The position numbers were made by a program, and so were the translations under genes. DNA of 52,378 nucleotides from Verrucomicrobiota bacterium (GTDB lineage Bacteria > Verrucomicrobiota > Verrucomicrobiia > Opitutales > Opitutaceae), in NCBI GenBank assembly GCA_018239675.1, contig JAFEGX010000110.1:1-52378 (forward strand). The letters are read 5' to 3'. Positions 1 through 52,378 of this stretch are shown here, piece by piece. The notes under the pieces were generated by a model that saw nothing but the letters and a program-made list of their open reading frames with translations, ran no database searches and was not told the origin of the DNA. Each line of letters opens with the position of its first letter. Within the stretch, counting starts at the first letter, position 1.

Positions 1-70
1 TACTTCTGCGCCTCATGTGCCTTCTTGCGGCCAACAGAGCTAACGGCTGACAGCCCCAAGCGAAGAAACA

Positions 71-99
71 AAAAAGCCCCGGCCGGGGCGGCCGGGGCT
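71..99 (-). terminator. Rho-independent terminator of ppdK
   Basis: Read on the minus strand, a 10-bp GC-rich stem (arms at 75-84 and 90-99, 5-nt loop) is followed by a run of T (the A run at 71-75). It lies just past the ppdK stop, as expected for an intrinsic terminator. The first 44 bases of the window resemble the repeat text near 22,911-22,950, so the flank is probably an intergenic repeat. Confidence 0.85.
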
Positions 100-126
100 G
101 TGAGAGTCAGGCGAACTCGCGACGCC

Positions 127-2913
127 TTACTTCTTCTTCTCGTCGGCGATCGCCGCCTGGGCGGCGGCGAGGCGCGCGACCGGGACGCGATAGGGCGAGC
201 AGGAGACGTAGCTGAGCCCGAGCTTGTGGCAGAACTTCACCGAGTCCGGATCGCCGCCGTGCTCGCCGCAGATGCCGAGCTTGATGTCCGGGCGGGTCGT
301 GCGGCCCTTGGCGATCGCGATCTGCATCAGCTGGCCCACGCCGGTCTGATCGATGCTCGCGAACGGGTTCTTCTTGAAAACCTCGGCCTCCTGGTAGGGG
401 GCGAGGAACGAGCCCGAGTCGTCGCGCGACATGCCGAGGCAGGTCTGCGTGAGGTCGTTCGTGCCGAAGCTGAAGAACTCGGCGGTTTGGGCGATCTCGT
501 CGGCGGTGAGCGCGCCGCGCGGGATCTCGATCATCGTGCCGACGGCGTAGGTGAGCTTCAGCTTGCGCTCGGCCTGCACCTTGGCGGCGACCTCGTGCAC
601 CAGGTTGACCTGGAGATCGAGCTCCTTCTTGAAGCCGACGAGCGGGATCATGATCTCCGGCACGGCCTTGATGCCGGCGGCCTTCGCCTCGGCGGCGGCC
701 TCGAACACGGCACGCGCCTGCATGGCGGTGATCTCGGGATACTTGATGCCGAGACGGCAGCCGCGGAAGCCGAGCATCGGGTTGAACTCATGGAGCTCAT
801 GGACGCGGTGCTCGATCCGCTCGACCGGGATGCCGAGCTTCTTGGCGAGGTCGGCCTGCTGCTCGGGCGTGTTCGGGAGGAACTCGTGGAGCGGCGGGTC
901 GAGGAAGCGGATCGTCGCCGGGAAGCCCTTCAGGGCCTTGAAGATCCCGAGGAAGTCCGCGCGCTGGTAGGGCAGCAGCTTCGCCAGCGCGGCCTCGCGG
1001 CCCGCGAGCGTGTCGGCGAGGATCATCTCGCGCATCGCGTCGATGCGGTTTCCCTCGAAGAACATGTGCTCGGTGCGGGTCAGGCCGATGCCGACGGCGC
1101 CGAAGGCGACCGCGATGCGGGCCTGCTCCGGGGTGTCGGCGTTGGTGCGGACCGACAGGCGGGTGGCCTGCGCGCACCACTTCATGAGCTGCGTGTAGCT
1201 CTTGAACTTCTCGGTGGCCTTCGCGGCCTCGTCGCCATTGACGAGCCCGGCGATGATCTCGGACGGGGCGGTCTTGATCTGGCCGGCGTAGACCGTGCCG
1301 GAGGTGCCGTCGATCGAGAGGTAGTCGCCCTCGTTGAACACCTGGCCGGCGATGGTTGCGGTCTTCTTCTCGTAGTCGATCACGACGCCGGAGGCGCCGC
1401 AGACGCAGACCTTGCCCATCTGGCGGGCCACGAGCGCGGCGTGCGAGGAGACGCCGCCGCGGGCGGTGAGGATGCCCTCGGCCGCGATCATGCCGCGGAG
1501 GTCCTCGGGGGAGGTCTCGACGCGGACCAGCAGCACCTTCTCGCCCTTGGCCGCGGCCTGGACGGAGCGGTCGGCGTTGAAGTAAATGCGGCCGGTGGCG
1601 GCGCCGGGGCCGGCGGGGAGGCCGGTGGCGATGGCCGCGGCCTTCCTCACCTCGGCCTGGTCGAAGATCGGGGCGAGCAGCTGCTCGAGCTGGTCGGCCG
1701 GGTTGCGGAGCACCGCGGTCTTCCAGTCGATGAGCTTCTCCCGGACCATGTCCATGGAGAACTTGAGCGCGGCAGCGGCGGTGCGCTTGCCGTTGCGCGT
1801 CTGGAGCATGAACAGCTTTCCGTCCTGGATCGTGAATTCGATGTCCTGCACGTCCTTGAAGTGCTGCTCGAGGATCTGGCGGACCTTCAGCAGCTGCGTG
1901 TAGGCCTCGGGCAGGTGGTTCTTGAGCTGGAGGACCGGCTCGGGCGTGCGGACGCCGGCGACGACGTCCTCACCCTGGGCATTGATCAGGAACTCGCCGT
2001 AGAACTCGTTGACGCCGTTGGCCGGGTTGCGGGTGAACGCGACGCCGGAGCCGGAGTTGTCCCCGGTGTTGCCGAACACCATGGCCTGGACGTTGACGGC
2101 GGTGCCCCACTCGGTGGGGATGTTGTACTTGCGGCGGTAGACGATCGCGCGGTCGTTCATCCACGAGCCGAACACGGCGCCGGCGGCGCCGCGCAGCTGC
2201 TCCCAGGGGTCGTTGGGGAACACGTGGCCGGTGCGCTCCTTGACGAGCGCCTTGAAGCGGGCGACGAGCTCCTGCTGGTCCGCGGCGGTGAGCTTGGAGT
2301 CCTCGATGTTGCCCTGGTAGCGCTCGTGCTTGAGCGCGTGGATCACGGTCTCGAACGGCTCGTGGTCCTCGCCCTCGCGCTTCTGCACGCCGAGCACGAC
2401 GTCGCCGTACATCTGGATGAAGCGGCGGTAGCAGTCCCAGGCGAAGCGCGGGTTCCCGGTGGCCTTCTCGAGCGCGACGACGGTCTGGTCGTTGAGGCCG
2501 AGGTTGAGGATCGTGTCCATCATGCCCGGCATCGAGTCGCGGGCGCCGGAGCGGACGGCGACGAGGAGCGGCGTGCCCTCGGTGGCGCCGAACTTCGTGC
2601 CCATGATCTTCTCCATGTTGGCGATGCCGGCCGCCATCTGGGCCTGCAGCTCCTTCGGGTAGGTCGTCTTGTGCTGGTAGAAATAGGTGCAGACCTCGGT
2701 GGTGATCGTGAAGCCCGGGGGCACCGGGAGCCCGATGCGCGTCATCTCGGCCAGGTTCGCCCCCTTGCCGCCCAGCAGCGGCTTCATGCCGCCGTGGCCG
2801 TCGGCCTTGCCGGCGCCCCACATGTAGACGTATTTGTGCGCCTTGGCGGCGGATTGCTTGCCGGAGGACTTCGCCTTCGCGGCGGACTTTTTCACTTTGG
2901 ATTTTGCGGCCAT
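127..2913 (-). CDS. ppdK: Pyruvate, phosphate dikinase
   Basis: This 928-aa enzyme interconverts pyruvate, ATP and phosphate with PEP, AMP and pyrophosphate in the cytoplasm, linking glycolysis and gluconeogenesis. The N-terminal ATP-grasp part carries [10 protein letters not shown] and the glycine-rich PPGFTITTE segment. The central swivelling domain has [15 protein letters not shown] with the phospho-accepting histidine at about residue 491. The C-terminal PEP/pyruvate barrel ends in [10 protein letters not shown], with the catalytic cysteine at about 882, then [17 protein letters not shown]. The start at 2913 was chosen over the longer frame to 3000 because family homology begins soon after it. 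The start adds a basic Lys/Ala/Ser-rich tail of about 26 residues before the conserved YVYMWG, which is unusual. The reading frame is complete with no visible defects. It is monocistronic by context, with its own terminator downstream. Confidence 0.97.
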
Positions 2914-3146
2914 GGATGGGTGGATTTCAGGGATTGAAAAACAACGCGCTGCGCAGGAGCGCAGAGGCCTTCTGGATAGATTGGCCGCCAGCACTGTCAA
3001 CCGCGCAGCCTCGGAGGACGTGTCCTATTCCGGCCGCGACGGTAAACCACGGCCACCCGACGGATTCCGGACGGTCCGGTTCGGCTGTATTTTCAGCCCG
3101 GCCGACCGCCGTATCCCGCTCGGCAATCCGGGGTAGGAGGTCCGCC
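2914..3146. other. Intergenic region upstream of ppdK
   Basis: This spacer must hold the ppdK promoter. I see no convincing -35/-10 pair or Shine-Dalgarno sequence. Short frames that cross it have no family features and overlap the ppdK start, so I treat them as non-coding. Confidence 0.5.
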
Positions 3147-3180
3147 AAAAAAAACGCGGCCGGCACCGAGGTGCCGGCCG
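3147..3180 (-). terminator. Rho-independent terminator of the small membrane gene
   Basis: On the minus strand a perfect 10-bp stem (arms 3157-3166 and 3171-3180, 4-nt loop) is followed by CG and an unbroken run of eight T (A run at 3147-3154). It lies about 30 bases past the stop of the gene at 3213-3452. This is one of the strongest terminators in the window. Confidence 0.9.
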
Positions 3181-3212
3181 ATAAGCTGGACCGATGAGGG
3201 CGGTCCCGGGCC

Positions 3213-3452
3213 TTATTTCTTCGCGGCGGCGCGGTGCGCCTTGAACACGACGCGGAACATCTGGAGCGCCAGCCAGAACACGCCCGTCATGCACGCCGAG
3301 CCCAGCGCCGACCACAGGTGGACCATCTTCGGGTCGGACGACGGCACGTGCGACTCAAGCACGGTGAACATGTAGGCGAAAAACAGGGCCACCAGCACGA
3401 AATCAACGGCGAGGCTGGCGGGAGTGACGTGACGGGTTTCAGACTGGGCCAT
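3213..3452 (-). CDS. Small two-helix membrane protein, unknown function
   Basis: This 79-aa protein was not recognised as a named family. It has two hydrophobic segments, at about residues 15-33 (LAVDFVLVALFFAYMFTVL) and about 45-65 (HLWSALGSACMTGVFWLAL), and a basic C-terminal tail ending in RAAAKK. That fits a small inner-membrane protein with two spanning helices. The start at 3452 gives MAQSETRH; the longer frame to 3611 runs into repeat-rich spacer and is unlikely. A strong terminator follows directly, which supports it as a real transcribed gene. It stands alone between ppdK and the aminopeptidase, both on the same strand. No role can be assigned from context. Confidence 0.75.
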   Translation of the reverse strand: MAQSETRHVTPASLAVDFVLVALFFAYMFTVLESHVPSSDPKMVHLWSALGSACMTGVFWLALQMFRVVFKAHRAAAKK

Positions 3453-3523
3453 AGGAAGACGTCTAGGGAGAGCGGGAAGCCCGCGGTTGTCCATGGAAAA
3501 CTGACCGCCGCGGCGCCGCCGCG

Positions 3524-3678
3524 CACGGTGGGCGGTGCACGGTGGGCGGTGCGAAAATCGGGATCCGGAATTCAAAATTCGGTACCCATTGGTGTTGCGC
3601 GTTCTCCCCATGGTGCCGGCTTCACCCAGCTCGACCCGAATCCTGAATCCCGAATTTCGAATCCCAAACTCCGCGGTG
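3524..3678. repeat. Intergenic repeat cluster: tandem 14-mer and an imperfect inverted repeat
   Basis: A 14-base unit, CACGGTGGGCGGTG, is directly duplicated at 3524-3537 and 3538-3551. It is followed by an imperfect inverted repeat, GGGATCCGGAATTC-like at about 3560-3582 and its complement-like partner at about 3634-3668. Similar GGATTTCGAATTCCGG text recurs at about 22,648-22,672 and 22,955-22,982, so this is a dispersed family and not gene remnants. Confidence 0.7.
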
Positions 3679-3690
3679 GCTTCACCGCCG

Positions 3691-4971
3691 TTATTCCAGC
3701 GTCTTCGGGATCGCCGCGGTCAGGTTCTCCGGCGCACCGTCCGTCACGAGCACGTTGTCCTCGATCCGGACGCCGCCGAGGTGGAGGCATTGCTCCGCCC
3801 GGGCCCAGTCCACGCAGTCGCGGTAGCGCGCGCGCCGCGCCGGGTCGTTGAGCAGGGCCGGGATGAAATAGAGCCCGGGCTCGACCGTCACGACGTAGCC
3901 CGGCCGCAAGGGCAGGTCCAGGCGCAGGGTGGAGAGGCCCGGGCGCGTCGACTTGGCGCGGCCCGGCTCCATCCCGCTGCCGTCGCGCACCCCCAGGCCC
4001 ACCAGGTGGCCGAGGCCGTGCGGAAAGAACAGCGTGTGCGCTTCCTGTTCGACGAGCGACTCCGGCTGGCCGCGCATGAGGCCCAGCGCGACCAGCCCGC
4101 CGACCATCTCGACCGCCGTCGCCAGGTGCAGTTCGCGCCACTCGGTGCCGGCGATGCAGCGGCTGAGCGCGCGCTGCTCGGCAGCCAGGACGACCTGATG
4201 GAGATCCCGCTGGAACGGCGTCGGGCGGCCCACCACGTAGGTGCGGGTCACATCCGTCATGTACCGGTTGATCTCCGCGCCGGCGTCGACGAGCACGAAC
4301 TCGCCGTCGCGCGCCGCGCGCTGGCTCGGCGGGAAATGAAGGACGGCGGAGTTGGGCCCGGTGCCGATGATGGTTTCGTAGCCGGGGCGCGTGGCGTCGT
4401 GGCGGAAGAACTCCGCCTCGAGCTCGACCTGCAGCGCGCGCTCGGTGATGCCCGGCCGCAGCTCGGCCTTGAGCCGCGCGAAGCCCGCGGCGGTCGCCAC
4501 GGCGGTGCGACGGATGAGCGCGAGCTCGGCCTCGTCCTTGCTGCGTCGGGCGTGCTGGAACAACACCCGGGCCCGCAGGGTGTGCTCCGGGCTGGAGCGG
4601 ACGCCGCGCAGCGGCGCGCCGAGGGCCGCGATGGGCCGGTCGCGGCGGGCGCCCAGCCAGGCCTCGAGGGCGGCGATGGGCTCGCCCGGCGGCTGCGTGC
4701 GGCCCTCCCAGACCCGCTCGCCCTCGGTCACCTCCGGCACGAATGAAATCCAGCCGTCGCGGTCCCCCTGCAGCGGGTCAAACGCCAGCACGCCGCCCGG
4801 GCACTCGAGCTCGGTAAGGTAATAATACTCGGCATGGGCGCGGAAAGGGTAGTGCTGGTCGGAGCGCTCGGGGAGCGGCACCGGCTCGCCGGCGCCGATC
4901 AGCAGCAGCGCGTTGTCCAGGTGCAGGGCGGCGGCTGTTCGGGCGCGGCGGGCGGGCAGGGCGGGATTCAT
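3691..4971 (-). CDS. Xaa-Pro aminopeptidase, M24B family
   Basis: This 426-aa cytoplasmic metallopeptidase should remove an N-terminal residue in front of proline. The N-terminal creatinase-like domain (about 1-170) contains FRAHAEYYYLTE, typical of aminopeptidase P. The C-terminal pita-bread domain has the full set of dinuclear metal ligands: Asp229 in LVDAGAE, Asp240 in MTDVTRTY, His322 in HGLGHLVGLGV, Glu364 in VEPGLYF and Glu404 in RIEDNVLV. Spacing between these matches the family. The start at 4971 (MNPALPARRARTAA) removes an implausible Pro/Arg-rich leader present in the longer frame to 5019. It is transcribed divergently from the Gfo/Idh gene across a 300-base spacer. Prolidase is a possible alternative, but the long N-terminal domain favours aminopeptidase P. 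Confidence 0.93.
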   Translation of the reverse strand: MNPALPARRARTAAALHLDNALLLIGAGEPVPLPERSDQHYPFRAHAEYYYLTELECPGGVLAFDPLQGDRDGWISFVPEVTEGERVWEGRTQPPGEPIAALEAWLGARRDRPIAALGAPLRGVRSSPEHTLRARVLFQHARRSKDEAELALIRRTAVATAAGFARLKAELRPGITERALQVELEAEFFRHDATRPGYETIIGTGPNSAVLHFPPSQRAARDGEFVLVDAGAEINRYMTDVTRTYVVGRPTPFQRDLHQVVLAAEQRALSRCIAGTEWRELHLATAVEMVGGLVALGLMRGQPESLVEQEAHTLFFPHGLGHLVGLGVRDGSGMEPGRAKSTRPGLSTLRLDLPLRPGYVVTVEPGLYFIPALLNDPARRARYRDCVDWARAEQCLHLGGVRIEDNVLVTDGAPENLTAAIPKTLE

Positions 4972-5272
4972 GAGGGCTCTCGGGGGAGGGTCGCACGCTG
5001 CACGGGCCAGGCGTCGCACGCAAAAAAGAAAAGCATGCCGGGCCGGTCGCCCGGCGCGAACGAATCCCCGATGAAATTTCTTTCCGTCGCGCGCGAATTA
5101 ACAACTCCGTACTTGGCGGCGTTGGAAGGGCTCCGCCATTGTGAACCCATCGCTTTCCCCGGGGCTGCTCCCCGCCATGACCCACCACCTCCCCGCCTCG
5201 CGCCGTGCCGCGCCTCGTCACCGTCCGTGGCGTTCCCCCGCGACCGCGCGCCGCGCGGCCTGACTCACCCCA
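4972..5272. promoter_or_regulatory. Divergent intergenic region, M24B gene and Gfo/Idh operon
   Basis: About 300 bases between two outward-facing starts must hold both promoters. It is less GC-rich in its middle (around 5070-5110, GAATTAACAACTCCG), which is where promoters are most likely. A GC-rich inverted repeat, GCCGGGCCGGTCGCCCGGC, lies at about 5038-5056. No confident -10/-35 can be named. Confidence 0.4.
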
Positions 5273-6346
5273 ATGAAGAAAATCCGCCTCGGTTTCATCG
5301 GCACCGGCAATATGGGCCAGATGGCGCACCTGCGCAATTATCTGTCCCTCCCCAACTGCGAGGTCGTCGCCCTCGCGGAACTGCGACCCCAGCTCGGCGC
5401 GCTGGTGGGCACGCGGCACGGGATCCCGGAGGTCTACCACGACCACCATGAGCTTCTGGCGAAGGCGAACGTCGACGCCTACGTGATGATCCAGCCGTTC
5501 TGGATCCACGGCGGACTCCTGCCGGACGTGCTTGTGAAGGGGAAGCCGATCATGATCGAGAAGCCGCTCGCCCACAGTGTGGAGATCTGCCGCCGCCTGA
5601 CCGACCTCTCGGCCCGGCACCGCGCGCCAATTTACGTTGCCTACCACAAGCGCAGCGACCTCGCCTCGGTCGCGGCGGTGGACAAGATCCGCGAGTGGAA
5701 GGCCTCGGGCAAGTGCGGCGAGCTGCGCTACATCCGGGTCACGATGCCGCCGGGCAAGTGGGACGCCGAGGGCTTCTCGAACCGGATCACCACCGAGGAG
5801 AAATATCCCGAGATCCAGAACGATCCGGCGCCGGAGGGCTTCACCAAGGAGGAGGCGCAGCAGAATTTCGCCCTGGTGAATTTCTACATCCACCAGATCA
5901 ACCTCATCCGCTACCTCCTCGGCGAGGACTACACCGTCACCGCCGCCGACGCGAACGGCCGGTACTTCGGCCTGCGCTCCACGAGCGGCGTCTCGGGCAT
6001 CCTCGAGATGGCGCCGTACCACACGACGCTGGACTGGCAGGAGTCGGCGCTGGTCGGCTTCGACAAGGGCTACCTCAGGCTCGACCTGCCGGCGCCGATG
6101 GTGCTCGACCGCCCCGGCCAGCTCATGGTGTTCGAGGATCTCGGCGGCAACGCGACGCCGACGGCCACGACGCCGGTGTTCGCCCCGTGGCACGCGATGC
6201 GCTCGCAGGCCGCCAACTTCCTCCGCGCCGTCTCCGGCGAGGCGACCCCGCTCTGCACCGCGGCCGACGCGACCAAGGATCTCGAGGTCGCCCGCGACTT
6301 CCTCCGCCTCCAGCAGAAGGGCGGCGGCATCAAGCTGAGCTTCTAG
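5273..6346 (+). CDS. Gfo/Idh/MocA family oxidoreductase
   Basis: This 357-aa NAD(P)-dependent dehydrogenase probably oxidises or epimerises a sugar or cyclitol. The Rossmann motif GFIGTGNMG is at residues 7-15, and the family EKPLAHS motif, whose lysine is usually catalytic, is near residue 100. The C-terminal alpha/beta domain contains NFYIHQINLIRYLLGE, a typical substrate-side helix. There is no signal peptide, so it is cytoplasmic. It begins at ATG 5273 and is followed after 144 bases, including a hairpin, by two TIM-barrel sugar isomerase/epimerases on the same strand. The trio looks like a catabolic unit of the inositol or keto-sugar type. The exact substrate cannot be read from the sequence. 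Confidence 0.93.
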   Translation: MKKIRLGFIGTGNMGQMAHLRNYLSLPNCEVVALAELRPQLGALVGTRHGIPEVYHDHHELLAKANVDAYVMIQPFWIHGGLLPDVLVKGKPIMIEKPLAHSVEICRRLTDLSARHRAPIYVAYHKRSDLASVAAVDKIREWKASGKCGELRYIRVTMPPGKWDAEGFSNRITTEEKYPEIQNDPAPEGFTKEEAQQNFALVNFYIHQINLIRYLLGEDYTVTAADANGRYFGLRSTSGVSGILEMAPYHTTLDWQESALVGFDKGYLRLDLPAPMVLDRPGQLMVFEDLGGNATPTATTPVFAPWHAMRSQAANFLRAVSGEATPLCTAADATKDLEVARDFLRLQQKGGGIKLSF

Positions 6347-6360
6347 GCCCGGCTCGCCAC

Positions 6361-6434
6361 CTCTGGCGGTGGACGGGGCGCCCTCCCCCCGCACCGCGGC
6401 GGCCGGTGGACAGCGGGGTGGGGGCACCCCGCCC
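6361..6434. repeat. GC-rich intergenic hairpin, GGGGTG..CACCCC family
   Basis: A perfect 8-bp stem (6413-6420 with 6425-6432, 4-nt loop) is preceded by related text at 6366-6395. There is no T run, so it is not a standard terminator. The same GGGTGCCCTCACCC-like sequence recurs as an inverted repeat at 8436-8486, which marks it as a dispersed element lying inside this operon. Confidence 0.65.
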
Positions 6435-6490
6435 ACAGACCAATCTCCCATACCCCTTACGCCCTTACCCCTAATCCCTTTCCTCGTGCC

Positions 6491-7333
6491 ATGAACATCC
6501 AACGCCTCGGCCTGAACACGGTCTCGCTGAAATACACCACGCTGGAGGAGGTCGCCGCCGCCTGCGCCTCCGCGGGTTTCCGCACCATTGAGGTGCCGCT
6601 GAACCAGCTGCATCCCGAGCTGAAGCGGGGCCTGTCGCCGGCCCAGGCCCGCGCCGTCATCGAGGGCCACGGGTTGCGCGTGTCCGGCGGCTTCAATCTC
6701 AACCTCGTCGGCCTCGCCAAGCCGGCCGAGCTTGCCGCCAACCACGACGAGCACGTGAAGAACGCCGAGCTGATCGCCGCCCTCGGCGGCAGCACGATGG
6801 TGGTCGGCACCGACTACATCCTCTGGCCCGCGGCCAAGGATGAGCCGGATGTCATCGGGAAGATGGCCGCGGCGGCGAAGGCCGTCGCCGACCGGATCCG
6901 CCCGCTGGGCATTACGATGGCGATCGAGTTCAACTGGGGCATGGTCAAGACGCTCCACGCCATCGTCGAGATCGCGAAGCGCTCCGGCGCCCCGAACGTG
7001 GGCGTGCTCTTCGACCCCGCGCATTTCCACTGCACGCCGACCAAGACCGAGCACATCAACGCCGACACCATCGGCTGGATCAAGCACGTGCACGTCGACA
7101 ACATGCCGGCGACGCCGGCGGAGGTCACCGACTGCAACACGGCGCGCCTGCTCCCGGGCGACCCCCGCAGCTGCTACGACCTCGTCGATCTGTTCGGCCG
7201 GTTCGAGCGCCTCGGCTACCGCGGCCAGTACGCGATCGAGATGTTCAACGACGAGCTGTGGGCGCTGCCGCCGGCCGAGGCGGCGAAGCGCATGTTCGAC
7301 GCCATGCAAAAAGTCTTCTCGAAACTCCCATGA
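6491..7333 (+). CDS. TIM-barrel sugar (phosphate) isomerase/epimerase
   Basis: This 280-aa protein belongs to the AP endonuclease 2/xylose isomerase-like barrel family (IolE, Hyi and tagatose-3-epimerase relatives). Visible family features are TLEEVAAACASAGFRTIEVP near the start, MAIEFNWG (likely metal-binding Glu), GVLFDPAHFHC (Asp and His ligands), HVHVDN and the terminal AIEMFNDE with another candidate Glu. It is cytoplasmic with no signal. The stop overlaps the next start as ATGA at 7330-7333, so translation of the two barrels is likely coupled. With the Gfo/Idh enzyme upstream it probably handles a keto-sugar or inosose intermediate. The precise reaction is not decidable. Confidence 0.92.
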   Translation: MNIQRLGLNTVSLKYTTLEEVAAACASAGFRTIEVPLNQLHPELKRGLSPAQARAVIEGHGLRVSGGFNLNLVGLAKPAELAANHDEHVKNAELIAALGGSTMVVGTDYILWPAAKDEPDVIGKMAAAAKAVADRIRPLGITMAIEFNWGMVKTLHAIVEIAKRSGAPNVGVLFDPAHFHCTPTKTEHINADTIGWIKHVHVDNMPATPAEVTDCNTARLLPGDPRSCYDLVDLFGRFERLGYRGQYAIEMFNDELWALPPAEAAKRMFDAMQKVFSKLP

Positions 7334-8217
7334 GCACTCCCGCCCGCACCCGCACCGGTGGCTTCGCCATCGGCCTCCGCCTCACCGGCGAGTTTGCCAA
7401 GGCCCCCGTCGCCGACACGGCGAAATGGGCTGCGGCCCAAGGCTTCGCCTGCGTCGACCTCTGGGCGAACCACGTCGGCCAGATCGCGGCGTGGAAACAG
7501 GGCGGCCTCGCCGTCGGCACGATCGACCTCTTCGGGCCCGAGTGGTCCGGGATGCTCTCGGCCGACGCCGGCAAACGCCGCGCCACGGTCGCGCTGGCCC
7601 AGCAGAACATTCGCACCGCCGCCGCCGCCGGCGCGAAGCTGTTTTTCGTCGTGATGCTCGCCGAGGACGAGAAGCTCCCGCGCCGCGAGACGTTCCGCCA
7701 CATGGCCGAGACCTACGGCCAGCTGCGCGACGTGCTGAGGGAGACCAACACCAAGCTCTCGATCGAGGGCTGGCCTGGCTGCAACGCGCAGTGCTGCAAT
7801 CCCGAGTCGTACCGCGCCTTCCTGAAGGAGATGAAGTCCCCGCACTACGGGATCAACTTCGACCCCTCGCACCTGATCCGCATGGGCATCGACCCGGTGC
7901 GCTTCATCCAGGAGTTCGCACCGCACGTGGTGCACGTGCACGGGAAGGACACCACGTTCGACGAGGAGCGCGTGTACGACATCGGCCTGGAGCAGGCCGG
8001 CGTGTTCGCCGAGGGCCTGCCCTACGGCGGCTATGCCTGGCGCTACACGATTCCGGGTGCCGGTCGCGCGCCCTGGAGCCAGCTCCTCACGACGCTCAAG
8101 TCCGCCGGCTTCAACGGTTACGTCTCGATCGAGCTCGAGGACATGAACTTCAATGGCTCGCTCGAGGGCGAGCGCCGCGGCTTCGTCGCCTCGCGCGATT
8201 TCCTGCAGACGGTGTAG
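7330..8217 (+). CDS. Second TIM-barrel sugar isomerase/epimerase
   Basis: This 295-aa protein is of the same broad barrel family as its upstream partner but clearly divergent. Recognisable strands carry candidate metal ligands in KLSIEGWPG, GINFDPSHLIRMG, VVHVHGKD and VSIELEDMN. The start at 7330 overlaps the preceding TGA as ATGA and gives MSTPARTRTG; the longer frame would intrude 72 bases into the previous gene. It is the last gene of this small operon and is followed by about 500 bases of repeat-rich spacer. It may act on the same substrate line as the other barrel, for example as an epimerase versus a dehydratase or isomerase. No signal peptide is seen. Confidence 0.92.
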   Translation: MSTPARTRTGGFAIGLRLTGEFAKAPVADTAKWAAAQGFACVDLWANHVGQIAAWKQGGLAVGTIDLFGPEWSGMLSADAGKRRATVALAQQNIRTAAAAGAKLFFVVMLAEDEKLPRRETFRHMAETYGQLRDVLRETNTKLSIEGWPGCNAQCCNPESYRAFLKEMKSPHYGINFDPSHLIRMGIDPVRFIQEFAPHVVHVHGKDTTFDEERVYDIGLEQAGVFAEGLPYGGYAWRYTIPGAGRAPWSQLLTTLKSAGFNGYVSIELEDMNFNGSLEGERRGFVASRDFLQTV

Positions 8218-8726
8218 CGCGCGCGTTGAAAGTTGAACGTTGAAAGTTGAGCGTCGGGCCGTGCGACCGTCGACCTGAACTCCGCCTACCCGCCTCCGCC
8301 GTCATCCTTCGGTCTCGCTCAGGATGACGATGGCGGAGGAAAGGAGGACAATAGGCATGCCCTGGCGACGTCCATTGCGCGGGGCTGCCAAAACGAAAGC
8401 AGTGGTTCCCTTTGGTAGGACCTTCCCAACAATGTGGGCGGGGTGCCCTCACCCCGCTTCCGGTCCGGCGGGTGAGGGCACCCGCCTCACACCGAACGCG
8501 GCATTCGGGGCCACCGCCAACAACAACGTCAGCCACTAAGACGGACGCCGGACCCCCGAACGTCGAAGTCATTCCATCGGCGCGAAGGTGAGTTGGCCAC
8601 TGAGCGTTGAGGGTTGAACGTCGAGCGTTGGAGGTTCCCCCGAATCTTCAGCGTCCGATGCTCGGCGTTCGCTTGCTCCCCGAACCGCAGGCTTGTCGCC
8701 CGTCCGCCTTCCCGCACGCTTCCCTT
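8218..8726. repeat. Repeat-rich spacer with four different short repeat families
   Basis: No gene is supported here. It contains degenerate GTTGAACGTTGAAAGTTGA-like text at about 8224-8250 and again at 8595-8632. An inverted repeat around 8290-8342 pairs GTCATCC with GGATGAC. An inverted repeat at 8436-8457 and 8467-8486 pairs GGGTGCCCTCACCC with GGGTGAGGGCACCC. The last 60 bases could hold the promoter of the lipoprotein gene, but no clear boxes are visible. Confidence 0.7.
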
Positions 8727-9527
8727 GTGCCCCGCGCCTCCCTGCCCGTGTTGCTCGGCCTGCTGCTGACCGGGTGCGGCGTGCCCGCATCCGCGGCGGG
8801 GGAGTCCGGATTGGTCGCCGCGTGGACGCTGGTGGCGCGCCACCTCCCCGCGGACGCGCGGGCGCGGCTGCCGAAGGATCCGCCGGCCGACCGCGAGAGC
8901 GCCCTGGCCGTCGCGGTCGTCGACATGGACCGCCAGCCGGTCACGGACGAGAGGCTGAGCGCCTGCATCGTCGCCCTGCGGGACCTTGCCCGCGGCGATG
9001 ACGAGGTCGCGCAGATTGCGGGGTACCTTGTCGGCCGGATCTACCAGGTGCACCTGTTTCAGCCCGACCCGGCGAAGGCGGCGCAGGCCTACGAGGAGGT
9101 CGCGCTGCGCCATCCCGGCAGCTACTGGGCGCAGCTGGCGCTGGTGAAACTGGCGCTGCTCGACCTGTTCCTCCTGCCGCAGCCGGCCGCGCCCGCCGAT
9201 CGCGTCGCGGCCGCGGAGGCGCTGCTGCCGAAGGTCACGGACCCGGCGCTCCGGCGCGACCTGCACTTGGTGCTGGGGCGCGGCCGGCTTTTCCACCGGC
9301 TGCCGGGGGTGCTGCCGCACCTGCTCGAGGCCGACCGGATCGGCGGTCTGGCCGGGGTGGCGCGGGCCGACCTGCAGCTGCAGATCGGCGAGCTGTCGCG
9401 GCGCGCGGGCGAGGCCGCGACGGCCCGGCGGTATTTCGAGGCCTTCCTGGCCGAGAACGAGGTCGACCCGCGCGTCTACGCGGTGCGGGTAAAACTGGCG
9501 TCCCTCGCGAAAGGCCCCGGCCCATGA
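8727..9527 (+). CDS. Predicted lipoprotein with helical repeats
   Basis: The 266-aa product starts most plausibly at GTG 8727, which gives a short, classic lipoprotein signal ending LLLTGC with the acylated cysteine at residue 17. Upstream ATG starts in the same frame (8607, 8658) would put about 25-40 extra residues before the signal and seem wrong. After the signal the protein is Ala/Leu-rich and helical. Segments such as PAKAAQAYEEVALRHPGSYWA and EAATARRYFEAFLAEN look like degenerate TPR units. It overlaps the solute-binding gene by ATGA at 9524-9527, so the two are probably coupled and may work together at the cell envelope. The function is otherwise unknown. The start is the least certain part. 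Confidence 0.75.
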   Translation: MPRASLPVLLGLLLTGCGVPASAAGESGLVAAWTLVARHLPADARARLPKDPPADRESALAVAVVDMDRQPVTDERLSACIVALRDLARGDDEVAQIAGYLVGRIYQVHLFQPDPAKAAQAYEEVALRHPGSYWAQLALVKLALLDLFLLPQPAAPADRVAAAEALLPKVTDPALRRDLHLVLGRGRLFHRLPGVLPHLLEADRIGGLAGVARADLQLQIGELSRRAGEAATARRYFEAFLAENEVDPRVYAVRVKLASLAKGPGP

Positions 9528-11119
9528 GACGCGCGCCGTTCCTCCGTGGCCTGCTGCTGCTGGTCGTGGCGTACGCGGCCGCGACCTACTGGGTGTTCAC
9601 GCGCTCGGCGCCGCTGGTGGCGGCGCGGCCGGTGACGCTGCGGTTCGCGCACTGGCAGATCGAGCGCGGGCCGCCCGACGGCCTGACGGCGGTGATCCGG
9701 CGCTACGAGGAGCTGCACCCCCGGGTGCGGGTCGAGCAGGTGGCGGTGCCCAGCGCGCTGTACCGGCAATGGCTGCGGACCAACCTCACCGGCGGCACGG
9801 CGACGGATCTCATCGAGTTCGCGTATTTCCTCGGCGGCGTCGACGACGTGCCGGCGCGGTATTTCGAGCCGCTGACGCGGTACATGGACCGGCCCAACCC
9901 GTACAACCGCGGCACCGCGCTCGAGCGGGTCGCGTGGCGGCAGACCTTCGCGGACGGGCTCTTCCTGATGACCAGCCAGAGCCCCGAGGTCGGCCAGATC
10001 TACGGCGTGACCCTCTCGCAGGGAAGCCTGCGCCTGTTCTGCAACCGCGAGCTCCTGCGCCGGATCACGGGCCGTACGGAGGGGCCGAAGGACTTCAACG
10101 CCTTCCGGGCGCTGTGCGCGCAGGTGGCCGAGTACCGGCGTCGCACCGGCCGGCCCGTCCAGCCGCTCGCGGGCTCGCGCAGCAATGCGCGGTGGCTGAT
10201 GGAAATGCTGATGCAGGGCTGCGTGGCGGGGATGAACCTCGAGCTTGACCGCGACGGCCTGCTGAGCCGGAACGTCACCCAGTCGCTCGAGGACTACCTG
10301 CAGGGCCGCTGGACCGCCCGGCGGCCGGAACTGCGGGCCGCGTACGCGCTGCTGCGCGAGGTCAGCCAGCAGATGCGGCCCGGCTTCGAGCAGCTGGGGC
10401 GCGACGACGCGATCCAGGAGTTCGTCCGCGGCGAGGCGCTGTTCATCTTCACGGGCTCGTACGACGCGACGAGCCTCGCGCGGCTGGCGCCGTTTCCGGT
10501 GGCGGCGATGCACGTGCCGCAGCTGACGCCGGATGATCCGGTCGTGGGCCCGTACATCGTGGGCCCGTATCAGGAGGGCCTCCTGGGCACGGGCATGGAA
10601 ATGTACCTGAACAAGGACAGCCGCCACAAGGAGGAGGCCCTCGACTTCCTGCACTTCCTCACCAGCTGGGAGGGCGGGAAGATCTTCTCGGCGCACAGCG
10701 GCTGGCTCTCGTCGATCCGCGGGGTGCCGGTGGCGCCGGAGATCGAGGTCCAGCGCGCGACCGTCAACGGTTACCACACCGGGACCTTTTACATGGGCCT
10801 CGGCCCCAACACCGCGCTCTCCTTCCAGCAGCACCTGAACCAGCTCGTCGGCCCGCAGGGCAGCGTGGACCGCTTTGTCGACGCGCTGGAGGCGGACATG
10901 CGCCGGGAGGCCGCGGCCGACCTGCGGCTCGACCTGCGGGCGAAACTGACCGGGGCGCGGGCGATCGACTCCGAGCTGGCCGCGGTGGCGTCGCTGGACC
11001 GGCTCGAGCCGGCCACGCCTGGGCGGGCGATGCGCCGGTCGGCCCTGGCGTCGAACCAGACCCTGGCGGAATTGCGGGCGGCCGAGGCGGCATGGATCCT
11101 CGATCACCCGGCGCCGTGA
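9524..11119 (+). CDS. Extracellular solute-binding protein, sugar type
   Basis: This 531-aa protein has an N-terminal hydrophobic segment (about residues 8-27) that may be an uncleaved anchor. A family 1 solute-binding fold follows: VTLRFAHWQ, then RRYEELHPRVRVEQV and TATDLIEF, typical of carbohydrate ABC transporter receptors. Later features include EALFIFTGSYD and EEALDFLHFLTSWEGG, which are common near the end of this fold. A roughly 80-residue helical C-terminal extension follows. No permease or ATPase gene lies nearby, so it is an orphan receptor or has another role. It is translationally coupled to the upstream lipoprotein. The ligand is unknown, most likely an oligosaccharide. Confidence 0.87.
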   Translation: MRRAPFLRGLLLLVVAYAAATYWVFTRSAPLVAARPVTLRFAHWQIERGPPDGLTAVIRRYEELHPRVRVEQVAVPSALYRQWLRTNLTGGTATDLIEFAYFLGGVDDVPARYFEPLTRYMDRPNPYNRGTALERVAWRQTFADGLFLMTSQSPEVGQIYGVTLSQGSLRLFCNRELLRRITGRTEGPKDFNAFRALCAQVAEYRRRTGRPVQPLAGSRSNARWLMEMLMQGCVAGMNLELDRDGLLSRNVTQSLEDYLQGRWTARRPELRAAYALLREVSQQMRPGFEQLGRDDAIQEFVRGEALFIFTGSYDATSLARLAPFPVAAMHVPQLTPDDPVVGPYIVGPYQEGLLGTGMEMYLNKDSRHKEEALDFLHFLTSWEGGKIFSAHSGWLSSIRGVPVAPEIEVQRATVNGYHTGTFYMGLGPNTALSFQQHLNQLVGPQGSVDRFVDALEADMRREAAADLRLDLRAKLTGARAIDSELAAVASLDRLEPATPGRAMRRSALASNQTLAELRAAEAAWILDHPAP

Positions 11120-11328
11120 AACATTGCCAGCGTCGGGCGCCTTGCCGAGGTGGCGGACCATCCGTTTCCTGTCTTTCGTCTGCTCGACCCTCGACTGCAT
11201 GACTCCGGCTCAGGCCGGGGCGGATTCAGCCCGAAGGGCGGCGCGCCGCCCCATGCGCCACCGCGGCGGCGGGTGACCCATCATGAGCTCGCCAAGCGGC
11301 AGGGGAGCGCAACCATGGCCGGCCGCGC

Positions 11329-12099
11329 ATGGACCGTTCTCCCTTGCATCATTTCCGGCTGGCCGGCCTCGGCCTGCTGCTCGGCCTGGCGGCGTCCTGG
11401 CTCCGCGGCCAGGCGGGAGCGCCGTTTCTCACGGACGATCCGGGCACGCCGGGTGACGGCCACTGGGAGTTCAACCTGGTCTCGACCCACGAGCAGCGCG
11501 ACGGCACCCACGCCACGGCCTTTCCGGTTTTCGACGTCGCCTACGGCCTCGGCGAGCGCTGCCAGCTCAACCTCGTGGTCACGCGCCTGCGCCGGCACGA
11601 TGCTGGCGGCCCGGCCGCATCGAGCCTGGCAAACTCGCTGTTCGGCGTGAAGTGGCGGTTCTCCGACGACCAGCCCTCGGGGCTCTCGGTGGCCATTTCG
11701 CCGCAGCTCGAATTCCGCAATCCCGGCTCGGACGCCGTCGCGCGCGGGCTGGCCGCCGACGAGAACACCTTCGTCCTGCCGCTGGAACTCCAGCGCGAGG
11801 TCGGTGGCTGGTGCCTCAATGCCGAGATTGGCGTGGTCCGTCCCAGCAAGTCCGAGTCGGGCTGGCGCTACGGGATCGTGATCGGCCACGCGCTTGGCGA
11901 ACGCGTCGAGTCCGGCCTCGAGCTGCACGGCGAGGCGTCCCGCGGGTTCGCGCGGACGGCGCTGGCGGTCAACGCCGGCGGCCGCTTTAAGCTCACCGAA
12001 AACCTCAACCTCCTCGCCGCCGTCGGCCGCGAGCTGCACAACCACCTCGGCGCCCGCGCCACGCTGCTGACCTACGTCGCGGTCCAGTGGACCCGCTGA
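11329..12099 (+). CDS. Outer-membrane beta-barrel, Phenol_MetA_deg-like transporter family
   Basis: This 256-aa exported protein has a cleavable signal to about residue 30 (ending near LRGQAGA). APFLTDDPGTPGDGHWEFN follows, the characteristic opening of the putative outer-membrane family annotated as MetA-pathway/transporter. The rest alternates amphipathic beta-strands such as VFDVAYGLGERCQLNLVVT and SVAISPQLEFRN and ends with LLTYVAVQWTR, consistent with a barrel. The MDRSPLHHFR start at 11329 is used; another frame crossing 11150-11650 is a shadow. A 209-base spacer separates it from the solute-binding gene. The cargo is unknown and the family name is from memory of motifs, so the assignment is moderate. 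Confidence 0.78.
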   Translation: MDRSPLHHFRLAGLGLLLGLAASWLRGQAGAPFLTDDPGTPGDGHWEFNLVSTHEQRDGTHATAFPVFDVAYGLGERCQLNLVVTRLRRHDAGGPAASSLANSLFGVKWRFSDDQPSGLSVAISPQLEFRNPGSDAVARGLAADENTFVLPLELQREVGGWCLNAEIGVVRPSKSESGWRYGIVIGHALGERVESGLELHGEASRGFARTALAVNAGGRFKLTENLNLLAAVGRELHNHLGARATLLTYVAVQWTR

Positions 12100-12169
12100 G
12101 TTCGTCGCACTTGAGCATTGCCCGTCGGCGTCCGGCCGTTGAGCGTCCCGGGGAACTTCCCCCCGCGCC

Positions 12170-13576
12170 ATTACTTCCCCTGCCGAGCCCAACTCCGCCC
12201 CTCCGCGTCCCGCCGCCCGCGTCTGGCAAGCCGGGACCCTGACCTACACCACCGGCGGACTCGTCGCGCTGTTCTTCTGGCTTTTGGGGGGCGACTTCGG
12301 CTTCAACCTGAAGGAGCGCTCGGTGCCCGTGACGCTGCAGGTGCTGCTGCGGCAGTTCCACGTCTCGGACATGCTGACGGGCTTCCTGCTCGCGACGCTG
12401 CCGCAGCTGATCATCCTGCTGGTCGGCCCGGTGGTCGCATACCGCAGCGACCGGCACCGCGGCCGGTGGGGCCGCCGCATCCCATTCCTCCTCGTGCCGA
12501 CGCCGGTGGCGGTGGTCTCGATGGCGGGCCTCGCATACGGCCCGGCGCTCGGCCGCTGGGCGCACGCGGCGCTGGGGGCGTCGTCACCCGGCGAGGGCCC
12601 CTGCGTGGTGGCGACGCTGGCGCTGTTCTGGGCGCTGTTCGAGCTCAGCGCGCTCGTCTGCAACCAGGTCCTCATCAGTCTCATCACCGACGTGGTGCCC
12701 GGGCCGGTCATCGGTCGGTTCTTCGGCCTGTTCCGCTTCGTGTCGCTCCTGGCGGGCATTCTCTTCAGTTACTTCGTCCTCGGGCACGTCGAGCAGCATT
12801 ACACCCTCGTCTTCCTGGCCATCGCGGCGATCTACGGCGTAAGCTTCACCGCGATGTGCCTCAAGGTGAAGGAAGGCGAGTACCCGCCGCCGCCGCCGGC
12901 CCCAGTCCCGTCCGGCATCGGTTGGCTGGCACGAATCGAACAGTTCATGGGCGGCGTCAGGACCTACGCCCGGGATTGTTTTTCCCAGCCCTACTACCGC
13001 TGGTTTTTCGCCTCGTTTGCGCTCACGATGATGGCGGGCGTGCCGGCCAATCTGTTCACCCTCTATTTTGCCCGGTCGCTCGACCTGAGCATGGCCACCT
13101 ATGGCAAGCTGTCGGCCATCCAGTTCGTCCTGTCGCTCGCGCAGGCCTATCCCATCGGCTGGCTGGCGGACCGGTTTCATCCGCTGCGGGTCACCCTGTT
13201 CGCGGTGGCCCTGATCGTCGCGAGCAACCTGCTGGCCTTTGTCCTCGTGCGGGACGCGGTGTCCTACGGGGTCGCGATGGTCGTCTGCGGCTCGCTGTGG
13301 GGCTTCTATTACACGGCTTCGTCGGCTCTGCCGGCGGCGCTGCTCGCGCGCTCGCGCTTCGCGAGCCTCGACAGCGCGAAGGCGATGGTGGGCGCGCTGG
13401 GCCAGATGGTGATCGGCCCGATCGTGGGCTGGTCCCTCGACCTGCTACACCACGAGTACCGCTACATGTACCTGTGGGCGGGAGGCCTCGGCCTGCTCGC
13501 GCTGGGGGCGACGCTGATGATCCACCGGCGGTGGATGCAGTTCGGCGGGGCGCAGCATTACGTCGCGCCCGAGTAG
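12170..13576 (+). CDS. MFS transporter with a non-standard start
   Basis: This is a polytopic major facilitator protein of about 468 aa with some 12 membrane segments. The family loop YRSDRHRGRWGRRIPF between helices 2 and 3 is clear, and GWLADRFHPLR is the matching second-half loop. The likely role is uptake of a sugar or other small substrate. The frame has no ATG, GTG or TTG between an in-frame TGA at 12140 and a TTG at 12284. Starting at the TTG would delete most of the first helix (GGLVALFFWLLGG). Homology-like sequence already begins at WQAGTLTYTTGG, so I place the start at ATT 12170, where ATG would be expected. CTG 12239 is an alternative. It converges on the desaturase fusion gene. 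Confidence 0.85.
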   Translation: MTSPAEPNSAPPRPAARVWQAGTLTYTTGGLVALFFWLLGGDFGFNLKERSVPVTLQVLLRQFHVSDMLTGFLLATLPQLIILLVGPVVAYRSDRHRGRWGRRIPFLLVPTPVAVVSMAGLAYGPALGRWAHAALGASSPGEGPCVVATLALFWALFELSALVCNQVLISLITDVVPGPVIGRFFGLFRFVSLLAGILFSYFVLGHVEQHYTLVFLAIAAIYGVSFTAMCLKVKEGEYPPPPPAPVPSGIGWLARIEQFMGGVRTYARDCFSQPYYRWFFASFALTMMAGVPANLFTLYFARSLDLSMATYGKLSAIQFVLSLAQAYPIGWLADRFHPLRVTLFAVALIVASNLLAFVLVRDAVSYGVAMVVCGSLWGFYYTASSALPAALLARSRFASLDSAKAMVGALGQMVIGPIVGWSLDLLHHEYRYMYLWAGGLGLLALGATLMIHRRWMQFGGAQHYVAPE

Positions 13577-13650
13577 AGCCACCGGTCTGAGCCGATCCGC
13601 ACCAGGCGGGCCTCCAACCCGAGGTGCCCGATCCGGCCGCACCACCAGGT

Positions 13651-13706
13651 TCACGAAGGGCACGAAATTCGCCCCGCCGGCGTGCGCTTCGTGAGCTTCG
13701 TGGTGA
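13651..13706. repeat. CACGAAG-type inverted repeat between convergent genes
   Basis: TCACGAAG at 13651-13658 pairs with CTTCGTGA at 13687-13694, with further CTTCGTGG beyond. It belongs to the same repeat style as the longer palindrome at 21,849-21,920. It lies in the 143-base convergent gap and could help end transcription from both sides, although no T run is present. Confidence 0.6.
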
Positions 13707-13719
13707 AATCGGCCCGAGG

Positions 13720-15993
13720 TCAGAATTCGTCGAACGCGATCTGGGACGGCGGGACGCCGAGGTCGGCGAGCATGCGGGTGCAGGCCTTGATCATCGGCGG
13801 CGGGCCGCACAGGTAATACTCGACCGCCGCCGGCTGCGGGTGGTCGCGCAGGTGCTGGGCGAGCACCACCTCGTGGATCAAGCCGGTCGGGCCGGTCCAG
13901 CGGTCCTCCGCCAGCGGCGCCGAGAGGGCGACGTGGAAGGTGAAGTTCGGATGGGCCGCCGCCAGCCCCGTGAAGTAGTCCTCGTAGAAAAGCTCCTGCC
14001 GCGACCGCGCGCCGTACCAGTAGCTCACGCGGCGCTGCGTGCGCTCGCTCTCGAAGAGGTGCGCCAGGTGCGAGCGCAGCGGCGCCATGCCCGCGCCGCC
14101 GCCGATGTAGACCGCCTCGCGCTGCGTCGGCTTGAGGTGGAAGTCGCCGGCGGGCCCCACCGCCGTCACCACGTCGCCCGGCTTCAGGCTAAAGACGTAC
14201 GCCGACCCCACGCCCGGCGGGCAGTCCTGCCCGGGCGGCGGCATTGCGATGCGGACGTTGAACCGCAGCACGCACTCGGTCGCCGGATCGTTGGCCAAGG
14301 AGTAGTTGTTGCGCCGGCCCTCCGCGGTGTGCCGCGCCACGAGGTGGAACAGGTGCCACGCCTCCCACACGGCCGCATACGGCGCGGGGATGTCGAAGTC
14401 GCGGAACCGGATCTCGCCGTACGCCGGGATGTCGAGCTGGAGGTACTCGCCGGGTGCGAACGCGAAGGCTCCGTCGAGCGGCTCGAGACACAGTTCCTTG
14501 ATGAAGGTGGCGACGCTGCGGTTGGAGACGACCCGGAAGCGGTGGGTCTGCGGGGCGCGCGCGCCGACGCCGGCGGCGCGCGCAACGTTGAGGTACAGCC
14601 GGCCGCCCCGGTCCTCGAGCGGGCAGGTCGCGAGCCCGCGGCAGACCGGGGACCGCGCCGGCGCGCCGTCGGAGAGGCGGAACCGGCCGTTGTGCTTCGG
14701 GCACTCGAGCAGGCCGTCCTTCACCAGGCCGTCGCCGAGGTGCGTGTTGCCGTGCGTGCAGATGCCGTCCGTGGCGTACAGGCGGCCGTCGGTGTCGCGG
14801 CAGAGCGCGTAGGTCCTCCGGCCGTGGTCGAAGCGGACGACGTCCTCGCGGCCCAGGTCGAGCGCGGCGCAGACCTCCACCCAGCCGTCCGGGTCGGGCC
14901 GGGCGTCGCCGGCGTCCAGCACCGCGCTGGTCGGCCGGGTCTGTGGCGCCGGCAGACGGCGCTTCACATAGTAGCCGGGGTCCTTTGCCTGCCGGATCAC
15001 CGCCGGGATGATCTCGCGGTAGGCGGCAAGGATGCCGGGGTAGGGCTCGGGCGTGTCGGATTTCACCGCGGCGTGCAGCCGCGGCAGCGCGTGGTAGGGC
15101 ACCAGCGGGAACATGTGGTGCTCCACGTGGTAGTTCATGTTCCAGTAGAGGTACCGGTGCAGGGGGTTCATGTAGACCGTCCGGCAGTTGAGCCGGTGGT
15201 CGAGGACGTTCTCCGCCAGGCCCGCGTGCTGCGTGAGGCCGTACATCACCATCAGCCACGAGCCGTAGAGGTTGGTCAGGCCCACGTACATGAGGGGCAG
15301 GACGCTCCGCGTGTAGAGCGCGAGCGCGATGACGCCGGCGTAGATCGCGACATAGATCCGGGCGCGGAAATAGATCTTCGGGAACTCGCTCTCCGGGATG
15401 AAGGTGCGCTCGGCCAGCGACATCCGCCCGAGGGCGTGCATCACGATCTGCCGAAAATAGGCCGGGTACACCGGCAGGTTGAAGACGCTCGCGACCAGTT
15501 TCCGCAGGTTGGCCGGGCGCGGGACGAAGATCTCGGGGTCGCGGCCCACGATGATCGTGTCGCTGTGGTGGCGCGTGTGGCTCCAGCGCCACAGCGTCGA
15601 CTCGCGCATCACCATGAACGAGGCGATCTCGTACAGCGCGTTGTTCATCCAGTCGGTCCGGAAGGCCGTGCCGTGTTCGGTCTCGTGCCAGCGCGAGTCG
15701 GACGTCGACGCGTACAGCGTGCCGTAGATGAAGAACGGGATCACGGCCCACCAGGTGCCCCAGAGCCGGTAGCCCGCATAGCCGCTCGCGAGGATCAGCG
15801 CGAACCAGAGCAGAGTGTCCCGGATCGCCGGGCCGTTCCGCCGCTCGAGCAGGCGCCGCATCGTCGCGCGCGGCACGGGGCACTGGTACCACTCGGCCTC
15901 GGCCAGGCCCTGCTCGATGGCGGCGGCGGTTGTCTGGCCGGTCAGGCTGTAGTCTTGGCGGGCGGTCGGCCGGGCGGCCGTCTCGGTGCTCAT
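13720..15993 (-). CDS. Fatty-acid-desaturase-like / Rieske / NAD(P)H-flavin reductase fusion (copy 1)
   Basis: This 757-aa protein joins three redox modules. Residues about 55-310 form a membrane desaturase/hydroxylase domain with hydrophobic helices and di-iron histidine boxes: His103/His107 (HETEH), His139/142/143 (HTRHH) and His289/292/293 (HVEHH). Residues about 365-470 are a Rieske [2Fe-2S] domain with Cys412-x-His414 and Cys431-x2-His434. Residues about 483-757 resemble the NqrF/ferredoxin reductase flavin module, with NNYSLAN, GGGAGMAPLRSHL and YYLCGPPPMI. On one chain electrons could flow from NAD(P)H through flavin and the Rieske centre to the di-iron site. It starts 7 bases after galM, so the two form an operon. 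The substrate is unknown; a lipid desaturase is possible, but the sugar context suggests otherwise. A close paralogue lies at 45,656-47,947. Confidence 0.93.
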   Translation of the reverse strand: MSTETAARPTARQDYSLTGQTTAAAIEQGLAEAEWYQCPVPRATMRRLLERRNGPAIRDTLLWFALILASGYAGYRLWGTWWAVIPFFIYGTLYASTSDSRWHETEHGTAFRTDWMNNALYEIASFMVMRESTLWRWSHTRHHSDTIIVGRDPEIFVPRPANLRKLVASVFNLPVYPAYFRQIVMHALGRMSLAERTFIPESEFPKIYFRARIYVAIYAGVIALALYTRSVLPLMYVGLTNLYGSWLMVMYGLTQHAGLAENVLDHRLNCRTVYMNPLHRYLYWNMNYHVEHHMFPLVPYHALPRLHAAVKSDTPEPYPGILAAYREIIPAVIRQAKDPGYYVKRRLPAPQTRPTSAVLDAGDARPDPDGWVEVCAALDLGREDVVRFDHGRRTYALCRDTDGRLYATDGICTHGNTHLGDGLVKDGLLECPKHNGRFRLSDGAPARSPVCRGLATCPLEDRGGRLYLNVARAAGVGARAPQTHRFRVVSNRSVATFIKELCLEPLDGAFAFAPGEYLQLDIPAYGEIRFRDFDIPAPYAAVWEAWHLFHLVARHTAEGRRNNYSLANDPATECVLRFNVRIAMPPPGQDCPPGVGSAYVFSLKPGDVVTAVGPAGDFHLKPTQREAVYIGGGAGMAPLRSHLAHLFESERTQRRVSYWYGARSRQELFYEDYFTGLAAAHPNFTFHVALSAPLAEDRWTGPTGLIHEVVLAQHLRDHPQPAAVEYYLCGPPPMIKACTRMLADLGVPPSQIAFDEF

Positions 15994-16000
15994 GGAGGGA

Positions 16001-17032
16001 TCAGAGGATCGTGAAGGCGTAGGCGGTCCGGCGGCGCTGCGGGGTGCCGGGCCGCACGAGGATGTCGCCGAAGCCCGGCCGGTTGGTCGCGTCGGGGTAG
16101 CCCTGGCACTCGACGCAGAGCCCGGCGTGCGCCCCGTAGACGCGGCCCGACTTGCCGACCAGCGTGCCGTCGAGCGCCACGCCCGTGTAGAACTGCAGCC
16201 AGCCCTCGTCGGTCGTCACCGTCATCTGCCGGCCGGACCGCGGCTCGGCCACGCGGGCGACGATCCGCCCGGCGGGCGCGCCGAGCTCGTAGGTGTCGCC
16301 ATGGGCCTGGTAAAGGTGCGGCAGCGCGTCACCCAGGCGCCGCGACCGGCGGAAGTCCCCCGGCTGGCCCGCGACCGGGAGCCGGCGGCCAAGGAGCGTG
16401 AAGTGCTCGTCCGTGGGGATGACGGTGTCGGCGAGGATCTGCACGTCGTGGTCCGCAACCGACCCCGTGCCCTCGCCGGCGAGGTTGAAATAGCCGTGGT
16501 GGGCCAGGCTGATCGGCGTCGGTCGGTCGGAGGTCGCCTCGCTCTCGATGACCAGCACGTGGTCGGCGGTCCAGGTGTACGTGACCGCCAGGTCCACGTG
16601 GCCCGGATAACCCTCCTCGCCGTCGGGACTGTGATAGGTGAGCCGCAACGACGCCGCGCCGTCGGGCCGCGCGACGGGCTCGGCCTGCCACACGCGCCGG
16701 TCGAGGCCGACGAGGCCGCCGTGGAGGTGGTTCGGGCCGTTGTTGCGCGCAAGCGGATAGGTGCGGCCCTCGACGAGCAGGCTGCCGTTCGTCACCCGCC
16801 CCGCGATGCGGCCGATGATCGCGCCGAAGTAGGGGTGGCGGGCCACGTAGGCCGCGAGCGTGTCGAAGCCGAGCACGACGTCCGCCAGGCGCCCGTGGCG
16901 GTCGGGGACCGACAGCGTGCGCACGATGCCGCCGAGCGTGAGGATCTCGACCGACGCACCCGCCTTGTTTGCCAGGGTCCAGGCGGAGACGGGTTCGCCG
17001 CTGGGCATCGTTCCGAAGGGGCGCGACTTCAT
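16001..17032 (-). CDS. galM: Aldose 1-epimerase (galactose mutarotase)
   Basis: This 343-aa cytoplasmic enzyme interconverts the alpha and beta anomers of a hexose. Family marks are GGIVRTLSVPD near residue 30, GRIAGRVTNG, NNGPNHLHGG, LAHHGYFNLAGEG (catalytic histidine region), DEHFT, and ECQGYPDATNRPGF with the catalytic glutamate near the C-terminus. The start at 17032 (MKSRPFG) matches family length; the frame extending to 17128 adds an Arg-rich leader and intrudes on the divergent promoter region. It is the first gene of a two-gene operon with the desaturase-Rieske-reductase fusion, only 7 bases away, and is divergent from the aldolase operon. The link to an oxygenase is unusual. The sugar preference cannot be told. 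Confidence 0.95.
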   Translation of the reverse strand: MKSRPFGTMPSGEPVSAWTLANKAGASVEILTLGGIVRTLSVPDRHGRLADVVLGFDTLAAYVARHPYFGAIIGRIAGRVTNGSLLVEGRTYPLARNNGPNHLHGGLVGLDRRVWQAEPVARPDGAASLRLTYHSPDGEEGYPGHVDLAVTYTWTADHVLVIESEATSDRPTPISLAHHGYFNLAGEGTGSVADHDVQILADTVIPTDEHFTLLGRRLPVAGQPGDFRRSRRLGDALPHLYQAHGDTYELGAPAGRIVARVAEPRSGRQMTVTTDEGWLQFYTGVALDGTLVGKSGRVYGAHAGLCVECQGYPDATNRPGFGDILVRPGTPQRRRTAYAFTIL

Positions 17033-17183
17033 GGGGTGGGGCCGGGCGCCGGCCGGGTGCCGGCGTCGCCGCATCCTCACTGACACGCCCGGGGCCCGAG
17101 GGCAATGGCGGCGCGCGGTAATTTTCACCGAAATTCACTCGTACCGCCGGCACGGCCCCGTAGTTTCGCGCCATCCCCGTCCC
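17033..17183. promoter_or_regulatory. Divergent promoter region, galM operon and aldolase operon
   Basis: The 151-base spacer separates two outward-facing sugar operons, so shared regulation is plausible. It contains a short AT-rich stretch, TAATTTTCACCGAAATTCA at about 17,117-17,135, with imperfect dyad symmetry (AATTT and AAATT six bases apart). That could be an operator or a -10 region. No regulator gene is adjacent. Confidence 0.4.
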
Positions 17184-18851
17184 ATGAAGGTCCCCGCCCT
17201 CCAGCGCCTGCGTGCGCGCCTCCAGGCCCGCCAGCCGGTCTACGGGATGTGGATCACGCTCGAGTCCCCGAGCATCTGCGAGATGGCGGTCGCGCTCGGG
17301 CTCGACTGGGTCGTGATCGACGCCGAGCACGGGCATCTGGACTGGAAGGAGATCATCGAGCACGTCCGGGCCACGGTCCGCAGCCAGACGGTCGCGCTGG
17401 TGCGCCTCGCGGAGAATTCCCCCGCCCTCATCAAGCGCGCCCTCGACATCGGCGCCGACGGCGTGGTCATCCCGTGGATCGAGACCCCGGCCCAGCTCGA
17501 GGCGGCGCTCAAGGCCGCCACCTATCCGCCCCGCGGCCTCCGCGGCATCGGCGCCGAGCGCGCCACGTGCTGGGGCCAGTGCTTCATCGAGCACACCGGC
17601 GAGGCGGACCAGAATGTCCTCGTCATTCCAATCATCGAGAGCGTCAAGGCGGTCCGGAATATCGACCAGCTCGCGCGTGTCGCCGGGGCCGACGTGTTCT
17701 TCTTCGGCCCGGCCGACCTGTCGGCCACCGCGGGGTTCCCGGGACAGTGGGAGGGTCCGGGCGTCGCCGGCCTGATCGAGCAGGCAAAGGACACGCTCCG
17801 CCGGGCCGGCAAGCACTGCGGCGTGATCGCCACCGACGAGGCGAACCTCAGCCAGCGCCGCGAGCAGGGTTTCGCGATGCTGGGGGTGGGGCTCGACGGC
17901 AGCCTGCTCCTCCGCAGCCTGCACCGGATGCTCGCCTCGCAGGGGCGCGACCGCGCCATCCGCGCGGGCTTCACGCTGGAGAACGACCCGGTCGCCGTCG
18001 CGAACGAGCTGCCCGCGAAATGCGCGCCGGCGGAGCTGCGGCCCGACCGGCCCGAGGTCATGAACGCCCGCGGCGCGGGTCCCCAGCTCGAGATCTGCCC
18101 CGGCGTCACGCTCGATGTCCAGGTCGGCGGCCACAACCAGGCGCGCCAGCTGACGACCGGCCTCGTCACCTTCCAGCCGGGCGCGCAGCTGCCCTGTCAC
18201 CGTCACACCTTCGCCGAGTCGATCACGCTGCTGCAGGGCCGCGCCCAGGTGGACGTCGAGGGCCGGGTCTACGAGGTCGGGCCGCTGGATAACGTCACCA
18301 TCCCGCGCGGCCTGGCCCACCGGGTGAACAACCTCTCGCGCACGCAGCCGGCGTTGTTCCATGTGGCGCTGGCCTCGGCGGCGCCCGACCGCGAGCTTGT
18401 GCACCAGTTCTTCCCGAAGCGCGCGATGCCGGAGGTCACTCAGACCCAGCCCGGAGGCGAGCGGGTGACGTTCATCCGCAAGGCGGCCCGCTACTCTCCC
18501 GGTAATCACGCGGGCTTCGTGGATTTCTTCAATGACGAGCTGGTGCCGGGCCTCGAGATGAGCGGCGGCTATGGGTTGTTCCAGCCGGGCGGCCGGCTGC
18601 CGGCGCACCTGCACGACTTCGACGAGTCGATCTGCATCGTCGAGGGCCGCGCCACCTGCGTGGTCGAGGGCCGGCGGTACGCGCTCGACCAACTCGGCAC
18701 CGCGCTCCAGCCGCGCGGCCGGATCCACTATTTCATCAACGAATCCACGGCCGCCATGGGCATGATCTGGGTCTACGCCGGGCCCAAGCCCGAGCGGATC
18801 GTCGTCGCCGAGGAGTGCGCCACCGCCGCCGGCGTCGCGTGGGGCCCTTGA
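17184..18851 (+). CDS. HpcH/HpaI-type aldolase fused to a double cupin
   Basis: This 555-aa protein has an N-terminal class II pyruvate aldolase domain (about 1-265). Its marks are DWVVIDAEHGHLDW, PIIESVKAV with the metal-binding Glu, and FFGPADLS with the metal-binding Asp, as in HpaI, GarL and RhmA. Such enzymes split 2-keto-3-deoxy acids to pyruvate and an aldehyde. The C-terminal half (about 300-555) holds two cupin domains, each with metal-ligand-like sets: LPCHRHTFAE..H and LPAHLHDFDE..H. The cupins may process a sugar acid, like KdgF, or bind the ligand. The start at 17184 (MKVPALQRL) fits aldolase homology; the long upstream frame is a shadow over galM. It heads a four-gene same-strand operon with two dehydrogenases and a TIM-barrel enzyme. 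Confidence 0.93.
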   Translation: MKVPALQRLRARLQARQPVYGMWITLESPSICEMAVALGLDWVVIDAEHGHLDWKEIIEHVRATVRSQTVALVRLAENSPALIKRALDIGADGVVIPWIETPAQLEAALKAATYPPRGLRGIGAERATCWGQCFIEHTGEADQNVLVIPIIESVKAVRNIDQLARVAGADVFFFGPADLSATAGFPGQWEGPGVAGLIEQAKDTLRRAGKHCGVIATDEANLSQRREQGFAMLGVGLDGSLLLRSLHRMLASQGRDRAIRAGFTLENDPVAVANELPAKCAPAELRPDRPEVMNARGAGPQLEICPGVTLDVQVGGHNQARQLTTGLVTFQPGAQLPCHRHTFAESITLLQGRAQVDVEGRVYEVGPLDNVTIPRGLAHRVNNLSRTQPALFHVALASAAPDRELVHQFFPKRAMPEVTQTQPGGERVTFIRKAARYSPGNHAGFVDFFNDELVPGLEMSGGYGLFQPGGRLPAHLHDFDESICIVEGRATCVVEGRRYALDQLGTALQPRGRIHYFINESTAAMGMIWVYAGPKPERIVVAEECATAAGVAWGP

Positions 18852-18861
18852 GCATCGCGCC

Positions 18862-19899
18862 ATGCCCACGCCCTTCCATGTCAAGCTGACGGCCGACTTC
18901 TTCGACGCGGCGGGGCGCCCGAAGTATGAGGACATCGGCCTGTCGGTCCTGCAGGGCGCCACGGGGATCACGCACGACGCCTTCGCCGCGCACCGACCCG
19001 AGATTGGAGCCGACCAGCTGGCCGGGGCCAACGGGGTTATCGTCCTCACGCCGAAGGTCACCGCGCAGTCTGTGTCCGCCGCCGCCGACCTGCTGGCGGT
19101 CGGACGCTTTGGCGTGGGCTACGATTCGGTCGACGTGAAGGCGTGCACCGCGGCCGACGTCGCCGTGTACATCACCGCCGGCGCGGTGGACCGTCCCGTG
19201 GCCGAGGCGACGGTCGGCTGGATGATCGCGCTGACCCACCACGTGCGGGTCAAGGACCGCCTCGTGCGCACCGGCGGGTGGGATACCCGCTCGCGCTACA
19301 TGGGCGGCGAGCTCCGCGACCGCACCCTGGGCCTGGTTGGGCTCGGAGGGATCGCCCGGACGGTGCTCCAGCTGCTGGCCGGGTGGGGGATGAAGCCGCC
19401 GCTGGTGTTCGACCCGTTCATCGACGCCGCGGCCGCCGCGCGCGCGGGGGCAAGGTTGGTGTCGCTCGACGAGCTGCTGCGCGAATCCGATTTCGTCTCG
19501 CTCCACTGTCCCCTGACGGAGCAGACGCGCGGCCTGATCGGCGCGGCGCAGCTCGCGCGGATGAAGCCGACGGCCTACCTGATTAACACGGCGCGCGGCG
19601 GCATCGTCGACGAGGCGGCGCTGTACGAGGCGCTGAAGTCCGGCCGGCTGGCGGGCGCGGCGCTGGACTGCTTTGCGGTGGAGCCGGTCGTGACGCCGCC
19701 GCCGCTGGCGGAACTGGACAACGTGCTGCTGGCGCCGCACTGCATCGCGTGGACCAACGAGCTGTTCCGCGACATCGGCCGCGCGGCCGCCCAGGGCATG
19801 GCGGACTTGGCGGCGGGACAGCGTCCCCGCGGCGTGGTCAATCCCGAGGTGTTTGACCGACCTGGCTTCCAGGCGAAGTGGCGCCGGCTCTGCGGCTGA
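18862..19899 (+). CDS. D-2-hydroxyacid dehydrogenase
   Basis: This 345-aa NAD-dependent dehydrogenase belongs to the phosphoglycerate dehydrogenase-like family. The nucleotide motif is GLVGLGGIAR at about residues 153-162. The catalytic triad regions are all present: Arg in NTARGGIVDE, Glu in CFAVEP and His in APHCIAW. It should reduce or oxidise a 2-keto/2-hydroxy acid in the cytoplasm. It starts 10 bases after the aldolase-cupin stop and is followed after 24 bases by the SDR gene. In this setting it may act on a sugar-derived hydroxyacid and not in serine synthesis. There is no ACT domain. Confidence 0.95.
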   Translation: MPTPFHVKLTADFFDAAGRPKYEDIGLSVLQGATGITHDAFAAHRPEIGADQLAGANGVIVLTPKVTAQSVSAAADLLAVGRFGVGYDSVDVKACTAADVAVYITAGAVDRPVAEATVGWMIALTHHVRVKDRLVRTGGWDTRSRYMGGELRDRTLGLVGLGGIARTVLQLLAGWGMKPPLVFDPFIDAAAAARAGARLVSLDELLRESDFVSLHCPLTEQTRGLIGAAQLARMKPTAYLINTARGGIVDEAALYEALKSGRLAGAALDCFAVEPVVTPPPLAELDNVLLAPHCIAWTNELFRDIGRAAAQGMADLAAGQRPRGVVNPEVFDRPGFQAKWRRLCG

Positions 19900-19923
19900 A
19901 CCGCGGCGATTTCCGTCCCTCTC

Positions 19924-20766
19924 ATGAAGACCAAGACGAAAACCCCGTCGGCCGGCCGGCTGGCCGGCAAGGTGGCGTGGATCAGCGGCGCGACGTCCGG
20001 CATCGGCGAGGCCGCGGCGGAGCTGTTCGCGGCGGAGGGCGCCCGCGTGGCCCTGGTGGGCCGCCGGCTCGCGCTCGGGCGGAAGATCGCGCAGCGGATC
20101 AACGCCCGCACCCCCGGCGCCGCGCTGGCGCTGGCCTGCGACGTGAGCGACGAGCGCGCGGTGGCGCGGTCCATCGCGGCCACGGTGAGGCGCTTCGGCC
20201 GGCTCGACATCGTCGTGAACAACGCCGGCATGGTGGAGATCGGCGATCTCCACACGTACTCCGAGGCGCAGTGGGACCGCGTGATGGGCGTGAACGTCAA
20301 GTCGATGTTCTTCGCCTTCAAGCACGCCTTCCCGCACCTGCGGGCGGCGCGGCGCGGCTACGTCGTGAACGTCGGCTCGATCAGCAGTTTCGTGGGGCAG
20401 GCCCGCACCCCCGTCTACACGACGACCAAGCACGCGATCCTCGGCCTGACGCGGTCCATCGCGCTCGACTACGCCGTCCATGGCATCCGGTGCAACTGCG
20501 TGTGCCCGGGCATCACGGAGACGCCGATGCTCTGGGAGCACCTCAACGTCCGGCCCGACCCGCGGGGCGCGCTCAACGAGCGCCTGCGCCGCGTGGCCAT
20601 GGGCGTCTCGCTCTCGCCCGCGGACGTGGCCCGCTCCCTCCTCTATTTCAGCTGCGAGGACTCGGCCGGCATCACCGGCACCTCCCTCGTCGTTGACTGC
20701 GGGTACCTGACCGCGGCGGAATGGCAGTGCTCCGGCCCGACCGCGTTCCAAACCCCGGTGCGGTAG
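19924..20766 (+). CDS. Short-chain dehydrogenase/reductase
   Basis: This 280-aa classical SDR carries the cofactor motif SGATSGIGEAAA near residues 23-34, NNAGM, the serine of VGSISSF, and the catalytic YTTTK pair. CPGITETPM follows, typical of family members acting on sugars or sugar acids. The N-terminal MKTKTKT run is a short basic lead. By context in an aldolase operon it may be a 2-keto-3-deoxy acid or aldonate dehydrogenase, as in the oxidative fucose/rhamnose routes, but this is inference. The next gene is 193 bases on, with an inserted palindromic repeat in between. Confidence 0.95.
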   Translation: MKTKTKTPSAGRLAGKVAWISGATSGIGEAAAELFAAEGARVALVGRRLALGRKIAQRINARTPGAALALACDVSDERAVARSIAATVRRFGRLDIVVNNAGMVEIGDLHTYSEAQWDRVMGVNVKSMFFAFKHAFPHLRAARRGYVVNVGSISSFVGQARTPVYTTTKHAILGLTRSIALDYAVHGIRCNCVCPGITETPMLWEHLNVRPDPRGALNERLRRVAMGVSLSPADVARSLLYFSCEDSAGITGTSLVVDCGYLTAAEWQCSGPTAFQTPVR

Positions 20767-20802
20767 AAACCGCGGAAACGGGAAACGGGGAACCAAGGCA
20801 TT

Positions 20803-20947
20803 TTCACAGGAGATAACGGAGAGAACGGAGTTCTGGGAGAGAACCACCAATCTTCGCTAATCCTCACTAATTTGGCCCGAACTCATTAGCGTGGATTAGT
20901 GCGGATTAGTGGTTTCCCAAACCCCATTCACTCCGTTTCCTCCTGTG
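20803..20947. repeat. Palindromic intergenic element, copy A (CACAGGAG..CTCCTGTG)
   Basis: The outer arms TCACAGGAGATAACGGAG (left, from 20,803) and CTCCGTTTCCTCCTGTG (right, ending at 20,947) are complementary. The interior holds opposing ATTAGTGCGGATTAGTGG-like text and its complement. Copies B and C are at 41,242-41,380 and 44,048-44,188. This copy sits inside the aldolase operon just before the third TIM-barrel gene, and its right arm ends 13 bases before that start codon. Confidence 0.85.
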
Positions 20948-20959
20948 CCCCTTTCTCCC

Positions 20960-21805
20960 ATGAAAACCAAGTTTGCCTGCGCCGACTTCACCTTTCCACT
21001 GCTCAGCCATGCCGGGGCGCTCGACCTGATCGCGCTGCTGGGTTTCAAGGGCGTCGACCTCGGGCTGTTCGACGGCCGCTCGCACCTGTGGCCGTCGAAG
21101 GAGTTTCGCGCCACCGGCCGGAACGCGCGGCGTCTGCGGCGTTCGCTGGCGGACCGCGGATTGGTCGCCGCGGACGTGTTCCTCCAGATGGCGCCGGACT
21201 TCACCCCTTACGCGGTCAACCAGCCGGACGCCCGCCGCCGCCGCAAGGCGCGCGACTGGTTCCAGCACACGCTCGACTACGCCCACGGACTCGGCTGCCA
21301 CCACGTCACGACCCTGCCCGGAGTCGAGTTCAAGGGCGAGTCCCGCGAGGTTTCGCTGGCGCGCGCGGCGGACGAGCTGGCCTGGCGGGTGGCGCGGAGC
21401 CGCGAGGCAGGGTTGGTATTCGGCGTCGAGGCGCACGTGGGTTCGATCGTCGACACGCCCGAGAGGGCGCTGGACCTGGTGGGGCGCGTGCCCGGCCTGA
21501 CCCTGACGCTCGACTACACGCATTTCACCCGGGCCGGCATTCCGGACCGCCGGGTCGAGCCGATGGTGAAACATGCCACGCACGTTCACATGCGGGGGGC
21601 GTGCCGCGGACGCCTGCAGTGCAATTTCCGGCAGAACACCATCAATTACCCGCGCATGCTGGCGGCCATGAAACGTGCCGGCTACCGCGGCTGGATCGGC
21701 GTCGAGTATGTCTGGATCGACTGGGAGCACTGCAACGAGAGCGACAACGTCTCCGAGACCATCCTGATGCGCGACCACTTACAGGCCATCGCGGCGAAGC
21801 TCTAG
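20960..21805 (+). CDS. TIM-barrel sugar isomerase/epimerase (third)
   Basis: This 281-aa protein is of the xylose isomerase-like barrel family. Visible features are FKGVDLGLFDG after the first strand, FGVEAHVGSIVD (candidate Glu and His), LTLDYTHFTRAG (Asp and His), THVHMRGA and WIGVEYVWIDWEHCN with a Glu. It is cytoplasmic. The start MKTKFACADF at 20960 is preferred because the longer frame reads through the palindromic repeat. It closes the aldolase operon and is followed by another palindrome and then the BMC shell gene. Its substrate is likely a ketose or a sugar acid in the same pathway. Confidence 0.92.
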   Translation: MKTKFACADFTFPLLSHAGALDLIALLGFKGVDLGLFDGRSHLWPSKEFRATGRNARRLRRSLADRGLVAADVFLQMAPDFTPYAVNQPDARRRRKARDWFQHTLDYAHGLGCHHVTTLPGVEFKGESREVSLARAADELAWRVARSREAGLVFGVEAHVGSIVDTPERALDLVGRVPGLTLTLDYTHFTRAGIPDRRVEPMVKHATHVHMRGACRGRLQCNFRQNTINYPRMLAAMKRAGYRGWIGVEYVWIDWEHCNESDNVSETILMRDHLQAIAAKL

Positions 21806-21848
21806 GCCTCCGTGCGTAGCCCGGTGATTGGGCGCGAGGTTTTGTTTG

Positions 21849-21920
21849 CCACGAAGAGCGCGAAGGACGCGAAGTCCGATCCGGATGGCTTGGCCTTCGT
21901 GGCCTTCGCGCTCTTCGTGG
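21849..21920. repeat. Perfect 18-bp inverted repeat, CCACGAAGAG family
   Basis: CCACGAAGAGCGCGAAGG at 21,849-21,866 is exactly mirrored at 21,903-21,920, with a 36-base loop that itself carries half-matching CGAAG units. There is no T tract. It is a member of the CACGAAG repeat style also seen at 13,651, placed between the TIM-barrel gene and the BMC gene. Confidence 0.85.
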
Positions 21921-21992
21921 TGGATCCAAGTCGTCGCTGTAGAAATCGGCGGGCTTGGCAAGGACGGGCGGAGACCTCAGGTTGGGCGGAGC

Positions 21993-22628
21993 ATGCCGAC
22001 CGTCCGCCCTCCCGCCGTTGCGCTCCTCGAGATCCACTCGCTGGGGGCGGCGCTGGTGACGCTTGACCGGGTCGAGAAATCCGCGGCGGTGGACGTGCTG
22101 CAGGCGGAGCTGAACGACAACTATGGGTTGTTCCTGAAGCTGACCGGTGACGCGGCGGCGGTGCGGATCGCGGTCGACACGGCGCGCGCCGTGACCGCGG
22201 AAATGCAGGCGGCCCTGACGGCGGAAGTGCTCGACTCTCCGGATGCGGAGGCTTGGACTGTGATCGAGGGCCCGCCGGAGTATCAGCCGCTTCTCCAACA
22301 GGAGGTGGTTTTTATCCCGGGACGCCGGGCTCGCACCATGGCCGACAAGAATGAAATTCCCGAGGCGCTGGGCCTCATCGAGACGCAGGGCTTCACCGCG
22401 GTCACCGCGGCGACCGACGCCGCGTGCAAGACCGCCGCGGTCCGTGTGATCGCGAAGGAGAAACTCGGCGGCGGCTACATCACCGTGATCGTCGCGGGCG
22501 ACGTCGCCGCCGTGACCGCCGCCGTGGCCGCCGGTCGCGAGGCCGCCGAGCGGGTGGGGAAGGTCATCTCGTCCAATGTCATCCCGCGCCCCAGCGAGGG
22601 CGTCGGACAGATCCTGACGCGGATCTAG
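21993..22628 (+). CDS. Tandem-domain bacterial microcompartment shell protein (BMC-T-like)
   Basis: This 211-aa protein contains two BMC domains. The first, about residues 8-80, opens VALLEIHSLGAALVTLDRV and is divergent. The second, about 123-200, is close to canonical BMC-H: EALGLIETQGFTAVTAATDA, a KLGGGY pore-type loop at 157-162, VIVAGDVAAV and VISSNVIPRP. Such proteins form pseudohexameric trimers in shells of metabolic compartments. The start at 21993 (MPTVRPPAV) has GGCGGA close upstream; the longer frame reads through repeats. An in-frame ATG at 22,338 could yield the second domain alone. No pentamer (EutN/CcmL), aldehyde dehydrogenase or other shell gene is in the window, so this one is isolated. 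It follows the aldolase operon, whose aldehyde product would be a natural compartment substrate. Confidence 0.88.
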   Translation: MPTVRPPAVALLEIHSLGAALVTLDRVEKSAAVDVLQAELNDNYGLFLKLTGDAAAVRIAVDTARAVTAEMQAALTAEVLDSPDAEAWTVIEGPPEYQPLLQQEVVFIPGRRARTMADKNEIPEALGLIETQGFTAVTAATDAACKTAAVRVIAKEKLGGGYITVIVAGDVAAVTAAVAAGREAAERVGKVISSNVIPRPSEGVGQILTRI

Positions 22629-22639
22629 TCGCGCCGAAG

Positions 22640-22993
22640 CGGCGCAGCGGATTCCGGATTTCGAATTCCGGTCAGTTTCTTGCCGCGAGAAGGCGCAGAA
22701 GGCGCAGATCGATCCGACGGGTGTTCTCCGGGGATCGGGCCTGGGTGGCCACTTCAATCCCCATCCTGTCATTTTGAAAGAAGTGAAGGATCCAGTGAGG
22801 CCCGATCAAGACTCGCGGCGACGCCCAACTGGATCCTTCGCTGCGCTCAGGATGACAGGCAGGATCGTCAGACCCGAAGACCCACCCTGAGCGCACCCAG
22901 CGCCCCAACAGCGATTTCTTGCGCCTCCTGCGCCTTCTTGCGGCTAACAAATCCGGAGCCCGGAGTCCGGAATCCGAAATCTGCTGCCGCGGG
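22640..22993. repeat. Repeat-rich spacer with a 32-base imperfect inverted repeat
   Basis: CCTGTCATTTTGAAAGAAGT.. at 22,765-22,796 is mirrored with a few mismatches by ..GCTCAGGATGACAGG at 22,828-22,859, with GGATCC in both arms. Flanks carry GGATTTCGAATTCCGG-like text at 22,648-22,672, AGAAGGCGCAGAAGGCGCAG at 22,688-22,707, and its inverted partner GCGCCTCCTGCGCCTTCTTG at 22,920-22,939. The last also matches the first bases of the window. No gene is supported. Confidence 0.75.
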
Positions 22994-23758
22994 CTACTTC
23001 TTCAGGAATGGAGCGAACAGGTCGATCGGGACCGGCAGGAAGGTGGTCGTGTTGTGCTCGCTCGAGATCTCCCGCATGGTCTGGAGGAAGCGGAGCTGCA
23101 GCGCGATCGGCTGGGAGTTGATCATGGTTGCGGCCTGCACGAGCTTCTCGGCGGCCTGGAATTCACCCTCGGCGTTGATGATCTTCGCGCGGCGCTCGCG
23201 CTCGCTCTCGGCCTGCTTCGCCATGCTGCGCTTCATGTCGTCGGGCAGCACCACATCCTTCACCTCGACCGCCGTCACTTTCACGCCCCACGGGTCCGTG
23301 TGACGGTCGATGAACTCCTGCAGCGTCTGGTTGATCTTGTCGCGGCGCGCCAGCAGGTCGTCGAGCTCGGCCTGGCCGATCACGCTCCGGAGGGTCGTCT
23401 GGGCGATGAGGGAGGACGCCTTGAGGTAGTCCTCGACCTTTACGACCGCGGCCTCCGGATCAACGACGCGGAAATACACGACGGCGTCCACCGTCACGGG
23501 CACGTTGTCCCGCGTCATCATCTCCTGCTTCGGCACGTCGATTGTCACGACGCGCAGGTCCATGCGGACCATGCGGTCCACGATCGGGATCAGGAGGACG
23601 ATGCCCGGGCCCTTCGCCCGCAGCAGCTTGCCGAGGCGGAACACGACGCCGCGCTCGTACTCGCGCAGGATGCGGATCGCGCTGGGCAGGACGAGGGACG
23701 AAAGTATGGCCAGCGGGATCAGCCACGACAGGAAATCCATCCAGGTATGCATGCTCAT
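22994..23758 (-). CDS. Slipin (stomatin/SPFH family) membrane protein
   Basis: This 254-aa protein has one N-terminal membrane segment (about 8-30), then a classic SPFH domain. Marks are [44 protein letters not shown], and the helical end [21 protein letters not shown] with a coiled-coil tendency. Slipins form membrane-bound oligomers and are partners of NfeD-type proteases. The start at 23758 overlaps the nfeD stop as ATGA, so the two are coupled. This arrangement is the standard nfeD-slipin operon, thought to act in membrane quality control. It ends in PFLKK with no terminator visible downstream. Confidence 0.95.
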
Positions 23759-25067
23759 GGGGCCTCCGGAGTTTGGGGTTTCACCAGCAAAGTCAGGCCG
23801 CGGCGACCGATCACGGTCACCCGTTCGCCCGCCGCGACCGGCGTCGCCGAGCGCGCGTTCCACTGCTCGCCCTCGATGCGCACGGAGCCGGCGTCGGGCC
23901 CGATCGGGCTGAGCGCGGGCACGACCTGGCCGAGCATCGTCTCGTGCCCGGCCTTCACGGGCAGCCGCTGCGCCCGCAGGCCGGCGCCGGCCACAAAGAG
24001 GAAGAACAGCGCGGTGATCACGGTCGCGGGCACGATCGCCAGCAGCGGCAGCCGGAACGCCGGCGGCGCCGGGTCGAAGAGCATCAGCGAGCCGAGGAAG
24101 AACGCGATGACGCCGCCGACCGTCAGGACGCCGTGGGTCGGGGCGAAGAGGTCGGCCGCGAAGAGTCCGACCGCGAGGAGGATGAGCGCGACGCCCGCGA
24201 CGTTCACCGGCAGTACCGTGCCCATGTAGAGGGCCAGCACCAGCGCGATGGCGCCGGCGACGCCGGGGAAGATCGCGCCCGGGTTGCTGAGCTCGCTGAC
24301 GATCCCGTAGATCGCGACCAGCATCAGCACGAACATCACCTCGGGCCGCCACAGCACGTGGAACACGCGCTCGCGGACCAGCATGTCCAGGCGCTCGACC
24401 GTGGCGTGCGCCGTGTGCAGCCGGTGCTCCCCGGCCGCGCGGCCGTCGAGCTGGCGGAGCAGGTCGGGCAGGTCCCGCGCGAGCAGGTCGATGACGCGGA
24501 GGTCGAGCGCCCGCTCGGCCGTGATGCTGGCGCTGTCGCGCACCGCCGCCCGCGCCCACTCGACGTTGCGGCCGCGCTTGTCGGCGATCGCCTCGATGTA
24601 GCTCACGGCGAAATTCTCCAGCTTCTTGGTCATGATCCCGTCCGGCCGCTCATTGTTCCCGACCGAGCCGAGCTCGACCGGGTGGGCCGCGCCGATGCTG
24701 GTGTTCGGGGCCATGGCGGCCACGTCCGCCGCCAGCGTGAGGAAGCAGCCGGCGCTGCCGGCGTTGGCGCCGGCCGGCGTGACGTAGATCACGACCGGCA
24801 CGGGCGAGGCGTAGAACGCCTGCACGATCTGCTTGGTCGACTCCAGGAGTCCGCCGGGGGTGTCGAGCTCGATGACGAGGCACTCGGACTGCCGGGTCCC
24901 GGCGGTGCGGGTCGCGCGGGCGACGAACTCGGCGGTCGCGGGACCGATCGGGCCGTTGTGGCGATGACGGTGACGTGGCCGGGTGGTGCACTGAGACTCA
25001 CGTCCTCGGCGGCGGGGGCCAGGCCAAGAAGCGCTCCGAACGAGCAGGCTGCGAGCCAGCCTTTCAT
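23755..25067 (-). CDS. nfeD: NfeD family membrane serine protease, apparent frameshift
   Basis: The intended product is about 437 aa: a signal peptide ([20 protein letters not shown]), a ClpP-like periplasmic protease domain, four or so membrane helices, and a C-terminal NfeD OB-fold ([20 protein letters not shown]). The protease part shows ELDTPGGLL and the serine region [11 protein letters not shown]. The reading frame is broken. GHVTVIA lies in one frame and [12 protein letters not shown] in the next; adding one C to the GCCAC at about 24,957-24,962 (minus strand) restores [19 protein letters not shown]. The 1,313-base length is one short of a multiple of three, which agrees. This is either a recent mutation or a homopolymer sequencing error. 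It is coupled to the slipin downstream and divergent from the sigma-54 regulator. Confidence 0.85.
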
Positions 25068-25229
25068 CCTGAGAACAGGATGCCCGGCGGACTGGCGATG
25101 GCAAACGCCAAGGCCCGGCCGGCCCCATCTACACCGCGCCCTAATGCCCCGCATCCCCGTCCCGAATGTCCGGCCGGCGCATTTCAACATTGCCCCGCGG
25201 GCGGTGCTGTGGGGAAGGTGGCGGAGGCC

Positions 25230-26615
25230 ATGAAGCTATCCGGTTCGAGTCTGCTGTTGCTCGAGGACGAGCCGCTGCTCCGACGCCAGCTGGCCGCCGG
25301 ACTGGCGGCGGCGGGAGTGGAGGTGACGCCCGCCGCGACGCTGGCGGAGGCGCGTCGGCTGCTCGACGCGATGGAGTTCGACTACGCGCTGCTGGACCTG
25401 AATCTGCCGGACGGCCGCTCGACCGAACTGTTGGAGGCGAAGGCGGTGCCGGCCAATGTCGTGACCATCGTGATGACCGCCGACGGCGGAATCGGCTCGG
25501 CGGTGGAGGCGATCCGCCTGGGGGCCGCCGATTATCTCGTCAAGCCCTTCGACCCGGAGGAGCTCGGGGTGCGCTTTCTCCGCGCGCGGCGCGAGCGTGA
25601 TGCCCGGCGCGGCGCGGAGCCGCAGGCCGCCCTGGCGCCGGATTTCTTTTTCGGGTCGGCATTGGCGATCGTGGAGGCGCAGCTGCAGAAAATCCTGGCG
25701 GCCGACCGCCGCGCGCAGGGTCTGCTCCCGCCCGTGCTGATCGAGGGCGAGACGGGCACCGGCAAGACCTCGCTCGCGCGGTGGCTTCACCGGCACGGGC
25801 CGCGCGCGACGGGACCGCTGGTCGAGCTGAACTGCTCCGCCGTGCCGGAGTCACTCGCCGAGTCGGAGCTTTTCGGCCACGAGCGCGGCGCGTTCACCGA
25901 CGCGAAGGAGGCGCGGCTCGGCCTCCTTGAGGCGGCTGAGGGCGGCACGCTCTTCCTCGACGAGTTGCCGAGCCTGGCCCCGGCCCTCCAGGCCAAGCTG
26001 CTCAAGGCGATCGAAGACCGGGAAATCCGCCGCGTCGGCGGTCACCGCACCCGCAAGGTCGACGTGCGGATCATCGCCGCGACCAACGCCGACCTGCGCG
26101 CGCTTGCGGCGGCGGGACGGTTCCGCGAGGACCTGCTGCACCGCCTCGACCTTTTCCGGGTGCGCATTCCGCCGCTGCGCGAGCGCGGACCCGACATCAT
26201 CCCGCTGGCCGAGCAGCTGGTGGCGCGCATCGCCCGGCGCTACGGCTTTCCGCCGCGACCAATCCCGCCGATCGGCCGCACGCGCCTGCAGGCCCACGCC
26301 TGGCCAGGCAATGTCCGCGAACTCGCGCATGAGATCGAGCGCTCGCTGGTCTTCGGCGACGACCAGCTCCAGTTTTCGGCGCTGCCTGCGGCGCGCGTGG
26401 CCGGGACGACCGGCGGAGCCTCCTGGGTCAGCCCGGACTTCCAGATTCCCGCCGGGTTTTCCCTCGAGTCCGCCATCGATGCCCTCGTGGCGCGCGCCCT
26501 CCAGCAGGCGGGCGGCAACGTGTCCGCCGCCGCCCGCCTCCTCGGCGTCACGCGCGATTTCGTGCGCTATCGCCTCAAGCAGACCGGCGACGCCGGCAAG
26601 TCCGACACTGCGTAG
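25230..26615 (+). CDS. Sigma-54-dependent response regulator (NtrC family)
   Basis: This 461-aa activator has three domains. The receiver, residues 1-125, has the acidic ED at 12-13, phospho-acceptor Asp56 (LLDLNLPD), Thr83 and Lys105 (LVKPFD). The AAA+ domain, about 140-375, has Walker A GETGTGKT at 173-180, ELFGHERGAFTDA with the sigma-54 loop at 220-225, and Walker B TLFLDEL. The C-terminal Fis-type HTH is AGGNVSAAARLLGVTRDFVRYR. The contact loop reads GAFTDA in place of GAFTGA, a tolerated but non-standard variant. The start at 25230 has GGAGG just upstream. Its kinase is probably the one at 28,576-29,973, and its target the gene with a sigma-54 promoter at 26,778. In the longer frame the extra 85 residues have no features. 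Confidence 0.95.
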   Translation: MKLSGSSLLLLEDEPLLRRQLAAGLAAAGVEVTPAATLAEARRLLDAMEFDYALLDLNLPDGRSTELLEAKAVPANVVTIVMTADGGIGSAVEAIRLGAADYLVKPFDPEELGVRFLRARRERDARRGAEPQAALAPDFFFGSALAIVEAQLQKILAADRRAQGLLPPVLIEGETGTGKTSLARWLHRHGPRATGPLVELNCSAVPESLAESELFGHERGAFTDAKEARLGLLEAAEGGTLFLDELPSLAPALQAKLLKAIEDREIRRVGGHRTRKVDVRIIAATNADLRALAAAGRFREDLLHRLDLFRVRIPPLRERGPDIIPLAEQLVARIARRYGFPPRPIPPIGRTRLQAHAWPGNVRELAHEIERSLVFGDDQLQFSALPAARVAGTTGGASWVSPDFQIPAGFSLESAIDALVARALQQAGGNVSAAARLLGVTRDFVRYRLKQTGDAGKSDTA

Positions 26616-26777
26616 CCGGTTTGGGCGCGACCCGCGGTCCGGAGAATCGATCCCGGTGGGCGATGGGCCCCATTTGGGCCGAGACTGCTGGGTGTCTGTC
26701 CCCAATCGATGACGACAAGCTCGAACGTTAAGATATGCAGAACGCTGCGAAACAGTGGGTTGTAAGACTCCGGCTAG

Positions 26778-26794
26778 TTGGCATGAACGATGCA
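26778..26794 (+). promoter_or_regulatory. Sigma-54 (-24/-12) promoter
   Basis: TTGGCATGAACGATGCA has the invariant GG at 26,780-26,781 and GC at 26,792-26,793 with exactly 10 bases between. It matches 10 of 12 consensus positions of TGGCACG-N4-TTGCW. Transcription would start near 26,805, leaving a leader of about 50 bases. It lies 163 bases after the gene for a sigma-54 activator. The 160 bases upstream are free for activator sites, though no clear repeated site was identified. Confidence 0.8.
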
Positions 26795-26854
26795 AAGCCA
26801 AGATGGCCGGACAAGATCCGGCACTCACAGAGAAACCCAACGCAACTTCCGACC

Positions 26855-27229
26855 ATGAAAACCCGCATCCTAAGTCTCATCCTCGGCCTCGCGCTCGCCG
26901 GCGCGGTGGCGCACGCGCAGACCTCCACGCCCCCGACTCCACCGCCGCCGCCGAACATGCCGCACACTCCGGCGCTGCAGGCGTCGGACGTAGCGAAAGC
27001 GGTCGCAGCGATCCTCCAGCAGTTCGATGCCAAGCGCGACCAGGCGATTGCCGACCGGCAGGCGCTGATTGAGAAGATCAAGGCCGCCACGACCGACGCC
27101 GAGCGCCAGGCGCTCATGACGCAGCTCCGGACTGAGATGGCGGCGCACCGGGAAGAGATGGCCGCTCTCGGCAAGCAGATCCGCGAGGAGCTGCGCAAGC
27201 TCCGCCAGCAGCGGCAGGGCGGCGGCTGA
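26855..27229 (+). CDS. Small secreted coiled-coil protein, sigma-54 target
   Basis: This 124-aa protein has a signal peptide (MKTRILSLILGLALAGAVAHAQ, cleavage after AHA). A proline-rich linker (TPPTPPPPPNMP) follows, then about 85 residues of strongly helical, charged heptad-like sequence (FDAKRDQAIADRQALIEKI, REEMAALGKQIREELRK) and a Gly-rich end. It is not a family I can name. Size and layout recall periplasmic CpxP/Spy-like stress chaperones, but no LTxxQ motif is seen, so this is only an analogy. It has its own sigma-54 promoter and its own terminator, so it is probably the main output of the two-component system encoded around it. The start at 26855 is set by the signal peptide. Confidence 0.85.
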   Translation: MKTRILSLILGLALAGAVAHAQTSTPPTPPPPPNMPHTPALQASDVAKAVAAILQQFDAKRDQAIADRQALIEKIKAATTDAERQALMTQLRTEMAAHREEMAALGKQIREELRKLRQQRQGGG

Positions 27230-27261
27230 GTCGCCGGCCTGCGGCCGGTCCGCAGATTTCA

Positions 27262-27287
27262 GGGCGAAGGCAACTTCGCCCTTTTTT
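27262..27287 (+). terminator. Rho-independent terminator after the coiled-coil gene
   Basis: An 8-bp stem, GGGCGAAG with CTTCGCCC, is capped by a GCAA tetraloop and followed by six T. It lies 33 bases after the stop and isolates the sigma-54 controlled gene from the outer-membrane protein gene downstream. Confidence 0.93.
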
Positions 27288-27386
27288 GTCGGCAGACGCG
27301 ATCAACCCGGATTTGCGGTGCGTCGCCGGCCGGTTTCTGCTGGATCGGTGGCCGAACCGGCCGCACCGATAACTGTCTTTACCCGC

Positions 27387-28565
27387 ATGACCCGGCACCG
27401 TCCCGTCTTTCTCGCGCTGTTTGCTCTCGGGCTGGCCGGATGGCTTCGGGCGGAGGAGGCGGCCCCGGCGGCTCAGTCCGCCGCGGCCGGAAGCACGGCA
27501 CCGCTTTCGGACGCCGAACTGGCGAGTCTCCTGGCGCTGGCGGACGTGCCGCTGCAGACGGCGACGCTTCGCGCCTCGGTGGGCTGGCGCGACAACATCC
27601 TTCTGTCGACCTTCGCCCCGATCAGCCGTGCGTTCGCCCGGGGTGAAGTGGACGCGATGATCCTGCGGGGCCATGGTGACTGGCAGGTCGTGGGCTTCCT
27701 GACGGGCGACGTGCTCCGGTTCTTCTCGCCGCCGCCCGAGACCGGCGGCGAACAGACCTGGTTCGTGCACGGGGAGGGCCGCTGGCAGCACTGGCCGGCG
27801 TGGCGGGTGACGCTGAAGGCCGATGCGTTTTTCCAGGACGCGGTGATTGACCTGTCGGAGACCGAGAGCCTGCGGACGGTCGTGCCGACTCGCGCTGAAG
27901 GCGGCTTCGTGACCGCCTCGACCGAGCTGGCGCTGCCAGGCGGGTTCACGCTCGCGCCGCTCGCGCAGCTGAAGCGCGTGGCCTACCGCGACTTTCCGGG
28001 CGACTACCGCGAGGCCAAGGCGGGCCCGGTGCTGAAATGGCAGCGGTCGGAGACGTTCACCCTCGCCGCATCGTGGTTCGAGCACTGGCGCCGCTACGAC
28101 GATCGCCAGGAGTACACGGCCGGCGGCCGCGCGCTGCCGAACACACAGTTGCGCTTCCGCCAGCGGGAGGGCGAACTGCGGGCCACCTTCGCGTGGGAGT
28201 CCGGCGGAAAATGGGAGACGGTCCTGACCGCCGGCCGGCTCGAGAACCGCGACGGGGCCTCCGGTTTTTTTGACTATGACCAGGACCGCGGGCGGGCCGA
28301 GGTGACCTGGCAGCGCGGAAACTGGAAGGTCATCGGTTCGGGCGAGGATCGTCGAATGGTCTATCGCATCCAGACCGTCGGCACCGGGCTCACGCCGCCA
28401 GCCCGGGTGGCGGAGGCGGACGAGGAAAGCCTCCGGGCCGAGTACGCTTGGACGAAGGACTGGACCCTTTTTGCCGAGGGCCGCCATGAGCGGAACCGGT
28501 CGAACGAGACCGAGTTTAGCTACCGCGCAAACACGGTGCTCGCCGGGGTTCAGCGGGCGTTCTAG
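27387..28565 (+). CDS. Outer-membrane beta-barrel protein, unknown function
   Basis: This 392-aa exported protein has a signal peptide (to about LRAEEA). The remainder is rich in alternating amphipathic strands with many Trp, Tyr and Arg residues, for example TLRASVGWRDNILLSTFAP, TLAASWFEHWRRYDDRQEY and WTLFAEGRHERNRSN. It ends in YRANTVLAGVQRAF, a C-terminal aromatic strand as in outer-membrane barrels. No named family was recognised. The start at 27387 is fixed by the signal. It is followed after 10 bases by the histidine kinase gene, so the two are probably co-transcribed, and the barrel might be part of the sensed process. Confidence 0.82.
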   Translation: MTRHRPVFLALFALGLAGWLRAEEAAPAAQSAAAGSTAPLSDAELASLLALADVPLQTATLRASVGWRDNILLSTFAPISRAFARGEVDAMILRGHGDWQVVGFLTGDVLRFFSPPPETGGEQTWFVHGEGRWQHWPAWRVTLKADAFFQDAVIDLSETESLRTVVPTRAEGGFVTASTELALPGGFTLAPLAQLKRVAYRDFPGDYREAKAGPVLKWQRSETFTLAASWFEHWRRYDDRQEYTAGGRALPNTQLRFRQREGELRATFAWESGGKWETVLTAGRLENRDGASGFFDYDQDRGRAEVTWQRGNWKVIGSGEDRRMVYRIQTVGTGLTPPARVAEADEESLRAEYAWTKDWTLFAEGRHERNRSNETEFSYRANTVLAGVQRAF

Positions 28566-28575
28566 GCTCGACGAC

Positions 28576-29973
28576 ATGCGTAATCCCGCCTCCCAGTCGC
28601 GCCGGACCGTGGTGGCGGTCCTCATCGCGATGCTGGCGATCCTGGCGGGCCTGGTCGGGGGACTGACCGGGTGGCTGCGTTCGCGGCTGCATGCGGAGGT
28701 GCTGCAGCGCGAGGCGGAGGCGATGCATGCGGTGGCGCTGATGCAGGTGGCGGCGGTGCAGGCCCGGGAGGCCGGGGCCAGCGCGGGCGATGGCGAGGCC
28801 GCGCTGTTCACCGCGGTGCTGGAATCGTCGCGGCTGCGCGGCGTGCTGGCCGTGGACCTGCGGGACGAGCAGGGCGCGCTCCGGCTGGCGCTGCCCGAGC
28901 CGGCGGCGGACCAGGGGCAGAAACCGTGGTGGCCCGCGAATCCGGACCAGCCGCTCGTGCGCTATCAGGCGCATGGCTCGCTGGAGGCGGTCTTCGGCGC
29001 AAAGCTGGCGCCCGGCGACGAGCCGACCCGGGCACCGCTGCTGGAGATCGTGGTCCCGCTGCGCGCCGGCGCGGCGGCGGGGATTCGGCTCGGGGTGGCG
29101 CATTACTGGATCGACGGCGGCACGGTCGCGGCCGAATTCGCGCGCATGGACCAAGGTCTCCTGGGGCTCGCCGTGCTGGCCTTCCTCGGCGGCGCGGCGC
29201 TGGTGACCGGCGTGCTCGTGTGGGCGCTCCGGCGCCTGGGCGCGGCTGAGCTCCGGCTGGCGGAGCAGGGGCAGGACCTGGCGCGCGCCAACCAGGAACT
29301 CGATTTCGCGGCGAAAACCGGGGCGATCGGCGCGATCAGCGCCCACCTGATTCACGGGCTGAAGAACCCGCTGGCCGGTCTCGAGGGATTTGTAAGCGAC
29401 CCGGCCAGCGCGCAGGCCGGCCCGCAGGGCGAGGCCTGGCGAGGGGCGGTGGAGACCACGCGCCGGCTGCGGGCGCTGGTGCAGGAGGTGACGGTGGTGC
29501 TGCGCGCCGAGGCCGCGGGCCGCGCGGAGTATCCCGTGCCGGCCGCCGAGTGGCTGGGCGCCGCCGCGGAGCGCCTGCGGAACCGGGCCCGGCCGGCCGG
29601 CGTCGAGGTGGAGTTCGGGCCCGCGCCGACGGCAACCGTGACGGGCCGCACGGCCAACCTTGGTGGACTGATCCTGGACAATCTCGTGGGCAATGCCGTC
29701 GAGGCCACGCCGCCCGGTGGCCGGGTGCGGGTCACCGCCACCGCAACGAACGAGACGCTGGATCTGCTCGTGGAAGACACCGGTCCCGGCCTGAGCGATG
29801 AGGCGCGCGCCGCCCTGTTCCGTCCGGTGCGCAGCACCAAGCGCCATGGCGGCGGGGTGGGGCTGGCGATCAGCCACCAGCTGGCCCGCCACCTCGGCGG
29901 CGCGTTGGAACTGGTGCACAGCGGTCCCGCGGGCTCGGCGTTTCGGCTGCGCGTGCCGCGCTTGCCCCCGTGA
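28576..29973 (+). CDS. Sensor histidine kinase
   Basis: This 465-aa membrane kinase has helices at about residues 11-33 and 194-218 that flank a periplasmic sensing domain of about 160 residues. A linker coiled-coil follows, then the H-box with His260 (HLIHGLKNPLAGLEGF), the N-box NLVGNAVEAT, G1 EDTGPGLS and G2 HGGGVGLAIS. The HGLKNP form of the H-box is typical of NtrB/ZraS-like kinases that pair with sigma-54 regulators. It is therefore the likely partner of the regulator at 25,230-26,615, with two genes between them. The start at 28576 (MRNPASQ) is preferred over an upstream in-frame ATG that overlaps the barrel gene. Confidence 0.93.
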   Translation: MRNPASQSRRTVVAVLIAMLAILAGLVGGLTGWLRSRLHAEVLQREAEAMHAVALMQVAAVQAREAGASAGDGEAALFTAVLESSRLRGVLAVDLRDEQGALRLALPEPAADQGQKPWWPANPDQPLVRYQAHGSLEAVFGAKLAPGDEPTRAPLLEIVVPLRAGAAAGIRLGVAHYWIDGGTVAAEFARMDQGLLGLAVLAFLGGAALVTGVLVWALRRLGAAELRLAEQGQDLARANQELDFAAKTGAIGAISAHLIHGLKNPLAGLEGFVSDPASAQAGPQGEAWRGAVETTRRLRALVQEVTVVLRAEAAGRAEYPVPAAEWLGAAAERLRNRARPAGVEVEFGPAPTATVTGRTANLGGLILDNLVGNAVEATPPGGRVRVTATATNETLDLLVEDTGPGLSDEARAALFRPVRSTKRHGGGVGLAISHQLARHLGGALELVHSGPAGSAFRLRVPRLPP

Positions 29974-29998
29974 GCCGCGTAGTTATCCGGTTGGCCCC

Positions 29999-31996
29999 AT
30001 GACGAGAAGCCTGCTGATCATCCTCCTGCTCGCGGCATTGCCGGCGGGCTGGGCGCGGGCGCAGAGCGACGGCTCGGTGCGGTGGAGCTTCACGACCGTG
30101 TCGTCGGCGGTGTCCGGCAACATCCTTTCCTCGCCGGCAGTCGCGCCCGACGGCACCGTGTATGTGGGCGTCGAGGTCGGCTCCTCGACCAGCCTTGCGC
30201 CGTCGGGCCGCGTGTTCGCACTCACCTCCGCCGGGGCGCAGCGCTGGGTTTACCAGACGCCGGACTGGGTGGACTCGACGCCCGCGGTCGCGCCGAACGG
30301 CACGATCTATTTCGGATGCTGGGACGGAAAGCTCTACGCGCTCAATCCCGACGGCACGAAGAAGTGGACCTTCGCCACGTCCGGGTTCGTCGCGTCCTCG
30401 CCGGCGCTTGCCACCGACGGCACGATCTACATCGGCTCCGGGGACGGTAGCCTTTATGCGGTGAATCCCGACGGCTCGCTCAAGTGGACCTTCCTGACCG
30501 GGGACTGGATCGACTCGGCGCCGGCCGTTGGCCCGGACGGCACAATCTACGTGGGGTCATGGGACGGGAATTTCTACGCGATCCGGCCGGACGGCACCGC
30601 GCGGTGGCGCTACGCGACGGGCGGGAAGATCGCGAGTTCCCCGGCCATCGCGGCGGACGGCAGCGTGTACGTCGGCTCCCGGGACCTGAACCTCTACGCC
30701 TTTAGCGCGGATGGGACGCTGCGGTGGTCGGCGGGACTGGGCGACACCATCGAGTCGGCGCCCGCGCTGGGGGCCGATGGGACGATCTATGTGACGACCA
30801 CCGGCGGCCGGCTCTTCGCCCTGGCGCCCTCCGGTGACGAGCGCTGGCGCTATCCCGCAAGCGGCCAGACCTCGCTCTCGCCGATCTATTCGTCGCCCGC
30901 GGTGCGCGCCGACGGCTCGATCGTGTTCGGATCGAGTGACAATGCGCTCTACATTCTCAATGCGGACGGGACCCTGAAGACGAAGGCCACGCTCGGCGAC
31001 TGGGCCGATTCCTCGGCACTGGTGACCCGGGACGGCGTGATCTACATCGGCTGCACGGACAAGAAACTTTACGCGTTCAACAGTGCGTCGTCGCTCGCGC
31101 TCACGGACTGGCCACAGCTGCACCGCGACCCGCAGCGCACGGGCTGGACTCCGATGGGCGCCGTGGCCGGCACGACCGGCCGCCTGCTCAACCTCTCGGT
31201 GCGCACCAACGCCGGCACGGGCGCGGACACCCTCACGGTCGGGTTCGTGGCGAGCGGCACCGGTTCGCGGACCCTCCTGGTCCGCGGGGTCGGGCCCACG
31301 CTGGCGACATATGGCGTGACGGGCGTGCTCACCGACCCGCGAATCGCGGCCTTCGTGAATTCCGGCGGTTCGAGCGTGCAGCTGGATGCCAATGACAACT
31401 GGGGCGCCGCGACCAATGCCGCGCAGATCGCCAGCACGGCGAATGCGGTCGGGGCATTTGCCCTGCCGGACGGCAGCCTCGACGCGGCGCTGCTGCGCGA
31501 CTTCGCCGCAGGGGTTTATTCGGTGCAGGTGGCCGGTGCCGGCGGCGGCACTGGGGTCGCGCTGATGGAGGTCTATGATGCCGGGGGCAGCGCCACGGCG
31601 CGCCTGGTGAATGTCTCGGCGCGGAGTGCCGTCGGCACCGGCGCCGGCATCCTGATCGCGGGTTTTGTCGTGGACCAGCAGCCCCGCACGATCCTCGTGC
31701 GCGGCGTCGGACCCACGCTGGCGGGTTACGGCGTGACCGGCGTGCTGGCGAATCCACGCCTGCAGGTGTTCGACGGCGCCGGGCGGCTGATCGCGGAGAA
31801 CGACGACTGGAGCACCGCGAGCAACGCCAGCAGCCTCGCTGCGACGGCCCGGGCGGTCGGCGCGTTTGACCTCAATGCCGGCAGCCAGGACGCGGTTCTG
31901 CTTCTGACGCTGCCTCCCGGCGTCTACTCGGCACAGGTCGCGGGGGTGGGCGGCACGACCGGCGTCGGCTTGGTCGAGGTCTACGAGATTCCTTAG
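29999..31996 (+). CDS. Secreted PQQ-like beta-propeller protein with two C-terminal GVGPTLA domains
   Basis: This 665-aa exported protein has a signal to about residue 22 (ARAQ). About 360 residues follow that contain eight propeller repeats of the form S(S/T/A)PA-x4-DGTIYVG...LYA-x3-DG, giving an eight-bladed PQQ-type fold. No quinone ligands can be assigned, so it is probably structural or carbohydrate-binding. Two copies of a beta-rich domain follow, each with RTLLVRGVGPTLA..GVTG and ending GVYSVQVAG..GVALMEVYD or GTTGVGLVEVYEIP. The same domain ends the protein at 35,819-36,574, so it may be an export or surface-sorting tail. The gene starts 25 bases after the kinase and 10 bases before a polytopic membrane gene. 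Confidence 0.9.
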   Translation: MTRSLLIILLLAALPAGWARAQSDGSVRWSFTTVSSAVSGNILSSPAVAPDGTVYVGVEVGSSTSLAPSGRVFALTSAGAQRWVYQTPDWVDSTPAVAPNGTIYFGCWDGKLYALNPDGTKKWTFATSGFVASSPALATDGTIYIGSGDGSLYAVNPDGSLKWTFLTGDWIDSAPAVGPDGTIYVGSWDGNFYAIRPDGTARWRYATGGKIASSPAIAADGSVYVGSRDLNLYAFSADGTLRWSAGLGDTIESAPALGADGTIYVTTTGGRLFALAPSGDERWRYPASGQTSLSPIYSSPAVRADGSIVFGSSDNALYILNADGTLKTKATLGDWADSSALVTRDGVIYIGCTDKKLYAFNSASSLALTDWPQLHRDPQRTGWTPMGAVAGTTGRLLNLSVRTNAGTGADTLTVGFVASGTGSRTLLVRGVGPTLATYGVTGVLTDPRIAAFVNSGGSSVQLDANDNWGAATNAAQIASTANAVGAFALPDGSLDAALLRDFAAGVYSVQVAGAGGGTGVALMEVYDAGGSATARLVNVSARSAVGTGAGILIAGFVVDQQPRTILVRGVGPTLAGYGVTGVLANPRLQVFDGAGRLIAENDDWSTASNASSLAATARAVGAFDLNAGSQDAVLLLTLPPGVYSAQVAGVGGTTGVGLVEVYEIP

Positions 31997-32006
31997 CGCC
32001 CGGCTC

Positions 32007-33572
32007 ATGCAACCCGGGCCACAGTCCGCAGCGGCGCGCCGGTGGGAGTGGGTGGCGGCGGCGGTGGCGACCTTGCTGGTGGCGGCGATGAAGCCCTGGG
32101 CGCTGCTGCACCCGCAACTTTGGGCGGAGGACGGTTCCGTGCACCTTCTCGACAACGAGGCGCACGGGCTCGGGGCCCTGCTGCTGCCGTACCGCGGATA
32201 CTTGCACACGCTGCCGCGGATTCTTGCGTGGCTGGCGGGGGTCACGACCGATGTCGAGCATTGGCCCCTGTTCTACAACACCGCGGCGCTGGCCGTGGCC
32301 GCCGGGCTCTTTCTCCGGATGACGTCGCCGCGGCTGAACCTCCCGGGCAAGCCGTGGCTGATCCTGGCGTTCGTCGTCGTGGCCAACGCGGGCGAGACCT
32401 TCCTCAACCTGACCAACCTGCACTGGCTCACGGCGTTCTTCCTCGTGCAGCAGGCGCTGATCGCCCCGGCGCGCACCCCGGGACAATGGCTGCGGGACCT
32501 GGGGCTGCTCGTGGTCGTCGGACTGACCGGACCGTTCATCATCGTGTTCCTGCCATTGTACCTGCTGCGCTGGGCGCGCGACCGCGACCGCTACAGCGGG
32601 ATGATCGCGGTGGTCGCGGTGGTGCTGGCATTGGTGCAGGCGTTGCTCGTGGCCCAAACCGGCCCGCGGTTCGAGCCGCAGGAGCACGCGTTCAATCCGG
32701 CGGTGCTGGCGCAGGTGCTGGGCGTGCGGCTGATCGCCTGGCCGCTCCTCGGCCCCAAGCTCGCGCTGGCGCTGCCGGCTCCGGTGCCGGCGATCCTGCT
32801 GGTCGGCGGGCTGGCCGGGGCGGGATGGTGGGTGACGCGTCCCGACCCGGCGCGGGCGCAGCGGCTGACGCTCGGGCTGGCGTTTCTGCTGATTGCCGGG
32901 GCCTGCATCTACCGCCTGCGGCCGGATACCTGGACCTGCGTGGAACTCGAGAACGGGGACAGCTATTTTTTTGTTCCGCGACTGCTCCTCGCGTGGCTGG
33001 CGATCATGGCCGCCGCGTCCGCCACCGGCGTGCGCGCCTGGCTCCTGCGCGGCGCCGGGCTCGCGGCGGTCCTGCTCAATGCGGGCGACTTCGTGAAGCC
33101 GGCGCCGCCGGACTACCACTGGCTGGAGCAGAGCGGTGCGATTCGTCGCGGAGAGCCGGCGGACCTGGCGATCCTGCCGCAGGGATGGGTGCTGCACTAC
33201 CCGGGCCGCATGGTGTACGGCGTGGTCGGGCGGGGCTGGTACGACGAGGAGAGCAATGGCCGCCGAGTCTGGCGCTGGGCCGCGGGCCCGGCGACGCTGC
33301 GGCTGGTGGTGCGCGAGTCGCATCCGGTGCCGGTGCGGGTCCGGCTGACGCTCCACGCCCGGCAAGACGAGACCGTCACGGTGCGACTGGCCGGACGAGT
33401 GGTCGGAGCATTTTCGGTCGACGAGCAGCCGCGCATCTTCGACCTGGACCTCGGCCTGCACCCGATGGGCTTTCTCGATCTGGAGCTGGCAGCGGATCGT
33501 CCACCATTGATCGAGCCCACCGCCACGGCGCGGCCGCTTGGCTTCGCGCTGGGTCGCTGGTGGGTGAAGTAG
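32007..33572 (+). CDS. Polytopic membrane protein, GT-C glycosyltransferase-like
   Basis: This 521-aa protein has roughly nine hydrophobic segments up to about residue 360 and a soluble beta-rich C-terminal part of about 150 residues. After helix 1 it has LLHPQLWAEDGSVHL, resembling the acidic first-loop motif of GT-C glycosyltransferases. That would suit lipid-linked sugar transfer to an exported polymer. The C-terminal LTLHARQDETVTVRLAGR and FDLDLGLHP look like a carbohydrate-binding-type sandwich. I cannot name a family and the enzymatic role is inference. It begins 10 bases after the propeller gene and is probably in the same transcript. No frameshift is visible. Confidence 0.8.
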   Translation: MQPGPQSAAARRWEWVAAAVATLLVAAMKPWALLHPQLWAEDGSVHLLDNEAHGLGALLLPYRGYLHTLPRILAWLAGVTTDVEHWPLFYNTAALAVAAGLFLRMTSPRLNLPGKPWLILAFVVVANAGETFLNLTNLHWLTAFFLVQQALIAPARTPGQWLRDLGLLVVVGLTGPFIIVFLPLYLLRWARDRDRYSGMIAVVAVVLALVQALLVAQTGPRFEPQEHAFNPAVLAQVLGVRLIAWPLLGPKLALALPAPVPAILLVGGLAGAGWWVTRPDPARAQRLTLGLAFLLIAGACIYRLRPDTWTCVELENGDSYFFVPRLLLAWLAIMAAASATGVRAWLLRGAGLAAVLLNAGDFVKPAPPDYHWLEQSGAIRRGEPADLAILPQGWVLHYPGRMVYGVVGRGWYDEESNGRRVWRWAAGPATLRLVVRESHPVPVRVRLTLHARQDETVTVRLAGRVVGAFSVDEQPRIFDLDLGLHPMGFLDLELAADRPPLIEPTATARPLGFALGRWWVK

Positions 33573-34019
33573 GGTGGGTTCAGCGCGGCGCGCGGCTGTC
33601 GGTGGCGTGCAGCGCTTGCGTCGTCCCCCCGTGGCGATGCTGCGGCTTGGGACGATGGGGAAAAGGGCCGATGTTTTTTGGCCACGGATGACGCCGATTT
33701 TCGCGGACGAGACAGGCGATTCCTCAAGGACCTAGCCTTGCGCGCAGCGCAACGCTAGGTCCGTTCGCCCGTGATGGAGCTAACAGCCGGAGACTGCCGT
33801 GGTGCGGTGGTCTTGGCTTCAGGTATTCAACTCCACCCAGCCACGCGGCCCGTGAGCTGAGTGCAGCGAGTATTGACGCCGCGTTCTCGGTCAGCACGGT
33901 ACGCGCGCCTAAGAAAAGGCTGTCGGCGACCGTGCAATGTCGCGCGAGGTTTCCAGCATCGCCCGGTTCGCGCCGCCTTTCATTCGTCGGCGCGGCGCAA
34001 ACCCAAAAAGGTGAAATCC
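33573..34019. repeat. Spacer with a long hairpin element
   Basis: No gene is supported in this 447-base spacer. At 33,729-33,763 a near-perfect hairpin pairs GGACCTAGC with GCTAGGTCC (9 bp), then after one C/C mismatch TTGCGC with GCGCAA (6 bp), around a 3-base loop. It has the look of a REP-type palindrome. Text at about 33,681-33,715 (GGCCACGGATGACGCCGAT..) resembles another common dispersed repeat. AAAGGTGA at 34,005-34,012 is a good ribosome binding site for the next gene. Confidence 0.7.
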
Positions 34020-34337
34020 ATGAAATCCTCAATAGGCAGAATCCTCGCGGCCACGTTTCTGTGGCTGGCGCTCGCGGCGTGGTCGCGGGCCGACATCTGG
34101 TACACGTTCGCCCAAGGCCATGGCTACCAGCAGGCGACAGTAATGACCGAGTACGACGAGAGCTGGGACTTCGACTACCCACGCGGCTTCTCCGCGCCGA
34201 TTGTCGACTGGAGCAGCACGACCTTCTCGTATGGCTACCTGCTGACCGTGGTCGTCGACACCGACTATCCGGCCGGGTCCTACTACTTCCTCGCGTACCA
34301 GACCGGCGGGCCGTCCATCAACGTCTACCTCAGCTGA
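34020..34337 (+). CDS. Small secreted protein, unknown function
   Basis: This 105-aa protein has a signal peptide (ILAATFLWLALAAWSRA). The mature part of about 80 residues is rich in Tyr, Trp, Asp and Ser (DESWDFDYPRGFS, YGYLLTVVVDTDYPAG), suggesting a small all-beta secreted domain. I do not recognise the family. The start at 34020 has an AAGGTGA Shine-Dalgarno about 7 bases upstream, one of the clearest in the window. The longer frame to 33,861 is not credible. A large hairpin follows at 34,343-34,391. It stands alone between the membrane protein and a group of exported proteins. Confidence 0.8.
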   Translation: MKSSIGRILAATFLWLALAAWSRADIWYTFAQGHGYQQATVMTEYDESWDFDYPRGFSAPIVDWSSTTFSYGYLLTVVVDTDYPAGSYYFLAYQTGGPSINVYLS

Positions 34338-34342
34338 TCCGT

Positions 34343-34391
34343 ACGCGGGCCACCGCGGCGCGGCCCCGTCGTCGCGCCGCGCGGCCCGCGT
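34343..34391 (+). terminator. Large nested GC hairpin, possible terminator
   Basis: ACGCGGGCC at 34,343-34,351 pairs perfectly with GGCCCGCGT at 34,383-34,391, and inside it GGCGCG (34,357-34,362) pairs with CGCGCC (34,373-34,378). It begins 6 bases past a stop codon but lacks a T tract, so it might be a Rho-type or attenuating structure. Confidence 0.5.
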
Positions 34392-34409
34392 CCGGACCTT
34401 GGCGTCTCG

Positions 34410-35153
34410 ATGAAACGTGAATCCCTCCTAGTGGGGCTGTTCCTCGGCGTCGCCCTGACGGTCACTGTCGTGCTGCTCAGCCGACAGGAGCCCGTGGGGC
34501 CGGGCCGGGCGCTGCGGTCGGCCCCACTGCCGTCACCAACTCCGGAGGAGGAAAGGGCCCGCGAGGACTACCTGGCGAGCTACGCGCGGCGCAAGTTCGC
34601 CCCGTGGCTGGCCCGCCTGCGGGTCGGGACTCCCGGCGATTTGGCCGACCGCGCGGCCGTGATCGTAGCCGAACGCGAACGCCGCCTGGCCGGGGCCCGC
34701 GAGGCCTCGCGAAAGTGTGGGATGGCGATGGAGGCGTACTGTGAGCGGGTGACGGCGGAAGCCCGGGCCGCGCTGGTCGCGGCCGGTGGCGATAACCTCG
34801 GTCGCCAGTTCGATGACTTTCTGACGTTGCTGCCGGAGCGCTTGGTGGTGGGCAACGTGAACCAGGTGCTGGTCTACCGCGGCGACGCGATGACCGCCGA
34901 CCAAATGGAGCGAGTCTGCGTGATCCTGCATCAATCCCTGCCGGCGCCGCCGGTGGGCCGACCCTCGGTGGCGGTGTGGGACGCTTATCTCGACCGGATC
35001 CGCGGCTCGAACGAGGCGGTGCTGGCGGCGACGGCGTCGTGGCTCGCGCCAGTCCAAGTTCAGGCCCTGCGCGAGGAACTTGAGCTGCAGTGGCTGCACC
35101 TGCGGAGCCAGCGCCGCGACATCCGGATCGGGCAGGAACTCTCCCGGTCATGA
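34410..35153 (+). CDS. Membrane-anchored exported protein, unknown function
   Basis: This 247-aa protein has a single N-terminal hydrophobic segment (about 6-24, LLVGLFLGVALTVTVVLLS). A Pro-rich linker (PLPSPTPEEERARED) and a mainly helical domain follow, with a cysteine pair at KCGMAMEAYCERV. It looks like a periplasmic protein anchored in the inner membrane. No known family was recognised. The TGA overlaps the ATG of the next gene at 35,150-35,153, so it is probably coupled to the lipoprotein downstream. Function cannot be inferred beyond an envelope location. Confidence 0.8.
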   Translation: MKRESLLVGLFLGVALTVTVVLLSRQEPVGPGRALRSAPLPSPTPEEERAREDYLASYARRKFAPWLARLRVGTPGDLADRAAVIVAERERRLAGAREASRKCGMAMEAYCERVTAEARAALVAAGGDNLGRQFDDFLTLLPERLVVGNVNQVLVYRGDAMTADQMERVCVILHQSLPAPPVGRPSVAVWDAYLDRIRGSNEAVLAATASWLAPVQVQALREELELQWLHLRSQRRDIRIGQELSRS

Positions 35154-35662
35154 GCAAGCCGCCGTGGACAGCCCCAGCGGCAATTACGGCGATAGTGCTT
35201 GCGCTCGCCATGTCCGGCTGCGCTTCCGGGCCGGCCGCCCGCGCCGCCGAGAGGGCGGACGTGTTTCAACGTCTCACCACCCGCCAGCAGGCAAACCTGC
35301 GCGACGGTGTCATCGAGGGTGACTACACCGCGGACATGGTGTACATCGCGCTGGGCCGTCCGTCGACGCGGGTGCCGGCCTATGATGGGGAAGGGGAGCT
35401 CTGGACCTATCGGAATTTCTATCCCTCGCGCCATTGGGTGGGAGCGTCCCTCTACCGGCGAACTGACGTGCCGGAGCGCGCGGCCGGCGGCAGTCTCCAA
35501 GCGGCGCTTGGCCCGGTGGGCGACGTACGCGACCCGAACAGGGGTGGGGGTTACGGCGACGGAATTTCCAGCGCTGGCTCGCCAGCAGGCGATGCCGCGG
35601 CCGCAACGCTGCGCGTCTGGTTGCGGAACGGCCGGGTGGTTCGGTTCGAACTCCAACCCTGA
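35150..35662 (+). CDS. Predicted lipoprotein, unknown function
   Basis: This 170-aa protein has a signal and lipobox ending LAMSGC (cysteine about residue 24). A segment with YTADMVYIALGRPSTRVPA and GELWTYRNFYPS follows, which recalls the SmpA/OmlA (BamE-like) fold, where a small lipoprotein carries a GxP-type turn after two helices and a W-Y strand. That likeness is weak. The C-terminal third is Gly-rich and ends in a short strand, RVWLRNGRVVRFELQP. It is coupled to the upstream gene by an ATGA overlap. The start at 35150 is set by the lipoprotein signal. Both genes probably act together in the envelope. Confidence 0.82.
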   Translation: MSKPPWTAPAAITAIVLALAMSGCASGPAARAAERADVFQRLTTRQQANLRDGVIEGDYTADMVYIALGRPSTRVPAYDGEGELWTYRNFYPSRHWVGASLYRRTDVPERAAGGSLQAALGPVGDVRDPNRGGGYGDGISSAGSPAGDAAAATLRVWLRNGRVVRFELQP

Positions 35663-35675
35663 GGTGGCCCACCCG

Positions 35676-35755
35676 CTTTCCCGTTTCTTCCTCCTTCTCT
35701 CTCCTTTCCCGATTTCCCTCTTTCTTCTTTTCCGCCAGATCCTTCTCCCTTGCGG
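35676..35755. repeat. Polypyrimidine tract
   Basis: About 80 bases of almost pure C/T on the plus strand lie between the lipoprotein gene and the Ig-like protein gene. It is unlike surrounding spacer. A purine-rich GGAAACGGGAAACGGGG stretch at 20,774-20,790 reads like its complement. It could affect transcription or be a degenerate repeat; no gene is present. Confidence 0.6.
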
Positions 35756-35818
35756 GCGGGTCTGACCGGGGCTACAAGGGAGACTCTCCCGCCTCATCCC
35801 CCGTCGTGGACCCCCGCC

Positions 35819-36574
35819 ATGAAGACGCTGCTTGTGTGCTTGCTCCTCGGACTGACTGCCCTGGCCGTGCCGGGTCAGGCGGCCAACGTGACCATCATTA
35901 CGATGAATCTGGACATCGCGAACGGCTTCGTGCCTCCGGCCGGGCCCAGCCGGGTGCGGGTGCCGCCAGGTGAGTCGGTGCGCCTGGTGCTGCCGCCCGA
36001 GTGGCCGGCGGCGATCCAGTGGCGCAGGAATGGCCAGCCCATTCCGGGCGCGACCAATTCGACCCTGGTGCTGGGCAACGTGACCACGGCGGACAACGGC
36101 CTTTATACGGTCACCGGCGCGCCGTTTCCGACGATTGCTTGTGGCATTCAGCTCGAGGTCGTGGCCGCCGGTACCACCGGAAATTTCTCGTCCCGCCTGC
36201 GCCTGCAACCGGGCACCGATGTCCAGATCGTTGGTTTCGTGGTCACCGGCACGACGACCAAGACCCTGCTGGTGCGCGCGGTGGGTCCGACGCTCGCGTC
36301 GTTTGGCGTGACCGGTCCGGTGGCGCAGCCGCGCATCGCATTCTACGACTCAAAGGGACAGCTCTACGGCTGGGTGCGGGCGGCGGTGGTCCTGCCTCCG
36401 AGCTACTGGACCGATCTGTTTGCCCGGGTCGGGGCGTTCCCGTTGACCGGCGGCGAAGAGCCGTACCTCGCCTTCGACCTCGGTCCTTTCCCGCCGGGCG
36501 CGTATACCATCCACGTCACCGACGCGGCGAAAGCCGGCGGGACGGTGCTGGTGGAGGCGTACGAGGTACCGTAG
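35819..36574 (+). CDS. Secreted Ig-like protein with a C-terminal GVGPTLA-type domain
   Basis: This 251-aa exported protein has a signal peptide ending near PGQA. An Ig-like domain of about 90 residues follows, with WRRNGQPIPGATNSTLVL and TADNGLYTV, a standard I-set pattern. One copy of the beta-rich tail domain is at the end (LLVRAVGPTLASFGVTG ... AYTIHVTDAAKAGGTVLVEAYEVP). That tail occurs twice in the propeller protein at 29,999-31,996, so the two are probably exported or displayed in the same way. It may bind a polymer at the surface. The start at 35819 is set by the signal. The gene is alone, followed by the atypical LuxR regulator. Confidence 0.87.
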   Translation: MKTLLVCLLLGLTALAVPGQAANVTIITMNLDIANGFVPPAGPSRVRVPPGESVRLVLPPEWPAAIQWRRNGQPIPGATNSTLVLGNVTTADNGLYTVTGAPFPTIACGIQLEVVAAGTTGNFSSRLRLQPGTDVQIVGFVVTGTTTKTLLVRAVGPTLASFGVTGPVAQPRIAFYDSKGQLYGWVRAAVVLPPSYWTDLFARVGAFPLTGGEEPYLAFDLGPFPPGAYTIHVTDAAKAGGTVLVEAYEVP

Positions 36575-36712
36575 CACGTGGCCGATTTGTGCCAAAAAAA
36601 CTTCGCCAAAGTTAGGTAAGGGGTGGGCGCAACCGTCGGGAAGGCGGGTCGTCGCAGGGACCGTGCCGGCATGCGGAACCGCGCGGGGTGGTGCTGCGTC
36701 CCGGCCAACTCC

Positions 36713-37474
36713 ATGAGCGCCGACGCCGTCACCGCCTGCCCAATCCCTCCGTCCGCCGAGCTACCGGCGCCCGCCCGGCTGCGGGTGGTCATCGCCAAGC
36801 CCATGCGCCTCTACGCCGAGGCGTTGGCGGTGGTGTGCCGGGAGCTGCTGGCCGGGGCCGAGGTCGGGATCGTCCTGCGGGGCGCGGAGCTGCTGAACTC
36901 CCTGCGGAACAGGCCGGCGGACCTGCTGGTGCTCGGGCTCGCGTTTCCCGATCTCGACGGCCTCGACCTCCTGGCGCCGATCGCGCGCGAGAAGCTGGCC
37001 GGCCGCGTGCTGGTGGATTCGCCGCGGCGCGACGAATATTCGCTGCTTATGCTGCGCTCGGCGCGGTTTGACGGCTTCATCGATGCCTCGACGGAGACCG
37101 TGGAGGCGCTGACCGCGGCGATCCGCGCCGTGCTGGCGGGGCAGGGATACATCAGCCCGACCCTCCGCCCGCAGCTGGTTGACCGGGAGCCCGTCGGGGC
37201 GCTCGGCCAGCGGCTCACGCCGGCGGAGCTTCACGTGCTGGGCGTGATCGGCGACGGCAGCGACAACGACGAGGCGGCGGCCCGGCTCGGATTGTCGCCG
37301 AAGACCGTGCAGACCCACCGGCGGAACATCATGCGCAAGCTGCGCGTGTCCACGAGCGCCAAGCTGGTGCGCGAGGCGGTGCGGCTCGGCGTCGTGCGCA
37401 TCACGCCGGGCGGCGTGCTGGCGAGGGCGACGGCGGGCGGGCGCACGTCGCCGGTTACCTCGCTCCGTACCTAG
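36713..37474 (+). CDS. LuxR-type regulator with a degenerate receiver domain
   Basis: This 253-aa protein has the layout of a NarL-type response regulator: a receiver-like domain at about 22-145 and a LuxR HTH at about 168-228 (LTPAELHVLGVIGDG..LSPKTVQTHRRNIMRKL). The receiver has lost its phosphorylation pocket. The acidic pair reads AK (residues 28-29), the phospho-acceptor position reads Gly75 in LVLGLAFPDLDG, and the conserved lysine region reads GFIDAS. It is probably not controlled by phosphorylation and may be constitutive, ligand-bound or controlled by partner binding. The start at 36713 is preferred over 36,623, which adds an Arg-rich leader. No kinase is adjacent. A TonB receptor follows, but a 299-base gap separates them. 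Confidence 0.9.
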   Translation: MSADAVTACPIPPSAELPAPARLRVVIAKPMRLYAEALAVVCRELLAGAEVGIVLRGAELLNSLRNRPADLLVLGLAFPDLDGLDLLAPIAREKLAGRVLVDSPRRDEYSLLMLRSARFDGFIDASTETVEALTAAIRAVLAGQGYISPTLRPQLVDREPVGALGQRLTPAELHVLGVIGDGSDNDEAAARLGLSPKTVQTHRRNIMRKLRVSTSAKLVREAVRLGVVRITPGGVLARATAGGRTSPVTSLRT

Positions 37475-37773
37475 AGTTGAGTACCGGGTCGCGGATCGCG
37501 CGCAAGGTTCCCGGCGTCACAGCGGGCGCATTACCTCGAACCTTTCCAAGAATTTCTCCGCGTCCGCTGATGATCGGTGCCCAGGTCAAATCCTGCTGAC
37601 GACTGATTCCGCCGGCAGGTGGCCACCGGGGGGTGGTTTGACGCTGAACTTCCGACGCAGCGGGCGCGGAGGCCTCTTTCCCGGGCGGCGCGGCCGTGGG
37701 CCGCGCTGACGGGGCCGCCCTTGGCGCGGCCCGTCGCCGCGCCGGACTCAAGCAACGACCAGATACCACATCC
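37475..37773. other. Leader region of the TonB-dependent receptor gene
   Basis: The 299-base spacer holds no gene. Two GC-rich hairpins lie near its 3' end: GCGCGGCC/GGCCGCGC at 37,688-37,695 and 37,699-37,706, and another at about 37,707-37,735. They may shape the messenger leader. I looked for cobalamin, TPP and other riboswitch cores and did not find one. Confidence 0.45.
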
Positions 37774-40700
37774 ATGAAACCTGATATTGGTTACCCACGA
37801 CCAGGAGCCGGCCATCGGCTGGTTGCCTGTCTCGCGCTGCTGTCGACGACGCTGGCGCCCGCGCTGCGCGCGCAGGCCTCGGACGACGTGAAGCAGCTCC
37901 AGGACGAAGTGGCCGCGCTGAAGGCGCGCCTCGCCAAGTACGAGGGCGGCGGCACCACCGCCGCCGCGTCAGGCACGCCGGAGGCCGCCGCCCCGGCGAC
38001 CACTGCCGCCGCGCCCGCGCCCCTGGCCACCGACCAGGGCGTCCAGACGCTCTCGCCGTTCCAGGTCAGCAGCGACCGCGACAAAGGCTACCTCCGCACC
38101 AACTCGGCCACGGCCACCCGCATCGGCATGGAGATCCAGAAGATCCCGATGTCCGTCTCGGTGGTGAGCTCGGACTTCATCCGCGACACCGGCATGCGGA
38201 GCCTCACGGACATCCTCGGCTACACCGCAGGCACGTCCGGCGACCCGAAGTTCGACACCAACCGGCCCTCGAACAACGCGACGCCGCAGGGCACTTTCAC
38301 GGTGCGCGGCTTCCCGGTGAACATCATCCTGCGCGACGGCCTCCTGATGTACTCGACGAAGTACAACGTCGATAACACCGAGCGCGTGGAGATCATCAAG
38401 GGCCCCGCGGCGGTCTTCTTCGGCGAAGGCTACCCGGGCGGCGTGATCAACTACGTCACGAAGACCGCTAGCCTCGGCAAGCTGCCGAGCGAGCTCAGCT
38501 ACACTTTCGGCTCGGACAACCTGAACCGAGCGCTGCTGGACGACAACCACGTGTTCTCCAACAAGGCGGCGCTGCGCGTCGTGGCCGGCTGGGAGAACAG
38601 CCTGGGCGACCGCGCGTACGAGTTCACTAAGCGCTTCGACGTGACGCCGTCCATCGTCCTCGACCCGTTTGCGAACGGGAAGCTGAAGATCGCGGCCAAC
38701 ACGATCTACCTGAAGGAGCGGTACAACGAGAACCTCGCCGACTGGATCTATCCGGACGGCTGGTTCCAGGCGTACCAGTCGCCGTCGGCGGCGCTGATGA
38801 CCGCCGCGGGGCTCGACCCGACCAACCCGGCGTCGATCACGGCCTACCGCAACCGCATCCAGACGAGCCTGGGCAGCTACCAGGCGGACGTGCGCAAGGC
38901 GGCGAACAACCCGTACCTGCCACTCTACACCTCGATCCAGCGCGGCGCCTACTACCTCGACAAGAACGGCAACCGGATCCACGACACCGGGTTCAATTTC
39001 ATGAACCGGGGCTCGTTTGACGACAACGAGCAGACGACCTCGACCTTCACGGTCGACGCGACGCCGACGGACTGGCTCTCGTTCCGGTACGCGCTGACGC
39101 AGGACAACACCACGTTCAACGATCAGGAGGGCAACAACGTCCCGAACGCCGACGGCTACACGTTCAACGCGGCCAGCGGCTACAACGCGGCGGGCTACTG
39201 GCGCAAGACCCGCACGCACCAGTTCGACACGGTCACGCGCTTCGACGTCCTCGGCGTGAAGAACAAGTTCCTCGTCGGTTACCTGCTGCAGAACCTGCGG
39301 CAGCAGTACCTGACCCCGGCGAACAGCAACGTGCCGGTCTACAACCTGGTCCCGGGCTACAACTATCCGGCCACGAACCCGGCCACGAGCTTCACCCCGG
39401 GCGGCGCGCTGAACAACTCGCCGACGGCCTCGTATCTCACGGACCGCAACGGCAACATCATGACCGCGCAGCAGGTGTATGCGAACTGGGACCCGGGCAC
39501 CCAGGTGCAGCCGGTGGAGTCGAAGCTCTTCCCGGGCTGGGCGAACCCGATCGACGGCTACCCGCAGCAGTACAACGCGTGGTACGTGAACTACTCGGGC
39601 ACGGCGCTGCACGACCGGCTGACGATCCTCGGCGGCTTCCGCCAGGAGACGTACCGCCAGGCGGGCCAGGCGCTGACCGCGAACTTCCCGTGGTATTCGC
39701 CTCCGCCGTATGCGTTCGCCGACCAGGCGACCTATCCCCCGGGCGTCTACAACTACTCGCCGAGCTACGCGTCGACGAACTTCCTCACCCAGACCGGCAA
39801 TTCCTACATGGGCGGCCTGTCGTATGAGCTGAAGAAGGGCCTGAACCTCTACACGTCGGTCAGCCAGACCTTCCGGTTCAACAACCTCACGCCGCTCGGC
39901 GGCTTCCTGTACCACCTCGACGCGTCCGACCCGAACTTCCAGTCGATGGTGAACACCATCCTCGCGTCCAACGGCGGCAGCTTCACCTACAAGTACTACA
40001 ACGGCGGCTCGACGACCATCACCTCGGTGGCCGACGCGCTCGCCGCGCTGCAGCACGAGGGCGCGGGCACGCAGGCGCCGAACGAGGAGGGCAAGAACCT
40101 CGAGATCGGCACGAAGGTCTCGCTCTGGGACGACCGCCTCGTCGGGACGTTCTCGATCTTCCGCGCCGACCGGAACAACCAGCTGGTGGAGGACATCCAG
40201 CACCAGGCGACGGAGCCGTTCAACTACGGCAATCTCGCCGGCGTTGGCGCCGGCACCCGCAACCTGCGGTGGCGCTCGGTGGCCCACAACCGCATCGAGG
40301 GCACCGAGGCGGAGTTCATCTGGACGCCCGTCCGGAACTTCCAGCTCTTCACGAACGCGTCGTGGTACTGGGCGGCGAAGACGATCTCCGACCCGTCCGT
40401 CGCGGCGACCAACATCAACCACGACATCTACTTCAGCAACCGCATCGAGAACGTGCCGGAGTATCGCCTGAACTTCTTCGGGAAGTACACGCTGGAGGAC
40501 ACGTTCCTTCGCGGCCTGGGGATCGGCCTGGGCGGGCGCTACTCGTCGCGCACGAACATCTCGCGCAGCGTCGACTGGAACCCGAGCCTCGGCGGCCTCA
40601 CGGCCGGCAACTTCTTCGTGTTCTCGGGCACCCTGTCGTACCCGTACACGATCGCCGGCTACCGTCTGACCAGCCAGCTCGTCGTCTCGAATCTGTTCGA

Positions 40701-40782
40701 CAAGGTCTACATCGACGGCGGCACGAGCGGCATCACGGCGCCGCCGCGCACGTGGTCGCTGGAGACGTCGCTGCGGTTCTAG
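37774..40782 (+). CDS. TonB-dependent receptor, large
   Basis: This 1,002-aa outer-membrane receptor has a signal peptide, then a short coiled coil (DDVKQLQDEVAALKARLAKY) before the plug, which is uncommon. An Ala/Thr-rich linker leads to the TonB-box-like LSPFQVSSDRDKGY. The plug contains IPMSVSVVSSDFIRDTGM, VRGFPVNIILRDG and FFGEGYPGGVINYVTK, of the FhuE/siderophore-like type. The long barrel ends with LVVSNLFDKVYIDGG and the terminal Phe of SLETSLRF. Likely ligands are oligosaccharides or siderophores; no SusD partner is present. The start at 37774 is set by the signal. A strong terminator follows at 40,818. Confidence 0.95.
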   Translation: MKPDIGYPRPGAGHRLVACLALLSTTLAPALRAQASDDVKQLQDEVAALKARLAKYEGGGTTAAASGTPEAAAPATTAAAPAPLATDQGVQTLSPFQVSSDRDKGYLRTNSATATRIGMEIQKIPMSVSVVSSDFIRDTGMRSLTDILGYTAGTSGDPKFDTNRPSNNATPQGTFTVRGFPVNIILRDGLLMYSTKYNVDNTERVEIIKGPAAVFFGEGYPGGVINYVTKTASLGKLPSELSYTFGSDNLNRALLDDNHVFSNKAALRVVAGWENSLGDRAYEFTKRFDVTPSIVLDPFANGKLKIAANTIYLKERYNENLADWIYPDGWFQAYQSPSAALMTAAGLDPTNPASITAYRNRIQTSLGSYQADVRKAANNPYLPLYTSIQRGAYYLDKNGNRIHDTGFNFMNRGSFDDNEQTTSTFTVDATPTDWLSFRYALTQDNTTFNDQEGNNVPNADGYTFNAASGYNAAGYWRKTRTHQFDTVTRFDVLGVKNKFLVGYLLQNLRQQYLTPANSNVPVYNLVPGYNYPATNPATSFTPGGALNNSPTASYLTDRNGNIMTAQQVYANWDPGTQVQPVESKLFPGWANPIDGYPQQYNAWYVNYSGTALHDRLTILGGFRQETYRQAGQALTANFPWYSPPPYAFADQATYPPGVYNYSPSYASTNFLTQTGNSYMGGLSYELKKGLNLYTSVSQTFRFNNLTPLGGFLYHLDASDPNFQSMVNTILASNGGSFTYKYYNGGSTTITSVADALAALQHEGAGTQAPNEEGKNLEIGTKVSLWDDRLVGTFSIFRADRNNQLVEDIQHQATEPFNYGNLAGVGAGTRNLRWRSVAHNRIEGTEAEFIWTPVRNFQLFTNASWYWAAKTISDPSVAATNINHDIYFSNRIENVPEYRLNFFGKYTLEDTFLRGLGIGLGGRYSSRTNISRSVDWNPSLGGLTAGNFFVFSGTLSYPYTIAGYRLTSQLVVSNLFDKVYIDGGTSGITAPPRTWSLETSLRF

Positions 40783-40817
40783 CCCGGACAGTCTTTGGTA
40801 GTTAGGGTAGGTAGTTC

Positions 40818-40855
40818 ACAGGGCGGAAGGCCGGGGGGCCTCCGCCCTGTTTGCT
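40818..40855 (+). terminator. Terminator after the large TonB receptor
   Basis: ACAGGGCGG at 40,818-40,826 pairs with CCGCCCTGT at 40,842-40,850, and inside it AGGCC pairs with GGCCT around a 4-base loop with one bulged A. TTTG follows. It lies 36 bases after the receptor stop and could serve the minus-strand gene at 40,869 as well. Confidence 0.8.
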
Positions 40856-40868
40856 TTGCCGCCGGGAG

Positions 40869-41111
40869 TCAGCGCTCGTGGCCGAGCCGGGAAACCTCCT
40901 CGGCCGCGGGGCCCGTCCCGATCGGCTCCGCCGTGAGCCGGCCCCGCGCCGCGAAATACCGGCAGGGCGTGCGCCAGCTGCACAGGCGCTGGACGGCGCC
41001 CGGACGGTGGCACCAGATCCACTCGCCACCGCTGGCCGACAGCGGCTCCGCGAATTCGCAGCCGATCCCGCATTCGGTGACCGGACCAGGCAGTTCGTCG
41101 AAGGTCGTCAT
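40869..41111 (-). CDS. Small cysteine-rich protein, hypothetical
   Basis: This 80-aa frame begins MTTFDELPGPVTECGIGCEF and contains five cysteines (CGIGC, WCHRPG, CSWRTPC), suggesting a small metal-binding or disulfide protein. It has no signal peptide or membrane segment. I do not recognise the family. Support comes from a coherent composition, a sensible start and the terminator just beyond its stop. Against it, the region is short and other frames overlap. Longer starts run to 41,207 without gain. It lies between two convergent-type features, the large receptor's terminator and a palindromic repeat. Confidence 0.5.
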   Translation of the reverse strand: MTTFDELPGPVTECGIGCEFAEPLSASGGEWIWCHRPGAVQRLCSWRTPCRYFAARGRLTAEPIGTGPAAEEVSRLGHER

Positions 41112-41241
41112 GATCGCACGGCTCTGGCCCGGAGTGTACGCCGGTGGTGACGCCGAAACAGCCCGAATCCGGGAAATCGCTGGGATAGCAGGGGAGCCAC
41201 TGATCACCGCTAAAGCGTGCTAATGACCGGAGACCGGGCTT

Positions 41242-41380
41242 TCACAGGAGGCAACGGAGGGAACGGAGATGGGGAACCATTAATTCACGCTAATTCACGC
41301 TGATGGGTTTCAGACCGGATTAGTGCGGATGAGCGAAGATTAGTGGTTTCCCTCTCCGTTCCCTCCGTTGCCTCCTGTGA
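41242..41380. repeat. Palindromic intergenic element, copy B with perfect 27-bp arms
   Basis: The arms at 41,242-41,268 and 41,354-41,380 are exact reverse complements for 27 bases (starting TCACAGGAGGCAACGGAG). Pairing continues imperfectly inward through opposed TTAATTCACGCTAATT-like and GGATTAGTGCGGATG-like text. The core arm unit is the 9-mer GGAGGCAAC. It lies upstream of nothing on the plus strand and past the stop of the second receptor (minus strand). Confidence 0.92.
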
Positions 41381-41432
41381 GAGGTCTTCCGGCCCACGTT
41401 GGACTGGGGATGCGGTGGGTTGGGATTGGGGT

Positions 41433-43556
41433 TCAGAAGGTCCAGGACAGGCCGCCGTAGACGCTGCGGCGTTCGCCGTATTGCGGCGCCCCGACGCCGA
41501 TGCCGGAGCCGTCGCGAAGTTCGTACCCGTCGTCGAACACGTTCAGCACTTCGAGGCGCGCGCGCAGCTGGCGGCGGCCGCCAAACCTGAACGTGTGCTC
41601 GACACCGAGGTTAAGCGGCGCATAGGCCGGCAGTTTCGCGGTGTTGGCGAAGCCGCGCCGCAGGCCGCTGCCGTACAGCAGGTCGGCGAACGCCAGGGTG
41701 TCGGTCCAGCGATACGAAATCCCGGTTGACGCGGTCAGGCGCTGGTCGTGGTCGAGGAAGACATCGTGCGCTGCGATGTACGCGAGTTCGGCGGGATCGA
41801 ACTGGAATTCGCCGCTGGTGATCTCGCGGCCGGTGGCACGGCTGACCGCGACATTGGCGTACGCCGTGAAACGGTCGCGGGTGTAGTTCGCCGCGAGCTC
41901 CACCCCGTGGACGCGGCCCGTGCGAAAGTTGAACGGCGCGTAGATCAGGGCCTGGCCGAACTGGCCCTCGTCGAGCTGGTTGCGCGCGGTCTTGTAGTAC
42001 GCGTCGAGCGTGAGGGCGAGGTCCGGGGTCAGCTTGTGACTCAGGCCGGCGTCGAAGTAGTGCGAGCGCTCGGACCGCACCGGAGAGCTGGCCGTCAGTT
42101 CGGGGGCGTTGGTGGTGTTTGCGAACTGCGCGATGTCGCCCGTCTGGAGGACCTCCAGCGGCGGCGGCGTGAAGTAGCGGGCGTAGCCGGCGTGCAGGCT
42201 CGTGGCCGCGCTGAGGGTGTAGACGGCGTTGAGGCGGGGGCTGAGCTGGCTCTCCCGCGTGTAGGCGTCGACGGCGTCGGCGCGCGCGCCGTAATTCACC
42301 GTGAGATCGCCGAGCTTCCACTCGTCCTGGAGGTACCCGCCGTAGAGCTGTCCGCGCTTGCGCTGGTGGTCCGCGATGGTGAAGGGGACGTTGGACAAGA
42401 CTGTGCCGCGGTCGTCGGTGGCGAAGACCGCGGTCGCAGTGTCGGTGGCGGCGCGGTCCCACGAGACCAGCAGGCCGCCGCGCAGGGTGTGGCGGGCGGC
42501 GACGGCCCAGCGACCGTCGAACTCGAGTCCCTGCGAGTCGAGGTCCCGCCGCACGTCACTCGCGACCCCGTTGAACATCAGGTCGCCGACCGGATCCGGC
42601 TCGAAGTGCAGGCGGCTCGCCCGCGTGAACGCCACCGCCTGCAGCGAGACGTCGCCGGCCGTGTGCTGGAAGGCGACGACGGCGTAGTGGCTGTCCTCGT
42701 GCTGGCGTTCGTCGAGCTGGGAGGAGTCGAACGTGGAGAACCCAGGCAGGGTGAACGCCACCGCCTGCCCGGGATTGTTCGGAATCTCGAACCGGGCGCT
42801 CGAGGCGCTCGCGATGAAGTTGAGCCGGCTGGTCGGCGTGAGCGTGGCGGAGATATAGGCGAAGCCCTTGGCCTGCTCGGTATGGTCGTGGATCGCCTCG
42901 TGGGCCGGGGTAGGGTTTTCGACGCCGAGATTGTTGGAGTCGTAGCTGGCGGTGAGGTAGTAATCGACCTTGCCCAGGGTGCCGCCCGTCTCGAACGACG
43001 GGTTCCAGCGCTCGTGGGCGCCGCCGTAGAGCGAGAGCTCGCTGCTGGGCGCGTTGCGGCCGCTCTTGGTGTGGATGTCGACGACCCCCGACGTGCGGTA
43101 GCCGTACTGGGCTGGCAGGGAGCCGGTCAGGACTGCGACCGTGTCGACGAGCCGCGTGTCGAGCTCGGCGGCGAAGCCCCCGACGCCCTCGGGCAGGAGC
43201 ACGTCATTGATGCGGTACTGGAGATTGGCGTGCTCGCCGCGGAGGTGGACCTGGCCGCCGGAGTCCTGCGCGACGCCGGGTACGCGGAGCAGGACCTGGT
43301 TGAACGCGGCGTCCGGGCCCTGTGGCTGGGCGGAGAGCTGCGTGATCGAGATCTGGAACGAGGTGGCGCCGAGATTCGGGACGATGTCCTCGCGGGCGCG
43401 GTCGAGTTCGTCGGTCACGACGAATTTCTCGAGTTTGATGGGGGAGCTATTTTCGGCCGCGGCGGCGCCGTCGGGCGCGGGCTGGGCGGAGACGAGCGAA
43501 ACGGCGGCGGTGAGCGAAACGGTGGAAAGGAGAAGGGAGAAACGGGGGTGCGACAT
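41433..43556 (-). CDS. TonB-dependent receptor, second
   Basis: This 707-aa outer-membrane receptor has a signal peptide to about VSA/QPAP. A TonB-box-like segment (IKLEKFVVTDEL) and a plug with LLRVPGVAQDSGGQVHLRGEH, YRINDVLLPEGVGG and TSGVVDIHTKSG follow. The barrel includes GYLQDEWKLGDLTVNYGARAD and ARYFTPPPLEV and ends LEVLNVFDDGYELRDG then SVYGGLSWTF. It resembles the OAR/cobalamin-metal class of receptors more than the siderophore type, though the ligand is not clear. The start at 43556 (MSHPRF) is set by the signal. A small membrane protein with a His/Cys motif lies 100 bases upstream on the same strand and is probably linked. Confidence 0.94.
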   Translation of the reverse strand: MSHPRFSLLLSTVSLTAAVSLVSAQPAPDGAAAAENSSPIKLEKFVVTDELDRAREDIVPNLGATSFQISITQLSAQPQGPDAAFNQVLLRVPGVAQDSGGQVHLRGEHANLQYRINDVLLPEGVGGFAAELDTRLVDTVAVLTGSLPAQYGYRTSGVVDIHTKSGRNAPSSELSLYGGAHERWNPSFETGGTLGKVDYYLTASYDSNNLGVENPTPAHEAIHDHTEQAKGFAYISATLTPTSRLNFIASASSARFEIPNNPGQAVAFTLPGFSTFDSSQLDERQHEDSHYAVVAFQHTAGDVSLQAVAFTRASRLHFEPDPVGDLMFNGVASDVRRDLDSQGLEFDGRWAVAARHTLRGGLLVSWDRAATDTATAVFATDDRGTVLSNVPFTIADHQRKRGQLYGGYLQDEWKLGDLTVNYGARADAVDAYTRESQLSPRLNAVYTLSAATSLHAGYARYFTPPPLEVLQTGDIAQFANTTNAPELTASSPVRSERSHYFDAGLSHKLTPDLALTLDAYYKTARNQLDEGQFGQALIYAPFNFRTGRVHGVELAANYTRDRFTAYANVAVSRATGREITSGEFQFDPAELAYIAAHDVFLDHDQRLTASTGISYRWTDTLAFADLLYGSGLRRGFANTAKLPAYAPLNLGVEHTFRFGGRRQLRARLEVLNVFDDGYELRDGSGIGVGAPQYGERRSVYGGLSWTF

Positions 43557-43656
43557 GATGGAACGGAGCGGGTGTGGACGGAACGACGCCGTCCGGGTGG
43601 ACGGGCGCAAACGCCGGGTCCGAACCTGCGGACCCCGGCGGCGGGATACACCTGAC

Positions 43657-43983
43657 TCAGTTCAGCGGAGGGGCCTGACTCGGCGGGAGCCGGTAGGCGG
43701 GAGCCGTTATCCAGACGTCGGCCGCGGCCGGACGGAGGGCCACCGGGCGGAGCGCCGGGCCCTGCTGGACAATCGCGGTATCGGTCGCAACCGACACACC
43801 GCTCGAAAACAGAACGACGGCGCAACCGTCCTCGGACCCGCCGGTGTCTTTGCCGTGGATCCAGTGGTGAAGCTCCGGGCTGGACGCCAGCACCGCGAGG
43901 AAGAGCACCAGGCCGGCCCCGGCAGCGCCGCCAAAGCGGCGAACGAGATCAAGGGCCCGGAGACTTTGGCGCCAGCGCAACAC
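43657..43983 (-). CDS. Small membrane protein with HHWIH..C motif (DUF2946-like)
   Basis: This 108-aa protein has one N-terminal hydrophobic segment (about 20-37, AGAGLVLFLAVLASSP), then ELHHWIHGKDTGGSEDGCAVVLF. The His/Cys cluster just after the membrane segment recalls the short copper-associated DUF2946-type proteins found beside TonB receptors, although I cannot confirm the family. The histidines and cysteine could bind a metal in the periplasm. It precedes the second TonB receptor on the same strand, so a shared metal-linked role is plausible. The Pro-rich C-terminus is probably extended. Upstream lies palindromic element C. Confidence 0.75.
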   Translation of the reverse strand: MLRWRQSLRALDLVRRFGGAAGAGLVLFLAVLASSPELHHWIHGKDTGGSEDGCAVVLFSSGVSVATDTAIVQQGPALRPVALRPAAADVWITAPAYRLPPSQAPPLN

Positions 43984-44047
43984 GATGCGCGGACTGTTTC
44001 GGGAAAGCGGGTCCTGTCAAGTCGCCAGGGACCGGAAGCAATACGGT

Positions 44048-44188
44048 TCACAGGAGGCAACGGAGGCAACGGAGGCAACGGAGGCAACGGAGGGAACGGA
44101 GAGGGAACCGCTAATCTTCGCTCATCCACGCTAATCCGGTCGGAAACCCATCAGCGTGAATCAGTGGTTTGAATCCCTCCCTGCGAGA
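44048..44188. repeat. Palindromic intergenic element, copy C with expanded 9-mer array
   Basis: The left arm holds four exact tandem GGAGGCAAC units (44,053-44,088) and a fifth variant GGAGGGAAC (44,089-44,097). Copies A and B have fewer. The interior again shows CTAATCTTCGCTCATCCACGC-like text and the right arm is decayed (CCTCCCTGCGAGA, ending near 44,188). It marks the edge of the region with different composition. Confidence 0.85.
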
Positions 44189-44193
44189 CGTCG

Positions 44194-44508
44194 TTAATCC
44201 AGGTGATAGACCTCCGTCAACGGCTCCGCATTTGGGGTGTGATCAGAGTTATATACCATTACATCCTCCATGTAGGCCCACCAGCGGCGGCACTCGGGCG
44301 TCCGCGCGATCGCCTCCCACTGCTCAACGTTGACCACCTCAGCATAGCCGAACAATTGGCCGGTAGGCGCATGATGGTAGATGGAGTAGTTACTCACCCC
44401 ATGTAATTTTAGGACGGCCACAAGGTCGGACCAAACAGCTCGATGGCGGCGAATATACTCGTTGGCGTTTCCGGGCTTGATCGTCATCAGGAATGCGGTG
44501 CGTGTCAT
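44194..44508 (-). CDS. rhaM: L-rhamnose mutarotase
   Basis: This 104-aa protein aligns by eye along its whole length with the E. coli RhaM pattern: FLMTIKPGNANEYIRRH, VWSDLVAVLKLHGVSNYSIY, LFGYAEVVN, CRRWWAYMEDVM and a C-terminal LTEVYHLD. It interconverts the anomers of L-rhamnose, or a related deoxy-sugar, to feed catabolism. The start at 44508 (MTRTAFLM) matches family length. It is the third and last gene of a minus-strand operon, 44 bases after the UroD-like gene and downstream of the oxygenase fusion. No rhamnose isomerase or kinase is nearby, so its partner pathway lies elsewhere or differs. Confidence 0.95.
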   Translation of the reverse strand: MTRTAFLMTIKPGNANEYIRRHRAVWSDLVAVLKLHGVSNYSIYHHAPTGQLFGYAEVVNVEQWEAIARTPECRRWWAYMEDVMVYNSDHTPNAEPLTEVYHLD

Positions 44509-44552
44509 GGTATGTCGGAGTTCAATATTTCTGTGTCGTTGGCTCCGGGCTA

Positions 44553-45644
44553 CTACTGTCGGGCGAAACCTCCAGAAACGCGCGTGTCGCTCGGCCATTG
44601 CTGCGCTTCATCAATCATTGACAGTACGTTGCCAACTGGGGTGCCAGCCTGAACATTGTGGCAAGAACAGACGATATATCCGCCACTTTGGCCGAGTGTT
44701 TCGATGCAGCGTCGAACTTCGGCTCGAACCTCGTCTGGCGAGCCGTGGGGGAGCACATGCTGGTTGTCGATACCGCCGTGGAAAATGAACTGGTCTCCGA
44801 AATCGTGCCGGAGTGGCCCGGCTTCCATGCCGGGGCAGACATGCTGGATTGGATTAAGCAGATCTACGCCGCAGTCGGCGAGGTGTGGTAAGAAAGGCCG
44901 TGATGCGCCGTCAGTATGAAACAACACCTTCTTCCCGTGGCTATGGATGAGTGTACACCAGCGATGGATGCGGGGCTTGAGATGCTCCTCGAATGCCCTC
45001 AGCGACATCAATTGGCTCTCTTGGGTGCCGAGGTCATCAGAAATGAAAACCAGGTCGATTTGTTTCCCGGCACAGGCTAGAAAGCGGTTGAGCATAGCCG
45101 TTTGGATCGATTCGATGCGGTCAAGGGCGGCGGTAAGGAATTCGTGCTCGCAGATCAGGTCGGCCAAGGCGTTTTCCATGCCGCGCAGGTGGCAATAGAT
45201 TTCGAAGTTGGAAAGCCACGGTCCGATGGTGGCGAAGTCGAAGGATCGTGCGCGCCCTGCGAGGCTAGCGGCGGCCTCGTAGTTGAACTTTTCCGGATCA
45301 GGCCAGAACGGGTAGTCGTCCAGTTGGGCTGGCGATTCCATGGCTGCAAGCGGACCCTCGCCATATTCCTGATAGGTGGCCGCGCCGGATTTGACTCGCA
45401 GCGTTGGGACGCCCCACGGATCTCGGCCGTCGCTCTGGTTGGGATCAAATCTCTCTGTGCGGTAGCCAGGGAAAACCCAGACAATCTTGTCCAAGCCAAG
45501 ATGACGGTAGAGTGCGAGCTCGTCCTGTATTCCGGTGTGGCTTTGCAGGGCTTGGAGCATCTCGGGAGTGAGCCAGATATCCACCGGGGTTCGATCAATG
45601 TCCCGGCGTTCCAAGACCGCGTGAATGCGCTCAAGTGGTGTCAT
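44553..45644 (-). CDS. Uroporphyrinogen decarboxylase-family protein (MtaA/CmuA-like)
   Basis: This 363-aa protein has the UroD barrel fold: MTPLERIHAVLERRDIDRTPVD at the start, LGLDKIVWVFPGYR, DFATIGPWLSNFEIY, LVFISDDLGTQE, VLFHTDGASRPFLPHL and a C-terminal YIVCSCHNVQAGTP. The His and Cys in the last two segments fit the zinc ligands of corrinoid methyltransferases in this superfamily. It lacks features needed to call it heme-biosynthetic HemE, and its setting in a sugar operon supports a different role, perhaps methyl transfer. The start at 45644 leaves an 11-base gap from the oxygenase stop; the longer frame overlaps it. It is followed by rhaM. Confidence 0.9.
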   Translation of the reverse strand: MTPLERIHAVLERRDIDRTPVDIWLTPEMLQALQSHTGIQDELALYRHLGLDKIVWVFPGYRTERFDPNQSDGRDPWGVPTLRVKSGAATYQEYGEGPLAAMESPAQLDDYPFWPDPEKFNYEAAASLAGRARSFDFATIGPWLSNFEIYCHLRGMENALADLICEHEFLTAALDRIESIQTAMLNRFLACAGKQIDLVFISDDLGTQESQLMSLRAFEEHLKPRIHRWCTLIHSHGKKVLFHTDGASRPFLPHLADCGVDLLNPIQHVCPGMEAGPLRHDFGDQFIFHGGIDNQHVLPHGSPDEVRAEVRRCIETLGQSGGYIVCSCHNVQAGTPVGNVLSMIDEAQQWPSDTRVSGGFARQ

Positions 45645-45655
45645 AGCTGCGTGGC

Positions 45656-47947
45656 TCAGAATTCGTCGTAGGAGATCTGCCCAGGATCCACGCCGCGTTG
45701 TGCGAGCATCCTCTGACAGGCGTCTACCATCTTTGGGGGACCACACAGGTAGTACTCGACGGCATTTGGATTGGGGTGATCGCGAAGATGATTTTCCAGC
45801 ACGACCTCGTGAATGAACCCTTTGTGTCCGGTCCAGGCGTCTTCCGGCAGAGCGGAAGACAAGGCGACATGAAACTGGAAATTCGGATGGCGCGCTGCTA
45901 GGCCTGCGAAATACTCGCTGTAGAAGAGTTCCTGCCGAGAACGCGCGCCATACCAGAAACTAATCCGCCGCGCGCTGCGCTGGGTTTCGAGCAGATGGGA
46001 AAGGTGGGCGCGAATCGGGGCCATCCCCGCACCGCCGCCGACATAGACAGCCTCGCGTTGCGTTGGCTTGGAGTGGAAGTCACCAAAGGGCCCGTGCGCC
46101 GTGACGAAGTCGCCTGACCGGAGGGAAAATAAGAAGGCCGAGCCTATTCCCGGCGGGCAGTCCTGGCCGGGCGGCGGAGTGGCGATACGGACGTTGAAGC
46201 GGAGCGTGCGCTCGGTCGCGCCATTGCTGGCGATGGAGTAATTGTTCCGACGCGAGCCAAGAGGATTACGCGCCACGAGATCAAACACGTGCTGCGCCCG
46301 CCAGACAGACGCATAGGGTTCTGAGATGTCGAAGTCCCGAAAGCGAATCGTGTTATAGGTGGGGATCTCAAGCTGCAGGTAGTCGCCCGGAATGAATTCC
46401 ACCTTGGTTGCGGAATCTAGGGGCTCAAGGATTAGCTCCTTGATAAAGGTGGCGACGCTGCGGTTGGCGACGACCCGGAGCTGAAAGGACTTTTGTGGGC
46501 GAGCACCGCACCCGCCGGCACGGGCTATATTGAGCCGGAGACGGCCGCCGTGCTCTGTGAGCGGGTAAGTAGCCAATCCCCGGCAGATTGGGACCCGCGC
46601 CGGTGAACCGTCGGCGAATCGGAACCGGCCGTTGTGTTTCGGACATTCGATGATGTCGCCCTTGACGAGACCTTCTCCCAGATGGGTGTTACCATGGGTG
46701 CAGATGCCGTCGGTGGCGTGAAGACGACCGTCGTGATCGCGGATAAGGGCGAAAGTCTTCCGGCCGTGGTCGAACCGGACTACCTGGTTCCGCTGCAAGC
46801 CGTCGGCAGCTCCGGCATCGAGCCAGCCATCTGCGTCGGGGCGCGCATCGCAGGCCGCCACCGCCCCTCGCCGAGGTTTGGGGTCGGGCAGCTTCCGCTT
46901 CACATAGTAGCCCGGATCCTTGACCTGCCGTAACACAGCCGGCAGCAACTCGCGCCAGGCGGCGTAGATTGAAGGGTAGGGCGGCGGGCAGTCGTGGCGA
47001 ACGAGCTCATGCAGCTTTGGCAATGCATGGTAGGGCACCAGGGGAAACATATGGTGCTCGAGGTGATAGTTCATGTTCCAGTACACGAATCGGCTGAAGG
47101 GATTCATGTAGACCGTCCGGCAGTTCAGGCGATGGTCGAGCACGTTTTCGGCGAGGCCGGCGTGTTGCGTGGTATTGTGCAATATCATCAACCAGGTGCC
47201 AAAGAAGTGCGGCAGGATTATCAGGAATACGGGCGCCCAGCTGTGGAACCAGCAGGCGAGGGCGACGGTGGCGAGATAGATGGCGATGACGATGCGCGCA
47301 TTGCGTGCGATGGCCGGGATTTCGCTTTCTGGGACGAAGGTCCGTTCGGCGTCGGTGATCTGGCCGAACGCATGACGGAGCAGCCCCGGAAAGTACGTGC
47401 GGTAGTTGCCGAGATTGAAGATACTGGCGATATGAGCCCGAAGATTAGGGGGGCGGGAAACCTGAATTTCGGGATCACGTCCGACAATGATCGTGTCGCT
47501 GTGATGGCGGGTGTGACTCCAGCGCCAAATAATCGATTCGCGAATGACCATGAACGAGGCTATCTCATATAGCGCATTGTTCATCCAGTCAGTGTCGAAC
47601 GCTGTGCCATGGCCGGCCTCGTGCCAGCGAGAATCCGAGGCGGTCGCATACAGAACGGCGTAGAGCAAATAGGGCAGCACTGCCCACCAAGTGCCCCACA
47701 ACGCCAAGGTCGCCCACGCCGTGGCCCCGAGAAGGGCGAACCAGAGCAAGGTGTCGCGGATGGCGGGCCCGTCACGGCGTTCCAACAGCAACCGCAATTG
47801 CTCGCGCGGCACCGGGGTTTGATACCACTCTGCCTCGGCAAGCCCGAGTTCGACGGCCCGAGCTGCGTTCTTGCCGATTAGGCTATAATCAAAATTCGAG
47901 GCGGCTGGTGGGCTGGCGGGGAAAGAGGCTAGGCTGGCTTGGCTCAT
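45656..47947 (-). CDS. Desaturase-like / Rieske / NAD(P)H-flavin reductase fusion (copy 2)
   Basis: This 763-aa paralogue of the protein at 13,720-15,993 is closely similar throughout and has the same domain order. Di-iron boxes are His109/His113 (HEAGH), HTRHH at 145-149 and HLEHH at 295-299. The Rieske motif is CTH then CPKH (about 416-438), and the reductase module has NNYSIASN, GGGAGMAPIRAHL and YYLCGPPKM. It ends DEF like copy 1. The differing second residue pair in the first box (HEAGH against HETEH) may alter the active site. The codons look less GC-biased than copy 1, so it is probably not a recent local duplication but acquired or diverged separately. It heads the operon with the UroD-like gene and rhaM and is divergent from an AraC regulator. 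Confidence 0.93.
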   Translation of the reverse strand: MSQASLASFPASPPAASNFDYSLIGKNAARAVELGLAEAEWYQTPVPREQLRLLLERRDGPAIRDTLLWFALLGATAWATLALWGTWWAVLPYLLYAVLYATASDSRWHEAGHGTAFDTDWMNNALYEIASFMVIRESIIWRWSHTRHHSDTIIVGRDPEIQVSRPPNLRAHIASIFNLGNYRTYFPGLLRHAFGQITDAERTFVPESEIPAIARNARIVIAIYLATVALACWFHSWAPVFLIILPHFFGTWLMILHNTTQHAGLAENVLDHRLNCRTVYMNPFSRFVYWNMNYHLEHHMFPLVPYHALPKLHELVRHDCPPPYPSIYAAWRELLPAVLRQVKDPGYYVKRKLPDPKPRRGAVAACDARPDADGWLDAGAADGLQRNQVVRFDHGRKTFALIRDHDGRLHATDGICTHGNTHLGEGLVKGDIIECPKHNGRFRFADGSPARVPICRGLATYPLTEHGGRLRLNIARAGGCGARPQKSFQLRVVANRSVATFIKELILEPLDSATKVEFIPGDYLQLEIPTYNTIRFRDFDISEPYASVWRAQHVFDLVARNPLGSRRNNYSIASNGATERTLRFNVRIATPPPGQDCPPGIGSAFLFSLRSGDFVTAHGPFGDFHSKPTQREAVYVGGGAGMAPIRAHLSHLLETQRSARRISFWYGARSRQELFYSEYFAGLAARHPNFQFHVALSSALPEDAWTGHKGFIHEVVLENHLRDHPNPNAVEYYLCGPPKMVDACQRMLAQRGVDPGQISYDEF

Positions 47948-48082
47948 GGGGAATCGATCTGGATCGAAAATAGCAAAAGCGGCTTGTGAGGCGGTACCTA
48001 GGCGCAAGTTGTCGCGGCGGTAGCAAGGCGACCCATCTATGGCTCTTCCGTCGGTGCTCCGGAAATTACTTTTGTAGCCAAA
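47948..48082. promoter_or_regulatory. Divergent promoter region, oxygenase operon and AraC gene
   Basis: The 135-base spacer between two outward starts probably carries both promoters and AraC-family sites. It is AT-richer near the AraC start (GGAAATTACTTTTG at 48,060-48,073). GGAAAT could serve as a weak ribosome binding site for the plus-strand gene. No clear direct repeat for the regulator was found by eye. Confidence 0.45.
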
Positions 48083-49033
48083 ATGCGCTATTTCTGCCTC
48101 ATTTGCGCCAATTCAACGATTTGGCTTCGCGATATTCCCGCCTTCGACTTTGCCACCATGGGCTACAGATATCTCGAGGTTACGACGGAAGACCTGCGGC
48201 GTGAGCTCTACCTGACCAGCGTGGGCCACGCGGAATTTCGTCCCGGAGACCTTTATCCGGAGCACGGGCATCCTGCGGACTACGACTTCACTTGGACAAA
48301 AGGCCGCGTGCTGGGTGACTTTGCCGCCGTTTTTATTGAAAAGGGCGGTGGCCTTTTCGAAACCCGCGAGGTGAAAATGAAATGCCAGGCGGGAGACGCC
48401 TTCCTGATCCCACCCGGATCTTGGCATCGTTACCGGCCGGAGAGCGCGACCGGTTGGACTGAGCGCTGGATTTGCGGCAATGGCGAATACCTGCATCGCC
48501 TGAGGGCCAAGCGGCGTTTGGGCTTGGCCGGCACCGTGAACAGCGCCTGCGACGTGCGGCGGTTGTTGGCAGCCATGCGACGCACCTACCGGATCGTCGT
48601 AAAGGATGGAGCCCAAAACTCTCTGGCCACCGCCGGCCTAGGTCTGGAGATATTTGGCTTGGTCTCCAGTACTTCCTCGGGAGAGGCACCCGCGAGTGAC
48701 TGGCTAGAGACGGGCGACAGGATTGTAGATTCGGCTCGGGAGTTTATCTGGCTCAACAGTCATCGGCCCCTGACAGTTGCCACGATCGCCGCGCGCTTGG
48801 GTGTCTCCAGACGCACGTTGGAGCGCCGTTACTCCGGTATTTGCGGCCAAACTGTCGTCCGCACACTCATTGAACGTCGCGTGCAAGTCGCGCGCCAATT
48901 GCTGATCGAAACTAGTATGTCAGTGAAAGAGATATCCTACGCCGTGGGCTTTGGCGATTCGCGCCGGTTGATCCGGAATTTCAAGCAGGTCTTCGGACAG
49001 ACCCCGCTGAGTTTCCGCGGACGATCAGCTTGA
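48083..49033 (+). CDS. AraC-family transcriptional regulator
   Basis: This 316-aa protein has an N-terminal cupin-like sensing domain (about 40-130, with FRPGDLYPEHGHPADYDF and GDAFLIPPGSWHRYRPES). The C-terminal double HTH (about 205-310) carries LTVATIAARLGVSRRTLERRY and MSVKEISYAVGFGDSRRLIRNFKQVFG, the conserved second helix of the family. The ligand-domain pattern resembles sugar-responsive members such as RhaS. It is divergent from the oxygenase-UroD-rhaM operon across 135 bases and is the obvious candidate to control it, perhaps with the heparinase-like gene downstream. A second possible start, MGYRYLE at 48,158, would remove 25 residues of unclear value. Confidence 0.92.
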   Translation: MRYFCLICANSTIWLRDIPAFDFATMGYRYLEVTTEDLRRELYLTSVGHAEFRPGDLYPEHGHPADYDFTWTKGRVLGDFAAVFIEKGGGLFETREVKMKCQAGDAFLIPPGSWHRYRPESATGWTERWICGNGEYLHRLRAKRRLGLAGTVNSACDVRRLLAAMRRTYRIVVKDGAQNSLATAGLGLEIFGLVSSTSSGEAPASDWLETGDRIVDSAREFIWLNSHRPLTVATIAARLGVSRRTLERRYSGICGQTVVRTLIERRVQVARQLLIETSMSVKEISYAVGFGDSRRLIRNFKQVFGQTPLSFRGRSA

Positions 49034-49303
49034 CGATATGTATGGACTCTCCGGCGATTGCCGGACCCCCTGCGCGGCGCCTACAAGGCGGAAGAATAAG
49101 TTTTCTTCGCAATCCGAACCGGCCTGATCTTTTCCACAATAATACACCGCCGCCGGCTGCCCGGCAGTAACCCGGTATTCTAGTCTGCTCGTGTTCGCCG
49201 GTTTATTTATCTCGCGCAAGGCAACAAAACTTCGGTGGCGATCCACATTTGGTTTGTATGGGCAAAGGAATGACAAGGCGCCGCAAGAGGCACTCCATCA
49301 ATC
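49034..49303. other. Intergenic region before the heparinase-like gene
   Basis: This 270-base spacer holds no gene I can support. A short hairpin, TCCGGC/GCCGGA around GATT at 49,050-49,065, follows the AraC stop but has no T run. The last 100 bases are AT-richer than most of the window and should hold the promoter of the lyase gene. Confidence 0.45.
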
Positions 49304-51244
49304 ATGAGAATTAGCAGCCTGATTGGCTTCACGCTCGCGACGATTATCGGGCAAGCTGATAGCAGTGGTGCGGCTGTGGAAGGCCCGCACCTTTTCTTTA
49401 GCGAGGCAGATGTGCCGACCTTGCGGGCCCGCAGTGAGTCGCAACCCTGGATAATCGAGGCCAGGCGCAAGTTTCTCTCCCGGGCGGATGAGTTTTTGCG
49501 CGTCCCGACGGAACCCTATTCGCTCGTCTCATCAGAGAACGGTCCCGGCACGAGCGGGCGGGCGTTCCAGCAGCGGCTCGGCACTCTGGCCTTCGCTGGC
49601 TATCTCACGGGCGAGGAAAAGTATTTCCAGAAAGCCCGCTCACTGCTGCTTGCCGTGGTGCGGCAGTATCGGGCGAATGACAGGCAAGCTTGGCCGACGC
49701 ATCTGCAATACGCTGATGCCGCCCAGGGGCTGGCCATAGGCGCCGATTGGCTGAATGCGCGACTCACCGCAGCTGAGCGGAAGGAAGTGCGGGCGCGGGT
49801 GGCGGAATTCGGGCAATTACTCTATTCGGATGACTCCGTCTGGGGTCGCGACAACTCTAGCGTGATGTCCTGCAACCACAACGCGGTGCAATTCGGCGCG
49901 CTCGGATTATGCGCCCTTGTGCTGGGCGACCGGCCGGAGTGGCTGGCCCGGGCCACGGAGCGGGTGCGGGACTACTTCATGCATTTCGTCGATCAGGACG
50001 GCTACGCCACCGAGGGCCATTCCTATCTCGGGTATGGTTTGCTCGGAGCGATCCCCTTTGCTCACGCACTGAGCCGGAACGGAGGTCCGGACCTGATGGC
50101 TGAGCAGCCGCTGCTGAAAGCCACCGGAGAGCAGGTCCTATGGAAGCTACTGCCGGGCTCGCACCACATGCTGGCGATGAATGACAGCGAGCCCATCGCC
50201 ACAAATGCCACGGTCGCCTATCCGATGATCAAGTTCGGATGCGCGACCCAACTGTGGGCATGGTGGCAATCCGCCCGCGCCATGCGTGGCCCGGAAGCTG
50301 ACGGCGTAGGAAATATGACGCATGGGTTGTCCTGGCCGTTTCTCCTGCTCGCGGGTGACCTCCCTGCCATGCCAGCGGCGGTCCCGGCAGGAACGCCGTT
50401 GGGCAAGCGCTTCGCCAGCGGCCGCGTGTTCTTGCGCAGCCGATGGAACGATCCACAGGCAGCACACGTGTCATTCACGAGCGGCTATGACTTTCACCAA
50501 GGTCACAATCATCAGGACGAAAACGCCGTTACCCTCTACGCTCTCGGCGAGGATTTCCTGACGGATCCTGGATACAAGCCTTGGGAAAGCCGCCATCACA
50601 CGACCCTGAAGCTCGGCAGGGCGGAACAAGTCCGGGGAAGCATCGGCAAGATCCTAGAATATCGTGAGGACGATTTTGGTGCCTTTGTGCACGGACAGGC
50701 CCAGCGTGCCTATGACATCGGTTTGGAGTGGATCGGACATTGCGACCGGCGCCTGTATTTTGTTAGGACGCCTCATCCTTATGTCGTCTGGTGCGATGAC
50801 GCCCAGCTCGAATCTGACGGCGAGGTGGAGTACACGACGCGCTTTGTAACGGCCCCGTCCAACCGATTCGCGGTAGCCAAGGGGGGTGGAATCGACATCA
50901 TCGGGTCGCGGGCGGGAGCGAAGTGCCGCGTGCGGGTTTTCAACCTACGGGGCGAACTGGCTGTGATTGAGGACAACCTCCGGTCGGAGACCTTTGTGGA
51001 ACGCGGGCAGACGTATTCGACTGCGAAGTTTCTGCGTCGGGCAAGCGCCACGGACCGCACTGAGCACCTGCGTCTCGTCACCGTTGCGTTTCCTTACACG
51101 GATGAAGCTATGTTGCCGAGAATCAGCATGCACGAGAACGAGGGCGGCGCGTTGGTTTGCGAACTCGCCTTCCCGAAGGGCGGAATCGATCGGGTCTTTT
51201 TTGGATCCGATGGCGTGGCGCGGGGTGAGCGTGAGTCGCCCTGA
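49304..51244 (+). CDS. Heparinase II/III-like polysaccharide lyase
   Basis: This 646-aa exported protein has a signal peptide to about residue 23. An alpha-toroid with CNHNAVQFGALG and YATEGHSYLGYG follows, then a beta-sheet region with FTSGYDFHQGHNHQDENAVTLY and FLTDPGYKPW, the characteristic heparinase II/III pattern (Tyr and His catalytic candidates). It probably cleaves a uronate-containing polysaccharide by beta-elimination in the periplasm or outside. Its length is typical of the family. It stands next to the AraC gene and a rhaM operon, which would suit a rhamnose- and uronate-containing polymer such as an algal or pectic type; this is inference. No frameshift is seen. Confidence 0.9.
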   Translation: MRISSLIGFTLATIIGQADSSGAAVEGPHLFFSEADVPTLRARSESQPWIIEARRKFLSRADEFLRVPTEPYSLVSSENGPGTSGRAFQQRLGTLAFAGYLTGEEKYFQKARSLLLAVVRQYRANDRQAWPTHLQYADAAQGLAIGADWLNARLTAAERKEVRARVAEFGQLLYSDDSVWGRDNSSVMSCNHNAVQFGALGLCALVLGDRPEWLARATERVRDYFMHFVDQDGYATEGHSYLGYGLLGAIPFAHALSRNGGPDLMAEQPLLKATGEQVLWKLLPGSHHMLAMNDSEPIATNATVAYPMIKFGCATQLWAWWQSARAMRGPEADGVGNMTHGLSWPFLLLAGDLPAMPAAVPAGTPLGKRFASGRVFLRSRWNDPQAAHVSFTSGYDFHQGHNHQDENAVTLYALGEDFLTDPGYKPWESRHHTTLKLGRAEQVRGSIGKILEYREDDFGAFVHGQAQRAYDIGLEWIGHCDRRLYFVRTPHPYVVWCDDAQLESDGEVEYTTRFVTAPSNRFAVAKGGGIDIIGSRAGAKCRVRVFNLRGELAVIEDNLRSETFVERGQTYSTAKFLRRASATDRTEHLRLVTVAFPYTDEAMLPRISMHENEGGALVCELAFPKGGIDRVFFGSDGVARGERESP

Positions 51245-51626
51245 TTCCGACGATGTCCTGCGGTGCAATATTTCCCATCGGCGGTCTTGCTTCTGTTCTG
51301 ATGGGAGCAAGGGCGGATTGGTCGGCTGGTTCGAGAGCAGATGGCGGTATTCTCTGGCGGCATATCGGACGCGCCCCGCTGTAGCCAAGGATGCACCTCT
51401 GGATTGTCGTCTCGCTTCCCAAGGCCGTCGCCTCTTCGGCCGGCGATAGGCGCACCCAGGGAAGTGGTCTGATCTCTCGATCGAATGTGGCTGCATTCAG
51501 CCGCCGGCCACGGCACCGGTCGGACTGATTTCGCCCATGATCTCATCGCCAATGTGCACCATCGTTGACCCCATTCCCTTGTCTTTGTCTTTCGTCCTCG
51601 CCTTGCCGAAGGAGATTGCGCGGGTC
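51245..51626. other. Intergenic region before the beta-lactamase-like gene
   Basis: A 382-base spacer with no gene I can support. Several short frames cross it in both strands but have no family features. The text is mixed in composition and lacks the palindromes seen in other spacers. The promoter of the next gene should lie here. Confidence 0.45.
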
Positions 51627-52343
51627 ATGCGCTCGTTAGTGCTACCGCTATTGCTTGGCCTGGCGCCAATGCTCCCATCGGCGGTTTTGGCGGCTCCGGA
51701 GGCGGGCGAGTTTGCCGGCATTCCGGCGGCCATCCAACCCTACGTCGATCGCGGCGAGATCGCTGGCGCCGTGTCGCTCGTTGCGGATGAGGATAAGGTA
51801 TTGCACTTGTCGGCCGTCGGCGTCAGCGACCTTTCCACCGGCCGCAGACAAAGGCCCGATGACACCTTCTGGATCGCTTCCATGACCAAACCGATCACTG
51901 CGGTGGCGATTGCGCTGCTGGTGGACGAGGGGAAGGTGGCATGGGACGATCCGCTGGAGAAATATTTGCCCGAGTTCCGCCGCCAGTGGCTGGTGCAGGA
52001 GCAGTCGGCCGATCGGCGCGTGCTGGTGCGACCCAAACGGCCGATCACACTGCGCGATGTGCTCACCCATACCAGCGGCTTGGGCGAGTATCCGGTCTCC
52101 TCCCCGCACTGGTCGCTGGCTGAGTTCACGAAAATTCTGGCGCGCGAGCCGCTCCGATTTTCTCCGGGCAGCCGTTGGGGTTACTCTACAGCTGGCATCG
52201 ATGCAGTCGGAAGAGTGGTGGAGGTGGTGGCCGGGCAGCCATTCGCCGACTTTGTCGAACAACGGATTTTCAAGCCTCTGGGCATGGACAATACAAGCTG
52301 GTGGGTTCCCGCAACGCAGGTAGATCGCCTGACTCGGAGCTAG
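51627..52343 (+). pseudogene. Serine beta-lactamase-like hydrolase (class C), possibly truncated
   Basis: The 238-aa frame has a signal peptide (to about VLAAPEAG). The first half of a class C/esterase-type domain follows: WIASMTKP with the nucleophile Ser-x-x-Lys, RDVLTHTSGLGEYPV, and WGYSTAGIDAVGRVVEV in the place of the YxN motif. FVEQRIFKPLGMDNTSWWVP is where the family continues for about 130-150 more residues, but here a TAG comes soon after (DRLTRS*). Members usually run to 380-420 aa with a late HxG motif that is missing. Either the gene is broken by a nonsense mutation or frameshift, or this is a true short form; the window ends 35 bases later, so it cannot be decided. Confidence 0.7.
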
Positions 52344-52378
52344 GCTTCCTGCGCTTGGGCTCGCACGAACGCGCCATA

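Follow-up and report, generated by a model that had tools for sequence, protein, structure and literature searches.

Plant and algal sugars can carry methyl ethers, which are stable groups. The documented aerobic enzyme that removes the methyl group from a monosaccharide, as far as was found, is a three-component P450 system, which demethylates 6-O-methyl-D-galactose in marine Flavobacteriia (accessible part of PMC10033563). As for cyclitols, the rhizobial mocDEF genes are described, in the accessible parts of the sources, as required for the catabolism of rhizopine, an O-methyl scyllo-inosamine (PMC10107442, PMC3538637), and the conversion of 3-O-methyl-scyllo-inosamine (3-O-MSI) to scyllo-inosamine (SI) is assigned to the oxygenase MocD (PMC2593844). 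In annotated rhizobial records (L040-L042, L124), the desaturase, the MocE-type ferredoxin and the FAD-dependent oxidoreductase are encoded by separate adjacent genes. In Pseudomonas syringae, mocDEF is located beside an extra xylose isomerase gene, with a role reported as unclear in the accessible part of PMC5132102. Fusions of a membrane di-iron oxygenase with its redox partners are known from AlkB (AlkB-rubredoxin and ferredoxin-reductase-AlkB; excerpts of PMC8918992 and PMC10113152), and no ferredoxin-fused desaturases were found according to a 2001 source cited in PMC8918992.

The window analysed here, a whole stretch of 52,378 nucleotides from a Verrucomicrobiota bacterium, encodes two copies of a protein that joins a MocD-like membrane di-iron domain, a MocE-like Rieske domain and an NqrF-type reductase (modules D, E and F) on one chain. 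The fusion is a variant of the MocDEF kind, with homologous di-iron and Rieske parts in the same order (approximately 55% identity) and a setting in cyclitol or sugar catabolism. The differences are that MocDEF consists of three genes instead of one chain, that the FAD-dependent MocF-type reductase is unrelated to the NqrF-type module F (no homology to the MocF-type protein of L040, BLASTP E 0.09), and that the setting of the fusion points to aldoses. Each copy is rather likely to be a self-sufficient, NADH-driven membrane di-iron O-demethylase of methylated sugars, releasing the sugar and formaldehyde. Such an enzyme would resemble the P450 system of Flavobacteriia, which also performs oxidative O-demethylation of a monosaccharide to sugar and formaldehyde via a ferredoxin and a reductase, whereas the P450, as described in the available text of PMC10033563, is a haem enzyme with separate partners and belongs to another protein family. 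The AlkB fusions likewise combine a membrane di-iron oxygenase with redox partners; however, in the accounts cited above, these partners are a rubredoxin, or a ferredoxin and reductase at the N-terminus, whereas the present protein has the order D-E-F, with C-terminal Rieske and NqrF-type modules.

Architecture and conservation of the fusion

The sequence-only reading had proposed a protein of three modules at 13720-15993, and Pfam and NCBIfam domain searches confirm it, with the reading frame on the minus strand. A 796-aa plus-strand ORF across the same bases is taken as a high-GC artefact; the third-position GC of the copy 1 ORF is 0.96. The strand, the second copy, the MocD/MocE ancestry and the wide spread of the fusion were absent from that reading. 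The features of the two copies are as follows.

13720..15993, minus strand: fusion copy 1, MocD-like di-iron + Rieske + NqrF-type FAD/NADH reductase (757 aa, ATG start)
14929..15993, minus strand: module D, membrane di-iron histidine-box domain, residues ~1-355 (Pfam FA_desaturase at 80-319)
15673..15687, minus strand: His box 1, H103-E-x-x-H107 (69/69)
15565..15579, minus strand: His box 2, H139-x-x-H142-H143 (69/69)
15115..15129, minus strand: His box 3, H289-x-x-H292-H293 (69/69)
14587..14883, minus strand: module E, Rieske [2Fe-2S], MocE-like, residues 371-469 (below the MocE family cut-off)
14692..14760, minus strand: Rieske ligands C412-x-H414 ... C431-x-x-H434 (69/69)
13723..14535, minus strand: module F, NqrF-type FAD/NADH reductase, residues 487-757 (NCBIfam nqrF and structure match)
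45656..47947, minus strand: fusion copy 2, the same three modules, 68% identical to copy 1 (domain and sequence matches)

In copy 1, the Pfam models FA_desaturase (residues 80-319, E 2.8e-33, 116.2 bits), Rieske (371-457, E 2.2e-15) and NAD_binding_1 (630-738, E 3e-17) score over their cut-offs, and FAD_binding_6 falls slightly under its own. On the MocE_fam_FeS model (cut-off 136.15), MocE of a Phyllobacterium plasmid scores 185.8, whereas the Rieske modules of copy 1 (110.6 bits, residues 371-469) and copy 2 (101.0) remain under the cut-off, which speaks against the O-demethylase reading. NCBIfam nqrF matches residues 487-757 of copy 1 with 315.8 bits (cut-off 295) at profile positions 133-403 only. 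The AlphaFold model of copy 1 has a mean pLDDT of 85.5 and a pTM of 0.60, and solved FAD domains from NqrF of Na+-NQR (its FAD/NADH half) match the reductase module with a TM of 0.96 by target length and 46% identity. The N-terminal part of NqrF consists of a membrane helix and a plant-type [2Fe-2S] domain. As this part (profile positions 1-132) is unmatched in the fusion and no nqrF match over the cut-off other than the two fusions occurs in the genome assembly, a true NqrF is ruled out. A Foldseek search with the model of module D gave 115 matches (E up to 10), and neither a desaturase nor AlkB appears in the 50 listed; just two matches had E < 0.001, both chains of FtsHi motor complexes and not informative; therefore, the assignment of module D rests on sequence.

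Relatives were sought in one-genome-per-species contigs, and the best 80 of at least 559 loci were used. In 72 of these 80, a single open frame contains matches to the three modules, some ending at contig ends. The other eight comprise two loci with D and E split (L116, L122) and six apparent two-module D-E proteins (L110, possibly a truncated gene, L115, L117-L120). Translation covered 76 of the 80 loci, excluding four partial matches, and gave 67 uninterrupted three-module proteins, two interrupted frames and seven two-module or split ones. Among the 69 sequences formed by the two window copies and the 67 uninterrupted ORFs, ten histidines (H103, H107, H139, H142, H143, H256, H266, H289, H292 and H293) and the Rieske ligands C412, H414, C431 and H434 are invariant; thus, the loss of key His or Cys residues in relatives, which had been named as evidence against the reading, is not seen. 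H301 and H307 are present in 67/69. In the reductase, S565, G631, G633, G635, M636 and the CGP motif (C729, G730, P731) are each kept in 69/69, and R561 (66/69) and Y564 (67/69) vary slightly.

The fusion occurs in at least six phyla, the record titles naming Verrucomicrobiota, Kiritimatiellota, Acidobacteriota, Bacteroidota, Planctomycetota, Chloroflexota and Pseudomonadota. As most carrier records are metagenome-assembled, isolated odd taxon placements are untrustworthy; carriers whose records bear no metagenome mark include Mucilaginibacter sp. L294, Wenyingzhuangia gilva, Labilibacter sediminis and Sunxiuqinia indica. Neither the 945 plasmid records nor the 5 phage records that match the fusion query do so over 80% of its length. 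The fusion was not recognised in titles and abstracts of open-licence PMC papers, and in PMC8857213, on Verrucomicrobiota and methyl pentoses, no terms such as O-methyl or demethylation were found.

Relationship to MocD and MocE

Modules D and E (residues 9-468) are 55.4% identical to the adjacent desaturase-family and MocE-family genes of the Phyllobacterium plasmid, in favour of O-demethylation; this plasmid locus also carries a PLP-type (MocR-like) regulator, a Gfo/Idh/MocA oxidoreductase and a sugar-binding protein. In a quick maximum-likelihood tree of module D (SH-aLRT support, no bootstrap; excluding three fused proteins whose D stretch is short), the fused rows, 79 three-module and 6 two-module, form one group (SH-aLRT 98). 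The split verrucomicrobial D,E proteins and rhizobial MocD adjoin this group, again in favour of O-demethylation, and six stand-alone desaturase-family proteins from this and related genomes lie far from the fused and MocD rows (SH-aLRT 100). This MocD/MocE ancestry indicates O-demethylation rather than desaturation. The three-module label changes 6 times on the tree, and at least 5 times when well-supported branches only are counted, implying repeated gain or loss of module F. No NqrF-type module was found in the examined flanks of seven split D,E loci (from six genomes; L116 is the L035 contig) and of the six two-module proteins. The sequences point to a likely history in which D and E were joined, MocF gave way to an NqrF-type reductase, and this reductase was later lost in places.

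The rhizobial loci themselves bear on the product. PurU occurs in two of the five rhizobial mocDEF loci examined (L041 and L124, the latter also with FolD and iolG), which fits formaldehyde release from an O-methyl inositol and favours O-demethylation; it was not seen in L040, L042 and L122. Around L040 and L042 lie genes for the synthesis of cobalamin and NAD, and their only sugar-type neighbours are a TIM-barrel gene and a LacI regulator; this setting counts against O-demethylation.

Sugar-related genes around the fusion

The genes next to the two window copies are listed below.

12284..13576, plus strand: MFS sugar-type transporter, convergent with copy 1 (MFS_1, MFS_2)
16001..17032, minus strand: aldose 1-epimerase (mutarotase) (PF01263, 229.6 bits; start at 17032 chosen, ORF open to 17128)
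44194..44502, minus strand: L-rhamnose mutarotase (RhaM), two genes from copy 2 (TIGR02625, 116.6 bits, cut-off 99.6)
44553..45647, minus strand: URO-D / MtaA-CmuA-like protein, downstream of copy 2 (PF01208, 81.5 bits; start chosen, ORF open to 45746)
48083..49033, plus strand: AraC-family regulator, divergent from copy 2

The epimerase is encoded on the strand of copy 1, with its stop codon 7 bp ahead of the copy 1 start codon. Divergent from the epimerase are genes for an aldolase-cupin protein, a 2-hydroxyacid dehydrogenase, an SDR and a TIM-barrel protein, all four of which are kept in a same-genus genome (L026) at 83-89%, with the epimerase at 74%. The MFS gene is absent there and has no homologue in the other 87 loci compared; it is possibly unrelated to the function of copy 1. 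Copy 1 has Gfo/Idh and TIM-barrel genes at a distance of 5.5-8.4 kb, and an ORF at 9524-11119 appears solute-binding-like when judged by eye. Copy 2 leads an apparent operon of fusion, URO-D/MtaA-like protein and L-rhamnose mutarotase, in which the second protein scores 55.8 bits on mtaA_cmuA, under the cut-off of 235.4. The whole genome contains two Aldose_epim matches and one RhaM, and copy 1 adjoins the stronger Aldose_epim, in favour of O-demethylation. No formaldehyde gene was recognised beside either window copy, which argues against it; the PurU gene of the genome sits on another contig.

Among 57 genomes of the relatives search, eight carry the fusion and were found without regard to neighbours; the whole-genome mutarotase searches also took genomes picked for such a neighbour or for tree closeness, and the fractions given here use the eight only. 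An Aldose_epim match lies within 1 kb of the fusion in five of the eight (G000, G001, G010, G015 and G056, the last partial), which supports O-demethylation; another genome has one at 5.9 kb and two have none nearby. RhaM is near the fusion in one of the eight, the genome of the window itself, and this counts against it. Across 82 fusion loci (duplicate L116, on the same contig as L035, removed), searched with single-sequence seeds and a home-made ORF picker that retains some antisense ORFs, mutarotase seeds matched within 3 kb in 14, at 3-6 kb in 2 and beyond 6 kb in 1, in favour of O-demethylation; the numbers were 40, 11 and 12 for any sugar seed and 13, 4 and 5 for C1/corrinoid seeds. The sequence per distance class is similar (521, 456 and 503 kb over all 96 loci), and the comparison is descriptive only, because the seeds were picked after recurrent clusters had been seen in the same loci. 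The C1/corrinoid set includes URO-D and PanB-like seeds, both ambiguous. None of the sugar seeds matches within 3 kb in 42 of the 82 loci, and the PurU seed has no match in the flanks of the 96 loci, both of which speak against O-demethylation.

The commonest neighbour is a TIM-barrel protein (35/96 loci, in 26 cases as the next gene downstream), one of three tested members of which reaches Pfam AP_endonuc_2. A RhaT-like cluster has members in 10 loci, and all three tested are RhaT by Pfam. Two loci are in favour of O-demethylation: in L107, the fusion is accompanied by L-rhamnose isomerase (RhaA) and the symporter RhaT, both over curated cut-offs, and by RhaM, with a rhamnulokinase-type gene slightly under its cut-off (508 against 528); in L084, xylose isomerase lies by the fusion (549, cut-off 447). 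A P450-family gene and a MocF-like reductase gene are found near the fusion in L103. Corrinoid methyl-transfer genes occur in L084, L103, L107, L114 and L118, those in L114 and the two-module L118 being methyltetrahydrofolate:corrinoid methyltransferases. Corrinoid methyl transfer is a different, usually anaerobic route, and these genes are not accounted for by the mechanism proposed below; they may belong to an additional, anaerobic route of demethylation, or methanol may be the product.

Proposed reaction and competing explanations

In the proposed mechanism, NADH, rather than NADPH, would reduce the FAD of the C-terminal module F, and electrons would move singly from FAD via the Rieske cluster to the N-terminal membrane di-iron site. 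This site would activate O2 and hydroxylate the O-methyl group of a methylated sugar, and the resulting hemiacetal would break down into formaldehyde and the free sugar. This reducing sugar would be acted on by the mutarotases next to both copies and would enter ordinary catabolism. Given the aldose mutarotase, rhamnose and xylose genes next to the fusions, the substrates may be O-methyl aldoses; we infer an aldose as the product of copy 1, and L-rhamnose is the best guess for the sugar derived from the substrate of copy 2. Beyond the window, the evidence is evenly balanced as to whether the fusions constitute an unnamed, widespread family of one-chain di-iron O-demethylases that feed methylated monosaccharides (rhamnose, xylose and other aldoses) into catabolism in Verrucomicrobiota, Acidobacteriota, Bacteroidota, Chloroflexota, Planctomycetota and Pseudomonadota, having arisen from a MocD-MocE fusion and an NqrF-type reductase that replaced MocF. 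If so, a self-contained membrane enzyme in several phyla would help to explain the use of methylated sugars and would be a convenient single-protein catalyst, and the position of mocDEF beside a xylose isomerase gene in P. syringae (PMC5132102, accessible part) would gain a possible reading. The fusion is open to automatic mislabelling as "desaturase" or "NqrF".

Oxidation of the sugar or cyclitol off the methyl group is an unlikely alternative, in which hydroxylation of a ring carbon would yield a keto-sugar, or hydroxylation at the methoxy-bearing carbon would release methanol instead of formaldehyde. Keto-sugar chemistry would agree with the Gfo/Idh and TIM-barrel pairs that accompany the fusion, or its two-module version, in L033, L055, L059, L078, L081, L095, L120 and L121, and methanol with the MtaB-family (methanol-type) proteins, under the NCBIfam equivalog cut-off, and corrinoid proteins in L103 and L107. 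However, L107 also has genes for the unmodified parent sugar L-rhamnose, and PurU in the rhizobial loci, once with FolD, fits formaldehyde. The relationship to MocD and MocE might also suggest an N-demethylase or the rhizopine enzyme proper, yet the adjacent genes encode aldose enzymes and no MocR-type regulator was recognised among the annotated neighbours of either copy, making this highly improbable. A hydrocarbon or aromatic oxygenase comes to mind since the action of mocDEF has been compared with the early breakdown of toluene, benzene and xylene (PMC5132102, in part); no aromatic-degradation gene was recognised among the annotated neighbours, and this reading is very improbable.

The sequence-only reading had considered a self-sufficient membrane oxygenase or desaturase. 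The one-chain oxygenase is well supported by the architecture, whereas desaturase function finds no support, and the earlier remark that the sugar-gene setting is unfit for an ordinary lipid desaturase holds well. The FA_desaturase score might suggest a desaturase or hydroxylase of lipids fused to its redox partners, but this is very unlikely: among the 25 of 27 matching families listed, DesB is the sole curated bacterial desaturase model that scores (43.1 bits, far under its cut-off of 500), no lipid gene was recognised among the annotated neighbours, the genome has separate stand-alone desaturase-family genes, and the closest characterised relatives found have their role in the catabolism of O-methyl cyclitols. 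In the open-licence literature, no description of the fusion as a lipid desaturase was found. Ancestry, neighbours and model scores thus rule out a lipid desaturase as the first choice, and the fusion is probably not one.

The genome assembly is 3.85 Mb in 148 contigs and 95.5% complete. The nearest named relatives are Opitutaceae and other Verrucomicrobiota, in line with a verrucomicrobial genome. In the tree of module D, the rows nearest to copy 1 belong to same-genus genomes, and copy 2 is placed elsewhere; copy 2 also lies within a block of 57-63% GC, the rest of the window being 65-73%. The tree position and the low-GC block together suggest that copy 2 was acquired later.

The nqrF model and annotation of the fusions

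Both fusions, in which a MocD-like di-iron module, a Rieske module and an NqrF-type FAD/NADH reductase module share one chain, exceed the NCBIfam nqrF equivalog cut-off (copy 1 at 13723-14535 and copy 2 at 45659-46492). The fusion family may be mislabelled by automatic annotation. A search of the whole genome assembly revealed no other protein above this cut-off.

Surroundings of the two copies

Two further genes lie near the fusions:
16860-18851, +, single ORF that joins an HpcH/HpaI-type aldolase to two cupin domains (domain search; near copy 1)
49304-51244, +, 646-aa protein with no match found in NCBIfam (near copy 2)

A genome of the same genus (L026) retains the aldolase-cupin ORF at 83%. 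The 646-aa protein, judged by eye, may resemble heparinase or alginate-lyase-type proteins. Copy 2 is located inside a block of low GC content (57-63% at about 43000-52000, against 65-73% across the remaining window), and, among the matches listed, the tree rows closest to it come from outside its genus. Considering this composition and placement, copy 2 may have been acquired recently.

Gene content of homologous loci

On a plasmid of Rhizobium sp. SL42 (L124), mocDEF-like genes are accompanied by a PanB-like gene, iolG, FolD, PurU and a sugar ABC transporter; the locus resembles a gene cluster for O-methyl inositol catabolism. On two other Rhizobium plasmids (L040 and L042), genes for cobalamin synthesis and NAD synthesis flank the mocDEF-like genes.

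At L084, L103, L107, L114 and L118, corrinoid methyl-transfer genes were observed in the neighbourhood of the fusion or of the two-module form, which lacks the reductase module. Their types are B12 protein, RACo, MtaB family, URO-D/MtaA-like and methyl-THF:corrinoid methyltransferase, and not every locus has all of them.

At L006 562-2799 (G000:C87), a 101-aa Rieske-like ORF adjoins an aldose-epimerase-like ORF, and a third ORF beside the former is, judged by eye, similar to phytanoyl-CoA dioxygenases. Rieske-like and aldose-epimerase-like matches are as close together in two genomes of the relatives search (G009 and G031) as in L006.
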